Shown here one piece after another: positions 1 to 32,824 of a DNA stretch of 32,824 bases; positions within the stretch are counted from its first letter, which is position 1; each line of letters begins with the position of its first letter. Both the position numbers and the translations under genes were made by a program. The notes beneath the pieces were generated by a model. It ran no database searches. It saw only the letters and a program-made list of their open reading frames with translations, and was not told where the DNA came from. Origin of the DNA: an uncultured SAR86 cluster bacterium. Lineage in GTDB: Bacteria; Pseudomonadota; Gammaproteobacteria; Magnimaribacterales; D2472. The DNA lies in assembly GCA_902558375.1 (NCBI GenBank), contig CACEDQ010000013.1, positions 1 to 32,824 of the forward strand, written 5' to 3'.

Positions 1-699
1 TAGTTCGACCTTGTCACTTCCAAACTTACCTGCAATTTCCTTAAAAATATCTTCAATAGTTATTAAGCCCTCTATCTCTCCATATTCGTCGACAACTAAA
101 GCCATATTTTTATCATTATCTTGAAACTCTTTAAGCTGTTTCATCAATGCAGTAGATTGAGAAACAAAATAAGTTTTCATTAAAATATGATGAACATCTT
201 GCTTGGCTTCTAGTTTATCTAAAAATGAATGAGAATCTTTTAGATGTAATGTTCCTAGTTCATTATCAATAGAATTTTTGTAAACGGGCAATCTTGTATA
301 TTCTGAAGATTCAATGATATTTTTGTTAGTCTCATAATCCAAATCAATATCAATACCAATAACCTCTGAGGTAGGAGTCATAATATCTTCAACAACAAGT
401 TCTTCCATGCCCAATATAGATGAAAGCATACCTCTGTATTGTTTTGGTATTAAATCACCTGATTCGTCTAGTAAAGTTTTAAGTTCTTGAGTATTAAGAT
501 TGTCGTTATCTTTTGCATCTTTTACATTGATGTTAAAGATTCTCAATACGATTGAACTAATATAGTTTGTAATAGCTATTAATGGTCTTAATATATAAAG
601 TAATGTTTTTAATAATAGGGATGATCTTTTAGCAAAACTCTCTGGTTTTACTGCTGCCATAGTTTTTGGTGTTATTTCTGAAAACAATAGTTGTTCAAG
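1..699 (-). pseudogene. CorB/CorC (HCC) family transporter, 5'-truncated, runs off left edge
   Basis: The minus-strand frame is open from base 699 to the left edge. It matches the CorB/CorC family of DUF21 plus CBS-pair membrane proteins linked to Mg/Co transport. The segment LFSEITPKT followed by AAVKPE corresponds to the end of the DUF21 membrane domain (FAEVLPKT in E. coli CorB). After it come the linker, the MTPTSEVIGIDID start of the CBS region, and ALVVDEYGEIEGLITIEDI of the second CBS domain. The roughly 100-residue N-terminal part with the first membrane helices is absent: immediately upstream the frame hits TGA at 700-702 and the DNA becomes the opposite-strand MBL gene. The family match is secure. 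Whether this is a real deletion or an assembly join cannot be decided here. The C-terminus lies outside the window. Confidence 0.8.
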
Positions 700-1325
700 T
701 CACACCTTTTGTCCAAAATGCTTCAATAGTATTCTGTACAAACACATACAAATGCGCATTTGTAGATCCGGGTGGAGATATAGAAATGCTTCTGGATGTT
801 GCAAAAAGTAATAATTTAATTCCAGAAAAAATTTTATTAACTCATGGGCATATAGATCATGCTGGAGGAGCACAAGAGCTATCAAATATTCTAAGAATTA
901 ATATAGAGGGCCCTCATATTGCAGATAAATTTTTACTAGATGAGCTTAAAAAACAAGGCCAAATGTTTGGCATGATGTCTGAAAATTGTTCGCCTGATAG
1001 ATGGCTGAATGAGGGTGATATTGTAAAAATTGGTAAGGCAGAATTAAATACTTATTTTTGTCCTGGCCATACTCCTGGTCATGTAATTTTTTACAGCAAA
1101 GAGAATAAACTAGCTCTTGTCGGTGATGTTTTATTTCAAGGCTCTATCGGTAGAACTGATCTTCCTGGGGGCAATCATCAAGAATTATTAGATTCGATAA
1201 AAAATAAATTATGGCCCCTTGGAAATGATGTTGAATTTATTCCTGGCCATGGACCGAACTCAACTTTTGCTCAGGAAAGGGCAACAAATGCATTCGTTGC
1301 AGACAGCATTTTGATGAATAATTAA
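666..1325 (+). CDS. MBL-fold hydrolase, YcbL/glyoxalase II-like
   Basis: This is a metallo-beta-lactamase-fold hydrolase of the glyoxalase II/YcbL type, which typically hydrolyses thioesters such as S-lactoylglutathione. The family start signature VTPFVQN is at residues 12-18 (numbered from base 666). The metal-binding THGHIDHAGG is at 59-68, PGHTPGH follows near the middle, and GDVLFQGSIGRTDLPGG is the late metal-binding segment with PGHGP near the end. Length (about 215 residues) fits the family. The start is problematic. TTG 666 and GTG 669 are the only near-standard starts, but family alignment suggests the native protein begins MKTIVVQVTPF, where CTG (678-680) now stands. No ribosome site or promoter is visible because the truncated CorB gene abuts it. 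The stop lies three bases from the convergent SDR stop. Confidence 0.85.
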   Translation: MVLFLKTIVVQVTPFVQNASIVFCTNTYKCAFVDPGGDIEMLLDVAKSNNLIPEKILLTHGHIDHAGGAQELSNILRINIEGPHIADKFLLDELKKQGQMFGMMSENCSPDRWLNEGDIVKIGKAELNTYFCPGHTPGHVIFYSKENKLALVGDVLFQGSIGRTDLPGGNHQELLDSIKNKLWPLGNDVEFIPGHGPNSTFAQERATNAFVADSILMNN

Positions 1326-1328
1326 ATA

Positions 1329-2126
1329 CTATTTATCGTACCTGCCCGGGGCTAATTTCCTACCAAATAATGAAAGTAGAGATTCAGGGAAGTTTTTAAG
1401 CATAAAGACTAAAATTTTATATGTCATTGTTGGGACATATATTGGTTTGCCTGCAAACATTGCCTCTACCCCCTCTTTGGCCACTCTTTCAGCTGAAAAT
1501 TTAAGAAAACTTGGAACCCTGTCCATTTCATCTTGAACACCGCTTGCAGTATGAAATTCTGTTACTGTAAAACCTGGACATAATGCAGTTGATGAAATTC
1601 CAAGATGATTATAATTAATGTTAATAGAGTCACTAAATCTATTCATAAAAGTTTTAATTGGTCCGTATAGTGCTTGGATTGCAGATGGTGGTGAAAATGA
1701 AGCCACAGAAGAAACTATCATAATTTTACCATTTTGATTTTCCATCATCGATGGAAGAAAAATTTTTGTTAATGCAATAACAGAGGTCGCAAGAACTCTT
1801 ATAAAATCCTCTTCATCTTCCATTGGAGTCTCATGAAAAGGAGTCTTAATACCATAACCAGCATTATTTATTAAAATCTCCACTTGATAATTTTTTATGT
1901 TACAAAAATCAAATATCTCTTTAGGTGTATTTATATCACTTAAGTCACATGCAATATAATCAACCCTCACATCAAATTTATTAATTATTTCTTTTGCAAT
2001 ATTTGATAGCCTTTCTTCTCTTCTTGCAGTCAAAATTAAGTTATAGCCCTTTGAAGCTAGATTATTTGCTATTTCTAATCCAATGCCCGAAGATGCTCCT
2101 GTAATTAATGCATACGATTTATCCAT
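1329..2126 (-). CDS. SDR family NAD(P)-dependent oxidoreductase
   Basis: A classical short-chain dehydrogenase/reductase of 265 residues. The Rossmann dinucleotide site TGASSGIG is at residues 9-16, and the NNAG motif at 87-90. The catalytic triad is Ser140, Tyr154 and Lys158 (YGPIK, the usual YxxxK). ARREERL at 34-40 suggests NADP preference, because basic residues follow the second strand. The C-terminal part resembles DltE/YqjQ-type SDRs of unknown substrate, with a hydrophobic stretch near 238-258 that could be membrane-associating. It is transcribed divergently from the metalloprotease gene across a 60-base gap containing an inverted repeat. The substrate cannot be assigned from sequence. 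Confidence 0.88.
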   Translation of the reverse strand: MDKSYALITGASSGIGLEIANNLASKGYNLILTARREERLSNIAKEIINKFDVRVDYIACDLSDINTPKEIFDFCNIKNYQVEILINNAGYGIKTPFHETPMEDEEDFIRVLATSVIALTKIFLPSMMENQNGKIMIVSSVASFSPPSAIQALYGPIKTFMNRFSDSININYNHLGISSTALCPGFTVTEFHTASGVQDEMDRVPSFLKFSAERVAKEGVEAMFAGKPIYVPTMTYKILVFMLKNFPESLLSLFGRKLAPGRYDK

Positions 2127-2131
2127 GAGAC

Positions 2132-2148
2132 ATATACTATCAGTATAT
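2132..2148. promoter_or_regulatory. Inverted repeat in divergent promoter region
   Basis: ATATACT-ATC-AGTATAT is a perfect 7-bp inverted repeat with a 3-base centre in the gap between the divergent SDR and metalloprotease genes. TATACT read on either strand resembles a -10 box, so this may be two back-to-back overlapping -10 elements or an operator. No convincing -35 was found for either direction. Confidence 0.35.
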
Positions 2149-2190
2149 ATATTTCTAGGATAGAATTATTGATTCATTAAAAGGATGACT

Positions 2191-4692
2191 ATGACTCTGC
2201 AAAACAAACTTTTTAAATTTTATTTAATACTTGCTACAGGATATTTAGTTATAGCTGTATCTTCAAACCTGCAAGCAGAAGAAGATATTGAAGCTTTCAC
2301 TAAGGAAAGTTCAGAAAATCAAGAAATATCGACTGATATATCAGATCTTGAAAAATGCATGATGAAAGCCAAAAGCATGAAAGATAAAAAAAATTGTAAA
2401 AAAGAACATATGAAAACTGTTGAGCAGTTCATTAACGAGGAAGGATTAAGCCTTATTGATGGGTTTTTAAAAATATATACAGATGAAGACCATATTAATT
2501 ATTATTTAAAACTTGATAATAACGATTTAGATAAGCAATTTTTATATTTCGCCTACATTATGAATGCTCCTCAAGAAAGCACACTTACAGGAGGTCTCCC
2601 ATCAGATGGAAAGGTTTTAGAATTTAGAAGATTTCAAAAAGATAGTATAAGTTTATATCAAATTAATACTTCTTATATTAATGGTGATGATAACAATATT
2701 GGAAGATCAACTATCACTAATATTACTGAAGCATTTATTGAAAAATTTAAACCCATTGCACGTTCCAAAGACTCAGTTTTGATTAGTATAAATAAATTTT
2801 TAATGTCTGAAAAAATTGAAGCTATAAGTTATGTGCCATCAGAATATCAAGAATATATTTCAGTTGATTACGGTAGACCGGATCCATCTAAAACTTTTAT
2901 AAACAATATCTTAAATAATAAAACCAATACTGCTGTTGAGGTAACATTTGGATACGTAAATAAAATGCCAAACTCTGATGCGTATTCTGTTTCAGCAGTT
3001 ACCGACCCACGCTATCTATCAATAACTGGAAGACATATATTTATAAAGATGCCTGATGATGAATTTGAACCTAGGGTTAATGATCATAGAGTTGGCTATT
3101 TTGTAAATAAATCTACAGATTTAACTTCATATGAAAATTTTCCTAATTTTGCATTAATTAATAAATGGAGATTAATAAAGAAGGATCCTGAAGCTCAGCT
3201 CTCAGAACCAGTAGAGCCAATAGTGTATTGGGTTGAGAATACTACTCCAGAAGAAATTATACCAGCCGTTGTTGCAGGTATCGAAAATTGGAATATTGCC
3301 TTTGAAGAAGCAGGATTTAAGAATGCAATAGTTGCAAAAATTCAACCCAAAGATGCTGAATGGGATGCTGCAGATTATGACTACAATGTTATTAGGTGGT
3401 CTTCAGAACCTGATGGAAATCTTTTAGGGATTGGACCAAGCGTAACAAACCCCTTAACTGGTGAAATTATTTCTGCAGATGTTGTTAATAAATTATTAGC
3501 GGTAAAGATTGGTTATAACTATAGAAAACTTTATGGCTATTCCAAAGATAATGATCCATTAATGCAATATATTACAAATCTAACACTTCATGAGGTTGGT
3601 CATACTCTTGGCCTAAGACATAACTTTAGGGGAAGTTATAAATACAGTCCAACTGAGATTCACGATAAAGAACTTACAGGTAATACTATTATGAATTCAG
3701 TAATGGATTATGATCCAATCAATGTTGCTCCAAAAGGAACTAAACAAGGTATTTTCTTCTCAACTGTTCCCGGAGAGTATGATAAATGGGCTATTAAATT
3801 TGGATATACACCAGGTTTAACAGATGAAGATAGAAGATTGATGCTTTTAGACTCTGTGAAGCCTGAATTAAGTTTTGGTACTGACGATGAAGCTATGTCC
3901 TATCCTGGAAATAATATAGATCCGAGAACAAAAAGATATGACATGAGTAATGATCCCATTACTTATGCAACTGATATCATCAATATTGTTGATGAAAAAA
4001 TTAATGAACTTCCAGTGATATTTTCAGATGAAGAAAGTTTTAATAACTACACAAATGCCTTTTTTAGATTTTTCAGAACAAAAGGAAGATTTCTTGAAAC
4101 AGTTGCTCAACAAATTGGCGGTGTTTATGTGAATAAAATATCAAGCACTCAAGATGACAGGACTATACTTGAAGCTGTTCCATACAATAAACAAAAACAA
4201 GCTATGGCTCTCTTAGCAGATAAAGTTTTTGCAAATGGATCAATGAATTATGATTCTAAAATATTAGCAAACTTAATGTATGAGAGAGGAACTAAGTCTA
4301 GTTCGGGAAATAATGATCCTGATTTTCATGCGCTTGTTCTTTCAAGTCAAAGTAATATTCTAAGAAATATATTACATCCCGAAGTTATGAAAAGACTTGT
4401 AAATAGCTCTCTATATGGAAACACTTATATGCCTGCAGAAGTTCTAAGCGACCTGAATGAAGCTATATTCGTATCGAGAGAAACTCCAGATACCTTTAAA
4501 AGAAATCTTCAAGCCACTTATGTTGATTTATTAATTGAAGGTTTTAAAAATGGGAATTATGACAACGTTTCAAAAGCTGAAATTTTTCAAGCAATTAATG
4601 AAATACACTCATTTGCACGAAAAAATAAAATGAAATCAAGTCATTATGAGTTGATTTTTTTCAAGCTAGAACAGCTTTTAAATAATAGTTAA
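2191..4692 (+). CDS. Secreted zinc-dependent metalloprotease (metzincin-like, DUF5117/DUF4953 type)
   Basis: A large exported zinc metalloprotease, 833 residues from this start. I chose ATG 2191 over ATG 2185 because AAAGGA (2180-2185) then has a proper spacing. A signal peptide is visible (basic QNKLFK, hydrophobic stretch, then LQA before EED). The zinc site HEVGHTLGLRH fits HExxHxxGxxH, with His469, Glu470, His473 and His479 numbered from base 2185. NSVMDY about 30 residues on is the Met-turn, so the fold is metzincin-like. The family (DUF5117/DUF5118/DUF4953 proteins, about 800-850 residues) is common in marine and gut bacteria, and its substrate is generally unknown. A small Cys pair lies near the N-terminus (EKCMM, KNCKK). 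The stop overlaps the convergent MGMT gene by 4 bases. Confidence 0.88.
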   Translation: MTLQNKLFKFYLILATGYLVIAVSSNLQAEEDIEAFTKESSENQEISTDISDLEKCMMKAKSMKDKKNCKKEHMKTVEQFINEEGLSLIDGFLKIYTDEDHINYYLKLDNNDLDKQFLYFAYIMNAPQESTLTGGLPSDGKVLEFRRFQKDSISLYQINTSYINGDDNNIGRSTITNITEAFIEKFKPIARSKDSVLISINKFLMSEKIEAISYVPSEYQEYISVDYGRPDPSKTFINNILNNKTNTAVEVTFGYVNKMPNSDAYSVSAVTDPRYLSITGRHIFIKMPDDEFEPRVNDHRVGYFVNKSTDLTSYENFPNFALINKWRLIKKDPEAQLSEPVEPIVYWVENTTPEEIIPAVVAGIENWNIAFEEAGFKNAIVAKIQPKDAEWDAADYDYNVIRWSSEPDGNLLGIGPSVTNPLTGEIISADVVNKLLAVKIGYNYRKLYGYSKDNDPLMQYITNLTLHEVGHTLGLRHNFRGSYKYSPTEIHDKELTGNTIMNSVMDYDPINVAPKGTKQGIFFSTVPGEYDKWAIKFGYTPGLTDEDRRLMLLDSVKPELSFGTDDEAMSYPGNNIDPRTKRYDMSNDPITYATDIINIVDEKINELPVIFSDEESFNNYTNAFFRFFRTKGRFLETVAQQIGGVYVNKISSTQDDRTILEAVPYNKQKQAMALLADKVFANGSMNYDSKILANLMYERGTKSSSGNNDPDFHALVLSSQSNILRNILHPEVMKRLVNSSLYGNTYMPAEVLSDLNEAIFVSRETPDTFKRNLQATYVDLLIEGFKNGNYDNVSKAEIFQAINEIHSFARKNKMKSSHYELIFFKLEQLLNNS

Positions 4693-4949
4693 GAACTTTC
4701 TTCTAATAAAAGTTTTTTCTTTGCTTCAGGGCCACCTGGACCACTGTATCCTCCTATGTCACCGTTAGAGCATATTACTCTATGGCAAGGCCTAATTATT
4801 GGTTCAGGGTTTTGGCCACAGGCATTTGCAACTGCTCTTGCTGCATTGGGCTTGCCAATTTTTTTTGCGATATCTTTATAAGTAATAGTTGAACCATATG
4901 GAATTTTATCAATCTCTGCCCAAACTAGTTTCTGAAAATCTGTAGCCAT
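4689..4949 (-). CDS. MGMT-family protein: stand-alone alkyltransferase catalytic domain
   Basis: An 86-residue protein corresponding only to the C-terminal DNA-binding/catalytic domain of O6-methylguanine-DNA methyltransferase. FQKLVWAEIDKIPYG starts the domain. The helix-turn-helix region KPNAARAVANACGQNP carries the expected Arg (residue 38), and the active site PCHRV (54-58) keeps the acceptor Cys55, followed by GGYSGPGG and a short tail. The N-terminal domain of Ogt/Ada-C is missing. The size matches alkyltransferase-like (ATL) proteins, but those have Trp at the Cys position. It may therefore still accept an alkyl group, or act as a lesion flagger. It is third in an operon with ornithine aminotransferase and an unknown gene, 6 bases downstream of the latter. 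Confidence 0.85.
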   Translation of the reverse strand: MATDFQKLVWAEIDKIPYGSTITYKDIAKKIGKPNAARAVANACGQNPEPIIRPCHRVICSNGDIGGYSGPGGPEAKKKLLLEESS

Positions 4950-4955
4950 AGATAA

Positions 4956-5411
4956 CTAAACCCAAGATTTTATTAATTTAATAGCCTCATCATGATCTAT
5001 ATTTAATCTTGCATACTTAGGCGTCTCCATGGATAGCATTTGTTCTGCAACAAATTCTGGGCTTAAACCAAAGTTAATAAGACTGACTGCAAGATCTGTT
5101 TTAGCTTCAATATTTTCAGTATCTGAAGTAAGTTTCTGTGAATAGTAATTTGTTTTAAATACTAAAATACCTAATTCAGCTAAAGCTAACTCTTTATCTT
5201 CACATTCATTGTCTTCATATTTATCTATTGCATTAAGTATCCAATAGTATGGTTTGGCTACTTTTGCTTTTGCTTCATCAATGTTTGGATAGAGTTTGGT
5301 ATGTGATTTTTCCTTAAACCAATTATCTTCATGTTTAATGATGCATTCTTCTTTTAGATTGAATAAGTACTTTTTTAGATCATCATCTTTAGTTATAAAT
5401 GTATATTCCAT
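4956..5411 (-). CDS. Conserved-looking hypothetical protein, 151 residues
   Basis: I do not recognise this family. The protein is acidic and mostly helical, without signal peptide, membrane segment or obvious catalytic motif. WFKEKSHTKLYPNIDEA and the SPEFVAEQMLSME segment are the most distinctive stretches. Its ATG shares one base with the stop of the ornithine aminotransferase gene (TAATG arrangement), so the two are very probably translationally coupled. The MGMT gene follows after 6 bases. Context hints only at co-expression, not at a function. Confidence 0.75.
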   Translation of the reverse strand: MEYTFITKDDDLKKYLFNLKEECIIKHEDNWFKEKSHTKLYPNIDEAKAKVAKPYYWILNAIDKYEDNECEDKELALAELGILVFKTNYYSQKLTSDTENIEAKTDLAVSLINFGLSPEFVAEQMLSMETPKYARLNIDHDEAIKLIKSWV

Positions 5412-6658
5412 TATTGATATCCTCTCAATACTTTAATAATCTTTTCCATAGCCCAATCTATTTCTGCTTTAGTAATCGTTAATGGAGGAGCAAATCTAAT
5501 AACTGTTTCATGCGTTTCCTTTGCAAGAATCCCTTCACTCATTAATGATAAACATACTTTTTTGGCAGATATTTTTTGATCAAATTCAACTCCTAACCAT
5601 AAGCCTTTGCCTCTGACCTCTCTAATAAAATCTAGATTTATTTCCTGAAGTTTAGTTTTCAGATAATTTCCCATAACTTTACTATTTTCAATTAAATTTT
5701 CATCAATCAATAAATCAAGAGCCTTCGAAGCTACTTTTGCTGCAAGCGGATTGCCTCCAAAAGTTGAACCATGAGATCCTGGATTAAAATGACTCATTAC
5801 TTCTTTTGAACTCAAGAAAGCAGAGACAGGTAATAGGCCTCCACCCAATGCTTTTCCTAAAATTAAACCATCAGGTTTGATTCCTTCATGCTCATATGCA
5901 AACATTTTTCCTGTTCTTCCCAATCCTGATTGAATTTCATCCAGAATGAGTAATACATTATTATCATCACATAAATCTCTTAGCTGTCTTAGCCAGCCAT
6001 CTTGGGGAGTAATAATTCCGCCCTCGCCCTGAATAGGCTCTACAAGAACTGCACAAGTATTTTTATTGATTGAATTCTTTATAGATTGAATAGACTTTTC
6101 GCATATTTTTGAGCAGTCACAGTTTGTATTGCAATAATCAGCTTGAACAAAACCATCAGCAAAAGGGCCAAACCCTTTTTTATAATCTGCTTCTGATGAG
6201 AAACCTACTATAGTTGTGGTTCTTCCATGAAAGTTACCATCTGCAACAATTATTTCAGCAGAGTTTTCTTCTATACCTTTTGTAAAATAACCCCATCTTC
6301 TAGCAGCTTTGATAGCAGTTTCAACTGCCTCAGCTCCAGTATTCATAGGCAAAATAGATTCAAATCCACTTAATTTTGAGAGTTTTTCAATATACTCCCC
6401 AAAAGGTTCTGTATAGAAAGCTCTAGAGCTAATTGCTAACTTTTCTGCTTGATTAACCAATACTTTAACAAGCTCTGGATGTGAGTGACCATGACTAACA
6501 GCAGAATAAGCTGACATCATATCTAGGTATTTATTTCCATCCACATCCCATAAATAGACGCCCTCACCTTTTTGTAAAACAATTGGGAGAGGTGAATAAT
6601 TCTTTGCTCCATACAAAGCCTCTTTATTTATTAAATTATTTTGTAAATTACTTACCAT
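5411..6658 (-). CDS. rocD: Ornithine aminotransferase (PLP-dependent)
   Basis: A class III (fold type I) PLP aminotransferase that best fits ornithine-oxo-acid transaminase, converting ornithine plus 2-oxoglutarate to glutamate semialdehyde plus glutamate in cytosolic arginine/ornithine catabolism. Residues 44-61 (YLDMMSAYSAVSHGHSHP) and TGAEAVETAIKAAR (107-120) are the OAT signatures. LLILDEIQSGLGRTGKMFAYEHEGIKPD surrounds Asp240, and the PLP lysine is Lys269 in GKALGGGLLPVSAF. Length (415) is close to family size (about 400). The excess is partly an unusual Cys cluster at 176-186 (C-x3-C-x-C-x3-C) replacing the usual short loop. It starts a three-gene operon and faces the divergent ctlX-like gene across 41 bases, which supports an arginine/citrulline to glutamate role. 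Confidence 0.9.
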   Translation of the reverse strand: MVSNLQNNLINKEALYGAKNYSPLPIVLQKGEGVYLWDVDGNKYLDMMSAYSAVSHGHSHPELVKVLVNQAEKLAISSRAFYTEPFGEYIEKLSKLSGFESILPMNTGAEAVETAIKAARRWGYFTKGIEENSAEIIVADGNFHGRTTTIVGFSSEADYKKGFGPFADGFVQADYCNTNCDCSKICEKSIQSIKNSINKNTCAVLVEPIQGEGGIITPQDGWLRQLRDLCDDNNVLLILDEIQSGLGRTGKMFAYEHEGIKPDGLILGKALGGGLLPVSAFLSSKEVMSHFNPGSHGSTFGGNPLAAKVASKALDLLIDENLIENSKVMGNYLKTKLQEINLDFIREVRGKGLWLGVEFDQKISAKKVCLSLMSEGILAKETHETVIRFAPPLTITKAEIDWAMEKIIKVLRGYQ

Positions 6659-6699
6659 AGTAGTATTCTACTCGCATTAGGATTAATGAGGGGAGCATT

Positions 6700-7599
6700 A
6701 TGAAAAATCAATCATCAAATCATCTATTTATGATTGAGCCAGAAGTTTTTTATTCAAATGAGCAAACTGCTGATTCAAATCACTACCAAAAAAATCATGA
6801 TGCTGAACTTACAAAAAATGATGTAAAGAAAAAAGCTCTAAAGGAATTTCACGGGCTAAAAAATAAAATTGAAGAAAATGGTATTAAGGTAACATCAATG
6901 AAAGGTATTCCTGAATGTCCTGATCACATTTTTCCTAACTGGTTTATAACTTTTGAAGATAAGACTTTTCAACTATTTAGTATGAAAGCTGAAAATAGAC
7001 GACTGGAAAAAACAAAGGAAATGATTGAATTTCTATCTATGAATTATTCTATGAAAAAAGATTTATCTGAATATGAAAATAAGGGTCATTTTCTTGAAGC
7101 TACAAGTAGCATGGTTATAGATAGAGTCAATATGGTTGTTTATGCTGGTATTTCTTCAAGAACAAGTTCAGAGTTAACTAAAAAATGGTGTGATGATAAT
7201 AATTATGAGTTAGTGTTATTTGAAACTAAAAGTCATAAAGGTGACCCTATCTATCATACTGATGTATTTATGTATGTTGGACAAAAAATTATTGGCATCT
7301 GTTTTGATGTCATTCTTCCAAAATACAGACAAATGGTGAAAGAAAAAGTAAGTAGATTTCATGACGTATATGAAATAGAAGAAAACCAAATTCTGGATTT
7401 TTGTGGAAATAGTCTTGAAGCAAGAAATGATTCTAATGAATACTTTTTAATAATGTCATCCAGAGCTTTTAATGCTTTAAACGATGGTCAAAAAGAAAAA
7501 CTCTCAAAATATTATAAAAAAATTATACATTCAGATTTAACTACGATAGAAAAGTATGGTGGTGGATCGGCTCGATGTATGCTGAATGAGCTATTTTAG
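6700..7599 (+). CDS. ctlX: CtlX-like arginine deiminase-related hydrolase
   Basis: A guanidino-group-modifying enzyme of the amidinotransferase/arginine deiminase superfamily, closest to the CtlX (citrulline utilization hydrolase) type, 299 residues. MIEPEVFYSNEQTADSN (11-27) is the family opening, and PDHIFPNWF (74-82) and GHFLEATSSMV (129-139, with Glu133) follow. His186 lies in YHTDVFMYVG, and the C-terminal GGGSARCMLNELF carries the nucleophile Cys293, so the catalytic Cys-His-acid set looks complete. GAGG-like ribosome site (GAGGGGAGC) lies 5-12 bases upstream of ATG 6700. It diverges from rocD, so it likely feeds ornithine to that enzyme. Whether it uses citrulline, arginine or a methylated arginine cannot be told. 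Its stop overlaps the convergent MTHFR-like gene by 4 bases. Confidence 0.83.
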   Translation: MKNQSSNHLFMIEPEVFYSNEQTADSNHYQKNHDAELTKNDVKKKALKEFHGLKNKIEENGIKVTSMKGIPECPDHIFPNWFITFEDKTFQLFSMKAENRRLEKTKEMIEFLSMNYSMKKDLSEYENKGHFLEATSSMVIDRVNMVVYAGISSRTSSELTKKWCDDNNYELVLFETKSHKGDPIYHTDVFMYVGQKIIGICFDVILPKYRQMVKEKVSRFHDVYEIEENQILDFCGNSLEARNDSNEYFLIMSSRAFNALNDGQKEKLSKYYKKIIHSDLTTIEKYGGGSARCMLNELF

Positions 7600-8447
7600 A
7601 ATTTTTTTACCCAATTAGCAGTTGTTTTGGTGCCACCCAGTGGAAAAAAATGAACTTGTTCAATATTAAAATCTGGATTGTGTGATTTATGTTCAGCTAA
7701 TTCACTAATTACGGAAGTGGGTTCATATGGGAGGAGAAGCTTTGTTAAGTCTTTTGCTCTTTTTTGCAAGACTTTCATAGATGCGCCCACTCCGCACTCA
7801 ATAGAATACCTAATTAAAGTTTGAAGTTTCGCAGGCCCCGCTATACCAATATGAACTGGAAGATCAATGTTCATATCAATAAGACTATTTGCCCATTGGA
7901 TTATGGCTCCAGAATCAAAACAAAATTGAGTTGCAATTGCAATATGCGCATCAGTCCTTTTAGCATACTCATTCTTCCAGGATAAAGCTTTATTAACATT
8001 GGTGTGTGAGCTGTCTTTATCAATATCTTTATTGCCCTCAGGGTGACCTGCTACATGCAAACGTTTAAAACTATATTTATCAAACAATTCTGTTTCAATT
8101 ATTTGAATTGATGAATCATATACACCAGCGGGCTCTTTCGAACCTCCAGCAATTAAAAGAGCTTCTTGAACATTAGCTTCTCCTGAATACTGAGATAACC
8201 AACTCTCAAGCATATCTTTATCCTCTATTATTCTTGCTGGAAAATGAGGCATTGGAATAAATCCTTCATTAGTAATTTTTTTTGCAGTCGTAAGCATGTC
8301 ATCAAACGGAGTTCCTTCAATATGAGCAATATATATTCTGGTATTGATAGGAAGTACTTCAGCAAAATTTTCTATTTTAGCTGCTGCATTTGGTGTTACT
8401 TCAATTGAGTAACCGTTTAAAAAATTTTTCACTACTTCAGAATTCAT
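7596..8447 (-). CDS. Methylenetetrahydrofolate reductase-like protein
   Basis: A 283-residue TIM-barrel protein of the MTHFR (MetF) superfamily. HVAGHPEGN (131-139) and IATQFCFD (171-178) match two hallmark MetF segments, and Glu16 in SIEVTPN aligns with the catalytic Glu of the N-terminal EFFPP strand. The rest is quite divergent from E. coli MetF. The N-terminal strand lacks FFPP, so this is probably one of the MetF-like paralogues found with one-carbon or demethylation pathways rather than necessarily the housekeeping enzyme. It would use FAD and a methylated or methylene-folate. It lies between ctlX (convergent, 4-base overlap) and tRNA-Ser, and no folate-pathway neighbour is visible. Confidence 0.7.
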   Translation of the reverse strand: MNSEVVKNFLNGYSIEVTPNAAAKIENFAEVLPINTRIYIAHIEGTPFDDMLTTAKKITNEGFIPMPHFPARIIEDKDMLESWLSQYSGEANVQEALLIAGGSKEPAGVYDSSIQIIETELFDKYSFKRLHVAGHPEGNKDIDKDSSHTNVNKALSWKNEYAKRTDAHIAIATQFCFDSGAIIQWANSLIDMNIDLPVHIGIAGPAKLQTLIRYSIECGVGASMKVLQKRAKDLTKLLLPYEPTSVISELAEHKSHNPDFNIEQVHFFPLGGTKTTANWVKKF

Positions 8448-8470
8448 AGGCGTATTAAAGCATAAAAAAC

Positions 8471-8560
8471 TGGCGGAGAGTGAGGGATTCGAACCCTCGA
8501 ACCAGTTACCCAGTTACCTCCTTAGCAGGGAGGCGCTTTCGACCACTCAGCCAACTCTCC
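8471..8560 (-). tRNA. tRNA-Ser (anticodon GCU)
   Basis: The minus strand folds as a long-variable-arm tRNA. GGAGAGU pairs with ACUCUCC in the acceptor stem, discriminator G and an encoded CCA follow (8471-8473), and GUUCGAA gives the T loop. The anticodon loop is UGCUAAG within CUCCC/GGAG-type stem, giving anticodon GCU for AGU/AGC serine codons. Length is 90 bases with CCA, and the extra arm (UAACUGGGUAACUGGUUC region) is typical for Ser. Confidence 0.95.
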
Positions 8561-8574
8561 GAAATTGATGCAAG

Positions 8575-8580
8575 ATTATA
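8575..8580 (-). promoter_or_regulatory. Putative -10 element of tRNA-Ser
   Basis: A perfect TATAAT on the minus strand lies 14 bases upstream of the mature tRNA-Ser 5' end, in the 46-base gap after the pyrC stop. No strong -35 is visible; a T-run lies at the expected distance. Confidence 0.5.
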
Positions 8581-8606
8581 ACTCTTTGATAAAAAAAAAT
8601 ACCTAC

Positions 8607-9941
8607 CTATCTATCAAATTCTATTTGCATTCCTAGAGGAATATCATCTTTTACACGACCATCTTCAAATACTATGTGTCCATTACAGATTGTCATATGA
8701 ATTGATGAGTTGAATGTCTTACCTTCAAAGGGTGACCATCCGCATTTATAAAGAATATTTTCTTTAGTTACTTGATATTTTTTATCTAGATCAATCACTA
8801 CAAGATCGGCGTAGCAACCCTCTCTGATATATCCCCTATCTTTTACTTGAAACCTTTTTGCAACATTGTGAGTAGTTTTTTCAACTATTGTTTCTAGAGT
8901 TAATATGCCTTGGTGATAAAAATCCATTAGTATCTGAAGCCCGTGTTGAACAAGTGGCAGTCCCGCTGGTGCATCTGGGTAGTTCCTCATTTTTTCATCC
9001 CATGTATGTGGCGCGTGATCTGTAGCAACAATGTCAATTTTATTTTCTAAAAGTGCTTTTATAAGAGCCTGTCTGTCTGATTCTTCCTTAATAGATGGAT
9101 TACACTTAATTTGATTGCCTAATTCAGCATAGTCTTTTTCATTGAAGTGCATATGATGAACACAAACCTCAGAGGTTATTTTTTTTCCATCAACTTCTCC
9201 CTTGGTAAATAACTCCATTTCTTTTTCAGTTGTTAGATGGAAGACATGTAAATCAGAGTCATATTTCTTAGCAAGACTCACAGCAAGAGAACTTGATAAA
9301 TAACAACTCTCAACATCCCTTATTAAGTGATGGTGTTTAGCTGATAAATCATCTCCATATTTTTCAAAGAATATTTTTTCATTATTCTTAACAGTTGTTT
9401 GATCTTCACAATGTGTAACAACAATCAGTGGCGAATAGTTAAAAATATCATCAAGCGCATCAAGGCTATCGACAAGCATCTCTCCTGTAGAAGCACCCAT
9501 GAAGACTTTTAATGCTGCTGCTTGATTAATATCAACTTTTTTAATTTCTTCTATATTTGTATTACTTGCTCCAAGATGGAAAGAATAGTTAGATAAAGAT
9601 TTTGTGCTTGCTATGTCAAATTTTTTACTTAAATTTTCATTAGTCGTTGTTGTTGGATTGACATTAGGCATTTCAAAATAACTTGTTACACCACCAGCAA
9701 GACCTGCTCTTGATTCTGTTGCAATATCGCCTTTATGAGTTAATCCTGGCTCTCTAAAGTGAACTTGATCATCAATTAGTCCAGGCAATACATACTTTCC
9801 ATTAAGATCAACAGTTTTCTTTGTTTTAGAGTCTATAGAGTTACTAATTAATTCAATTCTATTATTTTTAATTGCAATATCTGATTCGATTATTTTGTTT
9901 TCATTAACAATTTTGCAATTTTGTAATACTAAGTCATACAT
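8607..9941 (-). CDS. pyrC: Dihydroorotase (type I, allantoinase-like clade)
   Basis: An amidohydrolase of 444 residues that fits dihydroorotase, the pyrimidine-pathway enzyme interconverting carbamoyl-aspartate and dihydroorotate. Features are LPGLIDDQVHFREPGLTHKGD (52-72), MPNVNPTT (91-98), ALKVFMGASTG with the likely carboxylated Lys145, THCED, DLHVFHLTT and IVATDHAPHT (the catalytic Asp). The canonical HxH metal pair is here Gln59-Val-His61. I recall the same DDQVHFREPG form in Bacteroidetes-type dihydroorotases, so this is probably a clade trait rather than a loss. It is the last gene of the nudL-alaS-lysC-pyrC chain, one base after lysC. An allantoinase or hydantoinase role is less likely. 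Confidence 0.85.
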   Translation of the reverse strand: MYDLVLQNCKIVNENKIIESDIAIKNNRIELISNSIDSKTKKTVDLNGKYVLPGLIDDQVHFREPGLTHKGDIATESRAGLAGGVTSYFEMPNVNPTTTTNENLSKKFDIASTKSLSNYSFHLGASNTNIEEIKKVDINQAAALKVFMGASTGEMLVDSLDALDDIFNYSPLIVVTHCEDQTTVKNNEKIFFEKYGDDLSAKHHHLIRDVESCYLSSSLAVSLAKKYDSDLHVFHLTTEKEMELFTKGEVDGKKITSEVCVHHMHFNEKDYAELGNQIKCNPSIKEESDRQALIKALLENKIDIVATDHAPHTWDEKMRNYPDAPAGLPLVQHGLQILMDFYHQGILTLETIVEKTTHNVAKRFQVKDRGYIREGCYADLVVIDLDKKYQVTKENILYKCGWSPFEGKTFNSSIHMTICNGHIVFEDGRVKDDIPLGMQIEFDR

Positions 9942-9942
9942 A

Positions 9943-11157
9943 TTAACTATCCAGATTAAATGCTTTATGGAGTGCGGTTACAGCCATGTCTGTTTCATTT
10001 TCATCAATAACAATTGTTATTTTAATTTCTGAAGTACTTATCATTTGAATGTTTATTCCAGTTTCAGATAAAGCTTTAAATGCTGTACTAGCAATTCCAG
10101 CGTGTGATCTCATACCAACACCAACTAGAGAAACTTTAGCAATACTTGAGTCAATTAACAAATCATCGAATTCTAGGGATGACTTCAAGCCATTGATAAC
10201 CTCAGCAGCCATTGATTCATCTTCTTTTGAGACAGTAAATGTAAAGTCTGTTTTTCCATTAACACTGACGTTCTGAACTATGACATCAACTTCAATGTTT
10301 GCATCACTTAATGGACCTAAAATACCATAAGCCATTCCAGGAGTATCACTTACTCCATGAAGGGTAAACTTCACTTGGTCCTTTTGAAAAGCTATTCCAG
10401 AAACTAAACCATTTTCCATATTTTTTTCCTCAAGAGATATTAGGGTGCCATTACCAGGCTCAAAACTTGATAAAACTCTGACAGGTACATTATATTTATT
10501 TGCAAACTCAACTGCTCTAATCTGGATTACTTTAGCACCCTGTCCTGCCATTTCAAGCATTTCTTCCATAGTAATTACATCTATCTTCTTAGCTTCGGGA
10601 ACTACTCTTGGATCAGTTGTATAAATACCATCAACATCGGTATAAATATCACATCTTTCGGCACCTAATTGAGCAGCAATAGCTACAGCTGTGGTATCAG
10701 AACCACCTCTTCCAAGGGTTGTAACATCACCGGACTCTGTAATACCCTGAAAACCAGTAATAATAGGGACAATGCCTGCATCCAAAGTTTCTTGGATCTT
10801 TTTTCCATCTACGTCAAGAATTCTTGCTTTAGAGTAGCTATCGGTTGTTTTCATTGAAATTTGTGAAGCGGAATAAGATTTTGCTGAAACATCAATTTGT
10901 TGTAATGCCATAGCTAATAGTGCAGCACTAACTTTTTCACCCGTAGAAACAAGAGCATCGAATTCTCTTTTGCTAGGGTTATCTCCAAAACTTTTTGCTA
11001 ATTTAATTAATCTGTTAGTTTCCCCGCTCATAGCAGAGACAACAACTACTATCGGATTATTTTTAGAGGCCTCTTTTACAATTTTTGCAACAGCAGCAAT
11101 TCTCTCTTCTGAGCCAACAGAGGTACCTCCAAACTTTTGAACAATGATATTAGACAT
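9943..11157 (-). CDS. lysC: Aspartate kinase, monofunctional with two ACT domains
   Basis: Aspartokinase (404 residues) phosphorylates aspartate as the first step toward lysine, threonine and methionine. The amino-acid-kinase signature VQKFGGTSVGS begins at residue 6. STGEKVSAALLA, GFQGIT, TLGRGGSDTTAVAIAAQLGA and DVDGIYTTDPRVVPEAKKI complete the kinase domain to about residue 230. Two C-terminal ACT domains follow: FTLHGVSDTPGMAYGILGPLSDANIEVD, then VSLVGVGMRSHAGIASTAFKALSETGINIQMIST. These are the usual site of lysine and threonine feedback control. The alaS-lysC adjacency is common in gammaproteobacteria, but the csrA gene that often follows is absent; pyrC is there instead. Confidence 0.95.
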   Translation of the reverse strand: MSNIIVQKFGGTSVGSEERIAAVAKIVKEASKNNPIVVVVSAMSGETNRLIKLAKSFGDNPSKREFDALVSTGEKVSAALLAMALQQIDVSAKSYSASQISMKTTDSYSKARILDVDGKKIQETLDAGIVPIITGFQGITESGDVTTLGRGGSDTTAVAIAAQLGAERCDIYTDVDGIYTTDPRVVPEAKKIDVITMEEMLEMAGQGAKVIQIRAVEFANKYNVPVRVLSSFEPGNGTLISLEEKNMENGLVSGIAFQKDQVKFTLHGVSDTPGMAYGILGPLSDANIEVDVIVQNVSVNGKTDFTFTVSKEDESMAAEVINGLKSSLEFDDLLIDSSIAKVSLVGVGMRSHAGIASTAFKALSETGINIQMISTSEIKITIVIDENETDMAVTALHKAFNLDS

Positions 11158-11163
11158 ATTTTC

Positions 11164-13740
11164 TTAGTTTGCGAGGGATTTTACTGAATTTAAAATAGAA
11201 GTCACGAATTCATTAGTATTTTTGCTTTCACCAGCTCCTTGAGCAAAATCTGGTCTTCCACCGCCTTTACCCCCCAACTGTTCGCAAAGCAATGAAACAA
11301 CATCTTTAGCAGAAAGTTGATCAACTAAATTGTCAGTAACGCCTGAGACTACAGCAACTTTTGAACCAATTGCATTCAGTAAAACAACACATCCTTTTGA
11401 AAGGCTAGCTTTTTTGTTATCCACTAGGCCTCTTAGAATCTTATTATCATCAGTAGAAACTTGCTCAACCTGTAATTGCCAATCATTAATATCATAAGTT
11501 TCTGAGAAAACTACTTTAACGGAGTTTGGCTGAGAGCCTCCTGATTTTTTTAGCTTTTTATTTTCTTCAATTAAAGCTTCCACTTTTTCTAACAAAGCAT
11601 CAGCAGGAACGTTTAATTTGCTTTGCAAGGAATCAGTAACTTCACGAACTTCATTAATATATTCAAAAGCCTGTTTGCCTCCAATAGCCTCAATTCTTCT
11701 AATTCCAGAAGCAACACTTGACTGGTTCACAATAACAAAAATGCCAATATCTCCAGTCCTCTCAACATGTGTTCCGCCGCAAAGCTCAACAGAAAAGGAT
11801 TTTTCTCCCATTGTTAAAACTCTCACCTCATCTTCATACTTCTCACCAAATAATGCTTGGGCGCCAGAATTAATAGCATCATCGAGATTCATAATTTCTG
11901 TTTGAACTTCAACATTGTTTAATAATTCTCTGTTAACAATTTCTTCTATAGATGAAATTTCATTTTTAGTTAATGGTTTTGAATGCGAGAAATCAAATCT
12001 AAGTTTTGATTCATCAACTAATGAGCCTTTTTGCTGAACGTGATCACCAAGAACTTCTCGAAGAGCTGCATGTAACAAATGAGTAGATGAATGATGAATA
12101 GCTGTTGCTGCTCTTTTATCTTTTTCAACACTCATACTTATAACATCACCATTTTTAAGAGATCCTTTCTCAATAATTGCTTTATGTAAAAATACTTTTC
12201 CTTGTTTTTTACAATCTAAAATAGTACCAGTTGTGTTTCCAGATATAAACCTCCCTGTATCACCAACTTGGCCTCCAGATTCTGCGTAAAAAGGAGTCTT
12301 TTCACAAGCAATAAATACTTCATCAGATTCATTGACCTCATCAACTCTATCTTGATTTCTCCAAAGAACTAATACTTTAGATTCAGATTCAAGTGTTTCA
12401 TAACCAAGAAATTCTGTTTCCTCTACACCAGCAGCTGCAGGCAATGAAGAAACAAAACTGCTTCCTGCTTTTGAAGTTTGTTTTTGTTGGTCCATGGATT
12501 TGTTAAAGCCATCTTCATCTATTTTTAAACCTTTTTCTCTTGCAATATCAGCAGTCAGATCAAATGGGAATCCAAAGGTATCATGAAGTTTAAATACAAC
12601 ATCACCAGGAATAATTTCATTATCAAGTTTAGAAATGGCTGTCTCAAGAATATCAATACCCTTTTCGAGAGTTTCAAAAAACTTAACTTCTTCATCTTTA
12701 ATTGTGTGTGCGATATGTTCTTTTTTCTCTTTAATTAATGGATATGCTTCGCTCATAAGCTTTTCTAAATCATCAACTAATTTGTATAAAAATGGTTTAG
12801 TTGCTCCCATCTTATAGCCGTGTCTAATGGCTCTTCTTAATATCCTTCTAAGAACATACCCTCTTCCTTCATTTTCAGGAAGTATTCCGTCAGCAATAAG
12901 AAAACTCACCGATCTGATATGATCAGATATAACCTTATGAGATTCGCTTTCTTGATTACCTAAAACTCTGTTTGATGCGCTAATTAAATCTTTAAATAAA
13001 TCAGTTTGATAATTTGAATTCACTCCCTGCATTACGGCAGCAATTCTTTCAAGACCCATACCTGTATCAACAGATGGTTTAGGAAGTGGCGTCATATTGC
13101 CTGAATCATCTCTATTGAATTGCATGAATACAAGATTCCATATTTCAACAAATCTATCTCCCTCATCACCTTCTGAACCTGGCGGAGTTCCCTCAATATG
13201 ATCGCCATGATCATAATAAATTTCAGAGCATGGGCCACATGGGCCTGTATCACCCATAGACCAAAAATTATCTTCATCTCCAAGCCTTACTATTCTTGAA
13301 GGGTCTACACCTATGACATCTATCCAAATTTTTTCTGCTTCATCATCATCTTTGTATACAGAAATCCATAGTTTGTCTTTTTCAAGCTTTAGAACATCAG
13401 TTAAGAATTCCCAAGCATATTTAATTGCATCTTCTTTAAAATAATCACCAAAACTAAAATTACCCAACATCTCAAAAAATGTATGGTGCCTTAATGTATA
13501 GCCAACATTTTCAAGATCGTTGTGTTTTCCACCAGCTCTAATGCACCTTTGTGATGTTGTTGCTCTTGAGTACTTTCTTTTATCTGTTCCTAAAAAAACA
13601 TCTTTAAATTGAACCATTCCGGCATTGGTAAATAAGAGGGTTTCATCATTAGCAGGTATTAACGGACTAGAATCTACAACCTGATGATCTTTTGAATTAA
13701 AAAAGTCTAGAAAAGCTTGTCTTATATCACTCGTTTTCAT
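11164..13740 (-). CDS. alaS: Alanyl-tRNA synthetase
   Basis: Class II alanyl-tRNA synthetase (858 residues; family about 870) charges tRNA-Ala in the cytosol. The N-terminal catalytic domain opens with IRQAFLDFFNSKDHQVVDSSPLIP, includes LLFTNAGMVQFKDVFLG and motif RCIRAGGKHNDLENVG, and continues to GRGYVLRRILRRAIRHG. The editing domain has His550 and His554 (HSSTH) and Cys654/His658 (CGGTH), the zinc set that clears mischarged Ser or Gly. The C-Ala (DHHA1) domain ends with GGKGGGRPDFAQGAG. It sits two bases after the gamma-carbonic-anhydrase-like gene and six before lysC, within one operon. Confidence 0.97.
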   Translation of the reverse strand: MKTSDIRQAFLDFFNSKDHQVVDSSPLIPANDETLLFTNAGMVQFKDVFLGTDKRKYSRATTSQRCIRAGGKHNDLENVGYTLRHHTFFEMLGNFSFGDYFKEDAIKYAWEFLTDVLKLEKDKLWISVYKDDDEAEKIWIDVIGVDPSRIVRLGDEDNFWSMGDTGPCGPCSEIYYDHGDHIEGTPPGSEGDEGDRFVEIWNLVFMQFNRDDSGNMTPLPKPSVDTGMGLERIAAVMQGVNSNYQTDLFKDLISASNRVLGNQESESHKVISDHIRSVSFLIADGILPENEGRGYVLRRILRRAIRHGYKMGATKPFLYKLVDDLEKLMSEAYPLIKEKKEHIAHTIKDEEVKFFETLEKGIDILETAISKLDNEIIPGDVVFKLHDTFGFPFDLTADIAREKGLKIDEDGFNKSMDQQKQTSKAGSSFVSSLPAAAGVEETEFLGYETLESESKVLVLWRNQDRVDEVNESDEVFIACEKTPFYAESGGQVGDTGRFISGNTTGTILDCKKQGKVFLHKAIIEKGSLKNGDVISMSVEKDKRAATAIHHSSTHLLHAALREVLGDHVQQKGSLVDESKLRFDFSHSKPLTKNEISSIEEIVNRELLNNVEVQTEIMNLDDAINSGAQALFGEKYEDEVRVLTMGEKSFSVELCGGTHVERTGDIGIFVIVNQSSVASGIRRIEAIGGKQAFEYINEVREVTDSLQSKLNVPADALLEKVEALIEENKKLKKSGGSQPNSVKVVFSETYDINDWQLQVEQVSTDDNKILRGLVDNKKASLSKGCVVLLNAIGSKVAVVSGVTDNLVDQLSAKDVVSLLCEQLGGKGGGRPDFAQGAGESKNTNEFVTSILNSVKSLAN

Positions 13741-13741
13741 T

Positions 13742-14260
13742 TTAGTAAGAAGCTAAGTCCTTATATTTCTTATAATTTTCTATGTAATGATGTGCTCCAA
13801 GTGACACCATTTTTTGTTCCTCATCATTAAGGGTTTTCTTGATTTTACCAGGCATACCTAGAACCATTGACCCGTCTGGAATTTCCATACCTTCAGTTAC
13901 TAATGCTTTGGCTCCAATAATACAGTTTTTACCTATTTTTGCTCCATTAAGAACGACGGACCCAATACCAATCAAAGTTCCATCTCCAATTTCACAACCG
14001 TGAAGCATTACCATGTGCCCTACGGTAACATGTTTTCCAATAATGCATTTATAACCTGGATCGGTATGAATAATTGAACCGTCTTGAACATTTGATCCCT
14101 CTCCAACAATTATTGGCTCATTGTCGCCTCTTATTGTTGCGTTAAACCAAACACTTGCATCTTTGGCAAGTTGAACATCACCAATAACTGTTGCACTTGG
14201 TGCAATGAAAAAATCTTCACCATCTGTTTTAAGCTTTTTTTCACCAAGTTCAATAATCAT
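13742..14260 (-). CDS. Gamma carbonic anhydrase-like hexapeptide-repeat protein (YrdA type)
   Basis: A left-handed beta-helix protein of 172 residues with hexapeptide repeats from about 22 to 145 (for example [19 protein letters not shown] and [17 protein letters not shown]). The three histidines that bind metal in gamma carbonic anhydrases are present: His65 (IIHTD), His82 (VGHMV) and His87 (LHGCEIG). The acidic loop with the catalytic Glu of archaeal Cam is not evident, as in bacterial YrdA/PaaY homologues, whose activity is often weak or unproven. It overlaps the upstream nudL gene by 11 bases and leads directly into alaS. Confidence 0.9.
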
Positions 14261-14852
14261 ATTGTTCTCTAATAATATCTAAATCCTCTTCTATACCTGC
14301 CTCAAAGCATGTATTGACGAAATCTGCAGTAATCATTGCAGTTAAGCCCCAAATTATTTGGTCATTATAAACCCAACTTGGAACTATTACATTTCTATTC
14401 TTTCTTTCTATCTTGTGAAGCTTGGCATTTTTTTTATCAGTAAGGAATTCTAGCGGCACCGTAAAAATTTTTTCTATTTCATTGTTATCTACTAAGTTCT
14501 GTTTTTTTGTTATCAGGCCTACATAAGGATTTACTTCAATTTTATGTTTTGAAACTAAATAGTTTAATGAGCCAGCTAAAACTACATCCTCTGTATTTAA
14601 ATTTATTTCTTCATTTGATTCTCTTAATGCTGTTTCATACAAATTTTTGTCTTGCTCATCCCATTTACCTCCTGGAAAACTGACCTCTCCTGAGTGAGTA
14701 GAAAGTTTTGTAGATCTTTGGGTAAAGATTATTTCTGGGTTATTAATGTATTCATCGTGATACAAAATACCTATAAAGACTCCAGCTTTTTTAAGAGAAG
14801 TTGATTCAATAGGATTTAGTTTTTCAAGCTTTTGCTTTATGCTGTCTAACAT
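14250..14852 (-). CDS. nudL: Nudix CoA pyrophosphatase (NudL-like)
   Basis: A Nudix hydrolase (200 residues) of the CoA pyrophosphatase (UPF0035) type, expected to cut CoA or its derivatives to phosphopantetheine and 3',5'-[22 protein letters not shown] (50-68) is the family-specific segment before the Nudix helix, which reads [11 protein letters not shown] with Arg77, Glu78, Glu81 and Glu82. PSWVY and IIWGLTAMI near the C-terminus are also typical. It is the first gene of the minus-strand chain toward pyrC and is divergent from another Nudix gene across 52 bases. Confidence 0.88.
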
Positions 14853-14904
14853 CAGGTACAGTTTAACTTCTTAAACGACCTTATACTATTTAGGAATATA
14901 AAAA

Positions 14905-15444
14905 TTGAAATATTGTTCAAATTGCGGAAGTTCAAATCTAGAATTTAAAATTCCAGAAGGTGATCACTACAAAAGGTACTGCTGCAAAGACTGTGAAACA
15001 ATTTTTTATACCAACCCTAATATGATTGTTGGAGCCTTGTGTATTAGAGATGAAAAAATCTTAATGGCTAAAAGAAATATTCATCCAAGAAAAGGATTGT
15101 GGACATTGCCAGCAGGCTTTATGGAAAACGCAGAAACCTTGCAAGCAGGTGCTCTAAGAGAAACAATGGAAGAGACATGCTCTGAGGCAAAAATAATAAT
15201 GCCATACACCATGTTTAGCTTGCCGCATATAAACCAAGTACATCTTTTTTATCTTGCAGATTTACTTGATGAAAACTTTGGTCCAACTTCTGAAAGTATG
15301 GAAGTGAAACTTTTTTCAAAAGACGAAATTCTTTGGAATGAATTAGCGTTTCCAACTGTAGAAAGAACTCTAAAGTACTATATCGAAGATAGCAAAAATA
15401 ATGATTTTATTTTTAGAGAAGAAGATATAACTCTTTGGAAATAG
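14905..15444 (+). CDS. Nudix hydrolase with N-terminal zinc ribbon
   Basis: A 179-residue Nudix hydrolase. Cys4-x2-Cys7 and Cys27-x2-Cys30 form a small zinc ribbon, followed by the Nudix domain. The Nudix box runs from Gly71 (GFMENAE, then RETMEE with Arg85, Glu86, Glu89 and Glu90), preceded by LWTLPAG. This layout is that of ADP-ribose/NADH pyrophosphatase-like Nudix proteins, and the substrate is not certain. The start is TTG 14905, the residue before KYCSNCG, with an AGGA ribosome site at 14892-14895. It ends 2 bases from the convergent purL stop. Confidence 0.87.
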   Translation: MKYCSNCGSSNLEFKIPEGDHYKRYCCKDCETIFYTNPNMIVGALCIRDEKILMAKRNIHPRKGLWTLPAGFMENAETLQAGALRETMEETCSEAKIIMPYTMFSLPHINQVHLFYLADLLDENFGPTSESMEVKLFSKDEILWNELAFPTVERTLKYYIEDSKNNDFIFREEDITLWK

Positions 15445-15446
15445 AA

Positions 15447-18400
15447 TTAATCTATAAATTTTTTAGCATTAATGAAGATTTGCATCCATGGGGAGAACTC
15501 TTTCCAATGATTTGGTCTCCAGCTCATCTGTAATTTTCTGAACACCCTTTCCGGATGAGGCATCATTATTGTCACTCTTCCATTTGCAGCAGTGATACCT
15601 GTAATACCATCTATTGAACCGTTTGGATTAAGCGGATAAGTCTCAGTATTAGATCCATTTGAATCAACAAAATTCATTGCAATTTGATTTGAATTCAAAA
15701 AGCTCTTGTAACTTTCTTCATCAAATTTTGCGTGCCCTTCTCCATGAGCAGAGGCAATTGGCATACTCCAATCTTCCATGCCAGATAGAAGAATTGAATC
15801 AGACTTTTTAATTTTTACCTGAGCAAGCCTGGCTTCAAATTGATCTGAAAGGTTTTTTTCAAATGTTGGCCAATACTGAGCTCCAGGAATTATTTCTTTT
15901 AAATTAGAGACCATTTGACAACCATTGCAAACTCCAAGTGTAAAAGTTGAGGGATTATTAAAAAATGTTTCAAACTGATCTTTTACTTCATTGTTATAAA
16001 GTATTGTTTTTGACCAACCGCCTCCAGCACCCAAAACATCACCGTATGAAAAACCGCCACAGGCTGCCAAACCATTAAAATCTTTTAAATTGACTCGATT
16101 ATCAAGCAAGTCTTGCATATGAACATCAACTGCATCAAATCCAGCTAAACTGAAAGCAGCCGCCATTTCCATCTGACCGTTTACTCCTTGTTCTCTTAGA
16201 ATGGCAACCTTTGGTTTGGTAGAAGAAATATTAATGCTGTCTAATGTTTTTTCATCAAAAGATTCGTTAGCAAATAATCCCTTGTGATCTGCATCACTTA
16301 ATACAGCTAATTCTGAATCTGCAATTGATTGATTATCTCTCAGCGCTTGAATTGCATGACTTGTTTCTCTCCAATGCTTTTCAAGTGAAATAACAGACTC
16401 ATCATAGAAAGTTTTAGATTCATTACTAATAGTAATTCTTGCATCATCTTTAATTGAAGCAACTATGTTTGCTGATAATCCTTGGGACTCAAGCTCTACA
16501 ATAACTGAACTAAGATTAGAATCATCTACTTGTAAAACCAAACCTATTTCTTCTGCAAAGAAAAAATCATTCAAGTCTTCTTGATTTAGATTTTCAATTT
16601 GAATATTTAAGCCAGTCTTTTTTGTGAACGCCATTTCTAAAAGAGAAACTATTAGACCTCCATCAGATACATCATGAAGTGCTAGTATTCTTTTATTCAA
16701 AATCATCTCTTGAATAGATGAAAACATTGATTTAAATAAAACAACGTCATCTAAATCAGGTGTTGCATTAAAATTAGATTGGGTAACTTCTGAGAAAACT
16801 GATTCAGCTAATCGCTTTTTATCGTTTAGTGTCACATGCACTAATTTTGATGATGTACTAATATCTAATTCAGGTGTTACCGAGTTTCTTACATCAGCTA
16901 CAGGCGCCATAGCTGTTATAACTCCTGATAGAGGGCTCTTTACTACCCTTTCAGCAGAACCATCGTCCCATTTAGTTCTCATAGATAATGAATCTTTTCC
17001 TACTGGAACTGAAATATTTAAATCAACGCAGCACTTTGAAAGTGATTCAACACCCTCTCTTAATGCCAAGTCTTCAACTTCTTCTCCGGAGGCTGCCATC
17101 CAATTAGCAGAGACTTGAACTTGATCAAGACCTTTAATGTTTACTCCAATCATATTAGTCAATGCTTCTGCAACAGCCATGCGCATCGACGCGCCAGGAT
17201 TCTTAACAGCAAGGGTTGGTTTTTCACCAACGGTCAGGACTTCACCACTATTTGATGTAAACGATCGTAAACTCATTGAATAGTCTGAAACCGGAACCTG
17301 ATAAGGGCCGACAAATTGGTCTCTTGCTACCATTCCTCCAACAGTTCTATCTCCAATTGTTATTAAGAATGATTTTGATGCGACAGTTGGATGCTGGAGA
17401 GTTTTCACAAGAGCATCAGCAAATTTATAACTTGATGAAGCATCTTCTTTTTTCTCAACCATCTCATTGGTAGTTACTGACATATCCGTAATCGGTAAAT
17501 CACCAAATAACATAGATAAAGGTACATTTACTGGATAAGATTCAGTTTTTGAATCATATAGTTTTACAGATTTTTCTTCGGTTGTAACACCAACAAAAGC
17601 ATAAACACATCTCTCTCTTTGACAGATTGCTTCAAAGTCATCTTTATTATCTGGATGAACGGCCAAGACATATCGCTCTTGAGATTCATTCGACCAAATT
17701 TCCATTGGTGACATAGAGTTATCTGAGTTTGGGATTTTATCTAGCTCAATGTAAACACCTAAATTTGAATCCTTAGCCAATTCTGGAATAGCATTAGAAA
17801 GCCCTCCAGCTCCAACATCATGAATAAATTCTATATAACTATTATCTTGAGATGAACATACATTTATTACTTCTTGGCACCTTCTTTCCATCTCGGCGTT
17901 ATCTCTTTGAACCGATGCAAAATCTAAATCCTCATCACTGTCTCCTGATGAAACAGATGATGCTGCACCACCACCTAGACCAATTAGCATTGCTGGACCA
18001 CCCAAAACTACAACATGATAGTCCTCAGTTATTTGTAGTTTAAAATTATTCTTATCTCTTATTTCACCAATTCCACCTGCCAGCATTATTGGCTTGTGAT
18101 ACCCATAAGCATAATTACTTTGATCAAAATGAGTTTCATATGATCTAAAGTAACCAAGTGTTGAAGGCCTTCCAAATTCATTATTGAAGGCGGCAGCTCC
18201 TATGGGTGCCTCAATCATAATATCCAAAGGAGAAGCAATTCTTTCTGGCTTGTGCTCATCACCTTCCCAGCTTCTTTTAAGATTTGGGATTCTTAAGTTA
18301 GATACATTAAACCCAACTAACCCTATTTTAGGTTTTGCTCCTCTACCAGTCGCACCTTCATCCCTAATCTCACCACCTGAACCAGTCGCTGCTCCAGGAT

Positions 18401-19292
18401 ACGGAGAAATAGCAGTTGGATGGTTGTGTGTTTCTACTTTTATTGTTGAATTAAGCTTATCTTCAACAAAAGCATAATTATTTTTAGAATCTAAATTTAG
18501 TCTTTGAACGCTTTCACCCTCTGTAATAGCTGCATTATCTTTGTATGCTGAAATGATCCCGTTTGGAGACTGCTTACTTGTCTCCTTTATTAAATCAAAC
18601 AGGCTGTTATTCTTTGCAGCGCCGTTAACAGTCCATTTAGCGTTAAAAATCTTATGTCTACAGTGTTCTGAGTTAGCTTGGGCAAACATCATTAGCTCTG
18701 CATCTGTAGGATTTCGAGCTGCTTTTGAATAAAAATCATATAAATATTCAATTTCTTCGCCACTCATAGCAAAACCAAAGATTTTATTGGCATCTTCTAG
18801 AGTTTTTATGCCGCCTTTTAGAATATCAATAACACTTACCGATCTTTGAGGGTCAACATTTAGAAAATTTATGCATTCATCAGAATTGAGATATATCGAC
18901 TGGGTCATTCGATCAAAAAACATTGATAAATCTGTTTCATCAATATTTATTTCATCTGAAATATTGAATCCGTTAAATCTTTCAACCCTATCGACATCTT
19001 TAATGCCGACATTTCGAATAATGTCTTCGGTCTTCGACGACCATGGAGAAATAGTTCCTGATCTTGGACCAACTAAAAAAGAAAATGAATCCAAATTATC
19101 ATCTGCGTTTAAAATATTTTTTAAACTTTCTAAATCTAAATTTTTATTTTGGGAAGCAATAATATAAATTTCATTTGAACTAATATTAGATTTTCTATTA
19201 TTTGAATTATTAAATTCGAAGTTCAATTGCTCTAGTTTAGAGTCTGAAAAACTTTTCTTGCCTTGCAATATAAAAGTATTAGTCTTTGACAC
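15447..19292 (-). CDS. purL: Phosphoribosylformylglycinamidine synthase (large fused form)
   Basis: FGAM synthase, the fourth step of de novo purine synthesis, in the 1281-residue fused form typical of gamma- and betaproteobacteria. The synthetase half carries [48 protein letters not shown] and the second half HDVSDGGL. The C-terminal glutaminase domain has the nucleophile Cys1122 in LGVCNGCQM and His1246/Glu1248 in MPHPE. The start is GTG (19290-19292), giving [11 protein letters not shown], with GAGAG as a weak ribosome site just upstream. Length and motifs are complete. It is divergent from the lytic transglycosylase gene across 62 bases. Confidence 0.97.
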   Translation of the reverse strand: [1281 protein letters not shown]

Positions 19293-19310
19293 TTCTCTCA
19301 GTCTGAAATA

Positions 19311-19320
19311 TTGTATACAA
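19311..19320. promoter_or_regulatory. Short palindrome in purL / transglycosylase divergent gap
   Basis: TTGTATACAA is a perfect 10-base palindrome, 18 bases upstream of the purL GTG. It does not resemble the E. coli PurR box. It may be part of a promoter (TATACA as -10) or a binding site for an unknown regulator. Confidence 0.25.
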
Positions 19321-19354
19321 CAATTATAAAGTCTTTTATAAAAAATAATTAAAA

Positions 19355-20080
19355 ATGGGGAATATCTTTAAAGTTTTTTTTAGCATTTCAGGTTTGCTAA
19401 TCTTAAACTCGTGTGACATTTTTCTGGCTCAAGAAAAAGATGCATTCGAATGTGAATCTCACCTTGAAGAAGTCTATGCAAAAACACCTCTAAATAATTT
19501 TGAACAAACAAAATTTAAAGACCTTTTAGAAAATAGATTTCCTAAATTTAAAGAAATGTTTGAAAAAGCATCAGAAGAAACTTTAATCGATACTGATCTT
19601 TTAGCAGCTATTTCTTTTCAAGAATCTCAGTGGGATCCCAAAGCAAAATCTAACATGGGTGTAAGAGGAATGATGATGGTGACTCTTGAAACTGCTGCAA
19701 TAGTTGGAGTTGAAAAACGCCTTAATCCTGAACAAAATATCATGGGCGGAGCTAAATATTTGGCGATGCTTCAAGAAAGAAATATCTATGGAAAAACTAC
19801 CGCAGATCAATTGTCTATATCTTTAGCAAAATATAATCTAGGTCCTACAAATATCATCAACATTGCTAAAGAAATTGGTAAAGAGCCTGATCAAATTACA
19901 TGGCCAGATCTTGAAGATAAGCTTAAAAATATTAGTGGCGAAGATGTAAATTTAATTGACGTAAATGGTTATTCAAGAGGCCAACAAGCTATTGATTATG
20001 TTTACCGAGTGAAGAGCTACTACAATCTTTTAGCAGCACATTCTTGTACCAAGCCTAAAGATCAATTAACTTTCTTTTAA
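19355..20080 (+). CDS. Lipoprotein lytic transglycosylase (SLT domain, MltF-like)
   Basis: A 241-residue envelope lipoprotein with a soluble-lytic-transglycosylase domain, expected to cleave peptidoglycan glycan strands with 1,6-anhydro product. A signal peptide ends with LILNSC and Cys20 as the likely lipidation site. The SLT domain from about 65 to 200 has the catalytic Glu90 in [16 protein letters not shown], then [13 protein letters not shown] and [17 protein letters not shown], the conserved helices of MltF/Slt70. It lacks the periplasmic solute-binding domain of full MltF, so it is a minimal enzyme. No clear ribosome site precedes the ATG. The last 26 bases overlap the convergent uvrB end. 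Confidence 0.87.
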
Positions 20081-22064
20081 GAGATTTCATTTTATCTCTG
20101 CATTGAGCAGCTTTCTCAAATTCCATCTCTTTTGCATAGGCATACATTTGATTTTCAATCTTTTCTATTGATTCACTTAGCCCCTCTACTGAGTCTTCTT
20201 TTATCTTAAATGGCAAAGATTTTTCTATGTCTTCTTTCTTAATTTTTCCTTTGCCTTTTACAACTCTTGCACCTTCCATGATGTCTTTAACTTTTGTATT
20301 TATAGACTGAGGTGTAATTTTATTTTCGTGATTATATTTTTCTTGAATCGATCTTCTTCTGTTGGTCTCTGCAATTGCTCTTTCCATTGAGCCTGTCATT
20401 TTGTCAGCATACAAAATTGCTTTACCTCTTAAATTTCTTGCCGCCCTTCCTATGGTTTGAATCATAGTTGTTTCAGATCTTAAAAACCCTTCCTTGTCTG
20501 CATCTAAAATGGCAACCAAACTTACCTCTGGAATATCTAATCCTTCTCTTAGTAAATTAATACCAACTAAGACATCAAATTTTCCAAGTCTTAAATCACG
20601 AATAATTTCTACTCGCTCAACTGTATCGGTATCCGAATGCATGTACCTTGCTGAAATTCCATTTTCATCTAGGTAATCAGTTAGGTCTTCTGCCATTCTT
20701 TTTGTAAGAGTTGTAATTAAGACTCTTTCTTTTAACGCAACTCTTTCATTACATTCACCAATGACATCATCAATTTGAGTGGATGCAGGTCTTACCTCAA
20801 CATCAGGATCGGTTAAACCAGTCGGTCGTACGAGCAATTCAACTAGATTATCTTGATGCTCTTCTTCGTATCTGCTTGGGGTAGCTGAAACATATACCCT
20901 CTGAGGTGCTAAAAGCTCCCATTCATCGAATTTTAGAGGTCTATTATCCATGGCTGAAGGCAGCCTAAACCCATATTCTACAAGGGTTTCCTTCCTTGAG
21001 CGGTCACCTTTGTACATAGCACCTATTTGAGGCACAGAAACGTGAGATTCATCGATAAAAACTATTGCATTCTTAGGAATATAATCAAATAAACAAGGCG
21101 GTGACTCTCCTGGATTCCTTCCAGATAAGTACCTTGAATAATTCTCAACTCCCTGACAATAACCAAGCTCACGCATCATCTCAATGTCATAATTTGTTCG
21201 CTCCTCTAGTCTTTGAGCTTCAACTAATTTGTTGACTGATCGAAGATACTCTAATCGTTCTTTTAACTCCTCTTTAATGCTATCGATACAATCTAATACC
21301 GTTTCTTTTGGAGTCACATAATGTGTTTTTGGAAATATGGTAGCTCTTGGAACTTCATTAATAATTGCACCTGTAAGAGGATCAAACCAAGATAACTTTT
21401 CAATTTCATCACCAAATAATTCAATTCTTAGTGCTTCATTGTCAGAATCAGCTGGATATACATCAATAGTATCTCCCCTCACCCTAAAAGTGGCTCTTCT
21501 AAAATCAAGATCATTTCTTGTATATTGCAGAGATGAAAACCTTCTTAATAAATCTCTTTGATTAATAATATCTCCTCTATCTAAATGGACTACCATTTTT
21601 AAATAAGATTCAGGAGCGCCCAAACCATAAATCGAAGATACCGTTGCAATTACGATGGTATCTTTTCTCTCTAAAAGTGCTTTTGTTGCAGAAAGTCGCA
21701 TCTGTTCAATATGCTCATTAATAGATGCATCTTTAGCAATATATGTATCTGAGGTTGGTACATATGCTTCAGGTTGATAGTAGTCGTAGTAGGAAACAAA
21801 ATACTCAACTGAGTTTTCAGGAAAGAAATCTCTAAACTCACCATAGAGTTGTGCTGCAAGAGTTTTGTTGTGCGCCATGACAATTGCTGGTCTTTGAGTT
21901 TCCTCAATAACCTTTGCCATAGTGTAGGTTTTACCTGAACCAGTAACACCTAAAAGCGTTTGATGAAGCAAACCATCATTAAGCCCGCCAACTAAACTTT
22001 TTATAGCATCTGGCTGTGATCCAGCCGGCTCAAAATTAGATACTACCTTTAATGCTTTTGTCAT
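20055..22064 (-). CDS. uvrB: Excinuclease ABC subunit B
   Basis: UvrB (669 residues) verifies lesions and handles the UvrA-to-UvrC transfer in nucleotide excision repair. Walker A GVTGSGKT is at 39-46, the beta-hairpin region [16 protein letters not shown] around 88-103, IDESH as the helicase motif II, and [10 protein letters not shown] plus GRAARN are later helicase motifs. The C-terminal UVR domain (about 630-665, [17 protein letters not shown]) binds UvrC. The sequence is complete. No LexA box is visible between its ATG and the tRNA-Asn gene, although uvrB is SOS-controlled in E. coli. Confidence 0.97.
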
Positions 22065-22093
22065 TTACTTCTTTAATAAAAATTACTTATAAT
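22064..22093 (+). promoter_or_regulatory. Promoter of tRNA-Asn
   Basis: TTTACT (22064-22069) and a perfect TATAAT (22088-22093) are separated by 18 bases, and the -10 lies 12 bases upstream of the mature tRNA 5' end. The -35 touches the first base of the uvrB start on the other strand. Confidence 0.6.
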
Positions 22094-22105
22094 GCACATC
22101 CGTGT

Positions 22106-22180
22106 TCCCGAATAGCTCAGCGGTAGAGCAGTTGACTGTTAATCAATTGGTCGTTGGTTCGATCCCAACTTCGGGAGCCA
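22106..22180 (+). tRNA. tRNA-Asn (anticodon GUU)
   Basis: A 75-base tRNA with encoded CCA. UCCCGAA pairs with UUCGGGA, the D arm is GCUC-AGCGGUA-GAGC, the anticodon arm GUUGA-CUGUUAA-UCAAU gives anticodon GUU, and the T arm is GUUGG-UUCGAUC-CCAAC. Its 3' end marks the switch from housekeeping genes to accessory genes, and tRNA-Asn is a frequent integration site for mobile elements. Confidence 0.97.
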
Positions 22181-22196
22181 CTTTATCTAAATAAAG
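22181..22196. terminator. Weak hairpin just after tRNA-Asn
   Basis: CTTTAT-CTAA-ATAAAG forms a 6-bp AT-rich stem directly after the CCA end. No T-run follows on either strand, so it may be a tRNA processing or weak termination signal only. Confidence 0.25.
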
Positions 22197-22240
22197 CTTA
22201 TAACTCATCTAGTTTAAATAATTATATACAAATGTAAGAA

Positions 22241-23176
22241 TCAATGAATTCTTTTGTTTTCAATATAATCAATTGGACTTTTTATAACCCTTTGGCAATA
22301 AACTTCAAGGCTTGGAGTTTTGACATCAAGTTTGCTTAGTATAAATTTATTTAGCTTCATAGCTAAAATATTTATTAATCCCAAATAATTGTTGATTTCA
22401 AAATCTAATACCTCTGAATGACACCCGCCTTCTTCATTCTCATTAAGCAGATTTAAACAATATCTCTCATATGCCATCACGAGCTCTTTCCAATACTTAA
22501 TATAATCTGTATTTAAATTTGAGAACTCTTTTACATCTGTTTCAGTTAGATTTCCGTTAGTGATTATAGATAATTCATCTAGCATGAATTCGAATGCATT
22601 AGGATTTGATAGTGCTTGGTCTAAAGTCTCTCTTGCGTGCTTGAAATTCATCAATATTTGCTCTGAAAGTTTTTTAATTTTTTCTATATTATTAAACTCT
22701 GACTCTGAAATAAGTTTTGTTAATAGTTCGCAGCCCTTTTCAAAAAAGACATAAGATTTAATAATAAAAGCCTCCATTTCATCAGGATGAAGATAGCTCA
22801 AAAATATCTTATGAAATTCTTTTTCGATCTGTATTGTCTGTAATATATTTGTCTCAAAAGTCTCAGAATCTAGTAAAGATCGATCGTGTTTGACATCACA
22901 AAATTCAATACATGACTTCACAAATGCTCTTAAGGCATATAAAGCTGACTTATGCTCAATACTGATGTTAGATGCTGCAATATCTACACTATTAAACATA
23001 TCAAGCGACTGTTGATACTGTTTAGAAAGCTTTATAAATTCATAATTATTTATATTTTTCTTGTTAGACTCATAAAAATGATCAATATCAGATGCAATCC
23101 AGTATGAGAAATTTAATTTTGTTTGAAGTTCTAGGAACTCCCTATCATGTTTTATGTTTTTATTAAAAAATTTCAT
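22241..23176 (-). CDS. Unknown helical protein under a LexA box
   Basis: A 311-residue protein I do not recognise. It looks almost wholly alpha-helical and soluble, with long amphipathic stretches, no signal peptide, and no enzyme motif I could defend. Possible landmarks are several Cys in the first half (KSCIEFC, near 87-93) and a late SEVLDFEINNYLGLINILAMKLNKF helix. It is the island gene nearest tRNA-Asn and is read toward it. A near-consensus LexA box overlaps its predicted -10, 37-56 bases upstream of the ATG, so expression is probably induced by DNA damage. By position it could be a damage-induced effector or regulator of the island, but that is a guess. Confidence 0.75.
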   Translation of the reverse strand: MKFFNKNIKHDREFLELQTKLNFSYWIASDIDHFYESNKKNINNYEFIKLSKQYQQSLDMFNSVDIAASNISIEHKSALYALRAFVKSCIEFCDVKHDRSLLDSETFETNILQTIQIEKEFHKIFLSYLHPDEMEAFIIKSYVFFEKGCELLTKLISESEFNNIEKIKKLSEQILMNFKHARETLDQALSNPNAFEFMLDELSIITNGNLTETDVKEFSNLNTDYIKYWKELVMAYERYCLNLLNENEEGGCHSEVLDFEINNYLGLINILAMKLNKFILSKLDVKTPSLEVYCQRVIKSPIDYIENKRIH

Positions 23177-23212
23177 TATTTAACTTTCATTTTGTTGTTA
23201 TAAAAAATTGTT

Positions 23213-23232
23213 TACTGTATAAATATACAGTA
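23213..23232 (-). promoter_or_regulatory. LexA (SOS) box
   Basis: TACTGTATAAATATACAGTA differs at one position from the E. coli consensus TACTG(TA)5CAGTA and keeps CTGT-N8-ACAG exactly. The perfect arms extend one base further on each side (TTACTGTATA / TATACAGTAA around AA). On the minus strand it overlaps the predicted -10 (TATATT, 23222-23227), which sits 16 bases from TTGTTA (23244-23249). Bound LexA would therefore block the promoter of the 311-residue gene. Confidence 0.88.
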
Positions 23233-23249
23233 ATAAATGAAATTAACAA
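23222..23249 (-). promoter_or_regulatory. Predicted sigma-70 promoter of the SOS-box gene
   Basis: On the minus strand TTGTTA (23244-23249) and TATATT (23222-23227) are separated by 16 bases, with the LexA box across the -10. The transcript leader before the ATG at 23176 would be about 40 bases. Confidence 0.55.
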
Positions 23250-23254
23250 TATGC

Positions 23255-23677
23255 CTAAAATGGTATGCACTCATTCTTATCACAAATAGTATTTCTGAAT
23301 ATTCTTTGATCTCTGCTGAGAAACCATTTACAAAGAGCATAAAACTTTGAGTTTTCATTACTAGAATAACTCTTAATAATGCTAGCTCGGCTTAATACGT
23401 CATGTTCTTGATAGGCCAGTAAATCCTCTAGATCTGAAATATATCTATGAAGCATGCCTCTATTTTTTAGATCTTTTTCAAGACCTTTGAAATGTTTAAT
23501 GTCCACGCCTTTAGATAATAAAAATGGTATATGTTTCTGCCAAGCAGTTCCTTTATCGGATAGAGTCATATATCTTTTATAAAAACAATTTAATCTAGCA
23601 TTGCCACGGATGCGTGCTGACCAGCAACTACAATCATTAAAATCTGAATTAAAAGGAATCATATTTTCATTAATCAT
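23255..23677 (-). CDS. Unknown small protein, 140 residues
   Basis: I do not recognise this family. The protein is basic and Cys-rich for its size: Cys at 16, 18 and 31 (NDCSCW, RLNCFY), then CKWFL and a C-terminal CDKNEC pair, so metal binding is possible but unproven. RIRGNARLNCFYKRYMTLSDKGTAWQ might contact nucleic acid. The gene starts two bases after the stop of the 103-residue gene and belongs to the same short operon, expressed from the operator-bearing promoter at 24021-24057. Confidence 0.65.
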   Translation of the reverse strand: MINENMIPFNSDFNDCSCWSARIRGNARLNCFYKRYMTLSDKGTAWQKHIPFLLSKGVDIKHFKGLEKDLKNRGMLHRYISDLEDLLAYQEHDVLSRASIIKSYSSNENSKFYALCKWFLSRDQRIFRNTICDKNECIPF

Positions 23678-23679
23678 CT

Positions 23680-23991
23680 TTAGAATTCTTTTATACTAAT
23701 TGTTTTTTTTCTTATGGTATAAGCCTCTTTTGCTGGAATTGTTTTTTCTGGTTGTGCTTTGTAGTTAATAAGGCCCCAATTTAAATTAAAATTTTTAAGC
23801 CTTGCGTGAGCATGATTTCCCATTGCTTCTTTAAGTTTTTCCATGCACATTTCTTTATGCTTTTTTGCTTCTTTAATTACTCTATCGCATTCCATTGATT
23901 GTTTTGCATAAATTGCTAGTGACTTATCTAAATTGATAATAGATCCGTTAACATCTAAGTCTTTAGTTTTCTTTGTATTCGTAGTTTCCAT
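23680..23991 (-). CDS. Small accessory protein resembling the tail of YqaJ-type phage exonucleases
   Basis: A 103-residue protein with a helical first half (about 25-60, DRVIKEAKKHKEMCMEKLKEAMG) and a beta-rich second half ending NYKAQPEKTIPAKEAYTIRKKTISIKEF. This helix-hairpin-then-strand arrangement, with the PEK...PAK...R motif, resembles the C-terminal accessory domain that accompanies YqaJ/lambda-exonuclease-type recombinases of phages. I base this on memory of the pattern, not a search. It heads an operon directly downstream of the PD-(D/E)XK nuclease gene, separated by 87 bases holding an operator. That fits a partner role for the nuclease. Confidence 0.55.
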   Translation of the reverse strand: METTNTKKTKDLDVNGSIINLDKSLAIYAKQSMECDRVIKEAKKHKEMCMEKLKEAMGNHAHARLKNFNLNWGLINYKAQPEKTIPAKEAYTIRKKTISIKEF

Positions 23992-24020
23992 AATAAATTT
24001 AATCCCTATAGTTAATAGAA

Positions 24021-24026
24021 CTTATA
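24021..24026 (-). promoter_or_regulatory. -10 element of the 103/140-residue operon
   Basis: TATAAG on the minus strand, exactly 14 bases downstream of the last base of the inverted-repeat core at 24041-24055, and about 30 bases from the ATG at 23991. The identical hexamer at the identical spacing occurs upstream of the AAA ATPase gene. Confidence 0.5.
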
Positions 24027-24038
24027 GTGGACTAGTAG

Positions 24039-24057
24039 TACGACAAAATGCGTCGTA
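24039..24057. promoter_or_regulatory. Putative WYL-regulator operator, copy 1
   Basis: TACGAC-N7-GTCGTA, a perfect 6-bp inverted repeat with a 7-base A/T-rich centre. It overlaps where the -35 of the downstream promoter would lie, and no good -35 hexamer is present. The core CGAC-N7-GTCG recurs at 30047-30061 next to the WYL regulator gene. Confidence 0.65.
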
Positions 24058-24078
24058 TAGAAAAATTTATTTTGAAAA

Positions 24079-24897
24079 TTAAATTAGCTTATGTTCCTGC
24101 ATGCCATCAAATAGCTCGGCATATTCACATTGTTTATCGCCTTTTGGACCGAAGCCTGAATCAGCATGATTTGGACATGTATCTTGATGTAAACAATCTC
24201 TTAGCTCTAAGATTGTGTTTTCAACCCATGAATCGTCTGCTACGTATGAAATTAACTGTACATCAAACTTCATATTAGCTTTATTTAAAGTGTCATCTAA
24301 CATTCCATCTTCAAAATGTTGATCACCATTTACATAAACGAAATAACCAATATTGCTAACATTGAAACCTTTCTGTCTAAGTATCCATTGATACATATCC
24401 ATTTGCCTTTTGTAGGCTTCCTTATATACTCCATTAAGATTTATTTCTGCTAAGCCAGTAGATTCTTCGTTTCTTTTTCCTGCAGTGCTTTTGTAATCAA
24501 CCACAAAAATCTCACCTGTAGCAGGGTCATGCCATACATCATCTAAACCTCCACCAATAATTAAATTACTTGATTCATGATTGACTCTTAAACCCAATTG
24601 CAAAGATTTGGTCCATGTCTCAAACTCATCATGCTTAAAAGGAACTAAGTGTCCTAATCCATTTCTTTCCATAAAAGGATGAGGTTTTTGTATTTCTCTA
24701 TATTTATCAAAATCTTTTTTTAATAGCGTGTCAGTAGCTGTATTTAGAAGAAAACCTGGCATTCCAGGAAACTTAATACCTTTTACACGATTCATCCAAA
24801 AGCATGCTGGACAGTTCATAAAACTTTGTATTTGAGAGCGACTTACCTCATAAGGCTCTGGATGGTCTGGTTTGAATGTTCCTCTATGTCTTGGCAT
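24079..24897 (-). CDS. PD-(D/E)XK (RecB/Cas4-like) nuclease with candidate Fe-S cysteines
   Basis: A 272-residue PD-(D/E)XK superfamily nuclease. GGGLDDVW (115-122, Asp119/120), FVVDYKST (131-138, Asp134 and Lys136) and RQMDMYQW with Gln165 and Tyr169 (the QxxxY motif of RecB/Cas4/AddB nucleases) make the active site look complete. Cys29 and Cys32 (NCPACFW) near the N-terminus and Cys235, Cys241 and Cys257 near the C-terminus are placed like the 4Fe-4S ligands of Cas4 and AddB. It probably acts on DNA ends or single strands. It is the last gene of the five-gene operon, one base after the clamp-like gene, which suggests a processive nuclease or recombination role. No CRISPR array or cas1 is present. 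Confidence 0.83.
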   Translation of the reverse strand: MPRHRGTFKPDHPEPYEVSRSQIQSFMNCPACFWMNRVKGIKFPGMPGFLLNTATDTLLKKDFDKYREIQKPHPFMERNGLGHLVPFKHDEFETWTKSLQLGLRVNHESSNLIIGGGLDDVWHDPATGEIFVVDYKSTAGKRNEESTGLAEINLNGVYKEAYKRQMDMYQWILRQKGFNVSNIGYFVYVNGDQHFEDGMLDDTLNKANMKFDVQLISYVADDSWVENTILELRDCLHQDTCPNHADSGFGPKGDKQCEYAELFDGMQEHKLI

Positions 24898-24898
24898 T

Positions 24899-25660
24899 TT
24901 AATTAGATGTCCTTATATCCTGCATTTCATTGTATACATCATAAATGGAATTTGCTATCGCAGAGTCCAGAAGTTTTGTTAAGTCTTTTTTTGATTTTGC
25001 TGCTAACAGTAAATTAGTTTCAGTGCCAGTTGCCCCTGACCATAGCTCGTGCAAATTCGAGGCTGTTATCGTGTCATCTAGATATAGAGGCATTAACATG
25101 TAGCATACATTTGGAGATGTTAATAAAAGTTTGCCGTCTTTAGTCTTGTTTATAGAAATAGGTTTAGTACCACTGACTGTTTTTTGTGAATGTAAATTTA
25201 AATATTTAATTTTTTTTAATAAATTTTGATCATAAAAATTAGGGGTTACATTCTTGTTTAAAATTTTTTTTGGGGCAACTGAACCAATCGTACTTGTTCT
25301 AAAGTTTTTAGTTGAATACTTTACAACAGAGATCGTATATTGCTTTGAATTAAATCTACACTCAGGATTAGAGTATGGGCCCCTTATGTAGACTTTTTTA
25401 TTACAATTCTTTATTTTTTTTGCCTCTATCTTTAATTTACTTTTATTGAAATCTATTGATACACCATCAGCTTTATTACATTCACCTTTGGGGTCATAAA
25501 AGACTAATAACTCCCATCCATTACAAGCAATTATGTTAATTCCACCAAGAATGCTAGGTATTATATGTACACAATTTAAATAAGTTCTCCATTCCTTTGT
25601 ACCTGTAAAATGACTAGCTTTTGCAATCATCTCCCCATTAGCCTCTATATTGATATTCAT
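24899..25660 (-). CDS. DnaN (sliding-clamp)-like protein
   Basis: A 253-residue protein with distant resemblance to the bacterial beta clamp. YLNCVHIIP...GGINIIACNGWELLVFYDPKG resembles the clamp segment YLNGMLFE...LRTVATDGHRLAVCSMP, and PNVCYMLMPLYL resembles the clamp C-terminal VMPMRL. The length would cover about two of the three clamp domains, so it might be a shortened phage-type clamp that needs a higher oligomer, or simply a clamp-fold protein. It sits between the DUF4116-like gene and the nuclease gene with one-base gaps. Pairing of a clamp-like protein with a nuclease fits processive DNA degradation or repair synthesis. The assignment is tentative. Confidence 0.5.
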   Translation of the reverse strand: MNINIEANGEMIAKASHFTGTKEWRTYLNCVHIIPSILGGINIIACNGWELLVFYDPKGECNKADGVSIDFNKSKLKIEAKKIKNCNKKVYIRGPYSNPECRFNSKQYTISVVKYSTKNFRTSTIGSVAPKKILNKNVTPNFYDQNLLKKIKYLNLHSQKTVSGTKPISINKTKDGKLLLTSPNVCYMLMPLYLDDTITASNLHELWSGATGTETNLLLAAKSKKDLTKLLDSAIANSIYDVYNEMQDIRTSN

Positions 25661-25661
25661 G

Positions 25662-27761
25662 TTACTTTTTTAATCCTTGTTTTTCTTCAAAAAAAAATGA
25701 TTTATATCTAGCCAATAAAAAAATATCATCTGTATCAATTTTTTGAATGAACCACTGATATATTTGATTTTTTTCATCACTATTAAAAAGTTGCATATCA
25801 AGATTTAGAATTTTTCGTATAGATAAATAATCAATTACATCTTTGGGATATTTTTTGAATGCTGGCATTAAAATATCTCTATCAGTTCTTATGCTAATGT
25901 GTGCGTTTTTAAATTTTGCAAGCGGGTCTTTATAAAAAATATCATCTAAAAATATTTTATCTTTTTTTAACTCATCGGCTGCATACCTAAAAGAGCTTTT
26001 GGCTTTCAAATATGCTAGCTTTACAATTTCTTTATTTGATTTAATAGGATGTGGTGCTAGTTTTAATATTTTAGAGGATATTAGAACTGCTTTTTTAACG
26101 AAATTCTTATCAAATAAATATCTTTTTGGAATAAAATGAAGATCCTGCCAGCAATTTATACCATATTTTTTTAGAATTGTTAGATAGAATTCATCATCTA
26201 TAACAGAATCAAAATATCTTTTAAACTTTGCTTTAATGAAAACATCATGATTATCTAAATAGATAAAACTTTTATCTAAGAGATTTGGGTTATTTTGTAA
26301 AAAATACCTATTTATTTCTGGGGTTCTCAATGCATTAGAAACCTTGAAGTAAATTTGTTCACCTATATCTAATATTCCTTGATCTGGCCACAACCTCCAA
26401 CGTACATATCTAATACCTTGATATCTAATAATGGTTTTAAAAAATTGCAAATCCATACTTTTTTCTAAGTATTTGATAACTTCTTTTTGAATAAAATCTG
26501 GCAACCAATCAGAGACTTCTCTTGCATATACTTTATCAAAATATACTGATGCTCCTCTAGGGTTATGGTTGCCAGACGGAAGAACATAAATAAATTCTTT
26601 TAGAAATGCTTTTGAAGAATAAATCTTTGAATCAAGATTGCGAATATAGTTAAGGCATTTTGGAGATCTTTTATGGATTGAATAATCTGTTGGCCAGGCA
26701 CCTAGTTCATCATAAGCTATTAAAGTTGCCTTTCTTGCTGAAATTGTTGGAGAAGTATCATATCCTCCTTCGTATAAATCAATTGATTTGAATTCATTAG
26801 CTAAAAAACGGCACTCAGTTGAGAGCTTACCATCATAAAGTCTTCTATTCTTCCAATAAATATTGTGAATAGTATTTTTTGGAATGTTTTTTAAATCTAA
26901 ATTTTCTCTAAGAAAAGCATGCACATCTTTAGTATTAAAAAACTTCCATTTGGAAAGAAAGTTAATCAAAAAATTTAAAGATTTTGTTTTTTTTAAAATT
27001 TCTCTGACAACAGCTTTTCTTGCTAATATGAATTTTTGCTTAAAATGTCTATGACATATGTGATTACTATGGATATATTCATGAAAATTGAGATAATCAT
27101 ATGAATTTCTATAATCTTTAGAAAAAATAAAATTTTCAACAAAAATTTTTGCATACTCTTCTTCAGAAATTTCATCATTAAGCATAAATGCAAAAGCTGT
27201 ATCTGGTGATTTATGTAAAGCTAATTGCTTAAAAGTTTTTTTGCTGTAAATATCAGGCAGTTCGATTCTTTGCCATGGTGGTGACCAATAAGACCATACC
27301 CCAATAAAGCACAAATCATATAAAGTTTTATTAGAATTGATAATCTCTTTACCAATATCTTTTTCAGAAATAGATAACCGCAAAATGTTTCTCGATAAGT
27401 TAATGGCTCTTGTAATGTTTTCCTTGGTATGAATTTTTATATCATCACATGACATCAAATATCGTAAACAATGCTCCTTTTGATAAAGGAAAAAATTATC
27501 TAAAATATCTTGATCATTGAGAAAGGAATCACACGGCAAGTCGAAGCTTTTAATTTTTTTATATTGAATGTGTTTTATAAAAACATCTTTGTCGCGTTGC
27601 AATCTTGTTGATATTTTTGAGAGACATAAATAGCTTTCTTTCATATGTTTTAAGACAAATTTTTTATCATCAAGAAGCTTGCATTCATTTTGAAAATTTC
27701 TTGAATCCCGATGGCTCAAGTTAACTATCTGATTTTCTTCTAAACTAAGTTTTTTTTTCAT
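25662..27761 (-). CDS. Large unknown protein with DUF4116-like repeats
   Basis: A 699-residue protein without signal peptide or membrane helices, rich in Lys, Phe, Tyr and Ile. The C-terminal third contains repeats of the DUF4116 type, that is, D-x-x-F/V-x-x-x-A followed by a-L-x-Y/F-A. The clearest is around residues 575-615 (NKEIVKLAYLKAKSSFRYAADELKKD without a break); weaker copies read DKSFIYLD, DDEFYLTILKKYG and KNFVKKAVLISSKILKLAP. The centre (about 315-450) has many aromatic residues (WSYWSPPWQ earlier, WLPDFIQKEV) and no motif I recognise. DUF4116 repeats are thought to be helical interaction modules. It is the third gene of the MoxR-VWA operon, so it could be the substrate-recognition or scaffold component. 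Confidence 0.65.
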   Translation of the reverse strand: MKKKLSLEENQIVNLSHRDSRNFQNECKLLDDKKFVLKHMKESYLCLSKISTRLQRDKDVFIKHIQYKKIKSFDLPCDSFLNDQDILDNFFLYQKEHCLRYLMSCDDIKIHTKENITRAINLSRNILRLSISEKDIGKEIINSNKTLYDLCFIGVWSYWSPPWQRIELPDIYSKKTFKQLALHKSPDTAFAFMLNDEISEEEYAKIFVENFIFSKDYRNSYDYLNFHEYIHSNHICHRHFKQKFILARKAVVREILKKTKSLNFLINFLSKWKFFNTKDVHAFLRENLDLKNIPKNTIHNIYWKNRRLYDGKLSTECRFLANEFKSIDLYEGGYDTSPTISARKATLIAYDELGAWPTDYSIHKRSPKCLNYIRNLDSKIYSSKAFLKEFIYVLPSGNHNPRGASVYFDKVYAREVSDWLPDFIQKEVIKYLEKSMDLQFFKTIIRYQGIRYVRWRLWPDQGILDIGEQIYFKVSNALRTPEINRYFLQNNPNLLDKSFIYLDNHDVFIKAKFKRYFDSVIDDEFYLTILKKYGINCWQDLHFIPKRYLFDKNFVKKAVLISSKILKLAPHPIKSNKEIVKLAYLKAKSSFRYAADELKKDKIFLDDIFYKDPLAKFKNAHISIRTDRDILMPAFKKYPKDVIDYLSIRKILNLDMQLFNSDEKNQIYQWFIQKIDTDDIFLLARYKSFFFEEKQGLKK

Positions 27762-27766
27762 TTAAA

Positions 27767-28993
27767 CTAAAAATTTACTGATTCAGTCGATATTCTTACA
27801 ACTTCACCAAAAGGGAAATTTTTTGTGTCTTCGCCGTCTTTCGATACCAGCCACATAACTGGGTTAGTCGGTATCCAAGCAGGAAATTGCTCATAACCGT
27901 CTGTTAAATATATTGAGAGTTTGTGAACTCCAAAGTGGCTATTATTATTTTTTTCTAAATATTCAAAAAAAGGAACAAAACTTGTACCTCCGCCCCCGTG
28001 TAATATTGGAATTTGTTCAGCATGGTTAATATCAAAAGGACCAGAAAGTTCGCAATCTGAATAAAAAAATTCACACTTTACATGAGGGTATGACCTCAAA
28101 ATACCTTTTGTTTCTGCTACAAATTGATCAATTAACCCTCTTGAAATAGAGCCGCTAGTGTCTATACACACAGATACCTCTATTGCATCGCACATTAAGG
28201 CTTCTAAATATAAGCCCCTGTACAAAAATCTTCTATCCAGATCATCAAAATCTGCAGGAGTTCTTCCAATATATTTCCAAAGAGCATTTCTCCAATTTAT
28301 TTCCGGTTCTAGGATATTCTCAACCTCTCTTGCCATTCCGGCAGGTAAGCCACCTGTTGAGTGGCTTCCATACTTATCATTTTGAATTAAAGAATCAGAG
28401 TTTTTTAGCACTTGTAATTTATCTTTCCAGTAACTTGCTATCTCCTCTTGCTCTTCTTCTGATAGCTCATTTCCAATACCGATACCATTACTATCTTCTT
28501 GCTCTTCTTTTGTTTTTTCATCATCAGCTCCAGAATTTATTGAGGCAGCGATATCAGCAAGAGATAGTTCATATTTTTTAGCTTTATACTTATCGTCTTT
28601 TAGTAGAGCTTCGTAGATATATTCAACAGATTTATCACGATATGCGTGATCTATAACTGCTCCCTTAGGTAACTTAAAAGATGTGTTTCGTTGAATTAAG
28701 TCGTTAACAACAATATCTGCAGCAATATTCCATATATAAGGATCACGAGACTGTCTTCTTTGGACATGTAAAAGAGCCATATGAAGAACTTCATGAAGCA
28801 TTAGAGCGTTTTGTTCAGATGAGGTTAAGCTCTCAAGAAATTTTTTATTAAAAAATATATCCCTACCATCTGTTGCTGCCGTATCTAATTTTGTTGTTTC
28901 TTTTATTGAAGCAAAAAGCATCAAAGCACCAAAGAATTGACATTCTCTTCTTACTTGAAGCTTTGTTTTGCTGATGATTTCAGAAAAATTCAT
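27767..28993 (-). CDS. VWA-like protein with HExxH metallopeptidase-type domain (DUF2201 family)
   Basis: A 408-residue protein of the type usually encoded beside MoxR AAA+ ATPases. The N-terminal domain has HEVLH (His67, Glu68, His71) followed by NIAADIVVN (Asp93 may be a third ligand), the metallopeptidase-like signature of DUF2201 proteins. An acidic linker runs from about 155 to 190. The C-terminal VWA-like domain has DTSGS (278-282), GGTSF (336-340) and TDG (364-366), a complete MIDAS metal site. Such pairs are thought to act as ATP-driven chaperones or remodelling machines on a partner complex, and actual peptidase activity is unproven. It lies one base after the ATPase gene, with the DUF4116-like gene five bases on. 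Confidence 0.87.
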   Translation of the reverse strand: MNFSEIISKTKLQVRRECQFFGALMLFASIKETTKLDTAATDGRDIFFNKKFLESLTSSEQNALMLHEVLHMALLHVQRRQSRDPYIWNIAADIVVNDLIQRNTSFKLPKGAVIDHAYRDKSVEYIYEALLKDDKYKAKKYELSLADIAASINSGADDEKTKEEQEDSNGIGIGNELSEEEQEEIASYWKDKLQVLKNSDSLIQNDKYGSHSTGGLPAGMAREVENILEPEINWRNALWKYIGRTPADFDDLDRRFLYRGLYLEALMCDAIEVSVCIDTSGSISRGLIDQFVAETKGILRSYPHVKCEFFYSDCELSGPFDINHAEQIPILHGGGGTSFVPFFEYLEKNNNSHFGVHKLSIYLTDGYEQFPAWIPTNPVMWLVSKDGEDTKNFPFGEVVRISTESVNF

Positions 28994-28994
28994 G

Positions 28995-30002
28995 CTATGC
29001 AGCTAAAAGTTTTTGCAATTTATCAGCGACTGACATTAATTTATCATTTGCCATAATCATATCGACTAATTCATTTACTTTTTTGTTACTCTTCCAAATA
29101 GTTGAAACATCATAAGTACACTGGCTCAACCACTCCATGCCACCTTTCTTATCAATATATAAGAAAGCATTTTCAACCTCTTTGATCGTTTTTGCTCTTA
29201 CTGCTAGTGCACAAGTTAGTGCGTATCTTGCTGAAAGATCCTCAGGAAATTTAGGGCTCATATCGCCTGATAAGATTGTTGGTATATCTGGCAAGCTTTT
29301 GTAAACTTTACAAAAGCCTCTAAACTCTGATGCGCAACCCTGACCAATTGCTGGATCAAGATCTAAATTTGCTTTTAAAAGCTTATCACCAATATCCCAA
29401 CTTCTCGGTGATGGCCATGAAGGTGAATTTTTATCAATTTTATGAAGGTATTTTGGTCTAAAATTTAGGAATGAAATAATCCTATCATCTATATTGTTTC
29501 GTAATGCGTAATCCTTAAACTCATCAAGCCCTGTTTTGACTTCTAAATGAATAAAACGATTGGCTAATGGTGCAGGCATATCGAAAACAGCAGCAAAATC
29601 TTCTTTTCTGTTTCCTGCGCTCCATATAAACCAACCATCTGGAACTTTATAATTACCAACCTTTCTATCTAAAATTAATTGTTGAGCTATTCCCTGAACA
29701 GCAGGTGGAGCCATATTTATCTCATCTAAAAATAAAATACCCTTTCCTGAAGTGGGCAAGAATTCAGGTGGATACCAATATGCAGTGTCATCTTTTGGAA
29801 CAGGTATTCCTCTCAAATCAGTTGGAGCCAGTTGGCTTATTCTAAGATCTATTAATTCAAGATTATGTTCCTTAGCTACTGATGATATAACTGAAGATTT
29901 TCCAATGCCTGGAGCCCCCCAAATCATCAAAGATGATTGAATGTTATGTTCAACGACTTTACCTAAATAATTAGACAGTTTTTTTATAGTTAGTTTTTTC
30001 AT
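28995..30002 (-). CDS. MoxR-type AAA+ ATPase
   Basis: A 335-residue AAA+ ATPase (AAA_5/MoxR group). Walker A is GAPGIGKSS (29-37, Lys35), Walker B is ILFLDEI (89-95, Asp93/Glu94) followed by NMAPPAVQGIAQQLI, and sensor-1 is WSAGNRKED. The arginine-finger region includes MPAPLANRFIH. The C-terminal lid is helical. AAAGGAG is a good ribosome site five bases before the ATG. It is the first gene of the five-gene minus-strand operon and lies divergently from the WYL regulator, with an operator in the 53-base gap. It should drive conformational work with the VWA protein next to it. Confidence 0.9.
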   Translation of the reverse strand: MKKLTIKKLSNYLGKVVEHNIQSSLMIWGAPGIGKSSVISSVAKEHNLELIDLRISQLAPTDLRGIPVPKDDTAYWYPPEFLPTSGKGILFLDEINMAPPAVQGIAQQLILDRKVGNYKVPDGWFIWSAGNRKEDFAAVFDMPAPLANRFIHLEVKTGLDEFKDYALRNNIDDRIISFLNFRPKYLHKIDKNSPSWPSPRSWDIGDKLLKANLDLDPAIGQGCASEFRGFCKVYKSLPDIPTILSGDMSPKFPEDLSARYALTCALAVRAKTIKEVENAFLYIDKKGGMEWLSQCTYDVSTIWKSNKKVNELVDMIMANDKLMSVADKLQKLLAA

Positions 30003-30026
30003 ACCTACTCCTTTAATTTTTGTATT

Positions 30027-30032
30027 CTTATA
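30027..30032 (-). promoter_or_regulatory. -10 element of the MoxR-VWA-nuclease operon
   Basis: TATAAG on the minus strand, 14 bases from the inverted-repeat core at 30047-30061 and about 25 bases before the ATPase ATG. Hexamer and spacing are the same as at the second operon (24021-24026). Confidence 0.5.
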
Positions 30033-30046
30033 GTATTATTTGAAGA

Positions 30047-30061
30047 CGACATTTTGTGTCG
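30047..30061. promoter_or_regulatory. Putative WYL-regulator operator, copy 2
   Basis: CGACA-TTTTG-TGTCG, read in register with copy 1 as CGAC-N7-GTCG. It lies in the gap between the divergent ATPase and WYL genes, 10 bases upstream of ATG 30071, so it could control both directions. Finding it next to the only transcription factor gene of the island, and again at the second operon, suggests it is that factor's site. Confidence 0.65.
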
Positions 30062-30070
30062 CATATAAAT

Positions 30071-31081
30071 ATGACAAGACCTAAGCATACCGAAGCGATT
30101 AGAAGAGGATTTAAAATTCTTACAATGGTAAGTAGAGCGCCATTAAGCTCTAGAGATATTCATTCTAGAATTAATGATTCAGGTATAGATGTTTCTCAAA
30201 GAACTATTGAAAGAGACTTAAAAGAACTTCCAGATATTTTTCCTCAAATGATAGAAGTTGATGATAAATCAAAACCTTATACTTATAGACAACCAAGAGA
30301 TGCTAGAAGTCATTCTGGAATGAGCCCTGATGAAGCAGTTTGTCTAGAACTTGCATATACCTATCTTAATCCTTTACTTCCAAATACATCACTCGATAAT
30401 ATCAGACGGTATCTTAAAGAAGCCGAAGCTGTATTAAATGAAACTTCTTCAACAAAAATGAAAAGATGGAAAGATAAAGTACAAACTGTAAATGAAGGTT
30501 TTCAACTAAAACAAGCAAAGATTAAAGATGGAATTCTTCAAAATATTCATAAAGCTTTGTGGGAAGGAAGAACCATTACTGCTAAATATAGAGGTGCAAA
30601 AAGTAGTATAGCCAAAGATTATGTCTTGCATCCTGCAGGAATTGTTAATAGAGGAAGAATTTGTTATTTGATATGTTCTTTTGATGATGATGCTAAAAAA
30701 GTTACTTATTTGCCGTTGCATAGATTTTATAGTGTAGGTCTAATTTATGAGCAACAAAGTAGACATCACAATGAAAAAGTTGCTAACTTAACCAAAAATT
30801 TGTTCGGTTTTAATGTTGGCCGAGAAAAAATTAAAATTAAATTAAAATTTTCTATGGATGCTGGCAGGCATTTATACGAAACTCCACTTTCAAATAAACA
30901 AAAAATACATCAGTCAAAGGATGGTTATATTATTGTTGAAGATACTGTTCCTGGTGGAGGTGAATTAAGTTGGTGGATAAGAGCTTTTGGTGATTCTGTT
31001 GAAATACTTAAACCTCAATCACTAAGAGACGAATTTAAAAAAATGTCTATAAGAATGGCTAAGTTATATGAAAAAAATTGA
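30071..31081 (+). CDS. WYL-domain transcriptional regulator
   Basis: A helix-turn-helix plus WYL-domain regulator, 336 residues from ATG 30071. A GTG at 30056 would add five residues but lies inside the operator. Numbered from that GTG, the winged HTH spans about 12-62 (SSRDIHSRIN, DVSQRTIERDLKEL). The WYL domain is about 158-232, with YLICSF and LPLHRF, and the eponymous Trp is replaced by Cys203 (CYL). A WCX-type C-terminal extension ends with GGGELSWWIRAFGDSVEILKP. WYL regulators often control phage-defence or DNA-damage genes and can sense nucleic acid. It is divergent from the ATPase operon and overlaps the TerB-like gene by 14 bases. Confidence 0.88.
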   Translation: MTRPKHTEAIRRGFKILTMVSRAPLSSRDIHSRINDSGIDVSQRTIERDLKELPDIFPQMIEVDDKSKPYTYRQPRDARSHSGMSPDEAVCLELAYTYLNPLLPNTSLDNIRRYLKEAEAVLNETSSTKMKRWKDKVQTVNEGFQLKQAKIKDGILQNIHKALWEGRTITAKYRGAKSSIAKDYVLHPAGIVNRGRICYLICSFDDDAKKVTYLPLHRFYSVGLIYEQQSRHHNEKVANLTKNLFGFNVGREKIKIKLKFSMDAGRHLYETPLSNKQKIHQSKDGYIIVEDTVPGGGELSWWIRAFGDSVEILKPQSLRDEFKKMSIRMAKLYEKN

Positions 31082-31463
31082 AATAAATTCTATTGAGTCA
31101 GTGATTCTCTTTACCCTTTATATTTGTGCTCAAGATGATGTTATCGCGGAGGAAGAAATAGAAGAATTAGCTGCAGAAGGGCCTATTTTACAAAAATTAT
31201 ATTTAGATATGTATGGAGAACTTATTAATCAAGATTTAAAAGAAGTTATCAAAGATACTGCAAAAAAATTAGAGCCTAGAAAACAATTTATAGGTAAAAA
31301 TATTTCTGACATAGAGCAAAAAACTTTTTCACGACTGATAACCGATCCTAAAATTCGTGATATAGCATTACTAATTAGCAGACATGCAGCAAGCGCAGAT
31401 GGGTTTCATAAAAATGAAAGTCATAAATTTAAGTACTGGTCTAAAAAATGGGGTATATCTTAA
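31068..31463 (+). CDS. TerB-like small protein
   Basis: A 131-residue acidic helical protein. Its C-terminal half (ALLISRHAASADGFHKNESHKFKYW, interrupted here) resembles the TerB fold of tellurite-resistance-associated proteins, in which an ADG motif followed by an acidic residue binds metal. The N-terminal AQDDVIAEEEIEELAAEG is a second, weaker ADG-E-like element, as expected for the pseudo-repeat of TerB. Its start lies inside the end of the WYL gene, so the two are probably translated together. The stop overlaps the convergent UmuD-like gene. The fold assignment is moderate; any link to membrane stress or metal sensing is speculative. Confidence 0.55.
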   Translation: MKKIEINSIESVILFTLYICAQDDVIAEEEIEELAAEGPILQKLYLDMYGELINQDLKEVIKDTAKKLEPRKQFIGKNISDIEQKTFSRLITDPKIRDIALLISRHAASADGFHKNESHKFKYWSKKWGIS

Positions 31464-32365
31464 ATAAAACGATTAATTGCAGAGGTAACAGTACCTAAAA
31501 TTTCAAAATTTTGGCCATTTTTGTTGAAAATTTCAGGAAAATCAGGATTATCTGCAACCAGGGATAGCTCAGGGTTGAGTTTTAATCTCCTGCAAACACA
31601 CTCTCCATCGACATCAGCAATCACAAGACTGTTCTGCTCAGGTTTAATAAACTTATCAACTACTAGCAATGATTGATGTGTTATTCCAGAATCAAACATA
31701 GCTTGTCCATTAGCTCTTACTAAAAAAGTAGCCCTTCCATTTTTTATCAGATGTTTATTAAAATCTATTGAGGATTGTAAATAGTCACTTTTAGGACTAG
31801 AAAACTCTTCAATGGAATTTAGAATTGGTATGTTTTCGTTTTCCTTTTGGAGTTCACATAAAAATTTAAGATTTATTTCGTTGCCACTTAGAAATGCCAC
31901 ACAAAGCTTGGTTGATTCAAACAAATAAGATTCATAATTTAAAGGATCACTATCAATTATTTCATTTATAGTTTTTGAATTGATACTTCTAAATCTAAAG
32001 CCATGATTTGAAATTATCTCCCTTAGTGGCAGAGGATAGTTGTAAGATTCAAAAATAAAATTTGTTGCACAATATGAAGTGTAAAATAACTTCCATGTAA
32101 AATTTTTCTCAAGTTCTTTTATTCTTCTATTATATTCATCTCTTAATTTTTCATATTTTCTTTCAATTTTTAGCTTCTTCTTTTCTAGGGATTTGATTTT
32201 TTTAGCTTTTAAAAATACGTCTTCTTTAATACTTCTAGTCTCAGGTATTTCTTTATTTATTCTTATTAATTCTTTTGGATCGATTAAGTGTTTTTTTAGT
32301 TGTGATAGAACATACAGATGCTCGATTGTTTTTGTTCCAAGGAATCCTCGTTTTGTAAAAATCAT
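31460..32365 (-). CDS. UmuD-like protein with dead protease site and novel N-terminal domain
   Basis: A 301-residue protein. Residues 190-301 align well with UmuD: SPKSDYLQSSIDFNKHLI matches SPAADYVEQRIDLNQLLI, and VVDKFI, ADVDGE, RRLKL and GTVTSAI continue the match. The catalytic Ser60 of UmuD corresponds to Ala222 (NGQAM), Lys97 to Arg259, and the scissile Cys24-Gly25 to Glu186-Glu187. It should therefore be neither an active S24 protease nor self-cleavable; it mimics processed UmuD'. The first 185 residues are an unrecognised domain including a charged coiled coil (about 45-90). UmuD' normally binds UmuC and the beta clamp. No umuC is visible, but the gene may lie beyond the edge. The adjacent upstream gene ends two bases away. 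Confidence 0.83.
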   Translation of the reverse strand: MIFTKRGFLGTKTIEHLYVLSQLKKHLIDPKELIRINKEIPETRSIKEDVFLKAKKIKSLEKKKLKIERKYEKLRDEYNRRIKELEKNFTWKLFYTSYCATNFIFESYNYPLPLREIISNHGFRFRSINSKTINEIIDSDPLNYESYLFESTKLCVAFLSGNEINLKFLCELQKENENIPILNSIEEFSSPKSDYLQSSIDFNKHLIKNGRATFLVRANGQAMFDSGITHQSLLVVDKFIKPEQNSLVIADVDGECVCRRLKLNPELSLVADNPDFPEIFNKNGQNFEILGTVTSAINRFI

Positions 32366-32367
32366 TT

Positions 32368-32824
32368 CTATTTACATCTTGATACTGTTTCAAAGAAATC
32401 TTTTTTTAACTGCGCAATTTTAAAAATATCGTCTTTAGGTATTTTTTTTTCATAACATCCCCAAACATAATCTTTTTGAGCTTTTGTTTTATCGTTTAGA
32501 TCTAATTGAACCATTTGTATTTTTAATAAGCGTTTGCATAAATGTATTTTTGGATTAGTTTCTGCAAACATTGCTGCTTCAATTAAATCTAAATCTTTTT
32601 GCTTTTCTGGTGCTATATCTTGATAAACAAGTCCATTTTTATTAATCAGATTTTTAAGGGTTTCTTTGTCAAAGCAAGAATGATCTGAGTGACGAATTAA
32701 CTGATTGTATTTTTTTAAAATAGTTTTTACTAACTTAGGCTGAGATATATGGTTGATTAAAAAAGGGTATTGCAATACAAATTCAATGATTGATTCTTTA
32801 TTTTCTTTTTTAATTGAATTAAAT
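32368..32824 (-). CDS. Partial protein with DUF4116-like repeat, runs off right edge
   Basis: The minus-strand frame is open from the stop at 32368 to the window end; upstream of a possible TTG at 32773-32775 it continues without stop (KESIIEFVLQYPF), so the 5' end is missing. At least 151 residues are visible. LKNLINKNGLVYQDIAP followed by DLDLIEAAMFAETN fits the DUF4116 repeat, in which N-G-x-A/V-L-x-Y-A-x-x-x-L is followed by D-x-x-x-V-x-A-A. The rest is Lys-rich and helical. It is probably co-transcribed with the UmuD-like gene (2-base gap). A DUF4116-like protein also occurs in the main island operon. Confidence 0.6.
   Translation of the reverse strand, partial: FNSIKKENKESIIEFVLQYPFLINHISQPKLVKTILKKYNQLIRHSDHSCFDKETLKNLINKNGLVYQDIAPEKQKDLDLIEAAMFAETNPKIHLCKRLLKIQMVQLDLNDKTKAQKDYVWGCYEKKIPKDDIFKIAQLKKDFFETVSRCK

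What the first reader, a model, noticed from the sequence alone, without database searches (positions are those of the whole stretch)
22241..32824. Candidate undescribed DNA-damage or defence module
In one tRNA-linked island: a WYL regulator with two matched operators, a MoxR-VWA machine, a nuclease, a clamp-like protein, an SOS-controlled unknown, a dead UmuD homologue and DUF4116 proteins. UmuD' and nucleases both act through the clamp in known systems. A coherent idea is that damage or phage replication is sensed through LexA and the WYL protein, and the ATPase/VWA complex then loads or releases a nuclease on clamp-marked DNA. I know of no described defence system with this gene set.
Basis: inference. 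Interest (0 to 1): 0.8.

Follow-up and report, generated by a model that had tools for sequence, protein, structure and literature searches.

The report
Switchable defence cassette in SAR86 bacteria
A mobile gene cassette in an uncultured ocean bacterium sits in a chromosomal slot where relatives carry known anti-virus systems, and it joins a protein-remodelling ATPase and protease, a likely DNA-cutting enzyme and a relative of a viral replication clamp under one genetic switch, so it is probably an undescribed anti-virus system.

Summary
The listed parts are real: a WYL/WCX regulator with two matched operators (CGACA-N5-TGTCG), a tight five-gene MoxR-VWA-DUF4116-clamp-like-nuclease operon, a gene behind a genuine LexA box, and a UmuD homologue without its catalytic pair. 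The host is a SAR86-type genome. The block starts at the 3' end of tRNA-Asn, where close relatives have an empty site. In other SAR86 genomes the same slot holds Mza, a DISARM-like set or a type XIII retron. The MoxR-VWA-WYL-TerB-like core is rare (5 of 203 genomes); it adjoins Mza in three of these and DISARM-like genes in a fourth, and in the fifth, the window, the contig ends. The WYL operator lies upstream of 19 of 30 WYL genes in the order. I conclude that this is probably a new anti-phage module on the known MoxR-vWA conflict plan, with unusual further parts: a fast-evolving solenoid and a phage-type clamp homologue, the latter certain in only two genomes. Its mechanism (nuclease loaded or released on clamp-marked DNA) is untested, and the LexA input is not conserved in the best relative. 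Nothing here shows anti-phage activity.

The parts
22106..22180 (+). tRNA-Asn(gtt), left boundary of the island; homology with the empty site of a relative stops 3 bp after it
22241..23176 (-). 311-aa protein of unknown function, LexA box in front of it in this genome; homologue in G148 (31% id) and in the island of G021
23215..23230 (+). LexA (SOS) box CTGTATAAATATACAG, identical to those of recA and umuDC in the same genome; none found in the G148 stretch L003
23255..23677 (-). 140-aa unknown; no match in the G148 island
23680..23991 (-). 103-aa small protein, 66% id in G148; first gene behind operator 2
24041..24055 (+). WYL operator 2 (CGACAAAATGCGTCG, 1 mismatch); exact copy at the corresponding place in G148
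24079..24897 (-). Cas4/RecB-like PD-(D/E)xK nuclease: DYK at 134-136, QxxxY at 165-169, Cys 29, 32, 235, 241, 257
24899..25660 (-). beta-clamp-like protein (clamp domain 2), phage-type family, 27% id in G148
25662..27761 (-). DUF4116 repeat (alpha-solenoid) protein, 31% id in G148
27767..28993 (-). VWA protein with N-terminal zinc-metallopeptidase-like domain: HEVLH 67-71 and MIDAS DTSGS 278-282, HExxH and DTSGS kept in all 7 aligned
28995..30002 (-). MoxR-type AAA+ ATPase (Walker A GAPGIGKS at 29-36), 84% id in G148
30047..30061 (+). WYL operator 1 (CGACATTTTGTGTCG) between the MoxR operon and the WYL gene; a likely WYL start is the ATG at 30071
30056..31081 (+). WYL-WCX transcription regulator, BrxR/CapW type
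31068..31463 (+). 131-aa helical, possibly TerB-like protein, next to the WYL gene in all five MoxR loci; homologous to the small first gene of the neighbouring Mza loci
31460..32365 (-). catalytically dead UmuD-like (S24) domain behind an N-terminal region of about 180 aa without recognised domain
32368..32823 (-). ORF cut off by the window's end, weak DUF4116 match (below cut-off)

Best explanation
This is a horizontally moving anti-phage cassette in the uvrB/tRNA-Asn defence hotspot of SAR86 bacteria. Shown by sequence: a BrxR/CapW-type WYL regulator with matched operators between the MoxR operon and its own gene and before the small-protein operon, which points to one regulon. Inferred: in the quiet cell WYL represses the set, and a ligand made during infection or replication stress (ssDNA in some studied relatives) releases it. 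MoxR (AAA+ ring) and the VWA/metallopeptidase protein form a chaperone-protease. The rapidly changing DUF4116 solenoid and clamp-like protein are the recognition parts: the solenoid captures a phage protein or complex and the clamp homologue connects to the replication fork. Remodelling or proteolysis by the ATPase-protease then licenses the Cas4-like nuclease to cut replicating phage DNA. The conserved parts (MoxR, nuclease, VWA) are the machine and the diverging ones are the phage-facing parts.
For: Empty site in relatives whose UvrB is 99-100% identical, with a break at the tRNA 3' end. The same slot carries Mza (G147, G148), a DISARM-like set (G076: DrmA, DrmB) and a type XIII retron (G002). 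MoxR at 65% identity or more in 5 of 203 genomes, Mza helicase at 45% or more in 5 of 203, both in 3 (hypergeometric p 7e-5, kinship not corrected). Exact WYL operator within 260 bp upstream of 19 of 30 WYL genes in the order, against about 0.001-0.002 expected in all 30 from the background or the reversed-pattern rate. Operator 2 conserved in place in G148, with a third copy before two more genes there. Rate contrast G000-G148: MoxR 84, nuclease 83, VWA 71 against DUF4116 31, clamp 27, 311-aa 31, with UvrB 85. Catalytic motifs intact. Elsewhere in bacteria the MoxR-VWA pair stands directly beside a repeat solenoid of one BLAST cluster (LRV where scanned) in 7 of 20 distant loci.
Against: No phage-challenge, binding or cutting data exist. 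The total number of exact operator sites in the order (65) is hardly above the reversed pattern (58, counted from the table), so only their position speaks for them. The window ends before any neighbouring system, and no Mza helicase was found in G000 (72% complete). The nuclease has a more distant homologue in most genomes of three SAR86 families, so it may have a general role. The clamp-like protein is certain only in G000 and G148; the 286-aa protein in G076 was placed by alignment and has no independent match, and none was recognised in G030 and G189, whose nuclease is the distant form. The nearest phage relatives of the MoxR-VWA pair lie among virion genes. The clamp fold could not be modelled. 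Low identity of solenoid and clamp could be gene replacement or relaxed constraint. Two of the five MoxR loci lack an exact operator and a third has one mismatch.
Confidence: 0.45

Rival explanations
1. DNA-repair or stress module: the set is not antiviral but handles damaged or stalled forks. WYL senses ssDNA as PafBC and DriD do, LexA adds one gene, and the chaperone-protease removes stalled replisome parts so that the nuclease can process ends.
For: LexA box before the 311-aa gene; dead UmuD homologue; clamp homologue; WYL proteins PafBC and DriD respond to ssDNA (PMC11804915, PMC12340889: titles and starts of abstracts in the listing).
Against: MoxR core in 5 of 203 genomes and absent in relatives with the same UvrB, which is unusual for repair; joined to Mza or DISARM-like genes in 4 of the 4 loci long enough to show a neighbour system; LexA box not found in G148.
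Confidence: 0.15
2. Accessory arm of the neighbouring system: the cassette is not a system of its own but an add-on that sharpens Mza or DISARM, for example by proteolytic control of their helicases.
For: Adjacent to Mza in G148, G189 and G030 and to DISARM-like genes in G076; the TerB-like protein is homologous to the small first gene of the neighbouring Mza loci (HMM E 3e-6).
Against: Partner systems differ; Mza occurs without MoxR in G147 and G074; a MoxR-VWA pair occurs in cyanobacteria, Chloroflexota and others without a Mza match in the loci fetched.
Confidence: 0.2
3. Captured phage genes: the MoxR-VWA-metallopeptidase pair is a virion-assembly chaperone and the clamp a phage replication protein, that is, the remains of a prophage or satellite parked at a tRNA.
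For: Jumbo phages of group 2.2 carry a MoxR plus vWA with an N-terminal metallopeptidase, proposed for virion assembly (PMC7824862, passage read); 815 phage records hold a MoxR relative and S-TIM5 carries the pair among structural genes; clamp relatives on 10 and nuclease relatives (24-42%) on 8 viral contigs.
Against: No capsid, tail, terminase or integrase family in Pfam and PHROG scans of the block's proteins; distant bacterial MoxR relatives (45-57%) are as close as the best phages (48-53%) and closer than the other phages listed (31-40%); no close MoxR relative in viral contigs; no nuclease match in 50,697 phage records at E 1e-3; no two cassette families together in 18 viral loci.
Confidence: 0.12
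4. Selfish or addiction module: the set persists through toxicity of the nuclease or protease held back by WYL repression.
For: WYL operator next to the WYL gene and the MoxR operon; nuclease and protease motifs intact.
Against: About eleven genes with two machines are far larger than known addiction modules (recalled); sporadic presence with clean empty sites.
Confidence: 0.05

Closest known systems
MoxR-vWA ternary conflict systems (VMAP, iSTAND, FtsH, beta-propeller types; Kaur et al. 2020, PMC7159879, passages read)
   Same: MoxR AAA+ plus vWA co-chaperone with a variable further component; peptidase effectors occur in the group (PMC12839542, passage read).
   Different: The further component is a DUF4116 solenoid plus a clamp-like protein; the peptidase is N-terminal of the vWA; a Cas4-like nuclease is in the same operon.
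MoxR + metallopeptidase-vWA pair of group 2.2 jumbo phages (PMC7824862, passage read) and of cyanophage S-TIM5
   Same: Same two-protein architecture; 53% identity of MoxR to S-TIM5 over 88%.
   Different: Chromosomal, WYL-linked and next to defence systems, not virion genes.
BrxR / CapW WYL regulators (PMC9122601, PMC9122589, PMC9122588, passages read)
   Same: WYL-WCX protein with inverted-repeat sites at its own promoter region and at a second place in the island; BrxR also has two sites with a 5-bp spacer.
   Different: Shorter arms (5 bp in the motif used here, 11 bp in BrxR); a different gene set; partnered with a TerB-like protein.
Mza (MutL-Z1-DUF-AIPR) and DISARM
   Same: Share the same hotspot and are physically joined to the MoxR cassette in G148, G189, G030 (Mza) and G076 (DISARM-like).
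   Different: None of their genes is in the window; no Mza helicase found in G000.
Bacterial and phage beta sliding clamps (PHROG 947, PHROG 3007)
   Same: Homologous to clamp domain 2 (family profile E 8e-7 to solved beta clamps).
   Different: 253 aa with one recognised clamp domain, diverged motif, sits in this operon.

Membership tests
MoxR-vWA ternary conflict systems (four described types) | MoxR-clade AAA+ ATPase | tested here: met
   AAA_5 and PHROG 1297 matches, Walker A intact
MoxR-vWA ternary conflict systems (four described types) | vWA co-chaperone with MIDAS | tested here: met
   DUF2201 VWA, DTSGS invariant in 7 of 7
MoxR-vWA ternary conflict systems (four described types) | third component VMAP, iSTAND, FtsH or beta-propeller | tested here: inconclusive
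   No such domain in Pfam scans of the window proteins at E 0.1 (ten proteins) and E 0.05 (two more); DUF4116 solenoid instead; diverged versions cannot be excluded
MoxR-vWA ternary conflict systems (four described types) | effector domain C-terminal to the vWA | tested here: not met
   Metallopeptidase-like domain is N-terminal; the vWA match ends at 401 of 408 residues
Jumbo-phage MoxR / metallopeptidase-vWA pair | adjacent MoxR and vWA with N-terminal metallopeptidase domain | tested here: met
Jumbo-phage MoxR / metallopeptidase-vWA pair | location in a phage genome with virion genes | tested here: not met
   Chromosomal hotspot, no virion families found
BrxR/CapW-type WYL regulator | wHTH-WYL-WCX architecture | tested here: inconclusive
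   WYL and WCX above Pfam cut-off; the HTH region matched only below cut-off
BrxR/CapW-type WYL regulator | palindromic operator at its own promoter | tested here: met
   Exact site next to this WYL gene, and upstream of 19 of 30 WYL genes in the order
BrxR/CapW-type WYL regulator | represses the linked defence operon | not testable with these tools
   needs binding and reporter assays
Cas4/RecB-like PD-(D/E)xK nuclease | DxK and QxxxY motifs | tested here: met
   DYK 134-136, QMDMY 165-169
Cas4/RecB-like PD-(D/E)xK nuclease | four cysteines for an Fe-S cluster | tested here: inconclusive
   Cys 29, 32, 257 invariant in 6 of 6; the fourth position varies
Beta sliding clamp | sequence homology to clamp domains | tested here: met
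   39 of 41 PDB matches (E up to 0.5) of the family profile are beta clamps, best E 8e-7; with the three island proteins alone 15 of 15 but only E 0.36-0.85
Beta sliding clamp | three clamp domains forming a ring | tested here: inconclusive
   Only domain 2 is matched; model failed, pLDDT 30.5
UmuD | Ser-Lys catalytic pair | tested here: not met
   GQAM and CRRL in place of GQSM and CKRL
TerB-like | TerB fold | tested here: inconclusive
   Best structural match is a COG3793 tellurite-resistance protein, Z 7.3, 100 residues, 3.4 A; globins follow at Z 5.0 and less; Foldseek had no E below 0.001 and Z under 8 can be general; no Pfam match
Mza | MutL, Z1, DUF4420 and AIPR genes | tested here: not met
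   Not in the window; no Z1 helicase in G000 (genome 72% complete, contig ends in the island)

The most novel reading that the evidence does not exclude
A new class of immune machine that attacks the phage replisome itself. The host keeps a captured, fast-evolving relative of a phage sliding clamp as bait or targeting ring; a MoxR/vWA-protease opens or destroys the complex that forms on it, and a co-expressed nuclease cuts the DNA there. More widely, MoxR plus vWA-metallopeptidase plus a repeat solenoid (DUF4116 in SAR86, LRV/HEAT in cyanobacteria and others) would be a fifth, undescribed type of ternary conflict system across bacteria.
Probability: 0.18. Interest if true: 0.85.

Novelty: new variant of a known kind. 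Interest (0 to 1): 0.62.

Why it matters
SAR86 bacteria are ubiquitous in ocean surface water and resist cultivation (abstract of PMC3569297 in the listing), so their defences are hard to study directly. If the reading is right, SAR86 has a chromosomal slot in which whole immune systems are exchanged, with regulators that share one operator, so new cargo can be found by searching for the slot or the operator. The cassette would also give a testable example of an AAA+/vWA-protease immune system aimed at replication through a clamp homologue, and would link the orphan families DUF2201, DUF4116 and LRV to conflict biology.

Tried and rejected
Clamp fold: AlphaFold2 on a 3-sequence alignment failed (pLDDT 30.5), so the claim rests on sequence. 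The 286-aa protein of G076 aligned with the clamps but was found by none of tblastn, clustering or PHROGs; I keep it as uncertain, and the label CLAMP in the maps comes from a profile that contained it. TerB-like protein: Foldseek gave no significant match; a second look put tellurite-resistance and related proteins on top at Z 7.3 and 6.7, which I treat as a lead. Prophage remnant: see rivals. Operators by the repeat finder with arms of 8 or more: none at 29940-30120, because the arms are 5 bp; seen by reading and then by pattern search. Integrase or att repeat: none seen; comparison of the two ends of the G148 island gave short chance-like matches, apart from a near-copy of the tRNA 3' end close to it. 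Right end of the G000 island: the contig with umuDC stops 204 bp after its SOS box. Whole-order operator count: 65 exact sites against 58 of the reversed pattern, so no genome-wide excess. Solenoid neighbours: other MoxR-VWA neighbours scanned were unrelated (LysM, amidohydrolase, dehydrogenase, phosphoesterase or no match). VWA was not found by tblastn in 4 of 17 distant loci (L014, L015, L016, L021). Literature: none of the 15 papers listed (of 310 with DUF2201 or MoxR) holds DUF2201; DUF4116 is in 2 papers; a search joining LRV and MoxR terms listed 9 papers, none with an LRV term.


Full report
WHAT IS THERE. The window is a stretch of a 1.0-Mb genome that is 72% complete. The closest named relatives of its MoxR gene are a SAR86 single-cell genome (AG-913-G13, L003, the same contig as G148) and AH-736-J14 (L004, the same contig as G076). 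From tRNA-Asn (22106-22180) rightwards: a 311-aa unknown, a 140-aa unknown, a 103-aa protein, then a five-gene operon read leftwards, MoxR-VWA-DUF4116-clamp-like-nuclease, with gaps of 1, 5, 1 and 1 bp. Divergent from it are a WYL/WCX regulator and a 131-aa protein, then an S24/UmuD-like protein and a cut-off ORF with a weak DUF4116 match.

THE PARTS. MoxR has an intact Walker A. The VWA protein has an N-terminal metallopeptidase-like domain with HEVLH and an intact MIDAS DTSGS; HExxH and DTSGS are kept in 7 of 7 aligned proteins, including those of plasmid pSYSA and cyanophage S-TIM5. The nuclease has DYK, QxxxY and Cys pairs, Cas4/RecB-like. The clamp-like protein: a profile of the window and G148 copies, an uncertain one from G076 and five viral-contig relatives matches solved beta clamps at E 8e-7, and 39 of 41 PDB sequences matched at E 0.5 are beta clamps. 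The G148 copy finds phage proteins annotated as DNA polymerase III beta, and relatives lie on 10 viral contigs; three of the viral proteins scanned and the G148 copy also match a PHROG of DNA polymerase processivity factors, the G076 protein none. The window copy is diverged and could not be modelled. DUF4116 was modelled by others as an alpha-solenoid (PMC8078820, passage read). The 131-aa protein gives a confident model (pLDDT 87) whose best structural neighbour is a tellurite-resistance (TerB-type) protein at Z 7.3, a lead only. It is homologous to the small first gene of the neighbouring Mza loci (HMM E 3e-6). The S24 protein has lost the Ser and Lys that the genome's own UmuD keeps.

REGULATION. 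CGACA-N5-TGTCG occurs at 30047 (exact) and 24041 (one mismatch); 2 found against 0.11 expected. In G148 it is exact at both corresponding places, with a third before a gene that is distantly related (28%, E 4e-5) to the window's cut-off last ORF. Across 203 genomes of the order there are 65 exact sites in 37 genomes; the reversed pattern gives 58 by my count of the table, so there is no genome-wide excess. The position is the evidence: of 30 WYL genes listed, 19 have an exact site within 260 bp upstream and 20 within 500 bp, where the background or the reversed-pattern rate predicts about 0.001-0.002 for all 30. The other 10 have none within 500 bp; G076 has one with a mismatch, and in G030 and L005 (G189) the region shows at most a degenerate form. 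BrxR likewise has two inverted-repeat sites with 5-bp spacers in its island (PMC9122601, passages read), and CapW binds palindromes at its operon (PMC9122588, passages read). The LexA box before the 311-aa gene is the same 16-mer as before recA and umuDC in this genome, but L003 (G148) has none, so SOS control is not conserved there.

LOCATION. In genomes with UvrB 99-100% identical to this one (G016, G012, G014) tRNA-Asn is followed directly by a core gene that looks by eye like a small phosphatase and, about 3-4 kb on, by umuD; G001, also 99%, has a 288-aa ORF in between. Homology between the window and G016 ends at 22183, 3 bp after the tRNA. Of 20 further loci that I chose from the 86 genomes with a UvrB match, 12 have that core gene as the first listed ORF; the tRNA itself was confirmed by exact match in 11 of the 20, all of the window's genus. 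In G148 about 25 kb lies in between, in this order: our cassette, further genes, a Mza set, two cytosine methyltransferase-like genes, and then the core gene. G147 has Mza and a methyltransferase next to uvrB; G076 has our cassette and a DISARM-like set (DrmA E 5e-180, DrmB E 1e-79); G002 has a type XIII retron between a close nuclease relative and the WYL/TerB-like pair; G021 has a relative of the 311-aa gene and a methyltransferase. G030 and G189 carry the core and Mza at another site (L005 belongs to G189 by its 100% identical helicase). Mza was named by PADLOC in L003 and L005 and elsewhere by clustering with these.

CONSERVATION TOGETHER. MoxR: 6 of 203 genomes at E 1e-40, 5 of them at 65% identity or more. 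All five have VWA, WYL and the 131-aa family beside it. The Mza helicase is in 6 of 203, 5 of them at 45% identity or more; three genomes have both, p 7e-5 without correction for kinship, and two of the three are of one genus. The nuclease: 94 of 203; 11 genomes hold a close form (68-100%), the other 83 only a distant one (32-45%), and distant second copies occur too. Of those 11, seven have a defence gene other than the cassette in the stretch that I fetched, named by PADLOC directly or through clustering (G148, G076, G002, G103, G099, G122, G074; some of these are helicase matches of part of a system). In the remaining four (the window, G054, G123 with fragments, G184 on a short contig) none was identified, though not every gene was scanned. 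WYL relatives without MoxR also lie near partial matches to GajB, MkoA and ZorD.

TWO SPEEDS. Between G000 and G148, UvrB is 85% identical, MoxR 84, nuclease 83, VWA 71, 103-aa protein 66, WYL 64, TerB-like 60, but S24 35, DUF4116 31, 311-aa 31 and clamp 27. A constant machine with diverging partners is what phage-facing recognition parts would give, though gene replacement or relaxed constraint would look alike.

BEYOND SAR86. VWA stands beside MoxR in 13 of 17 distant bacterial loci by tblastn (not in L014, L015, L016, L021) and in pSYSA, a Thermus plasmid and S-TIM5. The other SAR86 families tested were not found there. In 7 of these 20 loci a protein of one repeat-solenoid cluster is the direct neighbour, and 9 of 20 have one in the stretch; five of the nine were scanned and all five match Pfam LRV. 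S-TIM5 has the pair among structural genes, and jumbo phages carry the same architecture, proposed for virion assembly (PMC7824862, passage read).

MECHANISM. Shown: operon, operator sites, intact catalytic motifs, dead UmuD, hotspot, company of defence systems. Inferred: repression by WYL and release by an infection signal; a MoxR/VWA chaperone-protease; solenoid and clamp homologue as recognition parts; nuclease as the cutter. I put 0.45 on this whole reading and about 0.75 on the narrower statement that the cassette serves defence, alone or with its neighbours.

NOVELTY. MoxR-vWA conflict systems are known in four types (PMC7159879, passages read), and WYL control of defence islands is known. 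The combination with a metallopeptidase-vWA, a DUF4116 solenoid, a clamp homologue and a Cas4-like nuclease in one WYL regulon did not show in the listings of my searches, which cover open-licence PMC papers only. The ARMADA paper's main text has no MoxR (passages); a CRISPR survey reports vWA-MoxR-VMAP genes near type III loci (PMC10910872, passage).

Noticed in passing
L065 (G002:C6), 4272-15357: In a genome of the same genus the uvrB/tRNA-Asn slot holds a type XIII retron (RT, SWIM, HEAT/WGR) between a 77%-identical nuclease and the TerB-like/WYL pair.
   Followed up: partly
L007, L008, L010, L013, L016, L017, L087: MoxR-VWA pairs of distant bacteria (in L016 MoxR alone, at a contig end) stand directly beside LRV/HEAT-type repeat proteins, three of them around one Calothrix pair.
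   Followed up: partly
L075 (G123:C1:700000-719900), 9327-10651: Nuclease pieces, a short ORF with a clamp-profile match and a second umuDC copy lie together near uvrB, perhaps remains of a former island.
   Followed up: no
L081 (G148), 5612-5676: A near-copy (14 of 17 letters) of the tRNA-Asn 3' end starts 48 bp downstream of it, possibly a trace of an older integration; no integrase was seen.
   Followed up: partly
L092 (G000:C3:87773): Another CTGT-N8-ACAG site lies near a protein that by eye has DUF4116-like repeats, elsewhere in this genome.
   Followed up: no
PHROG 3007 and PHROG 1314: The labels 'RusA-like resolvase' and 'HNH endonuclease' look wrong for what is matched here: a clamp homologue and a metallopeptidase-VWA protein.
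   Followed up: partly
window 23215-23677: The 140-aa gene and the LexA box are both missing in G148, where the flanking genes are 20 bp apart, so both may have arrived (or been lost) together.
   Followed up: partly

Follow-up and report, generated by a model that had tools for sequence, protein, structure and literature searches.

MoxR-vWA ternary conflict systems combine a MoxR AAA+ ATPase, a vWA cochaperone and a further partner in defense contexts, and comprise VMAP, iSTAND, FtsH and beta-propeller types (Kaur et al, 2020; PMC7159879). They occur preponderantly in multicellular prokaryotes, and are proposed to act by remodeling the complex that contains the third component (PMC7159879). 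In earlier work on MoxR and VWA proteins, summarized in the same paper, the VWA domain captures a client peptide and the ATPase drives a conformational change (PMC7159879). A pair consisting of MoxR and a metallopeptidase-vWA protein has also been described from jumbo phages, with a proposed role in virion assembly (Iyer et al, 2021; PMC7824862). The gene cluster described here, from a SAR86 bacterium, resembles both and makes a promising candidate for phage defense of a new, DNA-linked kind.

The window, by which we mean the whole stretch of DNA analyzed, is 32,824 nucleotides long and is an entire contig (C13, ending at position 32824) of a 1.0-Mb, 72%-complete genome. On its minus strand, a gene for a MoxR-type AAA+ ATPase (moxR, 28995..30002, 335 aa) is followed by genes for a metallopeptidase-VWA protein (27767..28993, 408 aa), a DUF4116 helical-repeat protein (25662..27761, 699 aa), a clamp-like protein (24899..25660, 253 aa) and a RecB/Cas4-type PD-(D/E)XK nuclease (24079..24897, 272 aa). 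The five genes are codirectional and, according to the gene calls, 1, 5, 1 and 1 bases apart, which bears out the one-to-five-base gaps of the original prediction; its span, 25662 to 30002, takes in moxR and the VWA and DUF4116 genes, with the clamp-like and nuclease genes falling just outside. Since orthologues occur in the same order in two other genomes, the row does not consist of chance open frames. The run extends past the nuclease, again on the minus strand, into genes for a 103-aa protein (23680..23991), a 140-aa protein (23255..23677) and a 311-aa protein (22241..23176), with gaps of 87, 2 and 78 bases. The 3' end of a tRNA-Asn(GTT) gene found by ARAGORN (22106..22180, plus strand) borders the island on that side. 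On the other side, a WYL-WCX transcription regulator (30056..31081, plus strand; Pfam WCX 8.6e-16, WYL 8.2e-9) is divergent from moxR, as at the SAR86 MoxR loci examined. It is followed by a gene for a 131-aa acidic protein (31068..31463, plus strand), which is conserved at SAR86 MoxR loci, has a homologue at one G002 locus without MoxR and gave no match in Pfam, and by a gene for an S24/UmuD-like peptidase-domain protein (31460..32365, minus strand; Pfam Peptidase_S24 2.9e-17).

The MoxR protein matches Pfam AAA_5 (6e-8) and phrog_1297 (1.4e-87), has intact Walker A (GAPGIGKS) and Walker B (LFLDE) motifs, and is 45–84% identical to relatives in SAR86, other phyla and phages. Its partner matches DUF2201_N (1.5e-33) and DUF2201 (1.6e-16) and joins an HExxH....H metallopeptidase motif (HEVLHMALLH at residue 67) to the MIDAS motif of a VWA domain (DTSGS at 278, TDG at 364). 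The zinc and MIDAS residues are invariant or almost so among relatives; the VWA protein of a Marinicella relative (L018) has lost the catalytic Glu. The AlphaFold model of the VWA protein, built with 19 relatives in the alignment, had a mean pLDDT of 75.5. In a fold search its C-terminal part resembled VWA/I-domains (Z about 13, rmsd about 2.4–2.9 Å over some 135–155 residues), and the matches barely covered the HExxH half (about residues 1–240). The label 'HNH endonuclease' (phrog_1314) conflicts with the motifs of the protein and was discarded. The two-gene layout, with the metallopeptidase domain N-terminal to vWA, is shared with the jumbo-phage pair, and phage MoxR proteins are about 32–53% identical. 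In the phages examined (cyanophage S-TIM5-like and others), the pair is located in late-gene, virion-gene regions and has no solenoid, clamp or nuclease partner. In comparison, the pair in the window lies in a chromosomal island behind tRNA-Asn/uvrB in which no structural gene was found.

Compared with the systems of Kaur et al, the vWA protein here has an HExxH domain at its N-terminus, the SAR86 loci have DnaN-like and Cas4/RecB-type neighbors, and the third partner is a solenoid (DUF4116, elsewhere LRV/HEAT) in place of VMAP, iSTAND, FtsH or a beta-propeller. A Pfam scan of the operon proteins detected no VMAP, iSTAND, FtsH or vWA-fused beta-propeller, and the cluster is assigned to none of the four types. 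The DUF4116 protein of the window matches its Pfam model at 1.9e-13 in five stretches. At a threshold of E up to 1e-40, MoxR was found in 6 of 203 SAR86 genomes; the G191 copy is distant and phage-like, which leaves the pair in five. DUF4116 is present at four of these five pair loci. Full-length relatives of the window protein were found in only two of 199 genomes (G000 and G028), and the two loci of the f4 family, G042 and L006 (= G192), have a smaller DUF4116 protein beside the pair. At the loci sampled outside SAR86, neither DUF4116 nor the clamp-like protein nor the nuclease was seen beside the pair, and an LRV/HEAT repeat protein recurs instead. For 26 hand-picked pair neighbors, one per locus, 14 matched LRV_2, 13 LRV and 11 HEAT; these loci are a non-random sample with several close relatives among them. 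A regular-expression count gave LRV-type repeats in 16/186 ORFs near the pair vs 4/288 far from it. Helical solenoids are the usual third partner of the pair, of the LRV/HEAT type in other phyla and DUF4116 in SAR86, and the DUF4116 protein is a candidate client or sensor of the pair. No pairing of DUF4116 or DUF2201 with MoxR was found in the literature searched.

The original prediction had further placed the pair in tight linkage with DNA-processing genes, and this holds, since the run also contains a genuine homologue of DnaN and a nuclease of the RecB/Cas4 type. The label 'clamp-like' proved right as well. The G028 orthologue matches DNA_pol3_beta_2, the central domain of the beta clamp, at 1.5e-5 (25.6 bits, slightly under the curated cut-off of 27), and a profile of three clamp-like sequences (A6) retrieves frames of mostly 365–376 aa across SAR86 at 5e-8 to 1e-4, which are taken to be the genomic DnaN. 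The clamp-like proteins have 253–286 aa, vs 366 aa for a beta clamp. In a PDB search nearly all matches of the clamp-like protein were beta clamps, but at E values of 0.36 and above, and the AlphaFold model, built on three sequences only, had a pLDDT of 30. The protein is DnaN-derived as judged from sequence homology; a ring on DNA is a possibility. A 'RusA-like' label (phrog_3007) is at odds with the DnaN homology.

The nuclease matches PDDEXK_1 (2.5e-6) and a Cas4 model (1.7e-6), and its core, GGGLDD...VVDYK, is the PD-(D/E)XK catalytic motif. Pairs of cysteines near both ends (C29, C32, C241 and C257) may hold an Fe-S cluster. Core and cysteine pairs are shared with RecB/Cas4-type exonucleases; in contrast to these, the window nuclease is short and stand-alone, with no CRISPR genes or fused helicase. 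Among the downstream products, the 103-aa protein has a G028 orthologue (61–66% identity) and a weak likeness to the C-terminal part of RecE-like exonucleases (phrog_434, 0.0014). The 140-aa protein has no orthologue at the G028 or G093 loci, and the fast-evolving 311-aa protein, which has no family assigned, is 32% identical to its G028 orthologue.

The tRNA-Asn/uvrB locus is kept as a variable site. It carries the complete five-gene set in G028 as in the window, and MoxR, VWA, clamp-like and nuclease genes in L005 (= G093); in 26 other fetched SAR86 loci it is without the pair, and most of these have an ArsC-like gene there. At L006, genes for MzaB, C, D and E, as assigned by PADLOC, and a cytosine methylase adjoin the WYL gene, and homologues of the same genes (32–68% identical) are found in G028 and G042. 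At L005, DrmA and a NERD-helicase adjoin the pair locus. The Mza (MzaABCDE) and DISARM (DrmA) systems of the PADLOC models share islands with MoxR-VWA loci in sister genomes, and neither model is matched by the MoxR-VWA operon genes. No Mza or DrmA gene is present within the window as sequenced, the contig ending (32824) before that part would appear. A simple tRNA-targeted integrative element was also considered and rejected: no integrase was found among the scanned island genes, and no tRNA 3'-end repeat in the window or G028. We read the cluster as a defense-island-borne MoxR/VWA system of the conflict type with a link to DNA, and predict a role in phage defense, a reading to which we give roughly even chances on the sequence comparisons presented here. 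The company of a defense island speaks to neighborhood and not to function, and the virion-assembly role proposed for the orthologous phage pair (PMC7824862) counts against the defense reading.

A further link to DNA comes from C-terminal tips of the SSB type. Four proteins among 767 SAR86 ORFs end in [DEQ][DE][IL]PF where 0.005 were expected from composition, an expectation that is indicative only because the pattern was picked after the tails were seen. All four are encoded beside MoxR-VWA: DDIPF in L005 (8842) and L006 (12174), EDIPF in L026 (15844) and QELPF in L006 (14341). Two of the four are homologous DUF4116 proteins, 28% identical to each other; the L005 protein with the DDIPF tip has no detectable kinship with them. 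The SSB of the organism itself ends in DDDIPF, and a Calothrix LRV protein next to the pair in DDNPF. Neither the window nor G028 has the tip on its DUF4116 protein, and the window has just a weakly SSB-tip-like ECIPF, at the C-terminus of the 140-aa protein. A broad test of PF endings over all loci, with real SSBs as background, gave 6 near and 3 far of 1587 (p 0.34, not significant), and the strict acidic-[IL]PF count within SAR86 is the one C-terminus test with a striking result. The tips at the sister loci point independently to DNA metabolism. Phage SSB has been reported as the trigger of the AbpAB and Hna defense systems (PMC10732053, PMC13381803).

Between the window and G028, identity is high for uvrB (85%), moxR (84%), the nuclease (83%), VWA (74%) and WYL (64%), and low for the clamp-like protein (27%), the 311-aa protein (32%), DUF4116 (33%) and S24 (36%). 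Diversification at a recognition end and allele replacement there would each give such low values, and either fits. The variable proteins may form the recognition end of a system in which MoxR, VWA and the nuclease are the constant engine. In the mechanism we propose, the solenoid partner would be held by the MoxR ring and the VWA protein. Upon sensing of phage replication intermediates or replication proteins, the pair would remodel and possibly cleave the solenoid, and the freed solenoid, or the linked nuclease or clamp-like partner, would then act at replicating DNA. At the sister loci the SSB-type tips could dock on SSB-binding repair or replication proteins and so provide the link to DNA. 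Control of the operon by the WYL regulator is suggested by gene position alone. 'ATP-driven assembly of a DNA-acting complex', as originally predicted, is something that we infer may take place. More tentatively, and with considerable doubt, the loci may represent a new MoxR-vWA defense class, in which a constant engine of MoxR and HExxH-VWA works on diversifying solenoid sensors (LRV/HEAT, DUF4116) and in which, in SAR86, SSB-tip mimicry and the DnaN-derived clamp-like protein plug into the replisome and aim the Cas4/RecB-type nuclease at phage DNA.

Alternatively, the pair and its solenoid could be one system and the clamp-like protein and nuclease another, stacked in a defense hot spot, with the tight gaps a product of the compact SAR86 genomes. 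Indeed, few-base gaps also separate housekeeping genes within the window, and in the survey of SAR86 genomes the five genes did not behave as a fixed set. All five are together only in G000 and G028 (2 of 203 genomes); G093 is without the DUF4116 gene, and in the f4 family the pair occupies a different site, where a nuclease is resident close by and the clamp-like gene is missing. The nuclease family is found in 95 of the 203 genomes, mostly without the pair and often resident beside uvrB with varied neighbors, so that it is not a dedicated client. Seven genomes that lack MoxR have its long form, with neighbors such as Dcm-type methylases, MzaC-E-like genes or an extra SSB gene, and G132 has a decayed clamp-like copy and a split nuclease without MoxR. 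From this distribution, pair and nuclease can be separated, and apart from the decayed copy the clamp-like gene follows the pair, as does the large DUF4116 gene. Free variation of the neighbors in other genomes, named in the original prediction as what would speak against it, was thus found for the nuclease and not for the presence of a solenoid. In three genomes a single run holds the pair, the clamp-like gene and the nuclease, no intact clamp-like copy was found away from the pair, and the SSB-type tips are on proteins adjoining it; for these reasons we regard independent cargo as possible but unlikely. The occurrence of the nuclease mostly without the pair also counts against the defense reading, as do the lack of a tip on the window and G028 copies of DUF4116 and the non-independence of the two f4 loci, which occupy one common site.

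A DNA-damage or replication-repair module, with MoxR-VWA building or recycling a repair complex of clamp and nuclease, appears less probable still. The adjoining uvrB and S24/UmuD-like genes, the DnaN homology, the SSB-type tips and the general chaperone roles of MoxR proteins (PMC7159879) would agree with it, but the pair is sporadic (5/203), its island location is variable, Mza and DrmA systems adjoin, and uvrB is merely a conserved flank that is also present at pair-free sites. Descent from a virion-assembly chaperone pair, domesticated from a former prophage, is very improbable: cyanophage S-TIM5-like and other phages do have orthologous pairs among their late genes, and virion assembly is the role proposed for the pair in jumbo phages (PMC7824862), but SAR86 and phage MoxR sequences form separate, well-supported groups (100/99 and 100/100), SAR86 is not nested in phages, and PHROGs detects nothing structural among the genes of the SAR86 run. 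An extant prophage was likewise judged unlikely, since PHROGs gave no structural genes and MoxR falls outside the phage clade.

In the MoxR tree, the sequences of other bacteria form a supported group of their own, apart from SAR86 and phages. In the phylum to which the Calothrix locus belongs, MoxR was found in 8 of 292 genomes, and in that of the Chloroflexi locus G603 in 17 of 301. Other lineages have it sporadically, and few Pseudomonadota carry it (3/398, with the genome of the window counted). If the defense reading is true, MoxR-vWA conflict systems reach a streamlined, free-living ocean lineage, where they are tied to DNA replication and repair. If the solenoid partner is general, the same module is open to study in the cultivable Synechocystis PCC 6803, whose plasmid pSYSA carries the pair and, some 4 kb away, an LRV-like protein.

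Among the SAR86 nuclease relatives that occur without MoxR, the long-form gene in an island of genome G002 is adjoined by an extra, second SSB gene (locus L117, 10573–10974), the product of which has the C-terminus NEGIPF. In many SAR86 genomes of families f2 and f3 (e.g. loci L124 and L125), the direct neighbor of uvrB is a short nuclease relative, a resident gene that is a candidate housekeeping partner of UvrB. In another SAR86 genome, G132, the nuclease gene is split and the clamp-like gene is shortened (L120, 9327–10141, and G132:C1:710237–710824), and both are flanked by two umuDC-like gene copies. This nuclease/clamp-like stretch is apparently a decaying remnant.

The G028 island also encodes a 717-aa protein without a Pfam match (L024, 16099–18252), adjoining a relative of the window gene at 32368–32775. 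For the window proteins themselves, two PHROGs labels appear to be wrong, namely "HNH endonuclease" (phrog_1314) for the VWA family (27767–28993) and "RusA-like resolvase" (phrog_3007) for the clamp-like family (24899–25660).

MoxR-VWA pairs were also observed on plasmids. The pair on pSYSA of Synechocystis 6803 (L085, NC_005230.1) is located close to toxin-antitoxin genes, with an LRV-like protein encoded approximately 4 kb away. On Thermus oshimai pTHEOS01 (L086), a RecQ-family helicase is encoded upstream of MoxR-VWA, and the genes downstream of the pair code for an unknown protein of 747 aa and then a helicase of the UvrD type.
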